From positions 2,604,001 through 2,668,000 of the forward strand of contig NZ_CP081943.1 in the NCBI RefSeq assembly GCF_020423045.1: a stretch of DNA of 64,000 bases, in the 5' to 3' direction. The number at the start of each line of letters is the position of its first letter. Position 1 is the first letter of the stretch. The position numbers and the translations under genes are program-made. Below the pieces are notes generated by a model. It worked only from the letters and a program-made list of their open reading frames with translations, did not search any database and was not told the DNA's origin. Of this stretch, positions 1 through 64,000 are shown one piece after another. Source of the DNA: Pseudomonas sp. MM213 (lineage in GTDB: Bacteria > Pseudomonadota > Gammaproteobacteria > Pseudomonadales > Pseudomonadaceae).

Positions 1-312
1 CTCAAGGCCGGTGAGCGTCAGAGCTTCAAGCTCAATCGCCTCGACCCGCTCGAACCTTTCGACACCAGCGCCCTGGCCTGGGACAAGGGCATGTTGCTGG
101 CGAGCAATATGCGCCTGGACGAATTGCTCGGCGAATTGAGCCGCTATCGCCCCGGCGTGTTGCGTTGTCATGCGGATGTCGCGGGGTTGCGGGTGTCGGG
201 GGCGTTTTCCTTGCGTGACACCGATGCCAGCCTGCGTCTGCTCAGCGATACGTTGCCGCTGAAAATCAGCAGCCTGACCCGCTACTGGCTGTCGGTCGAG
301 CCCCGGGCCTGA
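1..312 (+). CDS. FecR-family anti-sigma regulator, C-terminal part (5' truncated by window)
   Basis: The frame is open from base 1 to the TGA at 310-312, giving the last 103 residues of a protein whose start lies outside the window. The sequence (LDELLGELSRYRPGVLRC, then VSGAFSLRDTDASLRLL) is typical of the C-terminal periplasmic part of FecR proteins. In that family these inner-membrane anti-sigma factors relay occupancy of a TonB-dependent receptor to a FecI-type ECF sigma factor. The next gene downstream, 101 nt away on the same strand, is a TonB-dependent receptor with an N-terminal signalling (STN) domain, which fits a sigma-FecR-receptor triad whose sigma gene is upstream of the window. 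Family assignment is good; the specific siderophore is unknown. Confidence 0.85.
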   Translation, partial: LKAGERQSFKLNRLDPLEPFDTSALAWDKGMLLASNMRLDELLGELSRYRPGVLRCHADVAGLRVSGAFSLRDTDASLRLLSDTLPLKISSLTRYWLSVEPRA

Positions 313-413
313 GTGCGCTGAAAAACTATTTCACAGTCCCCTGATACCTTTCCGCGTTTCGTTCGGTGTGTGGATAGACCTCTTCAATTCCACGCGCTCG
401 ACAGGAACGCCGA

Positions 414-2843
414 ATGACTTCAACACCGCTGCACCGCCCCGCCGATTTCCCGCTCAAGGCCCTGAGCCTGAGCATTGCCCTGGCCTTTACCGCGATGCTG
501 CCGATCAACAGCCATGCCGCTGACACCGTCAGCGAAAGTACCAGCCGCAACGTCGATATCGGGCCGGGCTTGCTCAGTCATACCCTGGCGCAATTCGCCG
601 TGGCGGTCGGCGTGCCGTTGTCGTTCGATCCGGCGCAACTGGGCAATCGCCAGAGCCCGGGATTGCAAGGCAACTACAGCGTGCAGTCAGGCTTCGCGCA
701 ATTGCTTGAGGGCAGCGGTTTCGAGTTGATCAGCACGGGCGGAAACGGTTACACCGTGGCGCCGCGAGTCGCTGCCAACGGTGCGCTGGAGCTGGGCGCC
801 ACCAGCGTCAGCGCCCTGCGCGACGACAACGCGGACACCTACGGTGGCGGTCAGGTCGCCAAGGTTGCGCAGATCGGCATGCTCGGTAACCAGGCCTTGA
901 AAGACCTGCCCTTCAGCGTCACCAGCTACACCGCCAAAACCATCGCCGACCAGCAAGCGCAGACCGTGGGCGATGTGTTGCTCAACGACGCTTCGGTTCG
1001 GCAGTCCGCCGGCTTTGGCAACTTCTCCCAGGTGTTCGTGATCCGCGGTTTGCCGCTGCTGTCCGATGACATTTCCTATAACGGTCTTTACGGCATCCTG
1101 CCCCGGCAGATCATCGCCACCGAAGCGCTGGAACGGGTCGAGTTGTTCAAGGGACCGAACGCTTTTGTGAATGGTGTTACGCCCAGCGGCAGCGGGATTG
1201 GCGGTGGCGTCAACCTGCAACCCAAACGCGCCAACGATGTGCCGACCCGCAGCGTCACCCTCGATTACAGCGACGATGGCCGGGTCGGCGGGCATCTGGA
1301 CCTGGGCCAGCGCTTTGGCGAAGACAACCGATTCGGCGCGCGGGTCAATCTGCTGCAACGCGAAGGCGCCACCGCCGTCGATGACGAAGACCGTCGCTCG
1401 TCGCTGATCAGCGTCGGCCTGGACTACCGAGGTGATCGCCTGCGGGTGTCGACGGACCTGGGCTATCAGAAACAGGTGATCAATCAGGGCCGCTCGGTGA
1501 TCTATGTCGATTCGACCTTGAGCAAAGCGCCCAAGGTGCCGGATGCCAACGCCGGTTACGCACAGAGCTGGAGCTACTCGCAACTGGAAGACACCTTCGG
1601 CATGGCCCGCGCCGAGTACGACCTCAGTGACAACTGGACCGCCTACGTGTCCGGCGGCGCCAAACACACCCGGGAAAACGGCGTGTATTCGTCGCTGACC
1701 GTCACCGACCTCAACGGCAATGCCCGGGGTGGCATGCTTTACTCGCCTCACGACGAGGACAACAAAAGCCTGATGACCGGCCTCAACGGCCACTTGAACA
1801 CCGGGCCGATCAGTCACCAATTGAACCTGGGCCTCGCGGGTATCTGGGGCCAGCAACGCTCGGCGTTCGAAACCATAGGCGCCGCCACGCGCTACAGCAC
1901 CAACCTCTACGACGTCACGGACAAACCGCGCCCAAGCCCCACATCGTTTGCCAGCGACATTCACGACCCACGCATCGTCGGCAAGAACACCCTGCGCAGC
2001 GCGGCGGTGTCCGACACCCTGGGTTTCATCGATGATCGCGTCCTGCTCACCCTCGGCGTACGGCGCCAGACGCTCAACGTCGATGGCTGGAACACCACCA
2101 CCGGCGCACGCACCTCAAGCTACGAAGAGTCGATCACCACGCCGGTCTATGGCCTGGTGATCAAGCCATGGGAACACGTTTCGTTCTACGCCAACCGCAT
2201 CGAAGGCCTGGCCAAGGGCCCGACGCCGCCGACCAGCGCGATCAACCGCGACGAGACCTTCGCCCCGGTGCGCAGCAAGCAAATCGAAGCCGGCGTGCGC
2301 CTGGACATGGACACCTATGGCGCGAGCCTCGGCGTGTACCGCATCGAACAGCCGTCGAGCTACACCCAGGACGGGATCTTCCGGGTCGATGGCGAGCAGC
2401 AAAACAAAGGCGTGGAGTTGAACGTCTATGGCGAGCCGCTTGATGGCCTGCGCCTGCTGAGCGGCGCGACGCTGATGAAGACTGAAATCGAAGGCAGCAC
2501 CAACGGGGTCAACGACGGCAACCGCGCCGTCGGCGTACCGCGTTTTCAACTCAACGTCGGGGCGGATTGGGACGTGCCGGGGATTGAAGGCGCGGCGCTC
2601 AGTGCGCGGATGCTGCGCACCGGCGGGCAATACCTGAACGCCGCCAACACCCAGAGCATTCCGGCGTGGAACCGCTTTGATGTGGGGTCGCGGTATGCCT
2701 TCAAGATGGATGAGAAGCAAATCACCTTGCGCGCCAATCTGGAGAACGTGGCGAACAAGGCCTATTGGGCCTCGGCGAATGGCGGGTACCTGACGCAGGG
2801 GACGCCGCGGACACTGAAGGTTTCGGCGACGCTGGATTTCTGA
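414..2843 (+). CDS. TonB-dependent siderophore receptor with STN signalling domain
   Basis: An 809-aa outer-membrane receptor. It begins with a signal peptide (about residues 1-35, ending near NSHAAD). A secretin/TonB N-terminal signalling domain follows at about 45-118 (IGPGLLSHTLAQFAVAVGVPL), as in FecA and FpvA. Next come a plug domain (about 150-260, FSVTSYTAKTIADQQAQTVGDVL and VFVIRGL) and a 22-strand-type beta barrel ending in a terminal phenylalanine (SATLDF). The STN domain and the fecR-like gene just upstream indicate cell-surface signalling. The ligand cannot be read from the sequence; the general class is ferric-siderophore uptake, and a xenosiderophore is possible. It is a different protein from FpvA at 32.7 kb. 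Confidence 0.9.
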   Translation: MTSTPLHRPADFPLKALSLSIALAFTAMLPINSHAADTVSESTSRNVDIGPGLLSHTLAQFAVAVGVPLSFDPAQLGNRQSPGLQGNYSVQSGFAQLLEGSGFELISTGGNGYTVAPRVAANGALELGATSVSALRDDNADTYGGGQVAKVAQIGMLGNQALKDLPFSVTSYTAKTIADQQAQTVGDVLLNDASVRQSAGFGNFSQVFVIRGLPLLSDDISYNGLYGILPRQIIATEALERVELFKGPNAFVNGVTPSGSGIGGGVNLQPKRANDVPTRSVTLDYSDDGRVGGHLDLGQRFGEDNRFGARVNLLQREGATAVDDEDRRSSLISVGLDYRGDRLRVSTDLGYQKQVINQGRSVIYVDSTLSKAPKVPDANAGYAQSWSYSQLEDTFGMARAEYDLSDNWTAYVSGGAKHTRENGVYSSLTVTDLNGNARGGMLYSPHDEDNKSLMTGLNGHLNTGPISHQLNLGLAGIWGQQRSAFETIGAATRYSTNLYDVTDKPRPSPTSFASDIHDPRIVGKNTLRSAAVSDTLGFIDDRVLLTLGVRRQTLNVDGWNTTTGARTSSYEESITTPVYGLVIKPWEHVSFYANRIEGLAKGPTPPTSAINRDETFAPVRSKQIEAGVRLDMDTYGASLGVYRIEQPSSYTQDGIFRVDGEQQNKGVELNVYGEPLDGLRLLSGATLMKTEIEGSTNGVNDGNRAVGVPRFQLNVGADWDVPGIEGAALSARMLRTGGQYLNAANTQSIPAWNRFDVGSRYAFKMDEKQITLRANLENVANKAYWASANGGYLTQGTPRTLKVSATLDF

Positions 2844-2869
2844 TTTTTTGTGGTGAGGTCAATATTGCC

Positions 2870-2951
2870 TTCGCGGGCAAGTCGGGTCGCCGCACCGCTC
2901 GCTCCTACAGGGGATTGAGTCGTACCTGTAGGAGCGAGGCTTGCCCGCGAA
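2870..2951. repeat. REP inverted pair
   Basis: Two copies of a Pseudomonas-type REP (TGTAGGAGCGAGGCTTGCCC and relatives) face each other between the receptor and the convergent channel gene. The left copy carries the longer variant with an internal CGCCGCACCGC stretch. The pair can fold into a long stem and may act as a bidirectional transcript end. Confidence 0.85.
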
Positions 2952-2978
2952 CCGCGCAGCGGCCATTCAACACAACCC

Positions 2979-4421
2979 TTACGCCCGACTGCGCAACCAC
3001 TGCAAAAACCCCTTCTTCTCCACCACCTTCGGCGTTTCCTGGGTCAACGTCTGTGCCTTGTGCAAACGGAAATCCAGCAACGCCTTCATCGCTTCGCCGA
3101 TGTCATGCCGCGCATCCAGGCACGGTTTGAGGTAGTCCTTTTCGATCCGGTACAGGCTGCAAGCGGTCTTGGCGCTGAAGTCCGCCGGCAGCGCCGTGTC
3201 CGACAAGATCCCGCCCTCGCCGATCACCTCGCCCGGCCCCATGCGCCCGGACTCGAACTTGCCCCCTGCGCGGCTCAGCGCCACCGAGACCACGCCGGAT
3301 TCGATGATGAACAGATGATCGCTGACCTCCCCCGCCGGCAGGATCATTTCCCCGGCGCGGAAGTTTTGCAGGGTCATGTGCTGGCTGAAGGTTTCTTTTT
3401 CTTCCTGACGCAAAGTCGAAAAAATCGCCGAGCTTTCCAGCAACGCCCGTGGCCGCGACAGGTTCACCGGTGCATTCGATTCGACGCTGGACAACAGGCT
3501 CACGCCGGATGCCTGCAAGTGCCGGAACGCCAGATCGAACAGCAGATTGCGCACCATGCGCTTCTGGTCCATCGAGACCACGAAGCCGCTGATTTCGTAT
3601 TCCACGCCGGTGGCGCTCGAACCTTTGAGCGCGACACACGGCGCCGGCTTGGCCAGCAGGTATCGGCACCCCTCCATCGCCCGCTCCAGCGCATCGATCA
3701 CCGTTTGCGGACGTGCGTGCGGGCTCAACTGCAAGCTGATCGACACGCCGAAAATGTCGCTCGGCCGGCTGAAGTTGATGATCTTGGCCTTGGCGGCCAG
3801 CGAGTTGGGGATCACCGCCATGCTGCCCTGGGACGTTTGCAGGCGCGTGGCGCGCCAATCGATGTCGGTGACCCTACCTTCGGTGCCGTCGATGGAGATC
3901 CAGTCATCCAGTTGATAGGGTTTGGTGGTGTTGAGGACGATCCCCGAGAACACGTCGCTGAGGGTGCTTTGCAACGCCAGGCCGACGATGATCGCCAACG
4001 CGCCGGACGTCGCCAGCACGCCTTTGACCGGCAGGTCGAGCACGTACGCCAGGGCCGCGATGATCGCGATCAGGAAAATCACCGCGCCGAGCAAATCCTG
4101 GAGCAGGCGACCGGTGTGCCCGACCCGTTGCATCATCCCTGCGCCGATCAACACCGTCAGGGTGCGCGCGCCGAACAGCCACCAGCCAATCTGCAAGCCG
4201 GTCGCCGCCAGGTGCAACGGCACGTTGTCCGCCCAGGGCGCGGGCTCCAGAGGGTTCAGGCCTTCGTTGAACAACAGGATGCTGAACAACGTGAAAATCA
4301 GCAGCCGCACCAACAGTTTCCAGTTGCTGCCACTGGCACTGATCAAGCGCCACAGCCCCAGATCGATGATGATCAGGATCAGGGCACAGACCAGCGGGTG
4401 ATTGGTAAGCAGTGACAGCAT
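2979..4421 (-). CDS. Mechanosensitive (MscS-type) channel with C-terminal cyclic-nucleotide-binding-like domain
   Basis: The protein is 480 aa from the start chosen here, the ATG at 4421, which has GGAG 7 nt upstream. A 39-aa longer reading exists, but it would begin inside a REP element and is rejected. Hydrophobic segments fill the N-terminal half (LVCALILIIIDLGL, LLVRLLIFTLFSILL, LLGAVIFLIAIIAALAYVL). The MscS pore and beta domain follow (GVLATSGALAIIVGLALQST, then DWISIDGTEGRVTDIDWRAT). The last 130 residues form a CRP-like cNMP-binding fold (FRAGEMILPAGEVSDHLFII; GEVIGEGGILSDTALPADF). The family forms inner-membrane channels; ligand gating by a cyclic nucleotide is only suggested by the domain. 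It sits between two REP pairs and is probably a single-gene unit. Confidence 0.9.
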   Translation of the reverse strand: MLSLLTNHPLVCALILIIIDLGLWRLISASGSNWKLLVRLLIFTLFSILLFNEGLNPLEPAPWADNVPLHLAATGLQIGWWLFGARTLTVLIGAGMMQRVGHTGRLLQDLLGAVIFLIAIIAALAYVLDLPVKGVLATSGALAIIVGLALQSTLSDVFSGIVLNTTKPYQLDDWISIDGTEGRVTDIDWRATRLQTSQGSMAVIPNSLAAKAKIINFSRPSDIFGVSISLQLSPHARPQTVIDALERAMEGCRYLLAKPAPCVALKGSSATGVEYEISGFVVSMDQKRMVRNLLFDLAFRHLQASGVSLLSSVESNAPVNLSRPRALLESSAIFSTLRQEEKETFSQHMTLQNFRAGEMILPAGEVSDHLFIIESGVVSVALSRAGGKFESGRMGPGEVIGEGGILSDTALPADFSAKTACSLYRIEKDYLKPCLDARHDIGEAMKALLDFRLHKAQTLTQETPKVVEKKGFLQWLRSRA

Positions 4422-4492
4422 CAAGCAACTCCAGCCATGTACGGATGGGCACAGTGTAGGAGCAAACGCAGTCGTTGGAACAACACAAAACA

Positions 4493-4583
4493 CTGTAGGA
4501 GCCGGCTTGCCGGCGATGGTGGTCTCACAGTCACTCAATTGTTGACTGCTCTACCGCCATCGCCAGCAAGCCGGCTCCTACAG
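4493..4583. repeat. REP inverted pair
   Basis: Inverted copies of the TGTAGGAGCCGGCTTGC-type REP flank a spacer of about 40 bp. The element lies between the channel gene start and the 3' end of the ycaC-like gene. Part of it is covered by the spurious upstream extension of the channel ORF. Confidence 0.85.
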
Positions 4584-4602
4584 GGGTGATGTGTGTCAGT
4601 GA

Positions 4603-5229
4603 TTATTTGCTATTGGTCAGCGTGTTGTAGCTGGTCATCAGGTTGCGGTAGTCCGGGATGTGGTTGGAGAACAGGGTCGCCAGGCCTTCCACGTCGTTGC
4701 GCCAGTCGCGATGCAGCTCGCAGGCCAGGCCGAACCAGGTCATCAATTGCGCGCCGGAAGACGACATGCGGTCCCAGGCCGATTGGCGGGTCAGCTCGTT
4801 GAACGTGCCGGAAGCGTCCGTCACCACAAACACGTCAAAACCTTCCGCCAGTGCCGACAGCGCCGGGAATGCCACGCACACCTCGGTCACCACGCCGGCG
4901 ATGATCAGTTGCTTCTTGCCGGTGGCCTTGATCGCCTTGACGAAGTCTTCGTTGTCCCAGGCATTGATCTGGCCAGGACGGGCAATGTAAGGCGCATCCG
5001 GAAACAGCGCTTTGAGCTCGGGCACCAGCGGGCCGTTGGGGCCGGTTTCGAAACTGGTGGTGAGGATGGTCGGCAATTTGAAGTACTTGGCCAGGTCGGC
5101 CAGGGCCAGCACGTTGTTCTTGAAACGGTCCGGTTCGATGTCCCGCACCAGAGACAGCAGGCCCGCCTGATGATCCACCAACAGAACGGCGGCGTTATCC
5201 TTGTCGAGACGTTTGTAAGAAGTAGTCAT
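4603..5229 (-). CDS. ycaC: YcaC-like isochorismatase-family cysteine hydrolase
   Basis: At 208 aa this is the usual length of the E. coli YcaC group. Family signatures are the catalytic Asp region near the N-terminus (AAVLLVDHQAGLLSLV), the KATGKKQLIIAGVVTEVCV segment containing the nucleophilic Cys, and the VVTDASGTFNEL stretch. These are alpha/beta enzymes that hydrolyse amide-like bonds or remain functionally uncharacterised; the YcaC substrate is unknown. A second paralogous hydrolase lies 56 nt upstream on the same strand and a pirin further upstream, so the three are probably co-transcribed. It does not look like the isochorismatase of a siderophore route, because no isochorismate synthase or DHB genes are nearby. 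Confidence 0.85.
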   Translation of the reverse strand: MTTSYKRLDKDNAAVLLVDHQAGLLSLVRDIEPDRFKNNVLALADLAKYFKLPTILTTSFETGPNGPLVPELKALFPDAPYIARPGQINAWDNEDFVKAIKATGKKQLIIAGVVTEVCVAFPALSALAEGFDVFVVTDASGTFNELTRQSAWDRMSSSGAQLMTWFGLACELHRDWRNDVEGLATLFSNHIPDYRNLMTSYNTLTNSK

Positions 5230-5285
5230 TTCAGTAGTCCTCGCGTGTTATCGATGCCGAGTGGAAATCGGCGTGGGGTACTCGG

Positions 5286-5969
5286 TTAGCGCTGGGAATC
5301 CAGCACTTCGTGTTCGTTCGCCACTTGCTGGGCCTTGAGGTAACTCTCGATCAGCAATTGATAATGCGGCATGGCCTGGGCGTAGACAGCCGCCCACTGC
5401 TCGGCATCCGGACGGTTCCACGAGCCTTGCAGCTCAGAGAGCGTAGCCATGATGTCGATCGGCACCACCCCGGCTTGTGCCAAACGGGCAATCGTCAGAT
5501 CAGTGGCCAGTTTCGAGTGGTTGCCGGAAGCATCGACCACGGCAAACACTTTGTAGCCTTCATGCACCGCCGCAATGGACGGGAACGCCAGGCATACGCT
5601 GGTCAGGGTGCCGGCGATCACCAGGGTTTTCTTGCCGGTGGCTTTGACTGCCGCGTGAAACTCGGCATTGTCCCAGGCGTTGATTTCACCTTTGCGCGCC
5701 ACGTATTGAGCATGCGGCGCGGCTTCGTGGATTTCCGGAATCAACGGTCCGTTCGGTCCTTGCGGTACGGAAGCGGTGGTGATCACCGGCATCTTCAGCA
5801 GTGTCGCGGCTTTGGCCAGGGCAATGGCGTTGGCGCGCAGTTGCGGTACGTCCATGTCCTTGACGATCTGGAACAATCCGCTCTGGTGGTCGATCAACAG
5901 CATCGCGCTGTCGTTGGGATCGATGGTCGGTTTTTGGCCATTGAAGTTGGCCGCGTTGACGGTACTCAT
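5286..5969 (-). CDS. Isochorismatase-family cysteine hydrolase (second paralog)
   Basis: A 227-aa alpha/beta hydrolase paralogous to the downstream YcaC-like protein. It has matching positions for the catalytic Asp ([16 protein letters not shown]), Lys ([13 protein letters not shown]) and Cys ([18 protein letters not shown]). The N-terminus is about 12 residues longer and the C-terminus carries an extra tail ([16 protein letters not shown]). It lies 92 nt downstream of the pirin gene, same strand, and 56 nt upstream of the next hydrolase. The pirin-hydrolase-hydrolase order opposite a LysR regulator suggests one inducible unit, perhaps for aromatic or amide turnover; that function is inferred from context only. 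Confidence 0.8.
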
Positions 5970-6061
5970 GTGCGTCTCCTCTTTATTTCAGGCAACAGCC
6001 ATCCCTGGCCCCGGAACCGGCCTACGCATCCTGTGTAGAGCGGGTTGTTGAACCTGTAGGG

Positions 6062-6928
6062 TTAACCGTGCATCCGGCCGAACCGACCGGACTGGAAGTC
6101 AGCAAAGGCCTGGTGAATCTCTTGCTCGCTGTTCATCACGAACGGGCCGTGGCCGACGATGGGTTCGTCGATCGGCTCGCCGCTGAGCAGCAACACGACT
6201 GCGTCGTTATTGGCTTCCAGACTGATCTGATGGCCATTGCGTTCGAACAACGCCAACTGCCCTTCGCGCACCAGTTCCAGGCCGTTGACCTGAACCGTGC
6301 CACGCAGCACCACCAGTGCGGTGTTGCGACCTTCATGCAGATCGAGGGTCAGCAACTTGCCGCCGTTGAGGCGCAAGTCCCAGACATCGACCGGGGTGAA
6401 TGTCCGCGCCGGGCCGGTGTGGCCGTCGAATTCGCCGGCGATCAAGCGCAGGCTGCCGGCCTCGTCCTTGAGCGGGATGCTCGGAATGTCGCCGTCGAGA
6501 ATCGTCTGGTAACCGGCGTCGGCCATTTTGTCTTTGGCCGGCAGGTTGACCCACAGCTGGACCATTTCCAGGGTGCCGCCGGTTTTGGCGAAGCCTTCGG
6601 AGTGGAACTCTTCGTGGAGAATCCCCGAGGCGGCGGTCATCCATTGCACATCGCCCGGGCCGATCTTGCCGCCGCTGCCGGTGGAGTCGCGGTGCTCCAG
6701 TTCGCCCTTATAAACGATAGTCACGGTTTCGAAACCGCGGTGCGGATGCTGACCAACGCCACGACGCTCGGTGGTCGGGGTGAATTCAGCAGGGCCGGCG
6801 TGATCCAGCAGCAAAAACGGGCTGATGTGTTTGCCCAGGTTGTCGTAGGAAAACAGCGTACGAACCGGAAAACCGTCGCCGACCCAATGGGTCCGTGGGC
6901 TGGTGTAGATGCCGATGATGTTTTTCAT
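6062..6928 (-). CDS. Pirin-family bicupin protein
   Basis: A 288-aa member of the pirin family. The N-terminal cupin carries the typical motifs HISPFLLLDHAGPAEF, GVGQHPHRGFETVTI and the GPGDVQWMTAASGILHEEF stretch, which contains the metal-ligand His and Glu residues. A pirin C-terminal domain follows (GRNTALVVLRGTVQVNG). Family members bind Fe or another metal, and several (such as E. coli YhhW) show quercetin 2,3-dioxygenase activity; the substrate here is unknown. The gene starts 105 nt from a divergently transcribed LysR regulator, the usual arrangement for regulator and target. Confidence 0.9.
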   Translation of the reverse strand: MKNIIGIYTSPRTHWVGDGFPVRTLFSYDNLGKHISPFLLLDHAGPAEFTPTTERRGVGQHPHRGFETVTIVYKGELEHRDSTGSGGKIGPGDVQWMTAASGILHEEFHSEGFAKTGGTLEMVQLWVNLPAKDKMADAGYQTILDGDIPSIPLKDEAGSLRLIAGEFDGHTGPARTFTPVDVWDLRLNGGKLLTLDLHEGRNTALVVLRGTVQVNGLELVREGQLALFERNGHQISLEANNDAVVLLLSGEPIDEPIVGHGPFVMNSEQEIHQAFADFQSGRFGRMHG

Positions 6929-7016
6929 GCTGCCTCCGAAATCTGTGGTTTGACGCGATGGACAAAGCTTAAAACCGAACCCTTTGGTGCGCTAGACTGC
7001 AAAAATCAGCCTTAGC

Positions 7017-7032
7017 GTTCTATATGGAGAAC
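7017..7032 (+). promoter_or_regulatory. Short inverted repeat overlapping the RBS of the LysR gene
   Basis: GTTCT-6 nt-AGAAC lies directly before the LysR start and contains its GGAG ribosome-binding site. Its position would allow autoregulation or control of the divergent pirin unit. This is a dyad seen by eye with no direct functional evidence. Confidence 0.3.
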
Positions 7033-7033
7033 G

Positions 7034-7942
7034 ATGGTGGAAGACCTCAACACCCTCTACTACTTCACCCAAGTGGTGGAACATCAGGGTTTCGCTGCGG
7101 CCGGGCGGGCGCTGGACATGCCCAAATCGAAGCTCAGCCGACGCATCGCCGAGCTCGAAGAGCGCCTCGGTGTACGTCTGTTGCACCGCACCAGCCGGCA
7201 TTGTTCGCTGACCGAAATCGGCCAGGCGTATTACCAGCGTTGCCTGGCCATGCGCGTGGAAGCGGAAAGCGCCGCCGAACTGATCGAGCGCAACCGCTCC
7301 GAACCCCAGGGCCTGGTGCGCATCAGTTGCCCGACCGCGTTGCTCAATTCCTGGGTCGGGCCGATGCTGACCCGCTACATGCTCAAATACCCGTTGGTGG
7401 AGTTGTTCATCGAGAGCACCAACCGCCGGGTCGACCTGATCCACGAGGGATTCGACATCGCCCTGCGCGTACGCTTTCCGCCGCTGGAGAACACCGATAT
7501 GGTGATGAAGGTGCTGGGCAACAGCACCCAAAGCCTGGTGGGCAGCCCGGCCTTTGCCGAACGCTTGTCGACGCCCGCCTCCCCGGCCGACCTCAGCGGT
7601 TTGCCCAGCGTGCACTGGGGCGCGGCGCAGCGTGAATATCAGTGGGAATTATTCGGCGCGAACGGCGCCAGCGCGCTGATTCGACACGCGCCACGCATGG
7701 TCACCGATGACTTGCTGGCCCTGCGCCACGCGGTGCTCGCGGGGATTGGCGTCGCGCACCTGCCCAGCGTGGTGGTGCGCGATGACATTGCCGCCGGACG
7801 CCTCGTCGAACTGGTGCCAGGCTGGGCGCCCAAGTGCGGGATCGTCCATGCGATCTTCCCCTCTCGCCGTGGGTTACTGCCGTCGGTGCGGACGTTGATT
7901 GACTTTCTCGGTGAGGAATTCAGCTACTCCGATATTGCTTGA
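7034..7942 (+). CDS. LysR-family transcriptional regulator
   Basis: A 302-aa LTTR. The N-terminal winged helix-turn-helix occupies about residues 1-62 (FAAAGRALDMPKSKLSRRIAELEERLGVRLLHR, split over the HTH). The co-inducer-binding domain follows (GLVRISCPTALLNSWVGPML; HEGFDIALRVRFPPLE; DDLLALRHAVLAGIGVAHLP). It belongs to the large DsdC/AaeR-like branch common in Pseudomonas. The start at 7034 has GGAGAACG directly upstream. It is divergent from the pirin-hydrolase genes, its most likely targets, and is followed on the same strand by a thioesterase gene that could also be regulated. Confidence 0.9.
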   Translation: MVEDLNTLYYFTQVVEHQGFAAAGRALDMPKSKLSRRIAELEERLGVRLLHRTSRHCSLTEIGQAYYQRCLAMRVEAESAAELIERNRSEPQGLVRISCPTALLNSWVGPMLTRYMLKYPLVELFIESTNRRVDLIHEGFDIALRVRFPPLENTDMVMKVLGNSTQSLVGSPAFAERLSTPASPADLSGLPSVHWGAAQREYQWELFGANGASALIRHAPRMVTDDLLALRHAVLAGIGVAHLPSVVVRDDIAAGRLVELVPGWAPKCGIVHAIFPSRRGLLPSVRTLIDFLGEEFSYSDIA

Positions 7943-7982
7943 GGAACGCGACACGCGGGGCTGGCGGAGTTTTTATTTCGGA

Positions 7983-8020
7983 CATAATATCAGCGCAGAT
8001 TACAACCATAATATCTGCGC
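7983..8020. promoter_or_regulatory. Candidate operator: near-perfect direct repeat plus dyad
   Basis: CATAATATCAGCGC (7983-7996) is repeated as CATAATATCTGCGC (8007-8020), 24 nt start to start with one mismatch. The inner arms GCGCAGAT (7993-8000) and ATCTGCGC (8013-8020) also form an inverted repeat. The element ends 20 nt before the thioesterase start. Two sites on nearly the same DNA face (about 2.3 turns) suggest binding of a dimer or tandem dimers. No regulator can be named. Confidence 0.5.
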
Positions 8021-8039
8021 CCGTCCGAGGACACTGAAC

Positions 8040-8579
8040 ATGCAAAGCCCCAACCGAGAAGCCACCCTCGCCCAATGGATCGTTCAGGAAGACGCCATGC
8101 GCGCACGTCTGGCCGGGCCCGGCAGCCTGTCGCTGGCGGAAGTCAGCGCGCTGTCGCCGGCCGAGTTCTTCGAGGGCATCGGCAACGGTGAACTGCCTTC
8201 GCCGCCGATTGGCACGCTGATGGACTTCATCCCTATCGAATGGTCGGCCGGGCTGTTCATCTTCCAGGGCACGCCGGACGCCCGGCATTACAACCCGCTG
8301 GGCAGCGTGCATGGCGGTTATGCGGCGACCTTGCTGGATTCGTGCATGGGCTGCGCGATTCATACGCAGCTGAAAAAGGGCCAAGGGTATACGACGCTGG
8401 ATCTGCGCATCAGTTATGTCCGCGCGCTGACCGGCGCCAGCGGACCGGTGCGGGCCGAGGGCAAGATTGTGCACCTGGGGCGTTCGACGGCGCTGGCCGA
8501 GGGGCGGATTTATGATGTGGATGGGCGGTTGTATGCGACGGGGTCGACCACCTGCATGATTCTTGAGGCTCGGGGGTAA
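8040..8579 (+). CDS. PaaI-family hotdog-fold thioesterase
   Basis: The protein is 179 aa from the ATG at 8040, which is preceded by GAGGACACTGAAC. A 47-aa longer reading overlaps the LysR gene, runs through the operator-like repeat and is not favoured. The family pattern is clear: HYNPLGSVHGGYAATLLDSC (hotdog HGG motif), then LDLRISYVRALT and GKIVHLGRSTALAEGRIYDV. Such enzymes hydrolyse acyl-CoA thioesters, often aryl-CoA. The substrate is not deducible. The gene follows the LysR regulator on the same strand, but the repeat upstream suggests its own promoter. Confidence 0.85.
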   Translation: MQSPNREATLAQWIVQEDAMRARLAGPGSLSLAEVSALSPAEFFEGIGNGELPSPPIGTLMDFIPIEWSAGLFIFQGTPDARHYNPLGSVHGGYAATLLDSCMGCAIHTQLKKGQGYTTLDLRISYVRALTGASGPVRAEGKIVHLGRSTALAEGRIYDVDGRLYATGSTTCMILEARG

Positions 8580-8599
8580 GGTTTTAGACCGAGTCGTTG

Positions 8600-8669
8600 C
8601 CTTCGCGGGCAAGCCTCGCTCCTACAGAAACAGTGTGCCCCCTGTAGGAGCGAGGCTTGCCCGCGAAGG
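8600..8669. repeat. REP inverted pair
   Basis: Two inverted copies of the TGTAGGAGCGAGGCTTGCC-type REP, with a short spacer, lie between the thioesterase and the aldo/keto reductase. They form a near-perfect long hairpin about 20 nt after the thioesterase stop codon. Confidence 0.85.
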
Positions 8670-8810
8670 CGTCCGTTGCAACACCGCGAATCCTCTTGCC
8701 TTACGATTCATGACTTGCGGTAAACATTGCTTTGCCCATCCAGCGGTTTTTCTCAAGGATGCAGGCACGGATACTCGTGCCCATTCCCACTGCAACCCCT
8801 GGAGTCATTG

Positions 8811-9614
8811 ATGTCTATTCCCGCATTCGGTCTTGGTACGTTTCGCTTGCAAGGCCAGGTGGTCATTGATTCGGTGAGCACTGGCCTGGAACTGGGCTAC
8901 CGCGCCATCGATACCGCGCAAATCTACGAGAACGAAGCCGAGGTCGGCGAGGCCATCGCAGCCAGCGGCATTGCCCGTGAAGAACTGTTCATCACCAGCA
9001 AGATCTGGGTCGCCAACTTCGCCAAGGACCGCTTGATCGACAGCCTCAAAGAGAGCCTGCAAAAACTGCAGACCGACTACCTCGACCTGACACTGATCCA
9101 CTGGCCATCGCCGGAAAACCAGGTGCCGGTCGAAGAATTCATGGGCGCGTTGCTCGAAGCCAAAAAACTCGGATTGACCCGGCAGATCGGCGTCTCCAAC
9201 TTCACCGTCGACCTGATGAAGCAAGCCATCGCCGCCATCGGTGCCGAGCACATCGCCACCAACCAGATCGAATTGCACCCGTACCTGCAAAACCGCAAGG
9301 TCGTCGAGTTCGCGCAGAACCAGGACATCCAGATCACCTCCTACATGACCCTGGCCTACGGCGAAGTGCTGAAAGACCCGGTCATCCAGCAGATTGCCGA
9401 GCGCCTGCAAGCAACGCCTGCGCAAGTCACCCTGGCCTGGGCCATGCAATCGGGTTACGCGGTGATCCCGTCATCCACCAAACGCGCCAACCTGGAAAGC
9501 AACCTCAAGGCCTGCGCCCTGACCCTGAGCGACGCCGACATGGCACTGATCGCCGGCCTTGAACGCGCCCACCGCCTGACCAGCCCCAAAGGCATCGCGC
9601 CGAACTGGGATTAA
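8811..9614 (+). CDS. dkgB: Aldo/keto reductase, 2,5-diketo-D-gluconate reductase type
   Basis: The protein is 267 aa from the ATG at 8811 (GGAG 6 nt upstream); a 28-aa N-terminal extension has no ribosome-binding support. It shows the AKR signatures: [20 protein letters not shown] with the catalytic Asp and Tyr, [10 protein letters not shown] with the catalytic Lys, LIHWPSP with the catalytic His, and the C-terminal [14 protein letters not shown] that binds the NADPH phosphate. Length and sequence match the DkgB group, NADPH-dependent reductases of diketogluconate, methylglyoxal and other small carbonyls. It is convergent with the sensor kinase gene, with only 3 nt between the stop codons. 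Confidence 0.88.
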
Positions 9615-9617
9615 GCG

Positions 9618-12600
9618 TCAGCCTCGCGCCAGCTGTTCGTCGAGGCGCCTCATGGTCTTAGCCAGCTGATCGACGGCTTTGTCGATCAGCTCTGGACTGC
9701 CATCACCGCAGGCACGCTCGAGGTCCTCGCAGCATTCGATCAGACTGACCGCCCGCACCATCAGCGCCCCGCCCTTGATGCGGTGCGCCAACTTACGCAG
9801 GGCATGCTGTTCGCCACTGGCGTGGGCCTTGAGCAACTCGTCCCGATCCGTGCGATTGGTCGCGGCCAGGTCACTCAACAGTTGATTGATCAGCTCGTAG
9901 TCCTCGCCGACGTAACGCTCCAGACCGCTCAAGTCGATGTCGGCGGTTGAGGGTGTTTCGATTTCGAGGGGCGGCACCGCGCCATCGGCAAACCTGGACG
10001 CCAACCAGGCGCCCAGATCCGCCAGGCGGATCGGCTTGAACAGGCAGTCGTCCATCCCCGCTTCCAGGCAACGGGCCTTCTCCTCGGGCTGCGCATTGGC
10101 GGTCAACCCCAGAATCAGGATCGGTTGCAATCCCTGAGTCCGCTCTTCATCGCGGATGGCCCCGGCCAACTCATAACCGCTGAGCACCGGCATGTTGCAG
10201 TCGGTAATCAGCACATCAAATTCATATTCGCGCCATCGATCAAGACCTTGCTGGCCATCCTCGGCGTCCATCACCCGGTGGCCCAGGTAGCTCAACTGCC
10301 GTGAGAGCAGCAATCGATTGGCCGGGTAATCATCGACCACCAGAATGGTCAGCGGCCGGGTCTGCGCCTGTTCCTCACGGTCGGGTGACTCGCTGGACGG
10401 CAACGGTTGCAACGCGGGCAGATCCAGGCAGACATCAATCCGCGTGCCCTTCCCCAACACGCTGGCAAGCTGCAATTGACCGCCCATCATTTCGCACAAC
10501 GTGCTGCTGATCACCAACCCCAGACCTGAGCCGTTTCGACCTGTTTGCTGGCTGTTTTGCGCCTGCACAAACGGGCTGAACAGTCGCTGCCGATCGATTT
10601 CGCTGATACCGATGCCGGTGTCTTCAATGCGCACCGAGACCGCCAGTTGCCCGACTGCACGGGGCTCGACCCGCAGCGTCAGGCGCACTTCACCTTCTTC
10701 GGTGAACTTGATCGCGTTGCTCAGCAGATTGGACAGCACCTGCTTGAAACGCGTGGGGTCGATCAACACGTCGGCTTCGCTGTGCTCGCCCAAGTCGACG
10801 CGCCACTCCAGGTTCTTCTGCCGGGCCAGGCCTTCAAATACCCGGCACACCGATTCGACCAGCGTGCGCAGGTTGGCCCGTTCCGGCGTCAGGGACAAAT
10901 GCCCGGACTCGATGCGGGCGATGTCCAGAATGTCGCCAATCAACGCCAGCAATTGTTGCCCGGCATTGGCCGCCACCTCGATGGCCGACCGGTCGGTGAC
11001 GCCTTCATCCGCTCGCTTCAGCGCCAGTTCGAGCATGCCAAGCAGCGCATTCATCGGCGTGCGGATCTCATGGCTCATGGTCGCCAGAAACGTGGTCTTG
11101 GCACGGTTCGCCTCATCCGCCGCGTCCTTGGCGTCCTGCAGTTGACTGAGCAATTGCTGACGCAGGCGGATCTGCCGGCGCTGCCAGGCGATCCACGCCA
11201 GCGCCAGCAACAGCAAGGCGCCGGCACCGACAAAGGCCTGGAGAATGTCCTGCCGGTGACGCAGCCAGAAGCTCTGTTCAACCATCAGGTCATTGCGCCA
11301 ATAACCGGTCATTTCATCGATTTCTTCAGGGGAGATACTCAGCAGTGCCTTGTCCAGGATCGAATGCAGCTCAACGGCCTCGCGACCGGTCGCCAGGGTG
11401 CTGCGGGCCGGATCGGTGCCGACGGTGCTGGTCACTTGCAGGCGGTCGCGGTATTGCCGGGAAATCATGATCCGGGCACCGATCAACGAGTTGATGGCGC
11501 CGTCCGTCCTGCCCTGGGCGACCATTTCCATCCCGTCCGCGGTCAACGGCGCAGTGACCAGTTCGACCTGCGGGAAATGCTGGCGAATGAATTCCCCGGC
11601 ACTGTTACCCTGGGTGATGGCCAGTTTTTTGCCCGCCATCTCATCCAGTGTCCGCGGGCTGTCGGATGCAATGCGGGTCACCAGCACATTCGGGCTGGTC
11701 AGAAACGGCCGGGTAAATCGCAGTTCTGTTTCACGCTCAATGCTGGGGCTGATCCCGGCGACCACGTCAACATGACCGCTCCTGATCCACTCGAACAATT
11801 CGGCCACTGACCGGGTTGGCTGAATGTCGAATTTCAAACCTGTACGTAAACTGATTTTCGCCAGCACATCGATGCTGATGCCCCGGTAATTGCCCCCGTC
11901 ATCGACGAAGGAAATCGGCATGAGGTTTTGGTTGATCGCCACTCGCACGCGTGGATGATTATTGAGCCAGCGTTGCTCGGCGACACTGAAGTGCAGGGCT
12001 TGCGTACCGGCAATGGAAGCCCCGCTGCCGCCCCATCGCCGCAGGATATTCATTCGTTCATTGGTCGGGATCGCCGCCAGCGCCCGGTTGACGATACGTT
12101 GCAACTGGAGGTTGTCGAGGTTCATCGCAAACGCGAAACGCCCGGATTCCATACGGGAAAAATCCGCCAGTTGAACGTTGTTGAGGTAATTTTTGCTGAT
12201 CAGGTGATTGACGCTGATGGCGTCCCCCAGATAGGCGTCCGACTGACCAAACGCAACGGCGCCCACCGCGCCCAGCGTTGAAGGGAACAGCTGCACATTC
12301 GCCTTGGGATAAAAAGCCTGCACTTGTTGCTCGGGCAAATAGTGGTACAGCATCGCCAGCCGTTTACCGGCAAGGTCCGGGTCCAGTGGCAGGGATGAAT
12401 CGGTGCGCGTGACCAGCACCGGTTGATCATCGGCATAGGCACTGGACATCCGCAGTTGTGGATCCTCGACCTCATAACGGTTGGCCGTTCCCAACAGGTC
12501 AGCCGCCCCTTCCTTGATCGCACGCACCGCCTCGTCCCGCGATGCATAGCGGTGAACATCGATCTCAACGTTCAATAGCTGTTTGAGCAGCCCGGCATAG

Positions 12601-12860
12601 TCAGCCGTCAGCCCTTCGTAGTCGGTGCCGGTGGTGGTGATGTCGAAGGGCGGATAATCCGGCGCCGAGACGGCCAGCACCAGCCGGCCTTTCTGGCGCA
12701 GTACACGCGAATCGGCATCCGACAGTTTGACGTCGTAGCCGTCGACGCTGGAGCGTCCGAGCAGGGTCAGTGATTGCGGTTGGGCATAGGCAGTCGATAC
12801 CCACAAACAGACCGGGAGTACGAGGGATATCAGCCAACGCAATTGCCGAGAGGTACTCAC
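9618..12860 (-). CDS. EvgS/BvgS-type hybrid sensor histidine kinase
   Basis: The 1080-aa protein starts with a GTG immediately after the stop of the response-regulator gene. Layout: signal peptide 1-26; two periplasmic SBP_bac_3 (Venus flytrap) domains at about 50-275 and 300-520; a membrane helix at about 540-560; HisKA with phospho-accepting His597 (MSHEIRTPMNALLGM); HATPase with N and G boxes (NLLSNAIKF; GSGLGL) to about 815; a receiver domain 837-950 with phospho-Asp887 (LITDCNMP) and Lys942; and an HPt domain with His1026 (LRKLAHRIKGG). This is a full His-Asp-His relay that passes phosphate to the regulator encoded upstream. The periplasmic ligand is unknown. Confidence 0.93.
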   Translation of the reverse strand: MSTSRQLRWLISLVLPVCLWVSTAYAQPQSLTLLGRSSVDGYDVKLSDADSRVLRQKGRLVLAVSAPDYPPFDITTTGTDYEGLTADYAGLLKQLLNVEIDVHRYASRDEAVRAIKEGAADLLGTANRYEVEDPQLRMSSAYADDQPVLVTRTDSSLPLDPDLAGKRLAMLYHYLPEQQVQAFYPKANVQLFPSTLGAVGAVAFGQSDAYLGDAISVNHLISKNYLNNVQLADFSRMESGRFAFAMNLDNLQLQRIVNRALAAIPTNERMNILRRWGGSGASIAGTQALHFSVAEQRWLNNHPRVRVAINQNLMPISFVDDGGNYRGISIDVLAKISLRTGLKFDIQPTRSVAELFEWIRSGHVDVVAGISPSIERETELRFTRPFLTSPNVLVTRIASDSPRTLDEMAGKKLAITQGNSAGEFIRQHFPQVELVTAPLTADGMEMVAQGRTDGAINSLIGARIMISRQYRDRLQVTSTVGTDPARSTLATGREAVELHSILDKALLSISPEEIDEMTGYWRNDLMVEQSFWLRHRQDILQAFVGAGALLLLALAWIAWQRRQIRLRQQLLSQLQDAKDAADEANRAKTTFLATMSHEIRTPMNALLGMLELALKRADEGVTDRSAIEVAANAGQQLLALIGDILDIARIESGHLSLTPERANLRTLVESVCRVFEGLARQKNLEWRVDLGEHSEADVLIDPTRFKQVLSNLLSNAIKFTEEGEVRLTLRVEPRAVGQLAVSVRIEDTGIGISEIDRQRLFSPFVQAQNSQQTGRNGSGLGLVISSTLCEMMGGQLQLASVLGKGTRIDVCLDLPALQPLPSSESPDREEQAQTRPLTILVVDDYPANRLLLSRQLSYLGHRVMDAEDGQQGLDRWREYEFDVLITDCNMPVLSGYELAGAIRDEERTQGLQPILILGLTANAQPEEKARCLEAGMDDCLFKPIRLADLGAWLASRFADGAVPPLEIETPSTADIDLSGLERYVGEDYELINQLLSDLAATNRTDRDELLKAHASGEQHALRKLAHRIKGGALMVRAVSLIECCEDLERACGDGSPELIDKAVDQLAKTMRRLDEQLARG

Positions 12861-13487
12861 TCAAATCAGACCGTTACGCTGGGCGGTCTCTCTCAAGTGA
12901 ACCTTGGACTCCACATTGAGTTTTTCCGTCAAACGGGTTTTGTAGGTGCTGATGGTCTTGTGGCTCAGGTTCAAGAGTTTGGCGATTTCCTTGTTGCTTA
13001 ATCCCTCGGCCAGGTACCGGAATATGGTCAGTTCACGGTCGGAGAGCTTGTCGATCCTCTCCATCTCGCTGAGTTGCATTGTGCTCAACGACACCGAACT
13101 CGACGGCAACTTGGCGAAATAGGTGTAACCGGCCATCACCGCCAGCACTGCCTCGTGCAAATGCTTCAAGTCGTTGGCCTTGGAAACATAAGCCCTGGCG
13201 CTGGCACGCATGCAGCGGTCCTGATAAAACCTTGGATCTTGCCCGGTGAAAACCAGTACTCGACAACGCTCGTCACTGGCCTGAATGCGGGCCAACACTT
13301 CCAGCCCGCCGAGACGGGGCATCATCAGATCCAGCACCACCAGATCGGGTTGATGCTTACGGATCGCTGAAAAGACCTCGTTGCCGTTGGATACCTTATG
13401 AATCAGTTTGAATCCCAGCTGTGTAAGCAGCATCGCGACTGCAGTGCACACCACCGGATGATCGTCTGCTATTACCGCTGACTTCAT
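12861..13487 (-). CDS. LuxR/NarL-type response regulator (BvgA/EvgA-like)
   Basis: The protein is 208 aa from the ATG at 13487, preceded by GGGAG; a 34-aa longer reading lacks support. The receiver domain has the acidic pocket (IADDHPVV) and phospho-Asp53 (LVVLDLMMPRLGG). The C-terminal LuxR helix-turn-helix spans about 143-205 (LSDRELTIFRYLAEGLSNKEIAKLLNLSHKTIS, split by the helices). It ends where the hybrid kinase starts (TGA then GTG, no gap), so the two are translationally linked and form one phosphorelay pair. Targets are unknown. Confidence 0.92.
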   Translation of the reverse strand: MKSAVIADDHPVVCTAVAMLLTQLGFKLIHKVSNGNEVFSAIRKHQPDLVVLDLMMPRLGGLEVLARIQASDERCRVLVFTGQDPRFYQDRCMRASARAYVSKANDLKHLHEAVLAVMAGYTYFAKLPSSSVSLSTMQLSEMERIDKLSDRELTIFRYLAEGLSNKEIAKLLNLSHKTISTYKTRLTEKLNVESKVHLRETAQRNGLI

Positions 13488-13597
13488 GGCAACTCCCTGT
13501 GCAGATACAAGACGATTGGGTAATGAATGCCCATGGGGCAGCCCCCGGCTACACGCAGCAGCTGCGCGAAGACTCTTGCACGGAAACACGCGCCCGA

Positions 13598-13996
13598 CTA
13601 CCTGACAGAAATGACAGTACCGACGAACGGTAGCTGTGGATCAACGGTCGCCATCAGCCGTTGAATGCACGCCAGATCGGGTAACGCAGCATCACTCACC
13701 TGAACCTTTTGCTGCCCGCAAGCCGGGGTCGGCGGCCCGTCATAGATCAAGGCGTGGTGAACCTGTGGGTGGTCGAGGAAGAAGTTGCGCAGGTCCAGGG
13801 CCCCGTCCGCCAGCGCGGCATTGATGACCACCAGGTCGAAAGGCACGCCGCCGTACTCGGTCAGGGTCAACAGTTCGGCAAGGTTTTGCACGGGGGCCAC
13901 GCGGTAATAATCGAGCTGGTTGAACAGGCGCTCGATTCTCATCCGCTGAAAATGCTGCTCGTCGGCAATCAGGATACGTAACGCTTTGTTCGGCAA
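13598..13996 (-). CDS. Receiver-only protein with degenerate phospho-acceptor
   Basis: A 132-aa protein with the alpha/beta pattern of a response-regulator receiver domain: LRILIADEQHFQRMRIERLF at the N-terminus with acidic residues D12 and E13, then FDLVVINAALADG, where the usual phospho-Asp is Asn59. The conserved Lys near the end is not evident. It has no output domain. The apparent start is a TTG at 13996; the next Met is at residue 19, inside the first helix, so the TTG fits the fold better. It lies 110 nt upstream of the response regulator on the same strand and may modulate the phosphorelay without being phosphorylated. Confidence 0.7.
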   Translation of the reverse strand: MPNKALRILIADEQHFQRMRIERLFNQLDYYRVAPVQNLAELLTLTEYGGVPFDLVVINAALADGALDLRNFFLDHPQVHHALIYDGPPTPACGQQKVQVSDAALPDLACIQRLMATVDPQLPFVGTVISVR

Positions 13997-14119
13997 CCGG
14001 GGCCCCCAGGAGGGTTTCAGATTCGTGAGGCCGCAAGGCTACGGAAGAGCCAACGAGCTTTCTGTAGGACTATTCCTAAAACCCGAGACATTTATTCCGT
14101 TGTCAGAGGGGATTCAACG

Positions 14120-14836
14120 CTATTCCGTCGTACTCGGACTCCAGAACGCCTGCACCACCAGCGTCGATGTCGAAATCCGCGCCACCAGCGCATCCAGCTC
14201 GTCGCCGTCCACGGACGTCGTCGCGAGGGTCGCCTCCACCTCGATTTCATCTGCGCCGAACGCGTGTACATCAACATCGCTCGCCGGGTAATTGCTGCGC
14301 TCAAGTTCCGCTTCCAGCAGCGCCAGCACGGCTTTTTGTTGTGAACGGCGGGCGATCACGTAAACGATGTTGGTAACTTCAGCCGAAATCACATCCAGCG
14401 GCTGACGGTTGATGTTGTTGACGATCGGCCGCAGCAAGGTATTGGCCGCCAGTACGAACAGCGTGCCGAGCAAGGCCTCCAGGACCAGATCGGCCCCTGC
14501 GCAGGCACCGACCGCCGCCGAAGCCCACAGCGTTGCCGCGGTGTTGAGGCCACGCACGTTGCCCTCTTCGCGCATGATCACCCCGGCACCGAGGAAGCCG
14601 ATGCCGGAAACCACGTAGGCGACCACCCGCACCGCGCCTTCGGCCCCGCCGAGGCGATTGGCCATGTCGACGAAAATCGCCGCCCCCACCGCGACCAGCA
14701 CGTTGGTGCGCAGGCCGGCGGTGCGTTGGCGGTATTGGCGCTCGAAGCCGATCAGGCCACCGAGGATGAAGGCCGCGCTGAGGCTGACCAGGGTGTCGAC
14801 CAGGGAGGTCAGGTTGATGTTGTTGAGTGCTTGCAT
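14120..14836 (-). CDS. MgtC/SapB-family membrane protein
   Basis: A 238-aa protein with the MgtC/SapB signature in its N-terminal membrane half: LSAAFILGGLIGFERQYRQR, RTNVLVAVGAAIFV, GIGFLGAGVIM and LNTAATLWASAAVGACAGA. About 90 cytoplasmic residues follow in an ACT-like C-terminal domain. MgtC proteins act in survival under low Mg2+ and in ATPase modulation, not in Mg2+ transport itself. The gene lies 153 nt downstream of the Mg2+ P-type ATPase gene on the same strand, separated by a REP pair, matching the common mgtA/mgtC association. Confidence 0.88.
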   Translation of the reverse strand: MQALNNINLTSLVDTLVSLSAAFILGGLIGFERQYRQRTAGLRTNVLVAVGAAIFVDMANRLGGAEGAVRVVAYVVSGIGFLGAGVIMREEGNVRGLNTAATLWASAAVGACAGADLVLEALLGTLFVLAANTLLRPIVNNINRQPLDVISAEVTNIVYVIARRSQQKAVLALLEAELERSNYPASDVDVHAFGADEIEVEATLATTSVDGDELDALVARISTSTLVVQAFWSPSTTE

Positions 14837-14875
14837 GAATGTTTTCCTGAATCTTCAGCCTTGTATTCAATTCCT

Positions 14876-14979
14876 TGTAGGAGCAAGGCTTGCCCGCGAA
14901 GAACGATGACGCGGTTTGCTTTGGAAATGAGGCGCGCCCTTCGCGGGCAAGTCGGATCGCCGCACCGCTCGCTCCTACA
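14876..14979. repeat. REP inverted pair
   Basis: Inverted REP copies lie between the ATPase gene and the MgtC-family gene. The left copy starts TGTAGGAGCAAGGCTTGCCC; the right copy is the longer variant with CGCCGCACCGC. It may attenuate or stabilise the intercistronic transcript. Confidence 0.82.
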
Positions 14980-14989
14980 TCTGGCAGCA

Positions 14990-17692
14990 TTACTGCCAGC
15001 CAAACCGGCGGATGTAGAAGCCCTTCACCGCCTGGGTGAGCGCCATGTACGCCAGCAGAATCACCGGCAAAAACACAAAGTACAGCGACGGCAGCGCCTG
15101 CAATTTGAAGTAGTGCGCCAAGGGCCCCATCGGCAGGAAAATCCCCACGGCCATGATGATTCCGGTCATCACCAGCAGCGGCATGGCGGCGCGGCTTTGC
15201 AGGAACGGAATCTTCGGTGTGCGAATCATGTGCACGATCAGCGTCTGGGTCAGCAGCCCGACCACGAACCAGCCGGACTGGAACAGGGTCTGGTGGTCCG
15301 GGGTATTGGCGTCGAACACGTACCACATCAAGGCAAACGTCGTGATGTCGAAGATCGAACTGATCGGGCCAAAGAACAGCATGAAACGCCCGACATCCGC
15401 CGGTTGCCAGCGTTGCGGTTGCTTGAGCATTTCTTCGTCGACGTTATCGAACGGAATGGCGATCTGCGAAATGTCATAGAGCAGGTTCTGCACCAGCAGG
15501 TGCATCGGCAGCATCGGCAGGAACGGGATGAACGCGCTGGCCACCAGCACCGAGAACACGTTGCCGAAGTTCGAGCTCGCGGTCATCTTGATGTACTTGA
15601 GCATGTTGGCGAAGGTCCGCCGCCCTTCCAGCACGCCCTCCTCCAGGACCATCAGGCTTTTTTCCAGCAGGATGATGTCCGCCGCTTCCTTGGCGATGTC
15701 CACGGCGCTGTCCACCGAAATGCCGATGTCGGCGGTGCGCAGCGCAGGGGCGTCGTTGATGCCATCGCCCATGAACCCGACCACGTGGCCGTTGCCTTTG
15801 AGCAGTCGGACGATGCGTTCCTTGTGCGACGGCGTCAGTTTGGCGAAGACGTTGGTGGTCTCCACGGCCACCGCCAGTTCGGCGTCGGTCATGCGCTCGA
15901 TGTCGTTGCCCATCAACAGGCCTTGCTGCTCCAGGCCGACTTCGCGGCAGATTTTCGCGGTCACCAGTTCGTTGTCGCCGGTCAGCACTTTCACCGCCAC
16001 GCCATGCGCGGCCAGCGCTTTCAAGGCCGGCGCGGTGCTTTCCTTCGGTGGATCGAGAAACGCCACGTAGCCGATCAGCGTCAGGGCCTGCTCATCCGCC
16101 AGGCTGTAAGTCTCGCGCCCCTCGATCATCGGCCGCGCGGCAACCGCCACCACCCGCAGCCCCTCGGCATTGAACGAGGCGGTGACCTGACGAATCCGCG
16201 CCAGCAGTTCATCGCTCAGTGCTTCATCGCGTTCGCCGTGACGCACCCGCGTGCACACCGCCAGCACCTCTTCCACCGCACCTTTGCAGATCAACAGATG
16301 CGGTTGACCACGCTCGGCAACCACCACCGACATGCGCCGCCGGGTGAAGTCGAACGGGATCTCGTCGACTTTGTGAAACGCCGTGCCGACTTTCAGTTCG
16401 CGGTGGATTTCGACGTGTTCGAGCACCGCCACGTCCAGCAGGTTTTTCAGGCCGGTCTGGTAGTAGCTGTTGAGGTAGGCCATTTCCAGCACGTCGTCGG
16501 AGTCGTTGCCCCAGACGTCGACGTTGCGCGCCAGAAAGATTTTGTCCTGGGTCAGGGTGCCGGTCTTGTCCGTGCACAGCACGTCCATGGCGCCGAAGTT
16601 CTGGATCGCATCGAGGCGCTTGACGATGACTTTTTTGCGCGACAGGAACACCGCACCTTTTGCCAGCGTCGAGGTGACGATCATCGGCAGCATTTCCGGG
16701 GTCAGGCCCACGGCAATCGACAGTGCGAACAGCAGCGCTTCGGTCCAGTCGCCTTTGGTGAACCCATTGATGAACAGCACCAGCGGCGCCATCACGAACA
16801 TGAAGCGGATCAGCAACCAGCTGACTTTGTTGACCCCGGTCTGGAACGACGTCGGCGCGCGATCGGTGGCGCCGACCCGCTGGGCCAGCGCGCCAAAATA
16901 GGTGCTGTTGCCCGTGGTCAGAATCACCGCGATCGCCGTGCCGGACACGACGTTGGTGCCCATGAACAGGATGTTGTCCAGGTCCAGCGGATTGCTGGTG
17001 TCGCTGTCCTGCTGGTGGCGGAATTTTTCCACCGGCATCGATTCGCCGGTCATCGCCGCCTGGCTGACGAACAGGTCCTTGGCGCTGAGCACCCGGCAAT
17101 CGGCGGGAATCATGTCGCCGGCCGAGAGCACGATCAGATCGCCCGGCACCAGCTGTTTGATGGGGACTTCGGTGCGCAGGGCATCGCGACGCATCACCGT
17201 GGCGGTGTTGCTGACCATCGCCTTGAGCGCGTCGGCCGCCTGGTTGGATTTGGTTTCCTGCCAGAAGCGCAGCAAGGTCGAGAGCACCACCATCGAGAAA
17301 ATCACGATGGCGGCTTTCATGTCCTCGGTCAGCCACGAGATGACCGCGAGCAATGTCAGCAACAGGTTGAACGGGTTTTTGTAGCAGTGCCACAAGTGAG
17401 TCCACCACGGTAGCGGTTGCTCGTGCTCGACTTCGTTGAGGCCGAATTGCACGCGCAGTGCATCGGCTTCGGCTTCGCTCAGGCCGTCGGTGTGGCTGCC
17501 GAGGTTGTGCAGCAGTTGGCCGGTGTCGCTGTTGGCGGCGCTCACCAGGGTTTGCGCCAAGGTCGGCGGCACCTCGCGGCTGACCGTGGTGTCGGTGAAG
17601 GTTTCCAGCAGCGCCAGGCGACGGAAGTGTCGGGCGATGTGACGGGTGCGCAGGAATCCGGCAAAGAATTCTTTGAGCAGGTTCAGGTTCAT
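14990..17692 (-). CDS. mgtA: Mg2+-transporting P-type ATPase (P3B)
   Basis: The 900-aa length is typical of MgtA/MgtB. Landmarks: cation-ATPase N-terminal domain (about 70-110); actuator TGES motif (AAMTGESMPVEKF); membrane-segment motif GLTPEMLPMIV; phosphorylation motif DKTGTLT; nucleotide-binding motifs; hinge GDGINDAPALR; and six C-terminal membrane helices. The enzyme moves Mg2+ into the cytoplasm from the inner membrane and in other bacteria is induced by low Mg2+. The mgtC-like gene follows. Short leader-type reading frames precede the start (see 17689-17778). Confidence 0.93.
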   Translation of the reverse strand: MNLNLLKEFFAGFLRTRHIARHFRRLALLETFTDTTVSREVPPTLAQTLVSAANSDTGQLLHNLGSHTDGLSEAEADALRVQFGLNEVEHEQPLPWWTHLWHCYKNPFNLLLTLLAVISWLTEDMKAAIVIFSMVVLSTLLRFWQETKSNQAADALKAMVSNTATVMRRDALRTEVPIKQLVPGDLIVLSAGDMIPADCRVLSAKDLFVSQAAMTGESMPVEKFRHQQDSDTSNPLDLDNILFMGTNVVSGTAIAVILTTGNSTYFGALAQRVGATDRAPTSFQTGVNKVSWLLIRFMFVMAPLVLFINGFTKGDWTEALLFALSIAVGLTPEMLPMIVTSTLAKGAVFLSRKKVIVKRLDAIQNFGAMDVLCTDKTGTLTQDKIFLARNVDVWGNDSDDVLEMAYLNSYYQTGLKNLLDVAVLEHVEIHRELKVGTAFHKVDEIPFDFTRRRMSVVVAERGQPHLLICKGAVEEVLAVCTRVRHGERDEALSDELLARIRQVTASFNAEGLRVVAVAARPMIEGRETYSLADEQALTLIGYVAFLDPPKESTAPALKALAAHGVAVKVLTGDNELVTAKICREVGLEQQGLLMGNDIERMTDAELAVAVETTNVFAKLTPSHKERIVRLLKGNGHVVGFMGDGINDAPALRTADIGISVDSAVDIAKEAADIILLEKSLMVLEEGVLEGRRTFANMLKYIKMTASSNFGNVFSVLVASAFIPFLPMLPMHLLVQNLLYDISQIAIPFDNVDEEMLKQPQRWQPADVGRFMLFFGPISSIFDITTFALMWYVFDANTPDHQTLFQSGWFVVGLLTQTLIVHMIRTPKIPFLQSRAAMPLLVMTGIIMAVGIFLPMGPLAHYFKLQALPSLYFVFLPVILLAYMALTQAVKGFYIRRFGWQ

Positions 17693-17778
17693 GGCAGTTC
17701 CCCCAGGGTCAGCCGGGAAACCTTCCAGCAGGCGTGTCGGTGCACCGCGATGACGACAAAAAGTCGAACATCACGCAC
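17689..17778 (-). CDS. Candidate leader peptide upstream of mgtA
   Basis: A 29-codon frame starts at a GTG (17778) and ends with a TGA that overlaps the mgtA start codon as ATGA (17689-17692). A second frame, ATG at 17771 to TGA at 17709 (20 codons, MFDFLSSSRC start), overlaps it. Only one of them can be important. Neither has a convincing ribosome-binding site. mgtA genes of enteric bacteria carry a regulatory leader peptide, so the arrangement is suggestive only. Confidence 0.3.
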   Translation of the reverse strand: MRDVRLFVVIAVHRHACWKVSRLTLGELP

Positions 17779-18184
17779 GGTTCAGCGTCGATGAGAGGAC
17801 GTCGGGACACGGACCAGGACTGGCCGCGATCGGGATGCCGCTGCTCGCTATCAGGCGAGACAACGGCACAAAAGGTTGCGCGTTATCTTGCCGGGTTGTT
17901 GCCGGTTATCGAAACCGGCCGACTACTGTCACTCGAACAAGTACCCACTGTGGGTCTCCGCTATTGATGAAAACGCGCGAAGCTTACGCCCCGATTTCTG
18001 GAGAGTAAACGATGCATTGGCAAGTCGTCGGGGAATTGCCGGGATCTTCAGGAAGGGTTCAGGATTCAAAATTTTGTGGTGTTGTTCAGACCGCCATCGC
18101 CAGCAAGCCGGCTCCTACAGGTGATCGCGTTCCCCTGTAGGAGCCGGCTTGCTGGCGATGGCGACCGAACAGACGCCGCAGAAT
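17779..18184. other. Intergenic region between mgtA and pvdA
   Basis: This is the probable 5' leader and promoter zone of mgtA (minus strand), which I could not resolve into a clear -35/-10 pair, plus a REP pair next to the 3' end of pvdA. No convincing gene is seen; the ORFs here are short and lack ribosome-binding sites. A long structured mgtA leader is possible. Confidence 0.5.
18092..18163. repeat. REP inverted pair downstream of pvdA
   Basis: Inverted copies of the TGTAGGAGCCGGCTTGC-type REP, each extended by GCGATGGCG, with a short spacer. They begin 22 nt after the pvdA stop codon and probably end its transcript. Confidence 0.85.
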
Positions 18185-19522
18185 TTAGCTGGCAGTCGCC
18201 AACAGCAGGTCCACCACCGAACGGCCATGCCCACGGTGCTTGCCATGCTCATACAAAGACCCGGCAATCTCATCCGCGCGAATCGGCAGGATCGACAACA
18301 GGGTGTCGCTCAAACCATGGCTCGCCTGGCAGAAGCCCTGCATATAAATGCCGGCCTTGCAGCGCTCGTCGGTGATCAGCTTGTAGTTGCGGTCCACCTC
18401 GAAATCGCCCAGATACTGTTCCAGCGGTGCCAACAGCTTGCGGTGCATCTGGCGCTCGTAACCGGTGGCCAGTACCACCGCGTCGTAATGCCGAACCGTG
18501 ACTTCGCCGGTGGCGTTGTTACGCACTGCCAGTTCGATGCCGCGCTCGGTGGCGGTGGCTTTTTCAATAGTGGTCAGGGTACGGAACGCATGACGCGCGA
18601 TACCCGAGACTTTCTGGCGATAGAAAATCCCGTAGATGCGTTCGATCAGGTCAATGTCCACCACCGAATAGTTGGTGTTGTGGTACTCGTTGACCAGACG
18701 CTCGCGCTCGCTGCTCGCCTGCTGGAACACCAGGTCGGTGAACTCCGGCGAGAACACTTCGTTGACGAACGGGCTGTCGTCCGCCGGTTTCAGCGCCGAG
18801 CCGCGCAGGATCATGTCGACCTGCACCGACGGGAAGCTGTCGTTCAAATCGATGAAGGCTTCCGCCGCGCTCTGCCCGCCGCCGATGATCGCGATGCTCA
18901 TCGGTTGATTGTTCACGCACGGCTGCTTGGCCATCTGCGCCAGGTACTGCGAATGATGGAACACCCGACCGTCATCCTTCAGCGCCTTGAACGCTTCGGG
19001 AATGCGCGGTGTTCCGCCAGCACTGACCACCACCGAACGAGCGGTGCGCACGTGTTGCTGGCCTTGGGTATCGCGGGAGATCACGCGCAACGCTTCGACC
19101 TGCTGGTTGTGCAGCACCGGCTCGATGGTCAGCACCTCTTCGCCGTAACGGCTCTGCTCGGCGAATTGCCCGGCGACCCAGCACAGGTAGTCGTTGTATT
19201 CCATGCGGCACGGATAGAAGGTGCCGAGGTTGATGAAATCCACCAGACGACCGTGGTGCTTGAGGTAGTTGACGAAGGAATACGGACTGGTCGGATTGCG
19301 CAGGGTCACCAGGTCCTTGAGGAAGGAAATCTGCAATTCGCTCTGGGTCACCAGGGTGTTGCCGTGCCAGCGATAGTCCGCCTGCTTGTCGAGAAACAGT
19401 ACATCCAGCTCGCCCTGGGTCGGCCCGCGCTCTTGCAGTGCGATGGCCAGCGCCAGGTTCGAAGGGCCGAAACCGACGCCGATCAGGTCGTGAACGATGG
19501 GCGATGCAATTGCCTGTGTCAT
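18185..19522 (-). CDS. pvdA: L-ornithine N5-monooxygenase
   Basis: A 445-aa FAD- and NADPH-dependent N-hydroxylating monooxygenase, close in length to P. aeruginosa PvdA. It has the FAD dinucleotide motif GVGFGPSN at 15-22, substrate-side residues (SFLKDLVTLRNPTSPYSF), the NADPH motif GGGQSA at 214-219 and the C-terminal ATGYE motif. It makes N5-hydroxyornithine in the cytoplasm, the precursor of the hydroxamate ligand of pyoverdine. The NRPS at 37.7 kb has a terminal adenylation domain with an ornithine-like pocket that would use it. Transcription is predicted from an iron-starvation box 97 nt upstream of the ATG, next to fpvI. Confidence 0.97.
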   Translation of the reverse strand: MTQAIASPIVHDLIGVGFGPSNLALAIALQERGPTQGELDVLFLDKQADYRWHGNTLVTQSELQISFLKDLVTLRNPTSPYSFVNYLKHHGRLVDFINLGTFYPCRMEYNDYLCWVAGQFAEQSRYGEEVLTIEPVLHNQQVEALRVISRDTQGQQHVRTARSVVVSAGGTPRIPEAFKALKDDGRVFHHSQYLAQMAKQPCVNNQPMSIAIIGGGQSAAEAFIDLNDSFPSVQVDMILRGSALKPADDSPFVNEVFSPEFTDLVFQQASSERERLVNEYHNTNYSVVDIDLIERIYGIFYRQKVSGIARHAFRTLTTIEKATATERGIELAVRNNATGEVTVRHYDAVVLATGYERQMHRKLLAPLEQYLGDFEVDRNYKLITDERCKAGIYMQGFCQASHGLSDTLLSILPIRADEIAGSLYEHGKHRGHGRSVVDLLLATAS

Positions 19523-19619
19523 TTCCAGTGTCCTCTGGATGAACCCCTCAACAGTGGGGCGTAAGCCTAAGTGACCTGACCAGCCTTGAGCAGGACAGCA
19601 GGTCGTCTGTTGATAGGGA

Positions 19620-19643
19620 ACGAGGACAATGAAACAAAATTTA
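19620..19643 (-). promoter_or_regulatory. PvdS iron-starvation box of pvdA
   Basis: Read on the minus strand: TAAAT, 16 nt, CGT. This matches the bipartite promoter element of the ECF sigma factor PvdS (TAAAT-N16/17-CGT). CGT lies 97 nt upstream of the pvdA start. The same spacing is found at four more pvd promoters in this window. Confidence 0.85.
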
Positions 19644-19671
19644 ATATTGTTTTTTTACCCAGCGGAGAAGA

Positions 19672-20151
19672 TCAGTGGGCATCCCACTGGCGCATCCGCA
19701 CGCGGCAATGCTTCATCGCATTGACGATGTGCTTCTCGACCAGCGCCCGGGAAATCCCCAGGCGTTCGGCGATTTCCGGGTGCGACAGGCCATCGATCTT
19801 GCGCAGCAGGAAACTCTCGCGGCATAGCCGTGGCAATTCCGCCAGGGCACGCTGGAGCATTTCCAGGCGTTGGCCGTGGTCGAGGCTGTTGTGCGGGGAC
19901 GGGGTGAAATAGCGTTCTTCGTTGTCGAGCACTTCCAGCGATTCGACCTGACGCAAGGCATTGCGCCGATGGTCGTCGATCACCAGGTTGAGCGCGGTGC
20001 GATAAAGGAATGCCCGGGGCTGCTCGATCGGCGTGTCGCTGGAGCGTTCCAGAACCCGCACATAAGCGTCATGCACCACATCTTCGGCCACCTGACGGTT
20101 GCCCAGCTTGGCGTTGAGGAAACACACCAGCTCGCGATAGTAGTTTTCCAA
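19672..20151 (-). CDS. fpvI: ECF sigma factor FpvI
   Basis: A FecI-like ECF sigma factor with sigma region 2 (YYRELVCFLNAKLGNRQVAEDVVHDAYVRV, split) and region 4 (ALAELPRLCRESFLLRKIDGLSHPEIAERLGISRALVEKHI, split). A longer ATG reading starting at 20268 (198 aa) begins inside a Fur-box-like sequence and adds 39 residues of unlikely sequence. A TTG at 20151 has GGGAG 6 nt upstream and gives 159 aa, the length I recall for P. aeruginosa FpvI; I chose it. FpvI directs fpvA transcription after release from the anti-sigma FpvR, which is not in the window. It lies immediately upstream of the pvdA promoter, same strand. Confidence 0.85.
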   Translation of the reverse strand: MENYYRELVCFLNAKLGNRQVAEDVVHDAYVRVLERSSDTPIEQPRAFLYRTALNLVIDDHRRNALRQVESLEVLDNEERYFTPSPHNSLDHGQRLEMLQRALAELPRLCRESFLLRKIDGLSHPEIAERLGISRALVEKHIVNAMKHCRVRMRQWDAH

Positions 20152-20254
20152 CCATGACTCCCGGCCGCAGGGGTGCGGTTTCTTTCCTTGAGCCACCGCA
20201 ACGACCGCCGAAATGGGCAGTGGCACGATAGTGGCAGTTCGAGGTGCGTAATTT

Positions 20255-20271
20255 ATAGTAATTCTCATATA
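20255..20271 (-). promoter_or_regulatory. Fur-box-like sequence upstream of fpvI
   Basis: The minus strand reads TATATGAGAATTACTAT, close to the Fur consensus core AATGATAATCATTAT. It overlaps the ATG of the long fpvI reading and lies about 105 nt upstream of the TTG start, as expected for an iron-repressed promoter. Confidence 0.65.
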
Positions 20272-20364
20272 GATTTAAAGTATTGCTTCATCTTGCCCGA
20301 CAAATAGTCTTCGATCTGTTTAATACTCCCTGCTTGCAACCGGCTATTTTATGCACCCGATCCC

Positions 20365-20465
20365 CTGTAGGAGCCGGCTTGCTGGCGATGGTCGTTAACG
20401 ATAACGCGTTCTGCCTGAATCAACGCGGCGCACTTTCGTCCATCGCCAGCAAGCCGGCTCCTACA
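20365..20465. repeat. REP inverted pair
   Basis: Inverted TGTAGGAGCCGGCTTGC-type REP copies with a spacer of about 48 bp separate the fpvI promoter from the divergent pvdR promoter. Confidence 0.85.
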
Positions 20466-20533
20466 AAGTTTTGTGTTGTGAATACGATCCCCGCCGCTCC
20501 CGCAATGTGATTGTGTCGGGTTGTGTCGAGAGC

Positions 20534-20557
20534 TAAATTCCTCGGCTCTTTCCTCGT
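20534..20557 (+). promoter_or_regulatory. PvdS iron-starvation box of pvdRT-opmQ
   Basis: TAAAT (20534-20538), 16 nt, CGT (20555-20557), with the extended CTAAAT form. The pvdR start codon is 108 nt downstream of CGT. Confidence 0.85.
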
Positions 20558-20665
20558 ATAAAGGACAGCTCCCCGTCTCTGTCGGCTTCCCGACAGCGTT
20601 CAACTGTTGCCGGATTTCGTGCGCAGGCTGAACGACGGGCCGATATCCATTGGCCGGAACCCTGC

Positions 20666-21838
20666 ATGAAACGTCCCCGACACACCCGACGCGCCCTGCT
20701 TGTAGCACTTTGTCTGATCCCCGTTATCGCCGTGGCTGCCTGGCAGGTCATCCCGCCCGGCCGAGACAAATTCGCCACCGTACAAGTCAGTCGGGGTGAC
20801 ATCGAAAGCAGCGTCACGGCGCTGGGCACCCTGCAACCTCGACGCTACGTGGACGTCGGTGCGCAGGCGTCCGGGCAGATCCAGAAGATCCATGTGGAAG
20901 TCGGTGACGTGATCAAGGAAGGCCAGTTGCTGGTGGAGATCGATCCGTCCACGCAACAGGCCAAACTCGACGCCGGGCGTTTTTCCGTGGAAAACCTCAA
21001 GGCGCAACTCGAGGAACAACGGGCACAGCACGAGCTGGCCCGGCAAAAGTTCCAGCGCCAGCAGAACCTCAAGGCCGGCGGCGCCACCCGCGAAGAAGAC
21101 GTGCAAACTGCCCAGGCTGAACTGCGCGCCACCCAGGCACGCATCGACATGTTCCAGGCGCAGATCCGCCAGGCCCAGGCCAGCCTGCGCAGCGATCAGG
21201 CCGAACTCGGCTACACGCGCATTTACGCGCCGATGTCCGGCACCGTGGTCGCACTCGACGCCCGGGTCGGCCAGACCCTCAACGCGCAACAGCAAACACC
21301 GTTGATTCTGCGCATCGCCAAGTTGTCACCGATGACGGTCTGGGCCGAAGTCTCGGAAGCCGACATCGGCCACGTCAAACCCGGCATGACGGCCTGGTTC
21401 ACCACCCTCAGCGGTGGCAAGCGGCGCTGGAGCAGCACCGTGCGGCAAATCCTGCCGGTGCCGCCCAAGCCTCTGGACCAGACCAGCCAAGGCGGTGGCA
21501 GCCCGACCAGTTCGAGCAAAAGCGGCAGCGCTCGCGTGGTGCTGTACACCGTGCTGCTCGACGTCGATAACGCCGACAACGCACTGATGGCGGAAATGAC
21601 CACACAAGTGTTCTTCGTGTCCGACCAGGCGAAAGACGTGCTCACGGCGCCTATCGCTGCGTTGCAAGGCGGCACACAACCGAACATCCAGACCGCTCAG
21701 GTCGTCGCCAAAAACGGCCGCATCGAGCAACGCGACGTTCGCACCGGCATCAGCGATCGCCTGCGGGTGCAAATCCTCGACGGCTTGCAGGAAGGCGATC
21801 ACCTGTTGATCGGCCCGGTCGACGGGAGTGGCGGCTGA
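20666..21838 (+). CDS. pvdR: Periplasmic adaptor of the PvdRT-OpmQ efflux pump
   Basis: A 390-aa MacA-like membrane fusion protein: N-terminal membrane anchor (ALLVALCLIPVIAVAAW), biotinyl-lipoyl half motifs (GDIESSVTALGTLQPRRYVDVGAQASGQI, split, and YAPMSGTVVALDARVGQTL), a coiled-coil hairpin (about residues 95-175, rich in Gln, Glu and Ala), and beta-barrel and membrane-proximal domains. It links PvdT in the inner membrane to OpmQ in the outer membrane. The pump exports newly made pyoverdine and recycles it after iron release. The stop codon abuts the pvdT start (TGA then ATG). Confidence 0.93.
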   Translation: MKRPRHTRRALLVALCLIPVIAVAAWQVIPPGRDKFATVQVSRGDIESSVTALGTLQPRRYVDVGAQASGQIQKIHVEVGDVIKEGQLLVEIDPSTQQAKLDAGRFSVENLKAQLEEQRAQHELARQKFQRQQNLKAGGATREEDVQTAQAELRATQARIDMFQAQIRQAQASLRSDQAELGYTRIYAPMSGTVVALDARVGQTLNAQQQTPLILRIAKLSPMTVWAEVSEADIGHVKPGMTAWFTTLSGGKRRWSSTVRQILPVPPKPLDQTSQGGGSPTSSSKSGSARVVLYTVLLDVDNADNALMAEMTTQVFFVSDQAKDVLTAPIAALQGGTQPNIQTAQVVAKNGRIEQRDVRTGISDRLRVQILDGLQEGDHLLIGPVDGSGG

Positions 21839-23812
21839 ATGCAGACGCCCCTGATCGACCTGCAGGACATCCGCAAATCCTACGGCGGCGGCGATTCACC
21901 TGAAGTTCACGTGTTGCGCGGCATCGACCTGTCGATCCATGCCGGGGAGTTCGTGGCGATTGTTGGCGCGTCCGGTTCCGGCAAGTCGACGCTGATGAAC
22001 ATCCTCGGCTGCCTCGACCGCCCGACGTCCGGCGAGTACCGCTTCGCCGGGGAGAACGTCGCCGGGCTCGACAGCGATGAGCTGGCCTGGCTGCGCCGCG
22101 AAGCCTTTGGTTTTGTGTTCCAGGGCTATCACCTGATTCCGTCCGGCTCAGCCCAGGAAAATGTCGAGATGCCGGCGATCTACGCAGGCACCCCGGCCGC
22201 CGAACGCCATGCCCGCGCTGCCGCCCTGCTCGACCGCCTCGGCCTCGCCTCACGCACCGGCAACCGCCCGCACCAACTCTCCGGCGGCCAGCAACAACGC
22301 GTATCCATCGCTCGCGCCTTGATGAACGGCGGCCACATCATCCTCGCCGACGAACCCACCGGCGCCCTCGACAGCCACAGCGGTGCCGAGGTGATGACGC
22401 TACTGGATGAACTGGCGAGCCAGGGCCACGTGGTGATCCTCATCACCCACGACCGCGAAGTCGCGGCCCGGGCCAAACGCATCATCGAAATCCGCGACGG
22501 GCTGATCATCAGCGACAGCGCCCACGACAACCCCGACGTACAAACCTCGGCCAACCCCGGCGCCCTGCAAGCCGTGGATTTGCGCAAGCGCCTGAGCGAA
22601 GGCGCCGAGGCCACGGGGGCCTGGAAAGGCGAACTGGTGGACGCCGTGCACGCGGCCTGGCGGGTGATGTGGATCAACAAGTTTCGCACCGCGCTGACCC
22701 TGCTCGGGATCATCATCGGCGTCGCGTCGGTGGTGGTGATGCTCGCCGTCGGCGAAGGCAGCAAGCGTCAGGTGATGGCGCAGATGGGCGCGTTCGGCTC
22801 GAACATCATTTACCTCAGCGGCTCGGCACCGAACCCGCGAACACCGCTGGGCATCATCACCCTCGATGACGTCGCGGCGGTCGGCAGCCTGCCGCAGGTG
22901 ACGCGCATCATGCCGGTCAACGGCCAGGAGGCCGGGGTGCGCTTCGGCAACCTCGACCACTTGAGCTACGTCGGCGGCAACGACACCAACTTCCCGGCGA
23001 TCTTCAATTGGCCGGTGGTGGAAGGCAGCTATTTCACCCAGGACGATGAACGCAACGCGGCGGCCGTCGCGGTGATCGGGCACAAGGTGCGGACCAAATT
23101 GCTCAAGGACGTGGCCAACCCCATCGGCCAGTACATCCTGATCGAAAACGTGCCCTTCCAGGTGGTCGGCGTGCTCGCGGAAAAAGGTGCCAGCTCCGGC
23201 GACAGCGACAGCGACGACCGCATCGCCATCCCCTATTCCGCCGCGAGTGTGCGGTTGTTCGGCACCCACAACCCCGAATACGTGGCCATCGCGGCGGCCG
23301 ATGCGCGCAAGGTCAAAGAGACGGAAATCGCCATCGAGCAGTTGATGTTGCGCCTGCACGACGGCAAAAAGGATTTCGAACTGACCAACAACGCAGCGAT
23401 GATTCAGGCCGAGGCGCGCACGCAAAATACCCTGTCGCTGATGCTCGGTTCGATCGCCGCGATTTCGCTGTTGGTGGGCGGGATTGGCGTGATGAACATC
23501 ATGCTCATGACCGTGCGCGAACGCACCCGCGAGATCGGCATCCGCATGGCCACCGGCGCCCGTCAGCGCGACATCCTGCGGCAGTTCCTCACCGAAGCGG
23601 TGATGCTCTCGGTGGTCGGCGGCCTCGCCGGCATTGCCCTGGCGCTGATCGTCGGCGGCGTGCTGATTCTCAGCGAAGTGGCCGTCGCGTTCTCTTTGAT
23701 AGCGGTACTCGGTGCCTTCGGCTGCGCCCTGGTCACCGGTGTTGTCTTCGGCTTCATGCCGGCCCGCAAAGCTGCCCGGCTCGACCCGGTCACGGCCCTT
23801 ACCAGTGAATGA
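21839..23812 (+). CDS. pvdT: MacB-type ABC transporter of the PvdRT-OpmQ pump
   Basis: A 657-aa fusion of an N-terminal ATPase and a C-terminal MacB/FtsX permease. Walker A is GASGSGKST at 43-51, the signature is [15 protein letters not shown] near 145-160, and Walker B is [12 protein letters not shown]. Four membrane helices are expected: one near residue 285 and three at the C-terminus ([20 protein letters not shown] and following), with a large periplasmic domain between. It powers transfer of pyoverdine through PvdR and OpmQ. It starts directly after pvdR and ends 7 nt before opmQ, so the three genes form one operon. Confidence 0.94.
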
Positions 23813-23819
23813 TCGATCT

Positions 23820-25214
23820 ATGAAAGCGCCACTCAGCCTGTTGACCCTCTGCGTGTTGCTCAGCGCGTGCGCCAACCCGGACTCGCGCCCGGACAGTGGC
23901 CTGCAGCCGCCGCCCTCCTGGCAGTCGGCACACCATGAAAACGCCTTGATGCAGAACGCCCAGTGGTGGACGCACTTTGGCAGCCCGCAGCTCGATCAAC
24001 TGATTGAACAGGCCCGCGTCGGCAGTTATGACCTGGCGGCCGCACTGGCCCGGGTTCGCCAGGTCCAGGCCACCACCGTGATCGCCGGCGGTTCGCTGTT
24101 GCCGGAAGTGAAGGCCGCGGGGAACGCCAATCGCCAGAAGCTGATGCGCGGCAACGGCTACAGCCAACTGGACGCCGACAACAGCAACAAGGCGGTGGAT
24201 TACTTCGACGCCAGCCTCAGCGCCAGTTATGAAATCGATTTCTGGGGCGGCCAGCGCGCCTCTCGCGACAGTGCGCAATTCGGCCTGCAAGCCAGTGAGT
24301 TCGATCGCGACACGGTTGAGTTGACGCTGCTCAGTGCGGTTGCCAGCACCTACGCGCAAGCGTTGTCATTGCAGGAACAGCACCGTATCGCGCAGCTCAA
24401 TCTGGCGAACGCGCAGAAGGTTTTGAACCTGGTACAAACCCGCTTCGATTCAGGCTCTGCCACGGCACTGGAACTGGCCCAGCAAAAAAGCCTGGTGGCC
24501 GCGCAACAACGGCAGTTGCCGCTGGTGCAGCAACAAGCCGAAGAAGCGCGGATCACCCTCGCCGCCCTCCTCGGCCGTCCGGTTCAGGCATTGAAGCTCG
24601 ACGATCAGCGCTTCGACCAACTCAGTTGGCCGGTCATCGGTGCGGGTGTGCCCAGCGATTTGCTCAACCGTCGCCCGGACATCGCTCGCGCCGAAGCGCA
24701 GCTGGCAGCCGCACGCGCCGATGTGACCGTGGCCCGGGCGAAAATGCTGCCCACCGTGACATTGAGTGCCCAGATCGGTTCTGGCGCCGACACCTTCAAC
24801 GATGTGCTGCGCAGCCCGTTCTACAACCTCACCGCCGGATTGGTCGCGCCGATTTTCAACAATGGTCGCCTGGGCGCCGAACGCGACAAGGCCACGGCGC
24901 GCCAGGAAGAGCTGCTGGAAACCTACCGTGGCGCGATCATCAACGGCTTTGCCGACGTGGAAAAAGCCCTGACCGGCATTCGCGGACTGGACGCCCAGCG
25001 CCAATGGCAAAGTGAAGAATTGAATCAGGCGCAAACGGCTTTCGACATTGCGCAAAGCCGCTATCAGGCCGGGGCCGAGGATTTGCTGACGGTGCTGGAG
25101 ACCCAACGCACGCTGTATGCCGCGCAGGATTTGAATGTGCAGCTGCGGTTGGCGAGGTTGCAGGCGAGTGTTGCGTTGTACAAGGCGCTTGGGGGTGGGT
25201 GGCAGGTGTTGTGA
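23820..25214 (+). CDS. opmQ: Outer-membrane channel lipoprotein OpmQ
   Basis: A 464-aa TolC/OprM-like efflux lipoprotein. The ATG at 23820 begins a lipoprotein signal (MKAPLSLLTLCVLLSACANP) with lipobox LLSAC; a longer reading overlapping pvdT by about 100 nt is rejected. Two OEP repeats follow (LIEQARVGSYDLAAALARVRQ; LLNRRPDIARAEAQLAAARAD), with the QTAFDIAQSRYQAGAEDLLTVL segment near the end. It forms the outer-membrane duct for PvdRT. It is convergent with pvdP, with a REP pair between. Confidence 0.93.
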   Translation: MKAPLSLLTLCVLLSACANPDSRPDSGLQPPPSWQSAHHENALMQNAQWWTHFGSPQLDQLIEQARVGSYDLAAALARVRQVQATTVIAGGSLLPEVKAAGNANRQKLMRGNGYSQLDADNSNKAVDYFDASLSASYEIDFWGGQRASRDSAQFGLQASEFDRDTVELTLLSAVASTYAQALSLQEQHRIAQLNLANAQKVLNLVQTRFDSGSATALELAQQKSLVAAQQRQLPLVQQQAEEARITLAALLGRPVQALKLDDQRFDQLSWPVIGAGVPSDLLNRRPDIARAEAQLAAARADVTVARAKMLPTVTLSAQIGSGADTFNDVLRSPFYNLTAGLVAPIFNNGRLGAERDKATARQEELLETYRGAIINGFADVEKALTGIRGLDAQRQWQSEELNQAQTAFDIAQSRYQAGAEDLLTVLETQRTLYAAQDLNVQLRLARLQASVALYKALGGGWQVL

Positions 25215-25235
25215 TTGTATTGATAGCGATGGCCC

Positions 25236-25358
25236 CTTCGCGGGCAAGTCGAATCGTCGCACCGCTCGCCCCTACAGGTTAAGTGTCATGCCCCAATCAT
25301 GCGGCACACCTGAATCCTGTAGGAGCGAGCGGTGCGACGATTCGACTTGCCCGCGAAG
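25236..25358. repeat. REP inverted pair between opmQ and pvdP
   Basis: Both copies are the longer variant (CTTCGCGGGCAAGTCGAATC with CGTCGCACCGCTCG), facing each other across about 50 bp between two convergent genes. Their stem of about 38 bp could end transcripts from both sides. Confidence 0.88.
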
Positions 25359-25374
25359 AACGATAACGCGGTAA

Positions 25375-27003
25375 TCAAACCGGACTCTGTTTAGCCTTCA
25401 AATTCCGCGCATACCAAGGCCGTTGCGGCACCTTGCGGAACAGGTCTTCCAACTTTTTCTCGTCTTCACCAAAGGTAATCCGCAGCGCCAGTTTCATGGT
25501 TTCCGGGTCCATTTCCACCGACTTGCCCGCCTGCAACCCCGGTGTGGTGTTGCAGCCATGGGTGCTCGGGCCGAGCCACGGATCGTCGATCTCGACCCAG
25601 CGACCGGGCGCAAACCACGGCACACCATTGACCTCCAGCCGACGGACTTCCCCCGGATGAAAGCGCTCGTGCGCACGGAACCAGTCTTCGAGACGGTCAT
25701 CGATCCAGCCATGGAAATGCCAGAACACCGGGTTCACATGGGAGGAAAACGGGTCGCCAAGAAAGTCGTTTTCCGCCGCGAACCAACGGGCGGAAAAGTC
25801 CGCGGTGTCCCGCGCGAACGGCACAGGCTGGCCATTGGACGGATCACGGGGCACCGACGCCCAGCGCATGTGCAGCCAGTCATGCAGCCCGAGTTCAACC
25901 TCGGAACCGAACTGCCCCAAGGTCAATTTCGACAAGTAACGCGGGTCACGGTATCGCGACTCCCAGACCTGAAAATTGCTGTGGTAGGTCTCGGCGGTCT
26001 TGAGATCGGCCACCCACTGCGAGTATTCGTCATCGTCTTCGGCGCGCCAGGCCGGCGGCAAAGCGGTGCCGTCGTGGTTGTCGAAGTAACGGGCAAAGGC
26101 CTGGCGATCACGCACCAGTTCCGGTTGCGGCAACGGAAATTGCTGCCACGACGGCAAGTCTTGCAGGGAGCGCGCGGTGCCGAGCATGTGCCGGTGCATG
26201 AAGAAAAAGTCGATGCCCGAGCCATTGCGGTCCTTGCGCGGTCCGCGCGCATCGCGCTCCTTGTCTCGAAGCCCCGGCTGCCAGCCGATGCCGCGCAAGG
26301 CGTTGCGCTTGTCTTCGGACAAGGTGTGCCATTTGTCGCGGGAGGCGTGCCAGAGCTGATGGAACAAGCGGTGCTCGGGCGAAATCAGCCACGCCAGCAA
26401 CGCCGGGCCCAGGCCCGTGCGCTCGCGTGCTTCAGGGAACACCTGTTTGACTGCGACGAAACGGTTGTCCTGGGTGGTCAAGGCCAACGGACGATCCAGG
26501 CGCAGTACACGCCCACTCAAAGTGCCGCTGCCGGCATTGCCGAACGCGGCCCAGACCTCGTCCAGCTTGAAGGTGAATTCGTAGTCCGGCGTCCCCGTTG
26601 GGGATCGGGAATCGATCAGGCGCCAGCTCAGCTCTTTGTTGTCTACGCCCGCCAGATCGCCGAGGACGCGATAGCGCGGTGGCGGTGCGGCACGCAGCGC
26701 CTCGAAAGTATCGAGAAAACCGTTGAGCCCCCGACCCTTGTGACCGACGTCGAGCAGCAGTTGCAAGCCCTCGCGAGGCAAGCCGTCGAGCCCCGCGTCA
26801 CGCCCCTCGAAGCGAATGTCCCAGACGCCCTGCAAGGTGTTGGCCAAACGCTGACCGGCCACATCCGCGACGTCGAATGACGCTTCGCCGGGGGTAATGG
26901 TCGGGTCCGGTTTTGTCAGTTCGCGATGCCCGTAATACGCCGCAGGCAGGGCGGCGCCGGTCAGTGCCAGACCCGCCAGGAACCATCGTCGAGAAATCGT
27001 CAT
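25375..27003 (-). CDS. pvdP: Periplasmic tyrosinase PvdP
   Basis: The protein is 542 aa from the ATG at 27003, which starts a twin-arginine signal (MTISRRWFLAGLALTGAALP). A 13-aa longer reading is less likely because the signal would be buried. The tyrosinase half shows clustered copper-ligand histidines: HRLFHQLWH and FFMHRHMLG upstream, then HVNPVFWHFHGW with DWFRAHERFHPGEV. PvdP oxidises the D-Tyr/Dab part of ferribactin to form the fluorescent chromophore in the periplasm. Its promoter carries an iron-starvation box 45 nt upstream of the ATG, divergent from pvdMNO. Confidence 0.95.
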   Translation of the reverse strand: MTISRRWFLAGLALTGAALPAAYYGHRELTKPDPTITPGEASFDVADVAGQRLANTLQGVWDIRFEGRDAGLDGLPREGLQLLLDVGHKGRGLNGFLDTFEALRAAPPPRYRVLGDLAGVDNKELSWRLIDSRSPTGTPDYEFTFKLDEVWAAFGNAGSGTLSGRVLRLDRPLALTTQDNRFVAVKQVFPEARERTGLGPALLAWLISPEHRLFHQLWHASRDKWHTLSEDKRNALRGIGWQPGLRDKERDARGPRKDRNGSGIDFFFMHRHMLGTARSLQDLPSWQQFPLPQPELVRDRQAFARYFDNHDGTALPPAWRAEDDDEYSQWVADLKTAETYHSNFQVWESRYRDPRYLSKLTLGQFGSEVELGLHDWLHMRWASVPRDPSNGQPVPFARDTADFSARWFAAENDFLGDPFSSHVNPVFWHFHGWIDDRLEDWFRAHERFHPGEVRRLEVNGVPWFAPGRWVEIDDPWLGPSTHGCNTTPGLQAGKSVEMDPETMKLALRITFGEDEKKLEDLFRKVPQRPWYARNLKAKQSPV

Positions 27004-27048
27004 TGCCCTACCTGTGTCAGCCATGGAGCAGGCTTTATCCAAGCTAGA

Positions 27049-27072
27049 ACGTTTGTTGCATCGACAAATTTA
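27049..27072 (-). promoter_or_regulatory. PvdS iron-starvation box of pvdP
   Basis: Minus strand TAAAT, 16 nt, CGT. CGT lies 45 nt upstream of the pvdP ATG. It is separated from the divergent pvdM box only by a REP pair. Confidence 0.85.
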
Positions 27073-27076
27073 AGAG

Positions 27077-27160
27077 CTTCGCGGGCAAGCCTCGCTCCTA
27101 CAGGGGTTGTGCGTTGACCTGTAGGAGCGAGCGGTGCGGCGATCCGACTTGCCCGCGAAG
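27077..27160. repeat. REP inverted pair between divergent pvd promoters
   Basis: A short REP (CTTCGCGGGCAAGCCTCGCT) faces the longer variant with CGGTGCGGCGATCC. It sits between the back-to-back iron-starvation boxes of pvdP and pvdM, an unusual place because most REPs here lie at 3' ends. Confidence 0.85.
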
Positions 27161-27176
27161 AGGCCTTCAGCCGCAC

Positions 27177-27200
27177 TAAATTTCCCACTCGGCCACTCGT
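27177..27200 (+). promoter_or_regulatory. PvdS iron-starvation box of pvdMNO
   Basis: TAAAT (27177-27181, in the extended form CTAAAT), 16 nt, CGT (27198-27200). The pvdM start is 57 nt downstream. Confidence 0.85.
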
Positions 27201-27257
27201 TCTTCCCAGATAGCAAAGGCCCCCGCGCCTGCACCCTCGACGGCGAACCTGACTGAG

Positions 27258-28613
27258 ATGGCAATGACAAAACCTCGTTCGAAAAAGGCTCTTTTCATTG
27301 GCCTGCCCCTGGCGCTGGCCATCGCTGGCGCGGCAGGGTTTGCGGCCTGGGATTACTGGCTCAACGACAACCCCGGCTACCCGGTCGCGGTGATGAAACA
27401 GGCCGATGAACTGCAAGAACGCATCCTCTCGTTCGACAGCCACATCACCGTGCCCATGGATTTCGGCACCGCCGAAAACGAGGCCGACAAGGACGGCAGC
27501 GGCCAGTTCGACCTGGTCAAGACAGCGCGTGGTCGCCTGTCCGGCGCGGCGCTGACCATTTTCGGCTGGCCCGAAATCTGGAACGGCGACAACGCCCCGC
27601 ACCGCCCGACCGCCGGGTTCATCGACGAAGCCCGTCACGAGCAGGAGACCCGCTACAAAATCATCACCACCCTGGTGCGCGACTTCCCCAATCAGGTGGC
27701 CATTGCCTACACCCCGGACGATTTCCGACGCCTGCACGGCGAAGGCAAGTTCGCCGTGTTCATCAGCATGCTCAACGCCTACCCGCTGGGCAACGACGTC
27801 AACGCCCTGGATAAGTGGGCCGCGCGCGGAATGCGCATGTTCGGTTTCAGTTACGTGGGCAACAACGCCTGGGCCGATTCGTCCCGGCCGCTGCCGTTTT
27901 TCAATGATTCCCGTGATGCGCTGGGCGGCCTGTCAGAGCTGGGCAAACAAGCGGTGCATCGCCTGAACGACCTCGGGGTCATCATCGATGTGTCGCAAAT
28001 GTCGACCAAAGCGCTTGAGCAAGTCAGCCAATTGAGCCGCGCACCGATGGTCGCCTCGCACTCGGCGCCACGGGCGCTGGTGGACATCCCGCGCAACCTC
28101 AGCGACAGCGAAATGCAGCTGATCAAGAACAGCGGCGGCGTGGTGCAGATCGTCGGCTTCCCGACCTACATCAAGCCGCTGAGCCAGGGCACCCAGGACA
28201 AACTCAACGCCCTGCGTGCGCGTTTCGACCTGCAACCGCTGCAAGGCCTGGAGATGGCGCTGATGCCGGGCGACCCGGTGATCACCGTGTGGTCGGAACA
28301 GCGTTTCGGCGAATACGCCAGTCAGCTCTACGGCATTGTCGATGAAGAACCCAAGGCCACCCTCAAGGATTACGGCGACGCCATCGACTACGCCGTGAAA
28401 AAAATCGGCATCGATCACGTCGGCATCAGCTCCGACTTCAACGACGGTGGCGGCCTGAACGGCTGGAAAGACGTCAGCGAGGCACGCAACGTGACCGCCG
28501 AACTGATCAGCCGCGGTTACAGCGAGGCCGACATCGCCAAGCTCTGGGGCGGCAATTTCCTGCGCGTCTGGGATCAGGTGCAGAAGTCCTCCAGGCCCGT
28601 CGCCAAACACTGA
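27258..28613 (+). CDS. pvdM: Periplasmic dipeptidase-family protein PvdM
   Basis: A 451-aa membrane-dipeptidase (renal dipeptidase) family protein with an N-terminal hydrophobic signal or anchor (ALFIGLPLALAIAGAAGFAAW). The usual zinc-ligand HxD near the N-terminus reads FDSHITVP, so the Asp is replaced by Thr; the later VASHSAPRALVDIPRNL and VGISSDFNDGG motifs are conserved. PvdM is required for pyoverdine maturation in the periplasm together with PvdP; its precise reaction is not settled. First gene of pvdMNO, with 28 nt to pvdN. Confidence 0.93.
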   Translation: MAMTKPRSKKALFIGLPLALAIAGAAGFAAWDYWLNDNPGYPVAVMKQADELQERILSFDSHITVPMDFGTAENEADKDGSGQFDLVKTARGRLSGAALTIFGWPEIWNGDNAPHRPTAGFIDEARHEQETRYKIITTLVRDFPNQVAIAYTPDDFRRLHGEGKFAVFISMLNAYPLGNDVNALDKWAARGMRMFGFSYVGNNAWADSSRPLPFFNDSRDALGGLSELGKQAVHRLNDLGVIIDVSQMSTKALEQVSQLSRAPMVASHSAPRALVDIPRNLSDSEMQLIKNSGGVVQIVGFPTYIKPLSQGTQDKLNALRARFDLQPLQGLEMALMPGDPVITVWSEQRFGEYASQLYGIVDEEPKATLKDYGDAIDYAVKKIGIDHVGISSDFNDGGGLNGWKDVSEARNVTAELISRGYSEADIAKLWGGNFLRVWDQVQKSSRPVAKH

Positions 28614-28641
28614 CATTCACTTTGCCAAGCGAACCGAATTC

Positions 28642-29922
28642 ATGACCAACCGTCGTACATTCCTCAAGCAGGCCGGCATTGTCGCGGCCGCCATTCCCCT
28701 GGGTTCCGCGGTCAGCCTGCCGGCAGTGGCCGCCACGCCGGCGCCGCTGCCCAAAGACAAATGGGCGCAGTTTCGCCAGCTGTTCAATCAGGATCCCGAT
28801 TACCTGCATTTCGCCAACTTCCTGGTGACCTCGCACCCTCGTCCCGTGCGCGAAGCCATCGAGATGCACCGCGCCAACCTCGACCGCAACCCCGGCCTGG
28901 CGATGGACTGGCATCGCGGCGAAACCGAACGCCGTGAAGAAGACGTGCGCGTGTGGGCCGGCCGCTACTTGAAAGCCAAGCCTTCGCAGATCGCCCTGAC
29001 CGGCAGCACCACCGAAGGCCTGGCGATGATTTATGCCGGCATTCACGTGCGTCCGGATCAGGAAATCCTGACCAGCGAACATGAGCACTACGCCGCCAAC
29101 AGCGTGTTTGAATTCCGTACGCAAAAGGACGGAACCAAGGTCCGTAAAATCAAATTGTTCGAAGACCCGTACAAGGTCTCGACGAAAGAAATACTGGCCT
29201 CGATTGCCCGCAACATTCGCCCTGAGACTCGCGTGCTCGGCATGACCTGGGTGCACTCCGGCAGCGGTGTGAAGCTGCCCATCGGCGAGATCGGCAAACT
29301 GGTCGCCGAGAAAAACCGCGACCGCCAGGAAAAGGATCGCATCCTTTATGTGGTCGATGGCGTCCACGGTTTCGGCGTGGAAAACCTCGATTTCCCGGAC
29401 ATGCATTGCGACTACTTCATTGCCGGCACCCACAAATGGATGTTCGGCCCACGGGGCACCGGGATCATCTGCGCGCGCTCCGATGACATGAAGGACCTCA
29501 CGCCGACCATCCCGACGTTCTCCGAAGCAACCACGTTTTCGACCGTTATGACCTACGGCGGCTATCACTCGTTTGAACACCGCTGGGCGCTGACCGAAGC
29601 CTTCAAGTTGCATCTGGACCTGGGCAAGGCCGAGGTTCAGGCGCGCATCCATGAAATCAACAGCTACCTGAAAAAGCGCTTGCAGGAGCATCCGTCGGTG
29701 GAGCTCGTCACGCCGTTGTCGCCCGAGTATTCCGCCGGCTTCACGTTCTTCCGGATCAAGAACCGCGACTGCGAAGAAGTCGCCAATTTCCTGATGGACC
29801 AGCGCGTGGTCTGCGATGCCGTCGACCGCGATGTCGGCCCGATCATTCGCCTGTCACCGGGCCTGCTCAACACCGAGGCGCACATCGACCGCGTCATGGC
29901 GCTGTTGGCCAGCAAGCTCTGA
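28642..29922 (+). CDS. pvdN: PLP-dependent periplasmic enzyme PvdN
   Basis: A 426-aa fold-type I PLP enzyme (aminotransferase class V) exported by the Tat route: NRRTFLKQAGIVAAAIPLG at the N-terminus. The PLP site includes VVDGVHGFGV and the Schiff-base Lys in AGTHKWMFGPRGTG. In P. fluorescens, PvdN acts on the glutamate side chain of the pyoverdine chromophore and leads to the succinamide form. It is second in pvdMNO, with 23 nt to pvdO. Confidence 0.95.
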   Translation: MTNRRTFLKQAGIVAAAIPLGSAVSLPAVAATPAPLPKDKWAQFRQLFNQDPDYLHFANFLVTSHPRPVREAIEMHRANLDRNPGLAMDWHRGETERREEDVRVWAGRYLKAKPSQIALTGSTTEGLAMIYAGIHVRPDQEILTSEHEHYAANSVFEFRTQKDGTKVRKIKLFEDPYKVSTKEILASIARNIRPETRVLGMTWVHSGSGVKLPIGEIGKLVAEKNRDRQEKDRILYVVDGVHGFGVENLDFPDMHCDYFIAGTHKWMFGPRGTGIICARSDDMKDLTPTIPTFSEATTFSTVMTYGGYHSFEHRWALTEAFKLHLDLGKAEVQARIHEINSYLKKRLQEHPSVELVTPLSPEYSAGFTFFRIKNRDCEEVANFLMDQRVVCDAVDRDVGPIIRLSPGLLNTEAHIDRVMALLASKL

Positions 29923-29945
29923 AACACCGATTTCCTTTAGCGAGA

Positions 29946-30857
29946 ATGCATATGAAAAACATCCTGCACAGACTCGGGTTGTCACTCCCACAACTCGGGG
30001 CGCTGACAATCCTGGCATTGCTCGGCACCGCGTTGCCCGGCGCCGCCCAGGCCACCACCGCACCGCTGCCGGGCAAGGTGTTCAAGGATTGCCGCAACTG
30101 CCCGGAAATGGTGGTGCTGCCCGCCGGCACCTTCACCATGGGCACGCCGGAGGGTGAAGTCGGTCGCGAACCCGATGAAGGCCCGATGCACGAAGTCACG
30201 TTCGACAAGCCGTTCGCCATGAGCCGTTACCAGATCACCGCCGGCGAATGGGACCAGTACCTGAAAGAAACCGGGATCACCATTCCCGACGGCGACACTC
30301 GCCCCGGCCGCGAGTGCATCAACAGCAAGCCGCGTTATCCACAAAGCCCGCGTCAGCCGGCGGTGTGCATGAACTTTGCCGAGGTCAGCGCGTATGTCGC
30401 GTGGCTGTCGCTCAAGACCGGCCAGCACTACCACATCGTCAGCGAGGCCCAGCGCGAATACGCCGCCCGTGCCGGTTCAACGGGGCCGTTCCCGTTCCCG
30501 TTCGATGAAGGTACCGAGTACAGCATCGCCACCCATGCCAATACTTACGGCCCAACCGACGGCTACAGCTACACCTCCCCGGCCGGCAGCTACCCGCCGA
30601 ACGCCTTCGGCATGTATGACATGCACGGCAACGTCTACGAGTGGATCGCCGACTGCGAACACAGCGATTACGTAGGCGCCCCCACCGACGGCAGCGCCTG
30701 GGTCGAACCCAACTGCGAAGCCTTGCAGATTCGCGGCAATGACTGGGGCGAAGCGCCGGTGTTCTCGCGTTCCGGCAACCGCAACAACATCTACCCGCAA
30801 ACCCGTGGCGACTGGATCGGTTTCCGCGTCGTGCGCGATCTGCCGTCCAAAGGCTGA
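29946..30857 (+). CDS. pvdO: FGE/sulfatase-modifying-factor-family protein PvdO
   Basis: A 303-aa secreted protein with a signal peptide (ending near GAAQATTA) and a formylglycine-generating-enzyme fold: DCPEMVVLPAGTFTMG-like start (NCPEMVVLPAGTFTMGTP), SRYQITAGEWDQYL, CMNFAEVSAYVAWLS, SEAQREYAARAG, and NAFGMYDMHGNVYEWIADC near the end. PvdO completes periplasmic pyoverdine maturation; published work links it to oxidation of dihydropyoverdine. Two start codons are 6 nt apart (29946 and 29952); the second is also plausible. It is last in the operon and followed by a GC-rich hairpin. Confidence 0.93.
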   Translation: MHMKNILHRLGLSLPQLGALTILALLGTALPGAAQATTAPLPGKVFKDCRNCPEMVVLPAGTFTMGTPEGEVGREPDEGPMHEVTFDKPFAMSRYQITAGEWDQYLKETGITIPDGDTRPGRECINSKPRYPQSPRQPAVCMNFAEVSAYVAWLSLKTGQHYHIVSEAQREYAARAGSTGPFPFPFDEGTEYSIATHANTYGPTDGYSYTSPAGSYPPNAFGMYDMHGNVYEWIADCEHSDYVGAPTDGSAWVEPNCEALQIRGNDWGEAPVFSRSGNRNNIYPQTRGDWIGFRVVRDLPSKG

Positions 30858-30869
30858 CACCCCTTCCCC

Positions 30870-30892
30870 CGGCCGCCGCCAGTCGGCGGCCG
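30870..30892 (+). terminator. GC-rich hairpin after pvdO
   Basis: CGGCCGCC and GGCGGCCG form an 8-bp perfect stem with a 7-nt loop, 13 nt after the pvdO stop. There is no T-run, so it is a weak or imperfect terminator. It lies immediately upstream of the pvdE promoter element. Confidence 0.5.
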
Positions 30893-30894
30893 TC

Positions 30895-30918
30895 TAAATT
30901 AAACGCCTGGCCACACGT
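30895..30918 (+). promoter_or_regulatory. PvdS iron-starvation box of pvdE
   Basis: TAAAT (30895-30899, with CTAAAT context), 16 nt, CGT (30916-30918). The pvdE start is 42 nt downstream. Confidence 0.85.
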
Positions 30919-30960
30919 TCTTCTGGGTATCTGCCTCAAGACCCAAGGAACCCTTTCCTC

Positions 30961-32610
30961 ATGACCCAGCCTACGCGCGGTGCAATTCATGAATTGTTCA
31001 CCCTCCTGAAACCGTTCCGGCTGGTGGTCAGCCTATCGATCATTCTGGGCATGGTGGGCGGTCTGAGCGTGACGGTGTTGCTGGCCACGATCAACAATGC
31101 CCTGCATTCGGAAAGCGGCCTGACCCAGGGCGTGGTCGCACTGTTCGGCGGTCTTTGCCTGTTGGCGCTGGCGAGTTCGATTTGCTCGGACATCGGCACC
31201 AACTATGTCGGCCAGCACATCATCGCCAAGCTGCGCAAAGAGCTGGGGGAAAAGGTGCTGTCGGCGCCCATCGAACAGATCGAACGCTATCGCAGCCACC
31301 GACTGATCCCGGTGCTGACCCATGACGTCGACACCATCAGCGACTTCGCGTTTGCCTTCGCGCCGCTGGCCATTTCCCTGACCGTGACCCTCGGCTGCAT
31401 GGGCTACCTGGCCCTGTTGTCGTGGCCGATGTTCCTGATGATGGTGCTGGCGATTGCCATCGGCACCGGCATCCAGTTCTACGCACAGGGCAAGGGCATC
31501 AAGGGCTTCATGGCCGCCCGTGACGCCGAAGACGAATTGCAAAAGCACTACAACGCCATTGCCGGCGGCGCCAAGGAACTGCGCATTCACCGTCCGCGTC
31601 GCCAGCGCATGTTCACCTCGGGCATTCAGGGCACGGCGGATTTCATCTGCAACACTCAGGTGCGCTCGATCAATACCTTCGTGATCGCCAAGACGCTGGG
31701 GTCGATGCTGTTCTTCGTGGTCATCGGCCTCGCACTCGCCCTGCAATCGTTCTGGCCCAGCGCCGACAAGTCGGTGATGAGCGGTTTCGTCCTGGTGCTG
31801 CTGTACATGAAAGGCCCCATCGAGCATCTGGTCGGCACCTTGCCGGTGGTCAGCCGGGCGCGGATTGCCTTCCGCCGCATCGCCGAACTGTCGAGCCGGT
31901 TTTCCTCGCCCGAGCCGCACTTGCTGCTCAACGACACCGGCAAAAAACCGGCTGTGGTCAACAGTCTGCAACTGGACAACGTCAGCTATGCCTTCCCGGC
32001 TGTACCGGGCAGCGAAGCGTTCCGCCTGGGGCCGGTGAACCTGACCATCGAACAAGGCGACATCATTTTCATCGTCGGCGAAAACGGCTGCGGCAAGACC
32101 ACGCTGATCAAGTTGTTGCTGGGGCTTTATGCGCCGCAACAAGGCGCAATCCTGCTCAACGGCGAAGGTGTCGATGCGCAGAACCGTGACGACTATCGCC
32201 AACTGTTCACCACGATTTTTGCCGACTACTACCTGTTCGATGACGTGGTGCAGGGCGATCAGCACATTCCCGAAGACGCCAACAAATACCTGCAACGCCT
32301 GGAAATCGCGCACAAGGTCAGCGTCAAGGACGGCAGTTTCACCACCACCGACCTGTCCACCGGCCAGCGTAAACGCCTGGCACTGGTCAATGCCTGGCTA
32401 GAAGAACGCCCGGTGCTGGTGTTTGACGAATGGGCGGCCGACCAGGACCCGACCTTCCGCCGGATCTTCTACACCGAGCTGCTTCCGGACCTGAAGCGCC
32501 TGGGCAAAACCATCATCGTCATCTCCCACGACGACCGCTATTTCGACATGGCCGATCAGTTGGTGCGCATGGAATCGGGCCGTGTGGTGACGGAGCGGGC
32601 GACCGCCTGA
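30961..32610 (+). CDS. pvdE: Inner-membrane ABC exporter PvdE
   Basis: A 549-aa fusion of a six-helix ABC permease (about 1-310) and an ATPase. Walker A is GENGCGKTT at 373-381, the signature is LSTGQRKRLALVNAW, and Walker B is VLVFDEWAADQDP. It belongs to the cyclic-peptide/SyrD-like exporter group. PvdE moves the acylated ferribactin precursor from cytoplasm to periplasm, where PvdQ, PvdP, PvdM, PvdN and PvdO finish it. The gene has its own iron-starvation box and is followed by fpvA. Confidence 0.96.
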   Translation: MTQPTRGAIHELFTLLKPFRLVVSLSIILGMVGGLSVTVLLATINNALHSESGLTQGVVALFGGLCLLALASSICSDIGTNYVGQHIIAKLRKELGEKVLSAPIEQIERYRSHRLIPVLTHDVDTISDFAFAFAPLAISLTVTLGCMGYLALLSWPMFLMMVLAIAIGTGIQFYAQGKGIKGFMAARDAEDELQKHYNAIAGGAKELRIHRPRRQRMFTSGIQGTADFICNTQVRSINTFVIAKTLGSMLFFVVIGLALALQSFWPSADKSVMSGFVLVLLYMKGPIEHLVGTLPVVSRARIAFRRIAELSSRFSSPEPHLLLNDTGKKPAVVNSLQLDNVSYAFPAVPGSEAFRLGPVNLTIEQGDIIFIVGENGCGKTTLIKLLLGLYAPQQGAILLNGEGVDAQNRDDYRQLFTTIFADYYLFDDVVQGDQHIPEDANKYLQRLEIAHKVSVKDGSFTTTDLSTGQRKRLALVNAWLEERPVLVFDEWAADQDPTFRRIFYTELLPDLKRLGKTIIVISHDDRYFDMADQLVRMESGRVVTERATA

Positions 32611-32680
32611 GCAGCGTTGAATCCATATACCTCGACGATTTTCGGAGTTTGTTTTCCGGTTTCGTCGGGGTGATGCGTCT

Positions 32681-32699
32681 AATAATAATTATCATTAAC
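32681..32699 (+). promoter_or_regulatory. Fur box upstream of fpvA
   Basis: AATAATAATTATCATTAAC matches about 15 of 19 positions of the Fur consensus. It lies 36 nt before the fpvA ATG. No TAAAT-N16-CGT element is seen here, consistent with use of FpvI instead of PvdS. Confidence 0.75.
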
Positions 32700-32735
32700 T
32701 AAAAAAATCTGCACACCTTAGGAGCGATTTGAGCA

Positions 32736-35153
32736 ATGCAAAGCCCTACCCTGTCCCGCGCGCCGTTGGCTCTGGCCATCGCGCCGCAAAAGAAATTCCG
32801 AACAGTCGTACCGGGTGCGTTGCTGACCCTGTTGCTGCTGGGCACCTCTCAGGTCCAGGCCGCGCCGGTGAACGTCAACGTGCCTGCGCAATCGCTGGCC
32901 AGCGCGCTGCAGCAACTGGGTCAACAGACCGACCTGCAGATTCTGTACAGCCAGGACATGGTCAACGGCCTCAAGTCCACGGCGGTTTCCGGCAATCTGG
33001 AGCCGGAACAGGCATTGAATACGTTGCTGCTGGGGAGCGGCATTACGTTTCAACTGACTGGCAACACCGTTTCGCTGATTCCGGTCGCGGGTAACTCCAG
33101 CGCGCTGCAACTGGGCGCGACCGCCATTTCCGGCGTGGCGCCGGGGCCTACCACCGAAGGCACACATTCCTACACCACCGATCAAGTCAGCATCGGCAAG
33201 GGCAACATCAAGCTCAAGGACATCCCGCAGTCAGTGTCCGTCGTCACGCGCCAGCGCATGGACGACCAGAACATGAACAGCCTGCAAGACGCGATGCGCC
33301 AGGTCACCGGCGTCACCATCAAGACGTACAACTCCGGCTCCAGCCTGAACGACGTCTACATGCGCGGTTTCCTCGTCGATCAGGTGCAGGTTGACGGGGT
33401 ATCGCAACCGACCGGCCAGGGCGACATGGGCACCAGCTTCGACCTCGCGATGTACGATCGCGTCGAAGTGTTGCGCGGCCCATCCGGCCTGTATCAAGGC
33501 GCTGGCGAGCCCGGCGGCACCATCAACGTGGTGCGCAAGCGTGCCCTGAACAAATTCGCCCTCGGCGGCGAGCTGGGCGCAGGCTCCTATGACCACTACC
33601 GCTCGATGGTGGACGTCACCGGTCCGTTGAACGATCAAGGCACCGTGCGCGGTCGCTTCATCACCGCTTACGAAAACAACAAATCCTACGTCGACTCTGC
33701 CCAGAACGAACGCCCGATGGTGTACGGTCGCCTGGAATTCGACCTCGCCCCGTCCACCACCCTGTCGGTGGGCGGCGCCTACCAGCAGAACCACTCCACC
33801 CCGGCGTTCGGCTTGCCGGCCTTTGCCGACGGCAAATTGCTGGACGTGCCGCGCTCGACGTTCGTCGATGCCAAGTGGAACACCCTGAACGAGAAAGTCT
33901 GGGAGTCCTTTGCCGAGGTCGATCACGCGCTGGACAACGGTGGTCAGTTCAAGACCACTGTCACCTACCGCGACGCTGAAACGCCACAGCGAAACTTCAC
34001 CTGGGCCGACGGCGCAGTCGATCGTGATACCGGTGACAGCTGGGCCGTGGCATACGACTACTACACCCACATCAAGACCATCGGTGTCGACAGCTTCGTG
34101 ACCACGCCGTTCGAATTCGCCGATCGCAATCACGAGTTCACCGTAGGTGCCGAGTACCAGCACCTGGACAAAGACTTCGAATACGGTGGCGGCGAGTACT
34201 TCCCGATCAACGTCTACAATCCGGGCAGTATCGATATTCCCGAGAACAACTACGAGCGCAACAACGGTAACTGGTCCAAATCCGACCAATACGGCCTCTA
34301 TACCCGCGCCAAGTTCAACGTCACCGACTGGCTCGACGTGGTGGGCGGCAGCCGCGTGAGCTGGTACGAAAGTGACGCGAAGAACTCCAACGCCTTCTTC
34401 AACAGCTTCGGCGAAGCCCACACCAGCATCAACCGCAAGGTCGTGCCTTACGGCGCCATCATCGCCAAGCTGACCCCGGAACTGTCGGCCTACGCCAGCT
34501 ACACCGGCGTGTTCAAGCCACAAAGCGAGCTCGACAGCGACAATACGCCCATCGGACCGCGTAAAGGCAAGCAATATGAAGTCGGCCTCAAGCGCGAGTT
34601 CTACGACGGCCGCCTGAACGCCAGCATCGCGATGTTCCGCATCTACGATGAAAACCGTGCTCAATTCAACGCCGACACCGGTGGAAACGAAGCACAGGGC
34701 AAGGCGCGCAGCCAGGGCTGGGAAACCGAGCTGAGCGGTAACCTGACCGACAACTGGAGCATCGTCACCGGTTATGCCTTCACCACCACCAAATTGTTGA
34801 AATCTGACGACGCGACCGAAGGCAGCACTTTCAGCACCATCACGCCTAAACACAACTTCAACCTGTGGACCAAATACGAATTCGCCGACGGCCCGCTCAA
34901 AGACTTCAGCGTCGGCGGCGGTGTACGTGTGGTCAGCAAGACCTGGTACCAGCGTGAAGTGCGCTTCGAACAAAGCGGCTACGGCATCGCCACCGCGCAG
35001 GTGGGCTACAAGTTCAACGAGAACCTGTCGGCGACACTGACCGGCAACAACCTGTTTGATAAAAAGTACTACGATCGCGTGGATGCTTCGTGGGGGACTA
35101 ACTTCTATGGTGACCCGCGTAATCTGACGTTGACGTTGCGGGCTAATTATTGA
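32736..35153 (+). CDS. fpvA: Ferripyoverdine TonB-dependent receptor
   Basis: An 805-aa receptor with a signal peptide ending near SQVQAAPV, an STN signalling domain at about 45-120 (QSLASALQQLGQQTDLQILYS), a plug (IPQSVSVVTRQRMDDQNMNSL; VYMRGFLVDQVQVDG; EVLRGPSGLYQGAGEPGG) and a beta barrel with aromatic end LTLRANY. It imports ferripyoverdine with TonB energy and signals through an FpvR-type anti-sigma factor to FpvI and PvdS. Its place beside pvdE and near the NRPS genes marks it as the cognate receptor; receptor and peptide type usually co-vary. A strong terminator follows. Confidence 0.95.
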   Translation: MQSPTLSRAPLALAIAPQKKFRTVVPGALLTLLLLGTSQVQAAPVNVNVPAQSLASALQQLGQQTDLQILYSQDMVNGLKSTAVSGNLEPEQALNTLLLGSGITFQLTGNTVSLIPVAGNSSALQLGATAISGVAPGPTTEGTHSYTTDQVSIGKGNIKLKDIPQSVSVVTRQRMDDQNMNSLQDAMRQVTGVTIKTYNSGSSLNDVYMRGFLVDQVQVDGVSQPTGQGDMGTSFDLAMYDRVEVLRGPSGLYQGAGEPGGTINVVRKRALNKFALGGELGAGSYDHYRSMVDVTGPLNDQGTVRGRFITAYENNKSYVDSAQNERPMVYGRLEFDLAPSTTLSVGGAYQQNHSTPAFGLPAFADGKLLDVPRSTFVDAKWNTLNEKVWESFAEVDHALDNGGQFKTTVTYRDAETPQRNFTWADGAVDRDTGDSWAVAYDYYTHIKTIGVDSFVTTPFEFADRNHEFTVGAEYQHLDKDFEYGGGEYFPINVYNPGSIDIPENNYERNNGNWSKSDQYGLYTRAKFNVTDWLDVVGGSRVSWYESDAKNSNAFFNSFGEAHTSINRKVVPYGAIIAKLTPELSAYASYTGVFKPQSELDSDNTPIGPRKGKQYEVGLKREFYDGRLNASIAMFRIYDENRAQFNADTGGNEAQGKARSQGWETELSGNLTDNWSIVTGYAFTTTKLLKSDDATEGSTFSTITPKHNFNLWTKYEFADGPLKDFSVGGGVRVVSKTWYQREVRFEQSGYGIATAQVGYKFNENLSATLTGNNLFDKKYYDRVDASWGTNFYGDPRNLTLTLRANY

Positions 35154-35181
35154 TTGCTAAGTACGTTACATGCTGAACAAT

Positions 35182-35212
35182 ACCGGGCCGCTTGCGGCCC
35201 GGTTTTGTTTTT
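35182..35212 (+). terminator. Rho-independent terminator of fpvA
   Basis: ACCGGGCCGC-TT-GCGGCCCGGT, a near-perfect 10-bp GC stem with a tiny loop, is followed by TTTGTTTTT. It lies 28 nt after the fpvA stop codon. Confidence 0.92.
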
Positions 35213-35251
35213 GGGGGGAATGGAGTTCAGCCCGCGCTTCGCGGTCGCCAC

Positions 35252-35467
35252 TCAACCAGCATCGTGCTTGTTGCGCTTTGACTCAATGAGGGCTCGCATA
35301 TCAGCCATCACCTGATCATGCGGGATATTCGGTCGTGGATCATCGAGCGAAGCTTGCACTTTGGCACGAAACCAAAGGTCGTAACTGGCAGCCTGCTCTT
35401 CGGTTTCGAACCCTGAAACAGTGGGGGAAAGTTCGGCACTGATAGTCTAGTCAGCTCCGGTGCTCAT
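35252..35467 (-). pseudogene. RelB/stability-determinant-like antitoxin remnant with in-frame amber stop
   Basis: The frame ATG (35467) to TGA (35252) spans 72 codons, but codon 7 is TAG (35449-35447). Downstream of the TAG the sequence reads SAELSPTVSGFETEEQAASY, then DLWFRAKVQASL and NIPHDQVMADMRALIESK, the pattern of small antitoxins of RelE/ParE-type toxin systems annotated as stability determinants. No start codon lies in frame between the TAG and the conserved core. No toxin gene follows in the 98 nt before fpvA. It is most likely a decayed solo antitoxin; a non-standard start cannot be excluded. Confidence 0.65.
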
Positions 35468-35547
35468 TTTTCAGCAGCCTAATGGGTATGCGGCTGGTTG
35501 TCCGCCCCTACCAAGCTGGGTGCAGGCCATTCGCTTCAGCACCCGGC

Positions 35548-36243
35548 CTAATAGAAGTCGTAGTAAAGCACCCACTCCCCCGTACTTTTGCTCTTCCAGA
35601 ACATCAGGCTCCCGCAATCCACCACGTTCAGGTTGATTTTCGTGTCGGAGGAAATCTGGAACACAAATTCAAAATCATCACCGAGGTCCACGCCGGACTG
35701 GCAGAACGAGGGGTAGCCGCCAATCTTGTGTTCGTAGGTGTGAGTCACGAGGTCTGAGTAGCTTTCTATCTCGCCCGTCCGCTGAAGGCTGCAAATTTCC
35801 TCTTCAAGGTCCGCCGGTGCGCCACCGCCATCCCACAGTGGAAAGTCCTCTGCGACCCGTTCGGCCAGCAACGGAAAGGGCTTGAGGTATGAACCTGCTA
35901 CCGGCAGCTCTTTGCGGACAAGTACATCGTCAAATCCATACTCCCTGATCAGCCAGTTGTTCCCCATCGGGTCCAGCGCTTCCGGCAAGGGACTGGAAAC
36001 AAACAAGGTAAGGACGCGAACGCCGTCCAGCGCCGGACTGTTAAACGGCAGGCTGGGGAGGTGGAATTGTGCAAAGGGATGCAGTTCAGCTCCGGCGTCG
36101 TTTCTCGGGACGCATTCATCCGGGCGAAACAGGAATACGTTTCCAAGCCAGCTTTCGTCATCCGTATGGGTGGGACGAAATCCGCCGGCGATGAATTTTG
36201 TGGCGGGTCTGGCCAAGCGTCTTTTGATTTCCTGGATGTTCAT
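35548..36243 (-). CDS. DUF1963/YwqG-like protein
   Basis: A 231-aa soluble protein. The pattern of an N-terminal KRRLARPATKFIAGGFRPT, a central PLWDGGGAPADLEEE, and the C-terminal GGYPSFCQSGVDLGDDFEFVFQISSD followed by NVVDCGSLMFW resembles the YwqG/DUF1963 family (KIGGYP and GDGG-like segments, Trp-rich end). Function is unknown; some family members occur as orphan immunity-like genes of polymorphic toxin systems. Codon use and GC appear lower than in the flanking pvd genes. It lies between an antitoxin remnant and a REP array, so it may be acquired cargo. Confidence 0.7.
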   Translation of the reverse strand: MNIQEIKRRLARPATKFIAGGFRPTHTDDESWLGNVFLFRPDECVPRNDAGAELHPFAQFHLPSLPFNSPALDGVRVLTLFVSSPLPEALDPMGNNWLIREYGFDDVLVRKELPVAGSYLKPFPLLAERVAEDFPLWDGGGAPADLEEEICSLQRTGEIESYSDLVTHTYEHKIGGYPSFCQSGVDLGDDFEFVFQISSDTKINLNVVDCGSLMFWKSKSTGEWVLYYDFY

Positions 36244-36656
36244 ACCGGTACATCACTCCATTGCCAACTGCAGGGAGCCACAACGCTATACGGCGAACGT
36301 CCGAGCGCCAACCCTAAAAAGATGTCGGAAATTTCCCCGGAATTTTCGCGTTTTACCTCGGGTGTAGGAAGCCGGTGAATGGCGCGGTAGGCGGTCAGTC
36401 AGACCGCGTTATCGTTTATCGCCAGCAAGCCGGCTCCTACAGGCGATCCGGACGACACGGTTTGTCTGGTTCACCGCGGTGGGGCCATCGCCGGCAAGCC
36501 GGCTCCTACAGGCGATCCGGGCGACGCGGTTTGTCTGATTCACCGCGGTGATGCCATCGCCAGCAAGCCGGCTCCTACAGGCGATGCAGGCGACACGGTT
36601 TGTCTGATTCACCGCAGGGGGACATCGCCGGCAAGCCGGCTCCTACAGATCACGCA
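36244..36656. other. Gap between the DUF1963-like gene and the hydrolase
   Basis: The first 165 bp should hold the promoter of the DUF1963-like gene (minus strand); no clear element was found. The rest is the tandem REP array (36411-36648). A 67-codon minus-strand ORF here is only the repeat unit translated three times. Confidence 0.7.
36411..36648. repeat. Tandem REP array, four copies, 68-69 bp period
   Basis: The core GCCGGCTCCTACAG occurs at 36429-36442, 36498-36511, 36567-36580 and 36635-36648, giving periods of 69, 69 and 68 bp. Between cores the spacer (GCGATCCGG, then GACACGGTTTGTCTG, then TTCACCGC) is nearly identical in each copy. Unlike the other REPs in this window, the copies are direct, not inverted. 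The array ends 8 bp from the hydrolase stop codon. Confidence 0.9.
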
Positions 36657-37622
36657 TCAACCCAGGCTTTCTGTGATCTGCGCCGCCAGTTGCTCCAGCA
36701 TCGCTGGTACTTCCTGGACCATCTCCCCCATCCGTGCGAAGTCGTGGGTCATGCCGGCCTTTACGTCGAGCACCACGGGTTGTCCGGCGGCACGCAATTT
36801 TTCGGCCCAGGCCAGGCCTTCATCCAGCAACGGATCGTATTCGGCCAGCCACAGTAAGGTGGGTGTCAGCCCTTGCAGGGTCTCGGCGAACAACGGGGAA
36901 AAGCGCCAGTCGCGGCGATCATCAATGCTGCGTTGATACTGCTGATAGAACCATTCCAGCGTGGTCGCTTCCAGCAGGTAGCCTTCAGCGAAACGTGCAA
37001 GCGACGGGCGTTTTTCCACGGCGTCGATCACCGGGTACAACAGCACTTGCAGCCGTGGCGTGAGCAGCCAGGCCTGTGGGTCCTGGGCGATAGCAATCGA
37101 CAAGGACGCCACCAGGCTGCCGCCGACGCTGTCTCCCGCCAATGCGATACGTGCCGGGTCCAGCCCGAGCGCACCGGCGCCGGTGGTGGCGAGCCAGCGC
37201 GTCACGTCTTCGGCATCCTCGTAGGCGACAGGAAAACGGTGTTCCGGGGCCAGTCGATAATCCGCCGACAGCACCGCAAAACCACCCGCCAGCGCCAGTC
37301 GCCGGCACAGGGTGTCGTGGGAATCGAGGCTGCCGACCACGTAACCGCCGCCATGGAAATACAGCAGCACCGGGCGCTCCTGCGTGCCCAGTGATGGGCG
37401 AGCATAGAGGCGAGCATTGAGCAGATGGCCGTCGCGGGCCGGAATGCTGACCGCAGTCACGGTCAGCGCGCCCATCGGTGCGGCGTCGAGCAGCTGCGAG
37501 GTTTGTTCGAATTGCTGGCGCGCTTCGGTCGGGTCCAGCTCGTGCATGGGCAGGCTTTTGCCGGTGAGGCGGCCGAACTCGGCCAGCTCTAGAAAACCTT
37601 CGATGTCCGGGTGCAGTGCCAT
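36657..37622 (-). CDS. HSL-type alpha/beta hydrolase (esterase)
   Basis: A 321-aa hormone-sensitive-lipase family esterase. The oxyanion motif is LYFHGGGYVVGSL (residues about 87-99), the nucleophile elbow is GDSVGGS (about 163-169), and the acid and base residues lie in EYDPLLDEG and MTHDF near the C-terminus. It hydrolyses small esters in general; the substrate is unknown. It lies directly downstream of the NRPS operon on the same strand but behind a terminator-like hairpin, so it may have separate or read-through expression. A role in pyoverdine tailoring is possible but not shown. Confidence 0.85.
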   Translation of the reverse strand: MALHPDIEGFLELAEFGRLTGKSLPMHELDPTEARQQFEQTSQLLDAAPMGALTVTAVSIPARDGHLLNARLYARPSLGTQERPVLLYFHGGGYVVGSLDSHDTLCRRLALAGGFAVLSADYRLAPEHRFPVAYEDAEDVTRWLATTGAGALGLDPARIALAGDSVGGSLVASLSIAIAQDPQAWLLTPRLQVLLYPVIDAVEKRPSLARFAEGYLLEATTLEWFYQQYQRSIDDRRDWRFSPLFAETLQGLTPTLLWLAEYDPLLDEGLAWAEKLRAAGQPVVLDVKAGMTHDFARMGEMVQEVPAMLEQLAAQITESLG

Positions 37623-37634
37623 GGGCGGTGGTCT

Positions 37635-37696
37635 CCAAAAAATAAAAAAGCTCGCCCTATAAACGAACCGTGAGGGCCGTTCATTAGGACGAGCTT
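37635..37696 (-). terminator. Terminator-like hairpin after the NRPS operon
   Basis: Minus strand: AAGCTCGTCCTA and TAGGGCGAGCTT form a 12-bp stem with one mismatch (T opposite G) around a loop containing an inner dyad (GAACGG and CGTTC). TTTTTTATTTTTTGG follows. It lies 20 nt after the last NRPS stop codon and just before the hydrolase gene. Confidence 0.8.
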
Positions 37697-37715
37697 GTTT
37701 TGGCGCGGTAAAACC

Positions 37716-49510
<11,795 letters not shown>

Positions 49511-49514
<4 letters not shown>

Positions 49515-52500
49515 CGCGTGTGTTCCTCATCCACTTCGTCGAACAACGCTTCCAGCGCGTCTACATCGTTTTCTTTGTGCTCACTGTGCTGACGGAACTG
49601 CTCGATTTCCGCCGCCAGGCGTTCCAGGGTGTCGCCTTCGAAGAACAGCTTCAGCGGGATCGCCAGGTTCAGTTCTTCCTGAATCCGCGCACGAATCCGC
49701 GTTGCCAACAGCGAGTGACCGCCGAGTTCGAAGAAACTGTCGTGCACGCCGACCCGCTCCACGTGCAGCGCTTCGGCCCAGATCGCCGCGAGGACTTTTT
49801 CCAGATCGGTGCGCGGGGCGACGAAGGCACTGCGACGTACGTCGAGGTCGAGCAAGGCCTGGCGGTTGAGTTTGCCGTTGGGCATCAGCGGGAAACGTTC
49901 CAGCACCTGCAAGCGCGCAGGTTGCATGTGCTCCGGCAACGCTTCGCTGAGGTGGCTGCGCAATTCGTTGAGGCGGATGTCGGCGGTGTCGGCCGGGGAA
50001 ATCACGAAGCCCAGCAGTTGCGGACCGGTCGGCGTTTCACGGGCGATGACGGCGGCGTCTTCAATGCCGGGGGCGCTGCGCATGGCGGATTCGATCTCGC
50101 CCAGTTCGATGCGGAAGCCACGGATTTTCACTTGATGATCGACCCGGCCGAGGTACTCCAGCACGCCATCGGCGCGGTAGCGTGCGAGGTCGCCGGTGCG
50201 GTACAGGCGTTGACCGGCCTGCTTCGCAAACAGGTCGGGCACAAAACGTTCGGCGGTCAGCGTGGCACGCTTGAGGTAGCCTCGGGCAATGCCGGCGCCG
50301 CCGACATACAGCTCACCTTCGACGCCCACGGCCACCGGCATCAAGTCCGGGCCGAGCACGTGAATGCGCATCCCCGGAATCGGCTGGCCAATCGGGATGG
50401 TGTCGTCATCCTGACCGAGCGGCAGTTCCCACGCCGAGCACCAGACCGTGCCTTCGGTCGGGCCGTATTCGTTGACCAGTGCCACTTGCGGCAAGGCCTC
50501 GCGATGACGTGCGACCAGGGCGTTGCTGCACGCTTCGCCCGCCACAATCACACACGCCAGCGCCGGGTTTTCGAGGTGTTCGAGAATCTGCGCGTGGTAG
50601 GACGGCAAGGTCAGGTAGTGGGAAACCTCTTCACGCTGGATCAGCGCCGCCAGCAGCGCCGGGTCCTTGTAGCTGTCTTCGTCCGGCAGGCACAGGGTCG
50701 CGCCCTGCCCCAACGCCCAGAAAACCCCGGCCACCGAGCTGTCGAAGGAGAACGACGAAAGCATCAGGAACGCGCGCAACGGCTGACGATAGAACGCGCT
50801 GCGTGCGAGGGTCGAGGCCACCGCGTTGGCGTGACTGATCATCACGCCCTTGGGTTTGCCGGTGGAGCCGGAGGTGTAAATGACGTAGGCAAGATGGGCG
50901 CTGTCGCCCAGCGGGACTGGCTGTTCCTGCGATGCAGACCAGACTTCAGTTTCCGGCATCAGCGAAATCACCCGCTCGCCGTGCAACGCTTCCGGCAGCG
51001 GCTGACAGGCCAGCACCTGACGCGCAGCGGCGTCCTGCAACATGAACGCCAGACGCTCGATCGGGTAGTTCGGATCGAGCGGCAGGTAAGCGGCGCCGGC
51101 CTTGAGTGTGCCGAGCAGTGCGATGACGATTTCCAGCGAACGCTGACCGTAGACCGCAACGATTTCATCCGGCGCAACGCCTTGCGCGCGCAGGGTATTG
51201 GCGACCTGGTTGGAGCGTGCATCCAGTTCGGCGTAGCTCAGGCGTTGGCCATTGACGCTGACGGCGATGCGCTGCGGATGCAGGCGTGCCTGTTCGGTGA
51301 ACAGGTCTTGCAGGTAGCGATGCGGCAGTGCCTGCTCGGCGGCCAGCGGGTTGAAGTCTTCGATCAAGCGGGTCAGTTGCACCGCGTTGACCTGAGTGGC
51401 CTGGCCCAGGGTCAGCTCGGGCGAGGTCAGCAACTGGCGGCTGAATTCGACAAACTGTTCCAGCCAGGCCGCCAGCATCGACTCGGGCACCGCGCCGGCC
51501 AGGCACGACAGCTGCAACTGTTCGCCTTGAACCCGCAGACGCAGGACTTCCGGGTTGGCATCGTCTACTTCAATGCTCACGTCGGCATCGGCCTGATACA
51601 CCAGGCCATAACGCAGCGGCGTCGCGACTTCGGCGCTCAGTTCAAACTCGTTGAGGCAGTCGAGCCAGGACAGCGATTGCTCGACGTTGCCAGCAAACGA
51701 GGCCAGCGCTTGCGCCAGGGTTTCGTGGCTGCGGTGATCAAACGCTACTGGCAAACGGCGGGCGAAACGCCCGAGGGTCGCTTCGGTCTGCTCGTTGCGC
51801 CCCGCCACTTCCCAGCCCATCAGCAACTTTTCCTGATTGCCGATGCGCGCCACAAACGCGCTCCACAGCAACAACGCCACGCGCTGCGCTTCGACGCCCT
51901 GAGCGGCGGCCAGCCGTTGCACATCGGCCAACCATGCCGCGTCATCAAGCGTCGCCTGATGGCGAGCCAGCGTCACTCCAACGGCCTTTTCAAAAGGCAG
52001 ATGATGGGCCTGCGCGAACTGCTGTTGCAGGTTGCGCCAGAATGCGGCGCCTTGATGGCCGATGTCTTCTTCGCGCAGTTCTTCCTGCCACGCGGTGTAA
52101 TCCAGGTACTGCAAGTCTTCCTGATTGTCGGCCAGTGTTTCGCCGCGCAACAGGCTCGCCAGCTCCGCCGACAGCACCCGCAGCGATGCTTCGTCGAGGC
52201 TGCTGGCCAGCGCCAGCAACGTGACGAAATGCTGACCGTCCGTGGTTTCCACTGACGCCACCACCAGCACCCGATCCGACGCCTCAGTCAGGGTTTCACG
52301 GCTGCGGTTTAGCGCTTCATCCAGCGAAGACACGCGACCCAGCAACGCGACCGGCAACTCGTCGCACAGGCTCTGTACCGGCCATTTCATCCCCGGCAGT
52401 CGGCGATAGACCGTGCGCAGGGTTTCATGGCGCTGGCCCAGTTTATCCAGTGCCGCACGCAATGCCTGCGCCTCCACAGCCTGGGCGACCGGCACGGTCA

Positions 52501-52609
52501 GGGCGGCGAACAGCGGCTGTCCGCCCAGTTCCTGAGCGCGCAAATAAAAGGCCTGCTGAGCCGAAGTCTGGAAAACGTCTACCGAAGGTTCGAGGGCGGT
52601 GGTGTTCAT
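49511..52609 (-). CDS. pvdJ: Pyoverdine NRPS: interface-type C-like domain + His adenylation + T
   Basis: A 1032-aa single-module synthetase. Residues 1 to about 440 have a condensation-domain fold, but the HHxxxDG position reads LASSLDE at 134-140, so both catalytic histidines are missing. A follows (TSGSTGKPKG near 578) and T (GGHS near 962). Pocket residues read DSALIAEVW, close to the histidine code (DSELTAEVC in bacitracin synthetase). A His-less C-like domain next to a dioxygenase gene matches the interface domains described for beta-hydroxylating siderophore NRPSs. The true condensation domain is the one ending the 3080-aa protein. NRPS naming differs between strains; pvdJ is a label of convenience. 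Confidence 0.88.
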
Positions 52610-52620
52610 GTCGAGGGTCC

Positions 52621-53679
52621 TTATTCCTGATCCAGGTCGGCGCTTTTCTGCGCGATGGCCATGGCCGTGAGGATTTTTCTGTAGCCAGTGAATTCGTTGC
52701 GCGCATGCACGCTGAGGATGTTGTCCAGCAGGACCACGTCGCCCTTCTCCCAGGCGAACTCGACCATCACGTCGCGATAGATGCCTTGCAGGTGGCGGAT
52801 GACGTCGTCGGGGATGGCCGAGCCGTCGCCGAAGAAGGTGTTTTGCGGCAGGTCCAGCGGGCCGAATTCACGCAGCAGGTTGTCGCGGATGCTGTCCGGC
52901 AGGGTCAGCGCGTTGAAGAAGGTGCCGTGGTTGAACCAGATGCGCTCGCCCGTCAGCGGATGGCGCACGATGGCCGGGCCGTTTTGCCGGGTGCGCAGGC
53001 GATTGCCGGACTTCCACTCGGCCTGAATGCCGATCTTCGCGCAGTAGGCTTCGACTTCGCCGCGATCTTCGCTCTGGAACACGGTCTGCCATGGCAGCCC
53101 CATGCCGTCGCCGTAGTTGCGCACGTACATGATGCGTTTACGCTGAAACTCCTCGCGCACGGCCGGGTCGATTCGCGCGAGGATTTCGCGGGTGTCGCCG
53201 AACGGTGTTTCGCCGCCGGTGGCCGAGGGCGTGTCGCAGTAGAAGTACAGGTGACGCGGGAACACCGGCGAATAGGAATGCTCGTTGTGCGGGAAGATTT
53301 TCTCCGCCGCCGGGTAATCGGTGGAGCTGTAGATCTTGAACTGACCGGTGATCTGGGTCCGTGGCGAGGCGCGGAACAGGTACTCCAGGGCGCCGTCGGA
53401 AATCGCCGCCACGCAGCGGTTGAATTCGGCGATGTCGGCCACCTGGAAGCCACGGAACAGAATCACCGCGTGATCAAGCAGCTTGCTTTCGATCAGGGCG
53501 CGATTCTCCGTCGCCCATTCCACCAGGCTCACACCAGGCACTGCCGGGCGGCACACCAGCGGCATGCTGGCACCGTCGAACATCGGCGCAAAACTCACCA
53601 GCCGGGTCGGGTCGGTGGACAGGCTCTTGCGCGCACCGCGGCCGATTTTGGGAATGGACTTGGTGGTTGAAACAGTCAT
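52621..53679 (-). CDS. TauD/SyrP-like Fe(II)/2-oxoglutarate dioxygenase, probable histidine beta-hydroxylase
   Basis: The protein is 352 aa from the ATG at 53679 (GGAGG upstream); a 14-aa extension is rejected. The iron site is H131-N-E133 (PHNEHSY) with distal His325 (SVHARNEF); Arg334 (GYRKI) should hold 2-oxoglutarate. It resembles SyrP, which hydroxylates aspartate on a carrier domain. It lies between the two NRPS genes, 11 nt before the one that loads His and carries the interface domain. The inferred reaction is beta-hydroxylation of T-bound His, making the imidazole-hydroxyl iron ligand. Aspartate cannot be excluded from the dioxygenase alone, but no Asp module exists here. Confidence 0.88.
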   Translation of the reverse strand: MTVSTTKSIPKIGRGARKSLSTDPTRLVSFAPMFDGASMPLVCRPAVPGVSLVEWATENRALIESKLLDHAVILFRGFQVADIAEFNRCVAAISDGALEYLFRASPRTQITGQFKIYSSTDYPAAEKIFPHNEHSYSPVFPRHLYFYCDTPSATGGETPFGDTREILARIDPAVREEFQRKRIMYVRNYGDGMGLPWQTVFQSEDRGEVEAYCAKIGIQAEWKSGNRLRTRQNGPAIVRHPLTGERIWFNHGTFFNALTLPDSIRDNLLREFGPLDLPQNTFFGDGSAIPDDVIRHLQGIYRDVMVEFAWEKGDVVLLDNILSVHARNEFTGYRKILTAMAIAQKSADLDQE

Positions 53680-53701
53680 AAACCCCTCCAGAAAATGATG
53701 A

Positions 53702-53726
53702 CGGCGGCGCCCGGTTGGCACCGCCG
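53702..53726 (-). other. Stem-loop between the 3080-aa NRPS gene and the dioxygenase gene
   Basis: CGGCGG and CCGCCG arms extend through GCC/GGC with one wobble pair around a short loop, giving a stable hairpin of about 25 nt in the 54-nt spacer. There is no T-run, so it is more likely an RNA-processing or attenuation element than a terminator. Confidence 0.5.
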
Positions 53727-53733
53727 CAATGAA

Positions 53734-56700
53734 TCAGTCCGCCGCGCCTTGCGTTGCCGGCGTGCCGCGACGACGCTTGATCGCCATGGGCCCGCCCAGC
53801 AACGCCTTGCGCTGCTCGTTCAATCGCGCATCGGCACGGCGCTGCACCTCGGTGGCCAGTTCCAGCAGATCGCTGACCGTCAGCTCGTCGGCGCGCAACA
53901 ACGCTTGCAGTACCGCCTCGATTTGTTCGAACAGGCTTTGCAGCGTGCTCGGCAAGTACTGCCCGGCGGGTGTTTCGAAACTCAGGTGAATGTGTTCGGC
54001 CTCGTTGTAGAACGCAGCGACCATGCCGATCTCGGCAGCTTGCCGGCCCGACGGGAAGTCCTCGACCAACAAGCCGTCCATGGAGGGCAAGCGACCGACG
54101 CCTTCCTGATAGATCAACTTGATGTCGAACAACGGCGAACGCCCGGCCCGACGCGGCAAGCGCAACGCTTCCACCAATCGCTCGAACGGCAGGTCCTGAT
54201 GGTCCGAAGCCTCCAGAACCGCACGGCGACAGGCTTGCAACAGTTGCCCGGCAGCCTGGTCGGCATCGACCTCCACTTGCAGCACTAATTGGTTAACGAA
54301 GAAGCCGACCATTTGTTCAAGCTCAACTTGATTTCGGTTGGCGATATCGGTGCCGATGCGCACGCGACTGACCTCGGTGCGCTGACGCAACACCAGGGTG
54401 AAGCCGGCCAATAGCACCATGAACAGCGACAATCCACGCTGTTGGGCGAAGTCGCGCAACTGCTGACTCAAGGTCGAATTCAAGGTGAAATGTTGGCTGG
54501 CGCCTTCCTGCGCCTGACGCTGATCGCCGTCGCCCGGCAGCTCCAGCACGGCTTGCGGCTGGCCGAGGCGCGCCTGCCAGTAATCGAGCTGACGTTGCAG
54601 CTCGCCGCCCTGCTCCAGCCACTGACGCTGCCATTTGGCGAAGTCTGCGTATTGCACGCTGTGCTCCGGCAACTGCGCGACACCACCCCGGTTGAGGGTC
54701 GGGTACAGCGTGACGAATTCATTGATCAGAATCCGGAACGACCAGTCATCCGCCGCGATGTGGTGCACCGTCAGCAGCAGCACATGTTCCTGATCCGCGA
54801 CCTGCAACACCCGCACCCGCAGCAACGGCCCGTTTCGCAAATCGAACGGCCGGGCGACTTCTTCACGGGCCAACTGCGCGGCTTCGACGTCCGGGGCCGG
54901 CAAATGCCGCAGGTCGTTGATGGCGAAATCCAGCGGCAGTTCGGCGTGTACCCGCTGCCAGGCCTGGCCGTCTTCCTCATAGAACGTGGTGCGCAACACG
55001 GCGTGGCGTTGCACCAGGGTTTCGAAGGTTTGCTGCAACGCCGACAGGTTCAACGCGCCGCGCAACCGCAAGGCGCCGGGCATGTTGTACATCGAGCTGT
55101 CGGGCTCGAGGTTCCACAGGAACCACAACCGCTGCTGGGCAAAGGACAACGGCTGGCGTTCGCCGGAGTGATCCGCCACCAGCGCCGGGCGTTCGCAGAC
55201 ATTGGCGGCGTGCCGCAGGCCTTGCACCTGAGCCGCGAAATCCTGCAGGCGCGGGTGTTCGAACAGGCTGCGCAAACTCACCGACAGGCCCAGTCGCTGA
55301 CGAATCTGCGAGACGATCTGCGTGGCCAGCAACGAATGGCCGCCCAATTCGAAGAAGCTGTTTTCGCGATCGACACGGGCAACCTGCAACACCTGCTGCC
55401 AGATCTGCGCCAGCTCGATTTCCAGCTCACCTTGCGGTGCGGTGCCGGCCACGGCTTCCCAGACTTCGGGTGCCGGCAGCGCCGCACGGTCGAGTTTGCC
55501 GTTGCGGTTGAGCGGCAATGCGCTCATCACCACCAGTTGCGCCGGGAGCATGTAGTCCGGCAGACGCTCGCCCAAAGCCTGGCGCACGGTCTCGGTGAGT
55601 TGACGCGAATCAGCGTTCGGCAACACCGGCACCACATAACCGATCAGTTGCTTGCCACCGACGCCTTCGTGCACCAGCACCGCGGCTTCGCTGATCATCG
55701 GCAAGCCTTGCAGGTGCGCTTCCAGCTCACCGAGTTCAACGCGGAAACCGCGAATTTTCACCTGATGGTCGATGCGTCCCAGGTATTCCAGCGCGCCGTC
55801 CTCGCGATACCGCGCCAGGTCGCCGCTGCGGTACAAACGTGCGCCCGGCGTGGTGGAAAACGGATCGGCGATAAAGCGTTCGGCACTCAAACCCGGACGC
55901 TGGTGATAGTGCTGGGCAATGCCGGCATCACCGCCGATGCACAACTCGCCCGCGCAACCGGTTGGCAGCAGATGGCCCTCGGTGTCCAGCACGTACAACG
56001 CCCGACCGGGCAAGGCGCGGCCAATCGGCACGCCGATCAGGTTTTGCGTATCGCCCAAGGTGCACAGGTGGGTGCTGGAAACCACGGTGGCTTCGGTCGG
56101 CCCATAGGTGTTGAGCAGGCGTACGTCGCCGAGACCGGCGGCATGCCAGAGCTTCAGGCCCTCCAGTGACATGGCTTCGCCGCCGACATGAACCTGCCGC
56201 AACCGACCTTTGTCGCGCTGAGGCTGCGCGGCCCATTCCTGGGCCAGCAAATACCAGTAGGCCGCCGGCAAGTCCGCCAGGGTCACGCCCTGTTCGATGA
56301 TCTGCCGGTACAAGGTGTCGGTGTCCCACAGCTCATCGCCGCGCAACACCAGCGCCGCGCCCACGCACAGCGGCGGGTAGCATTGCTCGACAAAGCCGTC
56401 GAAGCTGAACGTGGCGAATTGCAGCACGCGGTCGTCGGCGCTGAGTTGCGAATAGTCCGCCGCAATCACGCAAAACTCGCGCAGCGCGGCGTGGGCCAGG
56501 CACACGCCTTTCGGCCGCCCGGTGGAACCGGAGGTGTAAATCAGGTATGCGAGGTCTTCGGCACAGGCGAGGTTGACCGGATTGGCCGTGGAATAGCCGG
56601 CCAGCGACGCCTCTGTCAGCGCCAGGCGCGGCAAGCCTTCCGGCAGCGCGACATCGTTCAGCAGCTCCGGTTGCGCCAGCAGCAGGTCCATGCCGCTGTC

Positions 56701-59700
56701 TTCGATCATGTAGGCCAGGCGTTCGGCCGGGTAGTCCGGGTCCAGCGGCACGTAACCGGCACCGGACTTGAGGATGGCCATGAGGCTGACGATCATCTGT
56801 GCATTGCGCCGCACCGACAGGCCGACCCGTTGCCCCGGCGCCACGCCGTGTTCGCGCAGGCGATGGGCGAGCTGGTTGGCCTGGGCGTTGAGCTGTGCAT
56901 AAGTCAGTCGCTCGTCGCCGGCAATTACGGCCCATGCATCGGGCGTGCGGGCCGCTTGCTGCTCGAAACGCTGATGCGCCAACAGCGGACTGTCCAGCTG
57001 CGGCGCGGCGGGACGCGAGCCCAGCAATACCTGCGCTGTTTGCTTCGCGTCCAACAGACTGACGGCGCCCAATACCTGCTGCGGCTGCGCAACGAACTGT
57101 TCCAGCACATGCAGCAGGTTCGCACTCAAACGCTCGATCTGCGCGGCGCTGAACAAGGTCCGGTCGAAACTGAATTCCAGACGCAGGCTGGCGCCGACTT
57201 CGATGCCGAGGGTCAGCGGGTAGCTGGTGATTTCGTGATTGCGCAATGCGCCGAAGGTCAGTCCCGCTGGCGCCCCTTGCTTCAGCGCTTCGGCCACCGG
57301 GAAGTTTTCGAACACCAGCAAGCTGTCGAACAGTGCATTGCCCTGCTGCCCGGCCCAGCCCTGAATGTCGTAGAGCGGCACATGCTCGAACTCACGCAGG
57401 CTCAGGTTCAGCGCTTGCAACTCATTGAGCCATTGGCTGACCGGTTGCGCGGACGACGGCGTGGCAATGATCGGCAAGGTGTTGATGAACAGGCCCAACT
57501 GTTGCTCGATACCCGGCAACGGTGCGGATCGCCCGGCAATCGTAGCGCCGAACGCCACGCACGATTGGCCAGTGTAGCGTTGCAACAGCAGGCCCCATGC
57601 GCCCTGCAACAAGGTGTTGAGGGTGATTTTCTGCTGCCGGGCAAACTCTGCCAGACGCTGCATGGCGGCGCTTTCGAGCGTCAGGTGATGCTCGCCCATG
57701 CCGCGCCCTTCGACCGGCGTCGGCAAGGCTTGCGCCAGCAAGGTCGGGGTTTCGAGCGCGGCCAGCGCCTGTTTCCAGAACTGTTCGCCCGCCGCCGGTG
57801 GCTGCTGCTGAATCCAGCCCAAGTAGTCGCGGTATTGCCCCAAAGGCTTGGCCAGTGTTTGCCCGGCGTAATGCTGAATCACCTCTCCGAGCAACTGTGC
57901 GTTGCTCCAGCCGTCCATGAGGATGTGATGACTGGTGTAGATCAGGTGCCAGGCGTCGCTGCTCTGGCGCACCAGCATCAGGCGGAACAGCGGCGCGGCA
58001 CTGAGTTCGAAACCACGGCTGCGCTCCTCGGCGGCCAGTGCATCGAGGTCGATATCGGCCGCTTCGATCACCTGCAATTGCAGGTCGATCTGGCGATGAA
58101 TCACCTGATGCGCAGCTTCCAGGCCCAACCAGTGGAAGCTGCTGCGCAGAATGTCGTGACGGTTGATCGCCGCCTGCCACGCCCGACCGAAGGCCGCCAG
58201 TTCCAGCCCCTGGATATCCAGGCGCAGTTGGTTGATGTAGGCCTCGGCCTGCGGCTCATACAAGGTGTGGAACAGCATGCCCTGCTGCATCGGCGTCAAC
58301 GGATAAATGTCTTCGATGGCCGGGGCGGCGACGGGCAAGGCGTCCAGCTGCGCCTGATTGATCCGTGCCAACGGGAAGTCTGACGGCGTGACCTGCCCCG
58401 CTGGCGTGGCGCAGCAGTGTTCGATCAGCGCAGTGAGTTCTTCGGTGTAGGCGTCGGCCAGTTTTTGAACGGTGCCGTCGGCGAACATGTCGCGACTGAA
58501 CCCCCATTGCAGCGAGAGCTGACCGCCATAGACCTGGCTTTCCAGCGTCAGCCAGTTGGCCAGCGGTGCATCGTCACCCTGGGCCTGACCGCCGCTTTCC
58601 GCTGCGGGTACAAACAGTGCGTCTTCATCGAACTGGCGGTCGAACTGGCCGAGGTAGTTGAAGGTGATCCGTGGCGCCGGTAACCCTTGCAACGCTTCAC
58701 GCTGGGCCGGTTCGCCGAGGTAACGCAGCAGGCCATACCCCAGGCCTTTGTCGGGGATGGCGCGCAGTTGCTCCTTGATCGCCTTGATCGTGTTCGCCGT
58801 TTGCGCGTGAGGTTGCAGGCGCACCGGGAACAGGCTGGTGAACCAACCCACGGTGCGCGTCAGGTCGAGGTCGTCGAACAGGTCTTCACGGCCATGGCCT
58901 TCGAGCTGGATCAGCGTCGAGTTGTGCCCGGTCCAACGGCAGATCACCCGCGCCAGAGCGGTCAGCAGCAGGTCGTTGACCTGAGTGCGATAGGCCACCG
59001 GCGCCGTTTGCAGTAATTGCCGCGTCAGCCCGGCGTCGAGCTTCGATTCGATTTTGTGGCCGTGACGATGCTGCAAGCTGCCCAGCGGATTTTCACACGG
59101 CAGGTCGCGGGCATCGGCGTGTTGTGCCTGCCAGTAAGGCAGTTGTTGATCCAGCGTGCGGGCATGCGCTTGCAGGTGTTTGGCCCAGTGTTGATAAGCG
59201 CTGGTTTTGTCCGGCAACGTTGCGGCGCTGCCACCCGCCAATTGCGCGTAGACCTGCTGCAGGTCTTCGAGCAGCACCCGCCAGGACACGCCGTCCACCG
59301 CCAGATGGTGGACCGCCAGCAGCAGACGTTGCGAGCCATCGTCGAGACTGACCAGCAGCGCGCGCAACAACGGCCCATCGGCCAGATCGAGGCTGCGTTG
59401 TGCTTCGTCGCACAGGGCCGTCAACGCCTCGGTCGACGCCGCGTGACGCTGCCACAATCCGGTCGTTTCGACCTGTGGTCCATGAGACTGCTGCCAGCCA
59501 TCGACACTCGCGGCAAACCGCAGGCGCAAGGCATCGTGATGGTTGATTACCGTCACCAGCGCGGCTTCCAGTGCTTGCGGGTTCAGCGCCTCGCGCGGCG
59601 TCAACAGCAAGGACTGGTTCCAGTGTTGCGGTTGCGCGATGGCCTGCTCAAAGAAGTAGTGTTGCGCCGGGGTCAGGATCACCTCACCGCTGACCGGCCC

Positions 59701-62700
59701 TTGGTCGATGGCACTGCGATTGTCGAACGCCGCCACCAGCGCCAGGCTGCGCACGGTCTGGTACTGAAACAGGTCGCGCGGACTGAGACGGATGCCGGCC
59801 TGACGGGCGCGGCTGACCACTTGAATGGAGATGATCGAATCACCGCCCAGTTCGAAGAAGTTGTCTTCGAGGCCCACACGTTCCAGGCCCAACACGTCCT
59901 GCCAGATCTGCGCCAATGCCATCTGCATCGCATCTTGCGGCGCGACGAACGCCTGTTGCGGCGCCGCGTCCGGTTGCGGCAGGGCCTTGCGGTCCAGTTT
60001 GCCGTTGGCGGTCACCGGCAAGGCATCGAGCGGCATCAGGTAGGTCGGCACCATGTATTCCGGCAAGCTTTTGAGCAGCCAGCCCTTGAGGGTTTCCGGC
60101 CACTGCGCCTCGGCGCTTTCCAGCACCAGGTACGCCACCAGATGTTTGCCGCCCTGCACCAGGACCACCGCCTCGCGCACCAGCGGATGCTGCATCAGAC
60201 GGGTTTCGATTTCCCCCAGCTCGATACGCAGACCGCGCAGTTTCACTTGATGGTCGAGGCGGCCGAGGTATTCGATCACCCCGTCGGCACGCTGGCGCAC
60301 GCGGTCGCCGGTGCGGTACAGGCGTGCGCCGTCATGGAACGGGCACGGCACAAATCGCTCGGCCGTCAGCCCCGGACGCCGGTGATAACTGCGCGCCAGA
60401 CCAGCGCCGCCCAGGTACAACTCCCCCGCCACGCCCGCCGGCACCGGCAGCAACTGCGCGTCCAGAACGTGGGTGCGCAGGTTGGCAATCGGCCGGCCGA
60501 TGGGCACGCTGTCGGCGCCCTCGTCAACGCAGGTCCAGTGGGTCACGTCGATGGCCGCTTCGGTCGGCCCGTACAAGTTGAACAACCCGGCGCCCGGCAG
60601 TTTGGCGAACACCTGAAGCTGGGCATCCAGCGGCAGGGCTTCACCGCTGCACGCGATGCGTTTGAGGCTGGTGCAGGCTTCTACGCCCGGTTCGTGGATA
60701 AACGCCTGAAGCATCGACGGCACAAAGTGCAAGGTGCTGATGCCGAACTCGCCGATGAGGCCGATCAACCGCGCCGGTTCGCGATGCGCACCCGGCGGCG
60801 CCACCACCAGACGGGCACCGGTCATCAACGGCCAGAAGAACTCCCAGACCGACACATCAAAACTGAACGGGGTTTTCTGCAACACCGAGTCGCTGCCGTC
60901 CAGCCCGTACGCCTGTTGCATCCAGCACAAACGGTTGACCAGCGCCGCATGGCTGTTGCCGGCGCCCTTGGGTTTGCCGGTGGAACCGGAGGTGTAAATC
61001 ACATAGGCCAGGTTCAGCGGATTCACCGACACCTGCGGGCAATTTTCGCTGTAACCGTCCAGCCAGTCCTCGTCCTGATCCAGTGCGATGACCTTGATGC
61101 CCTCGGTCGGCAGCGTGCCAGCCAGGGCGCTTTGGGTCAGCAACACGCCAATCGCACTGTCTTCGATCATGTAGGCCAGGCGTTCCGCCGGGTATTCCGG
61201 ATCGAGCGGCACGTAAGCACCGCCGGCCTTGAGAATCGCCAACAGGCCAATGACCATTTCCAGCGAACGCTCAACGGCAATCCCCACCAGCACATCGAGG
61301 CCGACACCCTGCTCGCGCAGGTAATGCGCCAATTGATTGGTGCGTGCATCGAGCTGTGCATAAGTCAGCTGACGGTCGCCAAACACCAGCGCCGGCGCCT
61401 CGGGTGTGCGCAAGGCCTGGGCGTGGATCAGTTCATGAATGCATTGCTCGACGGGATAGGTTTCGGCGGTGCGGTTCCAGTCATGCACCAGCACCTGTTG
61501 TTCATCCGCCGCCAGCATCGGCAGCTCGCCGACCCGCTGATGTGTGTCGATCACCATTGCCTGCAACAGCCGCGTCCAGTGCTGCGCCATGCGCGCGATG
61601 GTCGGCGCGTCGAACAGGTCGCTGGCGTAAGTCAGCGCGGCGTGCAGCTTGCCGCCCTTTTCATAGGTGTCGAGGGTCAGGTCGAACTGCGTGGTGCGCC
61701 CTTCCCACTCGATCGCGCCCAGCACCAGGCCGGACGCGGTGCTGATGCTGGACATGTCCGCGACCTGCGGCTGGTGGTTGTACATCACCTGGAACAGCGG
61801 CGTGTGGCTGAGGCTGCGCTCCAGTTTCAGCGCTTCGACCAGACGCTCGAACGGCAAATCCTGATGGGCCTGGGCACCGAGCGCAGTCTCCTTGATGGCG
61901 CGCAGCAGATCGTCAACGCGGGTGTGGCCATCGAGCCGGGTGCGCAGCACTTGGGTGTTGACGAAGAAGCCGATCAGGCCTTCGATTTCCGCTCGGTTGC
62001 GGTTGGCAATCGGCACCCCGACACGGATGTCGGTCTGCCCGGTGTAGCGATGCAGCAGCGCGTTGAACGCACCGAGCAACAGCATGAACAGGGTGATGTT
62101 GTGTTTCTGCGCGGTGGTGCGCAGTTGCTCGGCCAGTTGCGTGTCGACGGCGAATTCGTAGCGTGTGCCTCGATAACTCGGCATCGCCGGACGCGAGTGG
62201 TCGGTGGGCAACTCCAGCACCGGGTGCTCATCGCCGAGTTGCGCTTGCCAGTAATCGAGTTGGCGCGCCTGCTCGCCCGCCTCCAGCCAGCGGCGTTGCC
62301 ACAAGGCGTAGTCGCTGTACTGGATCGGCAGCGGCGCGAGTTGCGGTTGTGCACCAGCCTCGAAGGCGTCGTAGCAGCGGATGAACTCGTCGATCAGCAC
62401 GTTCATCGACCAGCCGTCGGAGACGATGTGATGCAGGGTCAGCAGCAGGACGTGTTCCTGCTCGGCGAGTTTGAGCAAGGTCACCCGCAGCAGCGGGCCG
62501 ACGGACAAATCGAAGGGCAGCACCGATTGCTGTTCGGCCGCTTGGGCGACGGCACGTTCGCGCTCCGTTTCCGGCAAGGCGCTGAAGTCCACGTGTTTGA
62601 TGATCAGCGGCGCGCTGGCCGGCACTTGCAGCAAGGTGTCGTCGGCCTGGCGCTGAAACACCGTGCGCAGGGTTTCGTGACGTGCCACGAGGCTGACGAA

Positions 62701-62976
62701 GGCTTGTTCCAGCGCCGACAGGTTCAACGCACCGGTCAAACGCACCGCGCCCGGCAGGTTGTAGGCACCACTTTGCGCGTCCAGTTGCCAGAGAAACCAC
62801 ATGCGTTGCTGGGCATATGACAGCGCCTGGCGATCCTCGGCCTCGACGCCGGCAGGAATGGGGAACCGGGCGAAATCAATGCCTTCCTTTTGCAAGGCCG
62901 CAAGGAACATCTGGCGCTTTTCCAGGGGCAACCCGATAAACCGGCGAGCAAGTTTCAAGGAGTCATCAGCATTCAT
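53734..62976 (-). CDS. pvdI: Pyoverdine NRPS: Ser(E)-Lys modules with a C-terminal condensation domain
   Basis: The 3080-aa synthetase has order C-A-T-E-C-A-T-C. Landmarks: C1 HHIVSDGWS near 182; A1 TSGSTGKPKG near 662; T1 GGDS near 1042; E HHLAVDG near 1222; C2 HHILMDG near 1681; A2 TSGSTGRPKG near 2149; T2 GGHS near 2542; C3 HHIAADDWS near 2737. Pocket residues read by eye: A1 DVWHASLID (Ser) and A2 DGEDHGTVV (Lys, matching the known lysine code). The E domain gives D-Ser. The N-terminal C domain should accept the chromophore precursor from PvdL, which is not in the window. The protein ends in a C domain with no following A domain, so it must work with the downstream His module. pvdI is a name of convenience. 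Confidence 0.93.
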   Translation of the reverse strand: MNADDSLKLARRFIGLPLEKRQMFLAALQKEGIDFARFPIPAGVEAEDRQALSYAQQRMWFLWQLDAQSGAYNLPGAVRLTGALNLSALEQAFVSLVARHETLRTVFQRQADDTLLQVPASAPLIIKHVDFSALPETERERAVAQAAEQQSVLPFDLSVGPLLRVTLLKLAEQEHVLLLTLHHIVSDGWSMNVLIDEFIRCYDAFEAGAQPQLAPLPIQYSDYALWQRRWLEAGEQARQLDYWQAQLGDEHPVLELPTDHSRPAMPSYRGTRYEFAVDTQLAEQLRTTAQKHNITLFMLLLGAFNALLHRYTGQTDIRVGVPIANRNRAEIEGLIGFFVNTQVLRTRLDGHTRVDDLLRAIKETALGAQAHQDLPFERLVEALKLERSLSHTPLFQVMYNHQPQVADMSSISTASGLVLGAIEWEGRTTQFDLTLDTYEKGGKLHAALTYASDLFDAPTIARMAQHWTRLLQAMVIDTHQRVGELPMLAADEQQVLVHDWNRTAETYPVEQCIHELIHAQALRTPEAPALVFGDRQLTYAQLDARTNQLAHYLREQGVGLDVLVGIAVERSLEMVIGLLAILKAGGAYVPLDPEYPAERLAYMIEDSAIGVLLTQSALAGTLPTEGIKVIALDQDEDWLDGYSENCPQVSVNPLNLAYVIYTSGSTGKPKGAGNSHAALVNRLCWMQQAYGLDGSDSVLQKTPFSFDVSVWEFFWPLMTGARLVVAPPGAHREPARLIGLIGEFGISTLHFVPSMLQAFIHEPGVEACTSLKRIACSGEALPLDAQLQVFAKLPGAGLFNLYGPTEAAIDVTHWTCVDEGADSVPIGRPIANLRTHVLDAQLLPVPAGVAGELYLGGAGLARSYHRRPGLTAERFVPCPFHDGARLYRTGDRVRQRADGVIEYLGRLDHQVKLRGLRIELGEIETRLMQHPLVREAVVLVQGGKHLVAYLVLESAEAQWPETLKGWLLKSLPEYMVPTYLMPLDALPVTANGKLDRKALPQPDAAPQQAFVAPQDAMQMALAQIWQDVLGLERVGLEDNFFELGGDSIISIQVVSRARQAGIRLSPRDLFQYQTVRSLALVAAFDNRSAIDQGPVSGEVILTPAQHYFFEQAIAQPQHWNQSLLLTPREALNPQALEAALVTVINHHDALRLRFAASVDGWQQSHGPQVETTGLWQRHAASTEALTALCDEAQRSLDLADGPLLRALLVSLDDGSQRLLLAVHHLAVDGVSWRVLLEDLQQVYAQLAGGSAATLPDKTSAYQHWAKHLQAHARTLDQQLPYWQAQHADARDLPCENPLGSLQHRHGHKIESKLDAGLTRQLLQTAPVAYRTQVNDLLLTALARVICRWTGHNSTLIQLEGHGREDLFDDLDLTRTVGWFTSLFPVRLQPHAQTANTIKAIKEQLRAIPDKGLGYGLLRYLGEPAQREALQGLPAPRITFNYLGQFDRQFDEDALFVPAAESGGQAQGDDAPLANWLTLESQVYGGQLSLQWGFSRDMFADGTVQKLADAYTEELTALIEHCCATPAGQVTPSDFPLARINQAQLDALPVAAPAIEDIYPLTPMQQGMLFHTLYEPQAEAYINQLRLDIQGLELAAFGRAWQAAINRHDILRSSFHWLGLEAAHQVIHRQIDLQLQVIEAADIDLDALAAEERSRGFELSAAPLFRLMLVRQSSDAWHLIYTSHHILMDGWSNAQLLGEVIQHYAGQTLAKPLGQYRDYLGWIQQQPPAAGEQFWKQALAALETPTLLAQALPTPVEGRGMGEHHLTLESAAMQRLAEFARQQKITLNTLLQGAWGLLLQRYTGQSCVAFGATIAGRSAPLPGIEQQLGLFINTLPIIATPSSAQPVSQWLNELQALNLSLREFEHVPLYDIQGWAGQQGNALFDSLLVFENFPVAEALKQGAPAGLTFGALRNHEITSYPLTLGIEVGASLRLEFSFDRTLFSAAQIERLSANLLHVLEQFVAQPQQVLGAVSLLDAKQTAQVLLGSRPAAPQLDSPLLAHQRFEQQAARTPDAWAVIAGDERLTYAQLNAQANQLAHRLREHGVAPGQRVGLSVRRNAQMIVSLMAILKSGAGYVPLDPDYPAERLAYMIEDSGMDLLLAQPELLNDVALPEGLPRLALTEASLAGYSTANPVNLACAEDLAYLIYTSGSTGRPKGVCLAHAALREFCVIAADYSQLSADDRVLQFATFSFDGFVEQCYPPLCVGAALVLRGDELWDTDTLYRQIIEQGVTLADLPAAYWYLLAQEWAAQPQRDKGRLRQVHVGGEAMSLEGLKLWHAAGLGDVRLLNTYGPTEATVVSSTHLCTLGDTQNLIGVPIGRALPGRALYVLDTEGHLLPTGCAGELCIGGDAGIAQHYHQRPGLSAERFIADPFSTTPGARLYRSGDLARYREDGALEYLGRIDHQVKIRGFRVELGELEAHLQGLPMISEAAVLVHEGVGGKQLIGYVVPVLPNADSRQLTETVRQALGERLPDYMLPAQLVVMSALPLNRNGKLDRAALPAPEVWEAVAGTAPQGELEIELAQIWQQVLQVARVDRENSFFELGGHSLLATQIVSQIRQRLGLSVSLRSLFEHPRLQDFAAQVQGLRHAANVCERPALVADHSGERQPLSFAQQRLWFLWNLEPDSSMYNMPGALRLRGALNLSALQQTFETLVQRHAVLRTTFYEEDGQAWQRVHAELPLDFAINDLRHLPAPDVEAAQLAREEVARPFDLRNGPLLRVRVLQVADQEHVLLLTVHHIAADDWSFRILINEFVTLYPTLNRGGVAQLPEHSVQYADFAKWQRQWLEQGGELQRQLDYWQARLGQPQAVLELPGDGDQRQAQEGASQHFTLNSTLSQQLRDFAQQRGLSLFMVLLAGFTLVLRQRTEVSRVRIGTDIANRNQVELEQMVGFFVNQLVLQVEVDADQAAGQLLQACRRAVLEASDHQDLPFERLVEALRLPRRAGRSPLFDIKLIYQEGVGRLPSMDGLLVEDFPSGRQAAEIGMVAAFYNEAEHIHLSFETPAGQYLPSTLQSLFEQIEAVLQALLRADELTVSDLLELATEVQRRADARLNEQRKALLGGPMAIKRRRGTPATQGAAD

Positions 62977-63030
62977 TTCTAAGCATCCGGATCAGTGGCG
63001 GGAAGCACAAAGGCACGTCGTCCCTATAAA

Positions 63031-63054
63031 ACGAATGCAGACCGGAAAAATTAG
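63031..63054 (-). promoter_or_regulatory. Imperfect iron-starvation box before the NRPS operon
   Basis: The minus strand reads CTAAT, 16 nt, CGT; compared with CTAAAT-N16-CGT one A appears missing. CGT lies 54 nt upstream of the NRPS start. A partial Fur-like core (ATGAGAATAAGTG, plus strand 63058-63070) overlaps just upstream. It is a plausible PvdS promoter but weaker than the other five. Confidence 0.5.
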
Positions 63055-63114
63055 CGAATGAGAATAAGTGTCAGCGGGGAGGTGGATCGAGGTCTGTGGA
63101 CCGCCAAAAATCAT

Positions 63115-63204
63115 TGTGGGAGCGAGCCTGCTCGCGATTGCGGTCCATCATTCAACATTGATGTTGACTGAACCACCGCAATCGCGAGCAGGCTCGCTCC
63201 CACA
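63115..63204. repeat. REP inverted pair, third sequence class
   Basis: Inverted TGTGGGAGCGAGCCTGCTCG copies extended by CGATTGCGGT form a stem of about 31 bp around a 28-nt spacer. This class differs from the TGTAGGAGC classes elsewhere in the window. It lies between the thioesterase and the NRPS operon. Confidence 0.88.
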
Positions 63205-63230
63205 GGGGGATAGGTGATCTTGAGATTGTA

Positions 63231-63965
63231 TTAGGCAGTCGCGGCCATGGCGTGCCGGCGATGGTGGACGTCGAGCTGGTCCTTGATCACGCGCAGCACC
63301 TTGGCTTCGTGCTCATGGATGAAGAAGTGACCGCCGGCCAGCATGTCCACGGAAAAACTGCCGTGGGTTTCCTTGCTCCAGCCGATCAGCTGTTCGGTGG
63401 TTGCGCGATCCTCTTTGCCGCCGAGCACGTGCACCGGGCATTTCAGCAACGGACGCTGGATCGGCTCGAAACGGCCGCACAGCAGGAAATCCGCGCGCAG
63501 GATCGGTAGCGTCAGGCTCATCAGCTCTTCATTGGCCAGCACTTCTTCGCTGGTGCCATTGAGCGTGCGCAGTTGCTCGATCAGCTCGGCATCGGTTTTC
63601 GGATCGGCGAAACCCTGATCGTAATCAGCCCGCATCGTCGGTGCAGCGGTGCCCGAGGCGAACAGCGCCACCGGTTCCGGGCAACCCAGCGAGCGCAAGG
63701 CACGGGCCATTTCACAGGCCAGCAACGCGCCGAGACTGTGGCCGAACAGCGCGTACGGCGCCTTGAGCGTGGCTTTCTGTTCCTGGGCGAGTTGCAGCGC
63801 CAGGCGCCGCATGTCGGTGTGCAACGGTTCGCCGAACCGCGCGCCACGGCCCGGCAGTTCCACCGGCTGCAGCTTGAGCCACTCCGGCAGCTTACCTCGC
63901 CAGCGGCTGTAAACCATGGCGCTCGCGCCTGAATAGGGCAGGCACAGCAATGTCAGCTGGGTCAC
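63231..63965 (-). CDS. pvdG: Type II thioesterase of pyoverdine biosynthesis
   Basis: A 244-aa alpha/beta hydrolase of the type II (editing) thioesterase family. It starts with GTG at 63965 (GAGGT 7 nt upstream). The catalytic elbow is FGHSLGALLACEMARAL, with LPGRGARFGEP before it and GGHFFIHEHE carrying the catalytic His at the C-terminus; the Asp lies in the VHVLGGKED region. Such enzymes clear mis-primed or stalled carrier domains. It lies 254 nt upstream of the NRPS operon on the same strand, separated by a REP pair and a candidate promoter, and is probably in an upstream unit that may include pvdL. Confidence 0.85.
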   Translation of the reverse strand: MTQLTLLCLPYSGASAMVYSRWRGKLPEWLKLQPVELPGRGARFGEPLHTDMRRLALQLAQEQKATLKAPYALFGHSLGALLACEMARALRSLGCPEPVALFASGTAAPTMRADYDQGFADPKTDAELIEQLRTLNGTSEEVLANEELMSLTLPILRADFLLCGRFEPIQRPLLKCPVHVLGGKEDRATTEQLIGWSKETHGSFSVDMLAGGHFFIHEHEAKVLRVIKDQLDVHHRRHAMAATA

Positions 63966-64000
63966 CGGGCTTACCTCGAAAAGTTGTCTGTAAAGAGAAC

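Follow-up and report, generated by a model that had tools for sequence, protein, structure and literature searches.

A probable beta-hydroxyhistidine station of the known IbetaH-His/interface type in a pyoverdine cluster of Pseudomonas sp. MM213

Genes of the station

The stretch of DNA analyzed, 64 000 nt and called the window below, contains on its minus strand two large non-ribosomal peptide synthetases (NRPS-A and NRPS-B) separated by two shorter genes. The gene order is NRPS-A with a lone C domain at its C-terminus, a free hydroxylase, an interface-A(His)-T protein and NRPS-B. The features are as follows.

53734..62976, minus strand: NRPS-A, 3080 aa, C-A(Ser)-T-E-C-A(Lys)-T-C, with the lone C domain at the C-terminal end
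53842..55176, minus strand: terminal C domain of NRPS-A, residues 2601-3045 (about 2606-3050 in the 3085-residue open frame), coordinates computed from residue numbers
53734..53841, minus strand: C-terminal tail of NRPS-A, with a basic cluster at the end, ...MAIKRRRGTPATQGAAD
52621..53679, minus strand: TauD-family Fe(II)/2-oxoglutarate hydroxylase, 352 aa from ATG
49511..52609, minus strand: interface-A(His)-T protein, whole, 1032 aa
51308..52609, minus strand: interface domain (C fold, His-less), residues 1-434, LASSLDE at 134-140
49865..51301, minus strand: adenylation domain of the 1032-aa protein, residues 437-915, code DSALIAEVWK, His-type
49595..49819, minus strand: carrier (T/PCP) domain of the 1032-aa protein, residues 931-1005, which would bear His
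37716..49514, minus strand: NRPS-B, 3932 aa, C-A(Thr)-T-E-C-A(Ser)-T-C-A(OHOrn?)-T-TE, which would take the chain on
18185..35153: pyoverdine context, with Lys/Orn monooxygenase, ECF-type sigma factor, MacAB-like efflux with outer-membrane factor, PvdP, PvdN, PvdO, cyclic-peptide exporter and TonB receptor

The genes of the 1032-aa protein and NRPS-B overlap by 4 bases; one T domain of NRPS-B was detected by Pfam alone. A sequence-only reading of this DNA had described NRPS-A as ending in a lone C domain, with a dioxygenase gene between the NRPSs and a C-like domain with LASSLDE at the start of the next NRPS; the domain make-up and positions found here agree with all three.

The adenylation codes of NRPS-A are DVWHASLIDK in module 1 and, in module 2, DGEAHGTVVK by alignment or DGEDHGTVVK if anchored by eye; those of NRPS-B are DFWNVGMVHK, DVWHMSLIDK and DGECCGGVTK. 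We take DVWH.SL.DK to denote Ser, DFWN.GMVHK Thr, DGEDHGTVVK Lys, DAWQ.GLIDK a Gln-like specificity and DLTK.. an Asp-type code. The A domain adjacent to the interface domain has the code DSALIAEVWK, which we take to be of His type; His had also been proposed as its substrate from the sequence-only reading. One known pyoverdine has the order Ser-Lys-OHHis-aThr-Ser-cOHOrn.

Interface domain and hydroxylase

Where C domains carry HHxxxDG, the interface domain reads LASSLDE. Every complete interface domain examined lacks the second catalytic His (50/50; 86/86 in another set), and just one still has the first. A tree of 136 C-superfamily domains places the 1-430 region of the 1032-aa protein in one group with 49 other His-less domains (n = 50, SH-aLRT 100), apart from every C and E domain sampled. 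Thus, the region clusters with neither active C nor E domains and lacks the HHxxxD motif with both His; the earlier suggestion of an interface-type domain, with a phylogeny among C, E and interface domains as its check, was borne out. Pfam scores the domain as Condensation (90 bits versus a cut-off of 30.6), so routine annotation would label it an ordinary C domain. Its structure model has pLDDT 90.4, and its sequence matches among solved structures are C domains (best 2jgp, E 2.8e-15). An interface-alignment search across the class matched 54 of 369 genomes at E<=1e-10; these matches, G000 and G563 excepted, score at most 190 bits, with ordinary C domains of G000 reaching 151 bits, and, as scores within the ordinary C-domain range, they were excluded from the counts. 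The detailed comparison did not include loci L088-L126, which came from the class-wide interface and hydroxylase searches, or L207.

Instead of recruiting a partner, could the domain be an active but altered enzyme of the C superfamily, such as an epimerase-like or proofreading one? We consider this very unlikely. Both catalytic positions are affected by the losses described above; furthermore, an Asn present in 47/47 C-domain representatives is Lys or Arg in 17/26 His-type interface representatives, and a usual C-domain His (30/47) is Trp in 22/26 of them. These replacements could close the tunnel. In a passage of PMC6565677 altered residues of the X-domain are given a similar role.

A second alternative regards the domain as vestigial: a defunct C domain retained only as a structural cap, with the hydroxylase finding the carrier alone. 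The catalytic motif is indeed gone, and free hydroxylases of another class adjoin modules that open with an intact HHxxxD and have no interface domain (L059, L061-L064). Still, the His-less domains form one group and occur in several phyla. They also have their own invariant residues over 39 aligned members (L64, Q79, D139, W174, W191, W249, R271, G280 and L358) together with family-wide replacements where C domains are uniform, features that decay would not produce. The vestige is thus a very improbable explanation.

The hydroxylase frame from GTG spans 53721-52621, with the likely ATG at residue 15. Numbered from this ATG, the metal site H131-x-E133/H325 is as proposed from the sequence-only reading; the corresponding residues (H132, E134 and H326 in the numbering of the aligned sequences) are invariant in 52 aligned hydroxylases. 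The protein matches Pfam TauD with 144 bits; no NCBIfam family scored above its cut-off. The structure model has pLDDT 87.2, and 1y0z was found among solved structures by sequence (E 6.7e-31) and also as the top match by fold. An intact Fe site in a TauD-family hydroxylase beside an NRPS is what one sees in IbetaH-His/interface systems. Identity to the window's hydroxylase is 71-94% in pyoverdine-type loci and 53-58% in other His-type loci; across the class 9 of 369 genomes gave a hydroxylase match at E<=1e-50.

The gene's position alone is no proof of substrate, and one could argue that its target is a different residue or the released product, the place between NRPS genes being a coincidence. 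Against this, OHHis pyoverdines are known from more than one species, and the class of hydroxylase goes with the specificity code of the A domain that follows (His-type 27/27, Asp-type 20/20). An OHHis pyoverdine is reported, in PMC4219678, from a species carrying the station. We give this alternative the least credence of all.

It is therefore highly probable that the window's pyoverdine cluster holds a station for beta-hydroxyhistidine that belongs to the known IbetaH-His/interface type, with the interface domain as hydroxylase platform. The A domain of the 1032-aa protein would load His onto its own carrier domain. The interface domain, its condensation residues lost, would give the free TauD-type hydroxylase a place to land next to the His-loaded carrier; carrier-bound His would be converted to beta-hydroxy-His, of L-threo form if the station behaves like its family. 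The carrier would then offer this residue as acceptor to the lone C domain of NRPS-A, which would move the Ser-Lys chain onto it, and NRPS-B would continue. We predict beta-OHHis in the pyoverdine of the window strain. The station is also present in the genome of P. vancouverensis (L141), and the prediction extends to the pyoverdine of this species, whose structure is given as unknown in a table of PMC4219678.

The split and its candidate docking features

The three-part layout is carried by 27 of 199 genomes of the genus, with identical gene order in 27/27 close His-type relatives; the hydroxylase and the close interface domain co-occur in the same 27 genomes, a further point against the vestige. 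A layout common to so many genomes, with the second His lost in every complete relative, is not due to chance. The interface domain opens its frame in 87/87 cases from 80 named loci, and none of these 87 is fused with a C domain on one chain. Asp-type relatives have their hydroxylase joined to the C-ending protein, with an interface domain at the start of the next protein (20/20 examined). Separate polypeptides for C and interface domains, with the hydroxylase encoded at the break, are thus the standard layout in the loci sampled, and the sequence-only reading, which had considered this separation unusual, is not supported on this point. It had also held that a trans contact must join three proteins: three polypeptides do form the station, but 'must' is too strong, simultaneous contact being unsupported.

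Some loci deviate and weigh against the proposed station. L203 has a hydroxylase and no interface domain was found on its 12-kb contig; in L157 a second TauD frame precedes the hydroxylase. In L205 no hydroxylase lies between the interface frame (19032-21002) and the C-ending frame before it, which favors the vestige; the end of the closest hydroxylase frame is 8 kb upstream.

In the literature, PMC7100376 already describes an NRPS whose C-terminal end carries a TauD domain fused with the C domain; this TauD domain is proposed there to work on the neighboring module. Passages of PMC12904278 and PMC10999976 mention TauD hydroxylases of siderophore NRPSs without the split, and the relevant parts of PMC11366639, PMC11444679, PMC8949500 and PMC10291192 do not touch on it. 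The split is a rule in this siderophore hydroxylation family, with loci from several phyla, and no oddity of a single cluster; it shows engineers where stations can be cut and moved.

Four features of the partners are possibly new. The upstream C protein has a basic tail in 73/78 cases (control ends, n = 85, 76 of them of at least 15 residues, include none that ends in a C domain). The hydroxylase N-terminus is disordered and basic, with an invariant Arg-Lys; among 24 N-termini of stand-alone non-His-type hydroxylases, Arg-Arg follows the likely Met in L053 and L054, and L067 has basic pairs near an uncertain start, hence the contrast with the His type is not absolute. Most partner C domains of the pyoverdine type lack the Gly of HHxxxDG; in the one that NRPS-A carries at its end the motif reads HHIAADD. 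The interface domain has conserved acidic positions. Since a first pick of these took in His-type domains and was circular, they were repicked on 17 Asp-type representatives; read on 26 held-out His-type representatives, the 13 positions had a mean acidic fraction of 0.46 versus 0.11 for other columns, with five (18, 163, 272, 283 and 310) at no more than 0.36. The C-domain fraction of 0.07 at these positions was part of the selection, hence no test. The window's interface domain has the acidic positions only in part (5/8).

The tail and the hydroxylase N-terminus were also considered as copies of one linker. This was rejected, the likeness not being significant overall: for 22 representatives the mean score was 21.5 within a locus, 20.1 between loci and 18.5 (sd 4.5) for shuffled tails (mean z 0.74; pairing permutation p 0.09). 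At single loci (L155, L156, L159, L161 and L164) the shuffle p was at most 0.045; other loci fell below shuffles. Only basic character is claimed as common to the two sequences.

The basic tail, the hydroxylase N-terminus, the acidic interface positions and the Gly loss suggest a docking code. The hydroxylase N-terminal peptide and the basic tail at the end of NRPS-A may well bind an acidic, conserved side of the interface domain. More tentatively, a single platform would in this way bring the hydroxylase and the C domain together at one carrier; a single basic linker would do both in the fused Asp type. The C/interface break would then be a functional swing point, the carrier going to the hydroxylase first and to the C domain second, and no accident of gene layout. 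These features give a concrete, mutable hypothesis for recruitment of a free oxygenase by an NRPS.

Relation to known systems

The X-domain of glycopeptide-antibiotic synthetases differs from the window's domain in recruiting P450 Oxy enzymes to the carrier-bound peptide; no P450 partner was among the matches listed for the scanned ORFs, which are part of the window's ORFs. Its motif HRxxxDD/DE, as given in the literature, keeps the first His, unlike LASSLDE; X-domains were outside the 136-domain tree. Stand-alone hydroxylases without interface domain (T class, L057-L064) are similarly TauD-family enzymes encoded beside an NRPS, 35-40% identical to the window's; however, the directly following NRPS frame opens with an intact HHxxxD domain (5/5), which is not so in the window.

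IbetaH-Asp stations have the C/interface break at the same place and interface domains in the same tree group, but their hydroxylase is fused to the C protein and 33-39% identical to the window's, and the A code is DLTK[VI]GHVGK. IbetaH-His hydroxylases with interface domains were reportedly described by Reitz et al. in 2019 (PNAS). Histicorrugatin, corrugatin and the OHHis pyoverdines come from such systems, and P. thivervalensis and P. corrugata are among the species with known products. The window's station shares with them a free TauD-type hydroxylase, a His-less C-fold domain before A(His)-T and a siderophore cluster, and we saw no categorical difference; the split station belongs to this already known family.

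Genes and domains of the station

The station is encoded by consecutive minus-strand genes, followed by a second large NRPS gene (the domain orders of the three NRPS proteins rest on a comparison with domains of the window itself):

62976-53734, minus strand: NRPS-A, 3080 aa, C-A-T-E-C-A-T-C
53721-52621 from GTG (likely ATG at 53679), minus strand: TauD-type dioxygenase, the hydroxylase (Pfam TauD, 144 bits)
52609-49511, minus strand: interface-A-T protein, 1032 aa
49514-37716, minus strand: NRPS-B, 3932 aa, C-A-T-E-C-A-T-C-A-T-TE

The C, A and T domains of NRPS-A and NRPS-B were assigned by Pfam (one T domain of NRPS-B was detected by Pfam only); in the 1032-aa protein a partial Pfam Condensation match (90 bits, residues 29-308) lies ahead of A and T. 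The sequence-only reading had recognised the station and named its parts rightly, and its motifs are correct: LASSLDE stands exactly at residues 134-140 of the 1032-aa protein, and the HxE and distal His of the dioxygenase metal site are exact at 131/133/325, numbered from the ATG.

PvdP, PvdN and PvdO near the station each scored above their own NCBIfam cut-off; with a Lys/Orn monooxygenase and an ECF-type sigma factor also in the window, the locus is a pyoverdine locus. We take the window's A codes to read D-Ser, Lys, His, D-Thr, Ser and then the residue selected by the last A domain of NRPS-B (code DGECCGGVTK); judging by this code, that residue is probably hydroxyornithine.

Distribution of C and interface domains between proteins

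The hydroxylase had a match in 106 of 199 same-genus genomes. Of these, 27 make up the close group, with identities of 72-100% in 10 and 55-59% in 17, against 42% for the next match. We considered 18 kb around 26 close hydroxylases, with the window itself standing for its genome (G000), and stretches of up to 20 kb for 31 matches of lower identity that were picked by hand. At all 27 close-group loci (His-type) a free hydroxylase lies between an upstream frame whose last domain is C and a downstream frame that opens with a His-less domain followed by A. In 21 of the 31 lower-identity loci an NRPS closes with a C domain and, fused on after it, the hydroxylase; where the next frame was in view (20 fused loci), it opened in 20/20 with a His-less domain followed by A (in L067 it lies outside the fetched stretch). 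In five others (L059, L061-L064) the hydroxylase is free and the frame after it has an HHxxxD domain that is intact, and five have no NRPS frame directly downstream.

When the window interface domain was the query, the 27 close-group genomes occupied ranks 1-26 and 29 among the 199; the matches at ranks 27 and 28 (genomes G094 and G192) belong to frames 6004 and 5483 aa long. Weaker matches (107/199 genomes, E<=1e-8) include ordinary C domains, the test being clear for close interface domains only.

A GTDB genome scan gave 165 relatives, and the best 80 of them made up set 2. These were mostly Pseudomonas, including P. thivervalensis, P. corrugata, P. entomophila, P. vancouverensis and P. protegens, along with Massilia, Aquabacterium, Stenotrophomonas, Peristeroidobacter, Nitrococcus and others, as well as a Sorangium MAG, Nitrospirales MAGs, Dictyobacter and one Nostocales cyanobacterium. 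Within these best 80 of 165, all 87 interface domains scoring >40 bits are the first domain of their own frame, and none has a C domain ahead of it on that frame; the hydroxylases are free in 80/80. The nearest upstream domain-bearing frame of the hydroxylase ends in C in 79 of the 80 loci, and in L157 it is another TauD frame. No interface domain was found at L203 (one of the 80), and the third one of L205 has no hydroxylase directly ahead; as loci were picked via the hydroxylase, interface domains lacking one would mostly be missed.

A C domain ending one protein and an interface domain opening the next is the rule in the sampled loci. This split had been considered the most unusual catalytic arrangement in the window; it turned out to be the family norm in the loci sampled (27/27 His-type, 20/20 Asp-type, 87/87 set 2 interfaces).

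Some loci have further layouts. L157 (Sorangium MAG, 1745-4005) has two consecutive TauD frames and then one interface-A-T-E protein. L205 (Dictyobacter arantiisoli) holds three interface domains in some 20 kb. One follows a C-TauD fusion and another a free hydroxylase; for the third (19032-21002) the preceding frame ends in C and no hydroxylase intervenes. Both readable A codes are Asp-like. At least two consecutive hydroxylation stations per cluster, Asp-type before His-type, were seen in L040-L043, L155, L159, L162, L163, L193 and L201 (the order is backed by A codes where these were read). In L148 (P. protegens 14B2) and L192 (P. kitaguniensis) the station or neighbouring genes are broken into several frames, possibly through genuine decay or misassembly.

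Partner C domain and candidate docking signals

In 10/10 pyoverdine-type same-genus stations (window 53842-55176, L031-L039) the motif of the partner C domain is HHxxxD[DHY]; DG was present in 4/4 of L040-L043 and in 9/9 domains extracted from L044-L056 (four others were not extracted). The 81 upstream C domains of set 2 have DG in 50 cases (one HQ), DD in 20, DH in 8, DA in 2 and DS in 1. DD or DH is found in 27 of 30 pyoverdine-type set 2 loci (L127-L154, L165, L199), and DG is kept in three (L150, L152, L154). Thus, most pyoverdine-type stations sampled have lost the Gly of HHxxxDG in this domain.

Residues 1-22 of the hydroxylase are disordered in the predicted structure (pLDDT <50), and Arg18 and Lys19 therein are invariant in 15 aligned His-type enzymes. 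A basic pair occurs in 27/27 His-type N-termini and 13/14 Asp-type linkers examined; in stand-alone hydroxylase frames of other types it was seen in 5/11, all ahead of the likely start Met, with L053 and L054 (two further such frames) having Arg-Arg after it. Arg-Arg is also present in the last 30 residues behind the C domain of the upstream protein at 73/78 loci, many of them close kin, versus 6/85 control NRPS ends (PCP, E or TE) at those loci; 76 of the 85 control ends are at least 15 residues long. Conserved acidic interface positions selected on Asp-type representatives were scored on held-out His-type ones, where 46% of cells were acidic versus 11% at other columns; in the window, 5/8 first-listed positions are acidic. 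The upstream-C tail and the hydroxylase N-terminus showed no significant similarity overall. These sequence features suggest a docking code, basic on the hydroxylase N-terminus and C tail and acidic on the interface. In open-licence literature, searched for interface domains rather than for these features by name, the two papers found, which both cite Reitz 2019, made no mention of the features that we saw.

Our proposal starts from gene order, domain identities, catalytic-residue loss, grouping and substrate-linked hydroxylase classes, all directly observed. Probably, the interface domain would keep the hydroxylase on the carrier that bears His, the His would be hydroxylated before condensation, and the lone C domain of NRPS-A would take the His carrier as acceptor in trans. 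Their fusion in Asp-type relatives is evidence that C domain and hydroxylase work side by side.

Substrate and known systems

Among same-genus loci the A code behind the interface is DSALIAEVWK in 27/27 His-type and DLTK[VI]GHVGK in 20/20 Asp-type cases. For the 86 set 2 interfaces followed by an A domain, 75 codes are DSAL[IV]AEVWK, 8 are Asp-like, two are only partly readable and one is DAWQYGLIDK (L204, 10990, Nostocales cyanobacterium HT-58-2). The last code is presumably Gln-like, and the L204 interface station may serve a residue that is neither His nor Asp.

A table in PMC4219678 lists OHHis in the pyoverdine of P. entomophila L48, and the station is present in P. entomophila COR5 (L151). 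For P. vancouverensis LMG 20222T it gives the structure of the pyoverdine as unknown; as L141 (P. vancouverensis) has a His station, OHHis in this pyoverdine is a prediction. IBH_His is described in PMC12971057 as the siderophore family for beta-OHHis, with beta-OHHis pathways in <2% of metallophore regions, and antiSMASH 8, according to PMC12230676, includes profiles both for such hydroxylases and for interface domains. A related arrangement appears in PMC7100376, where an Asp hydroxylase is fused with the C domain at the C-terminus of PtcB and its proposed site of action is the adjacent module.
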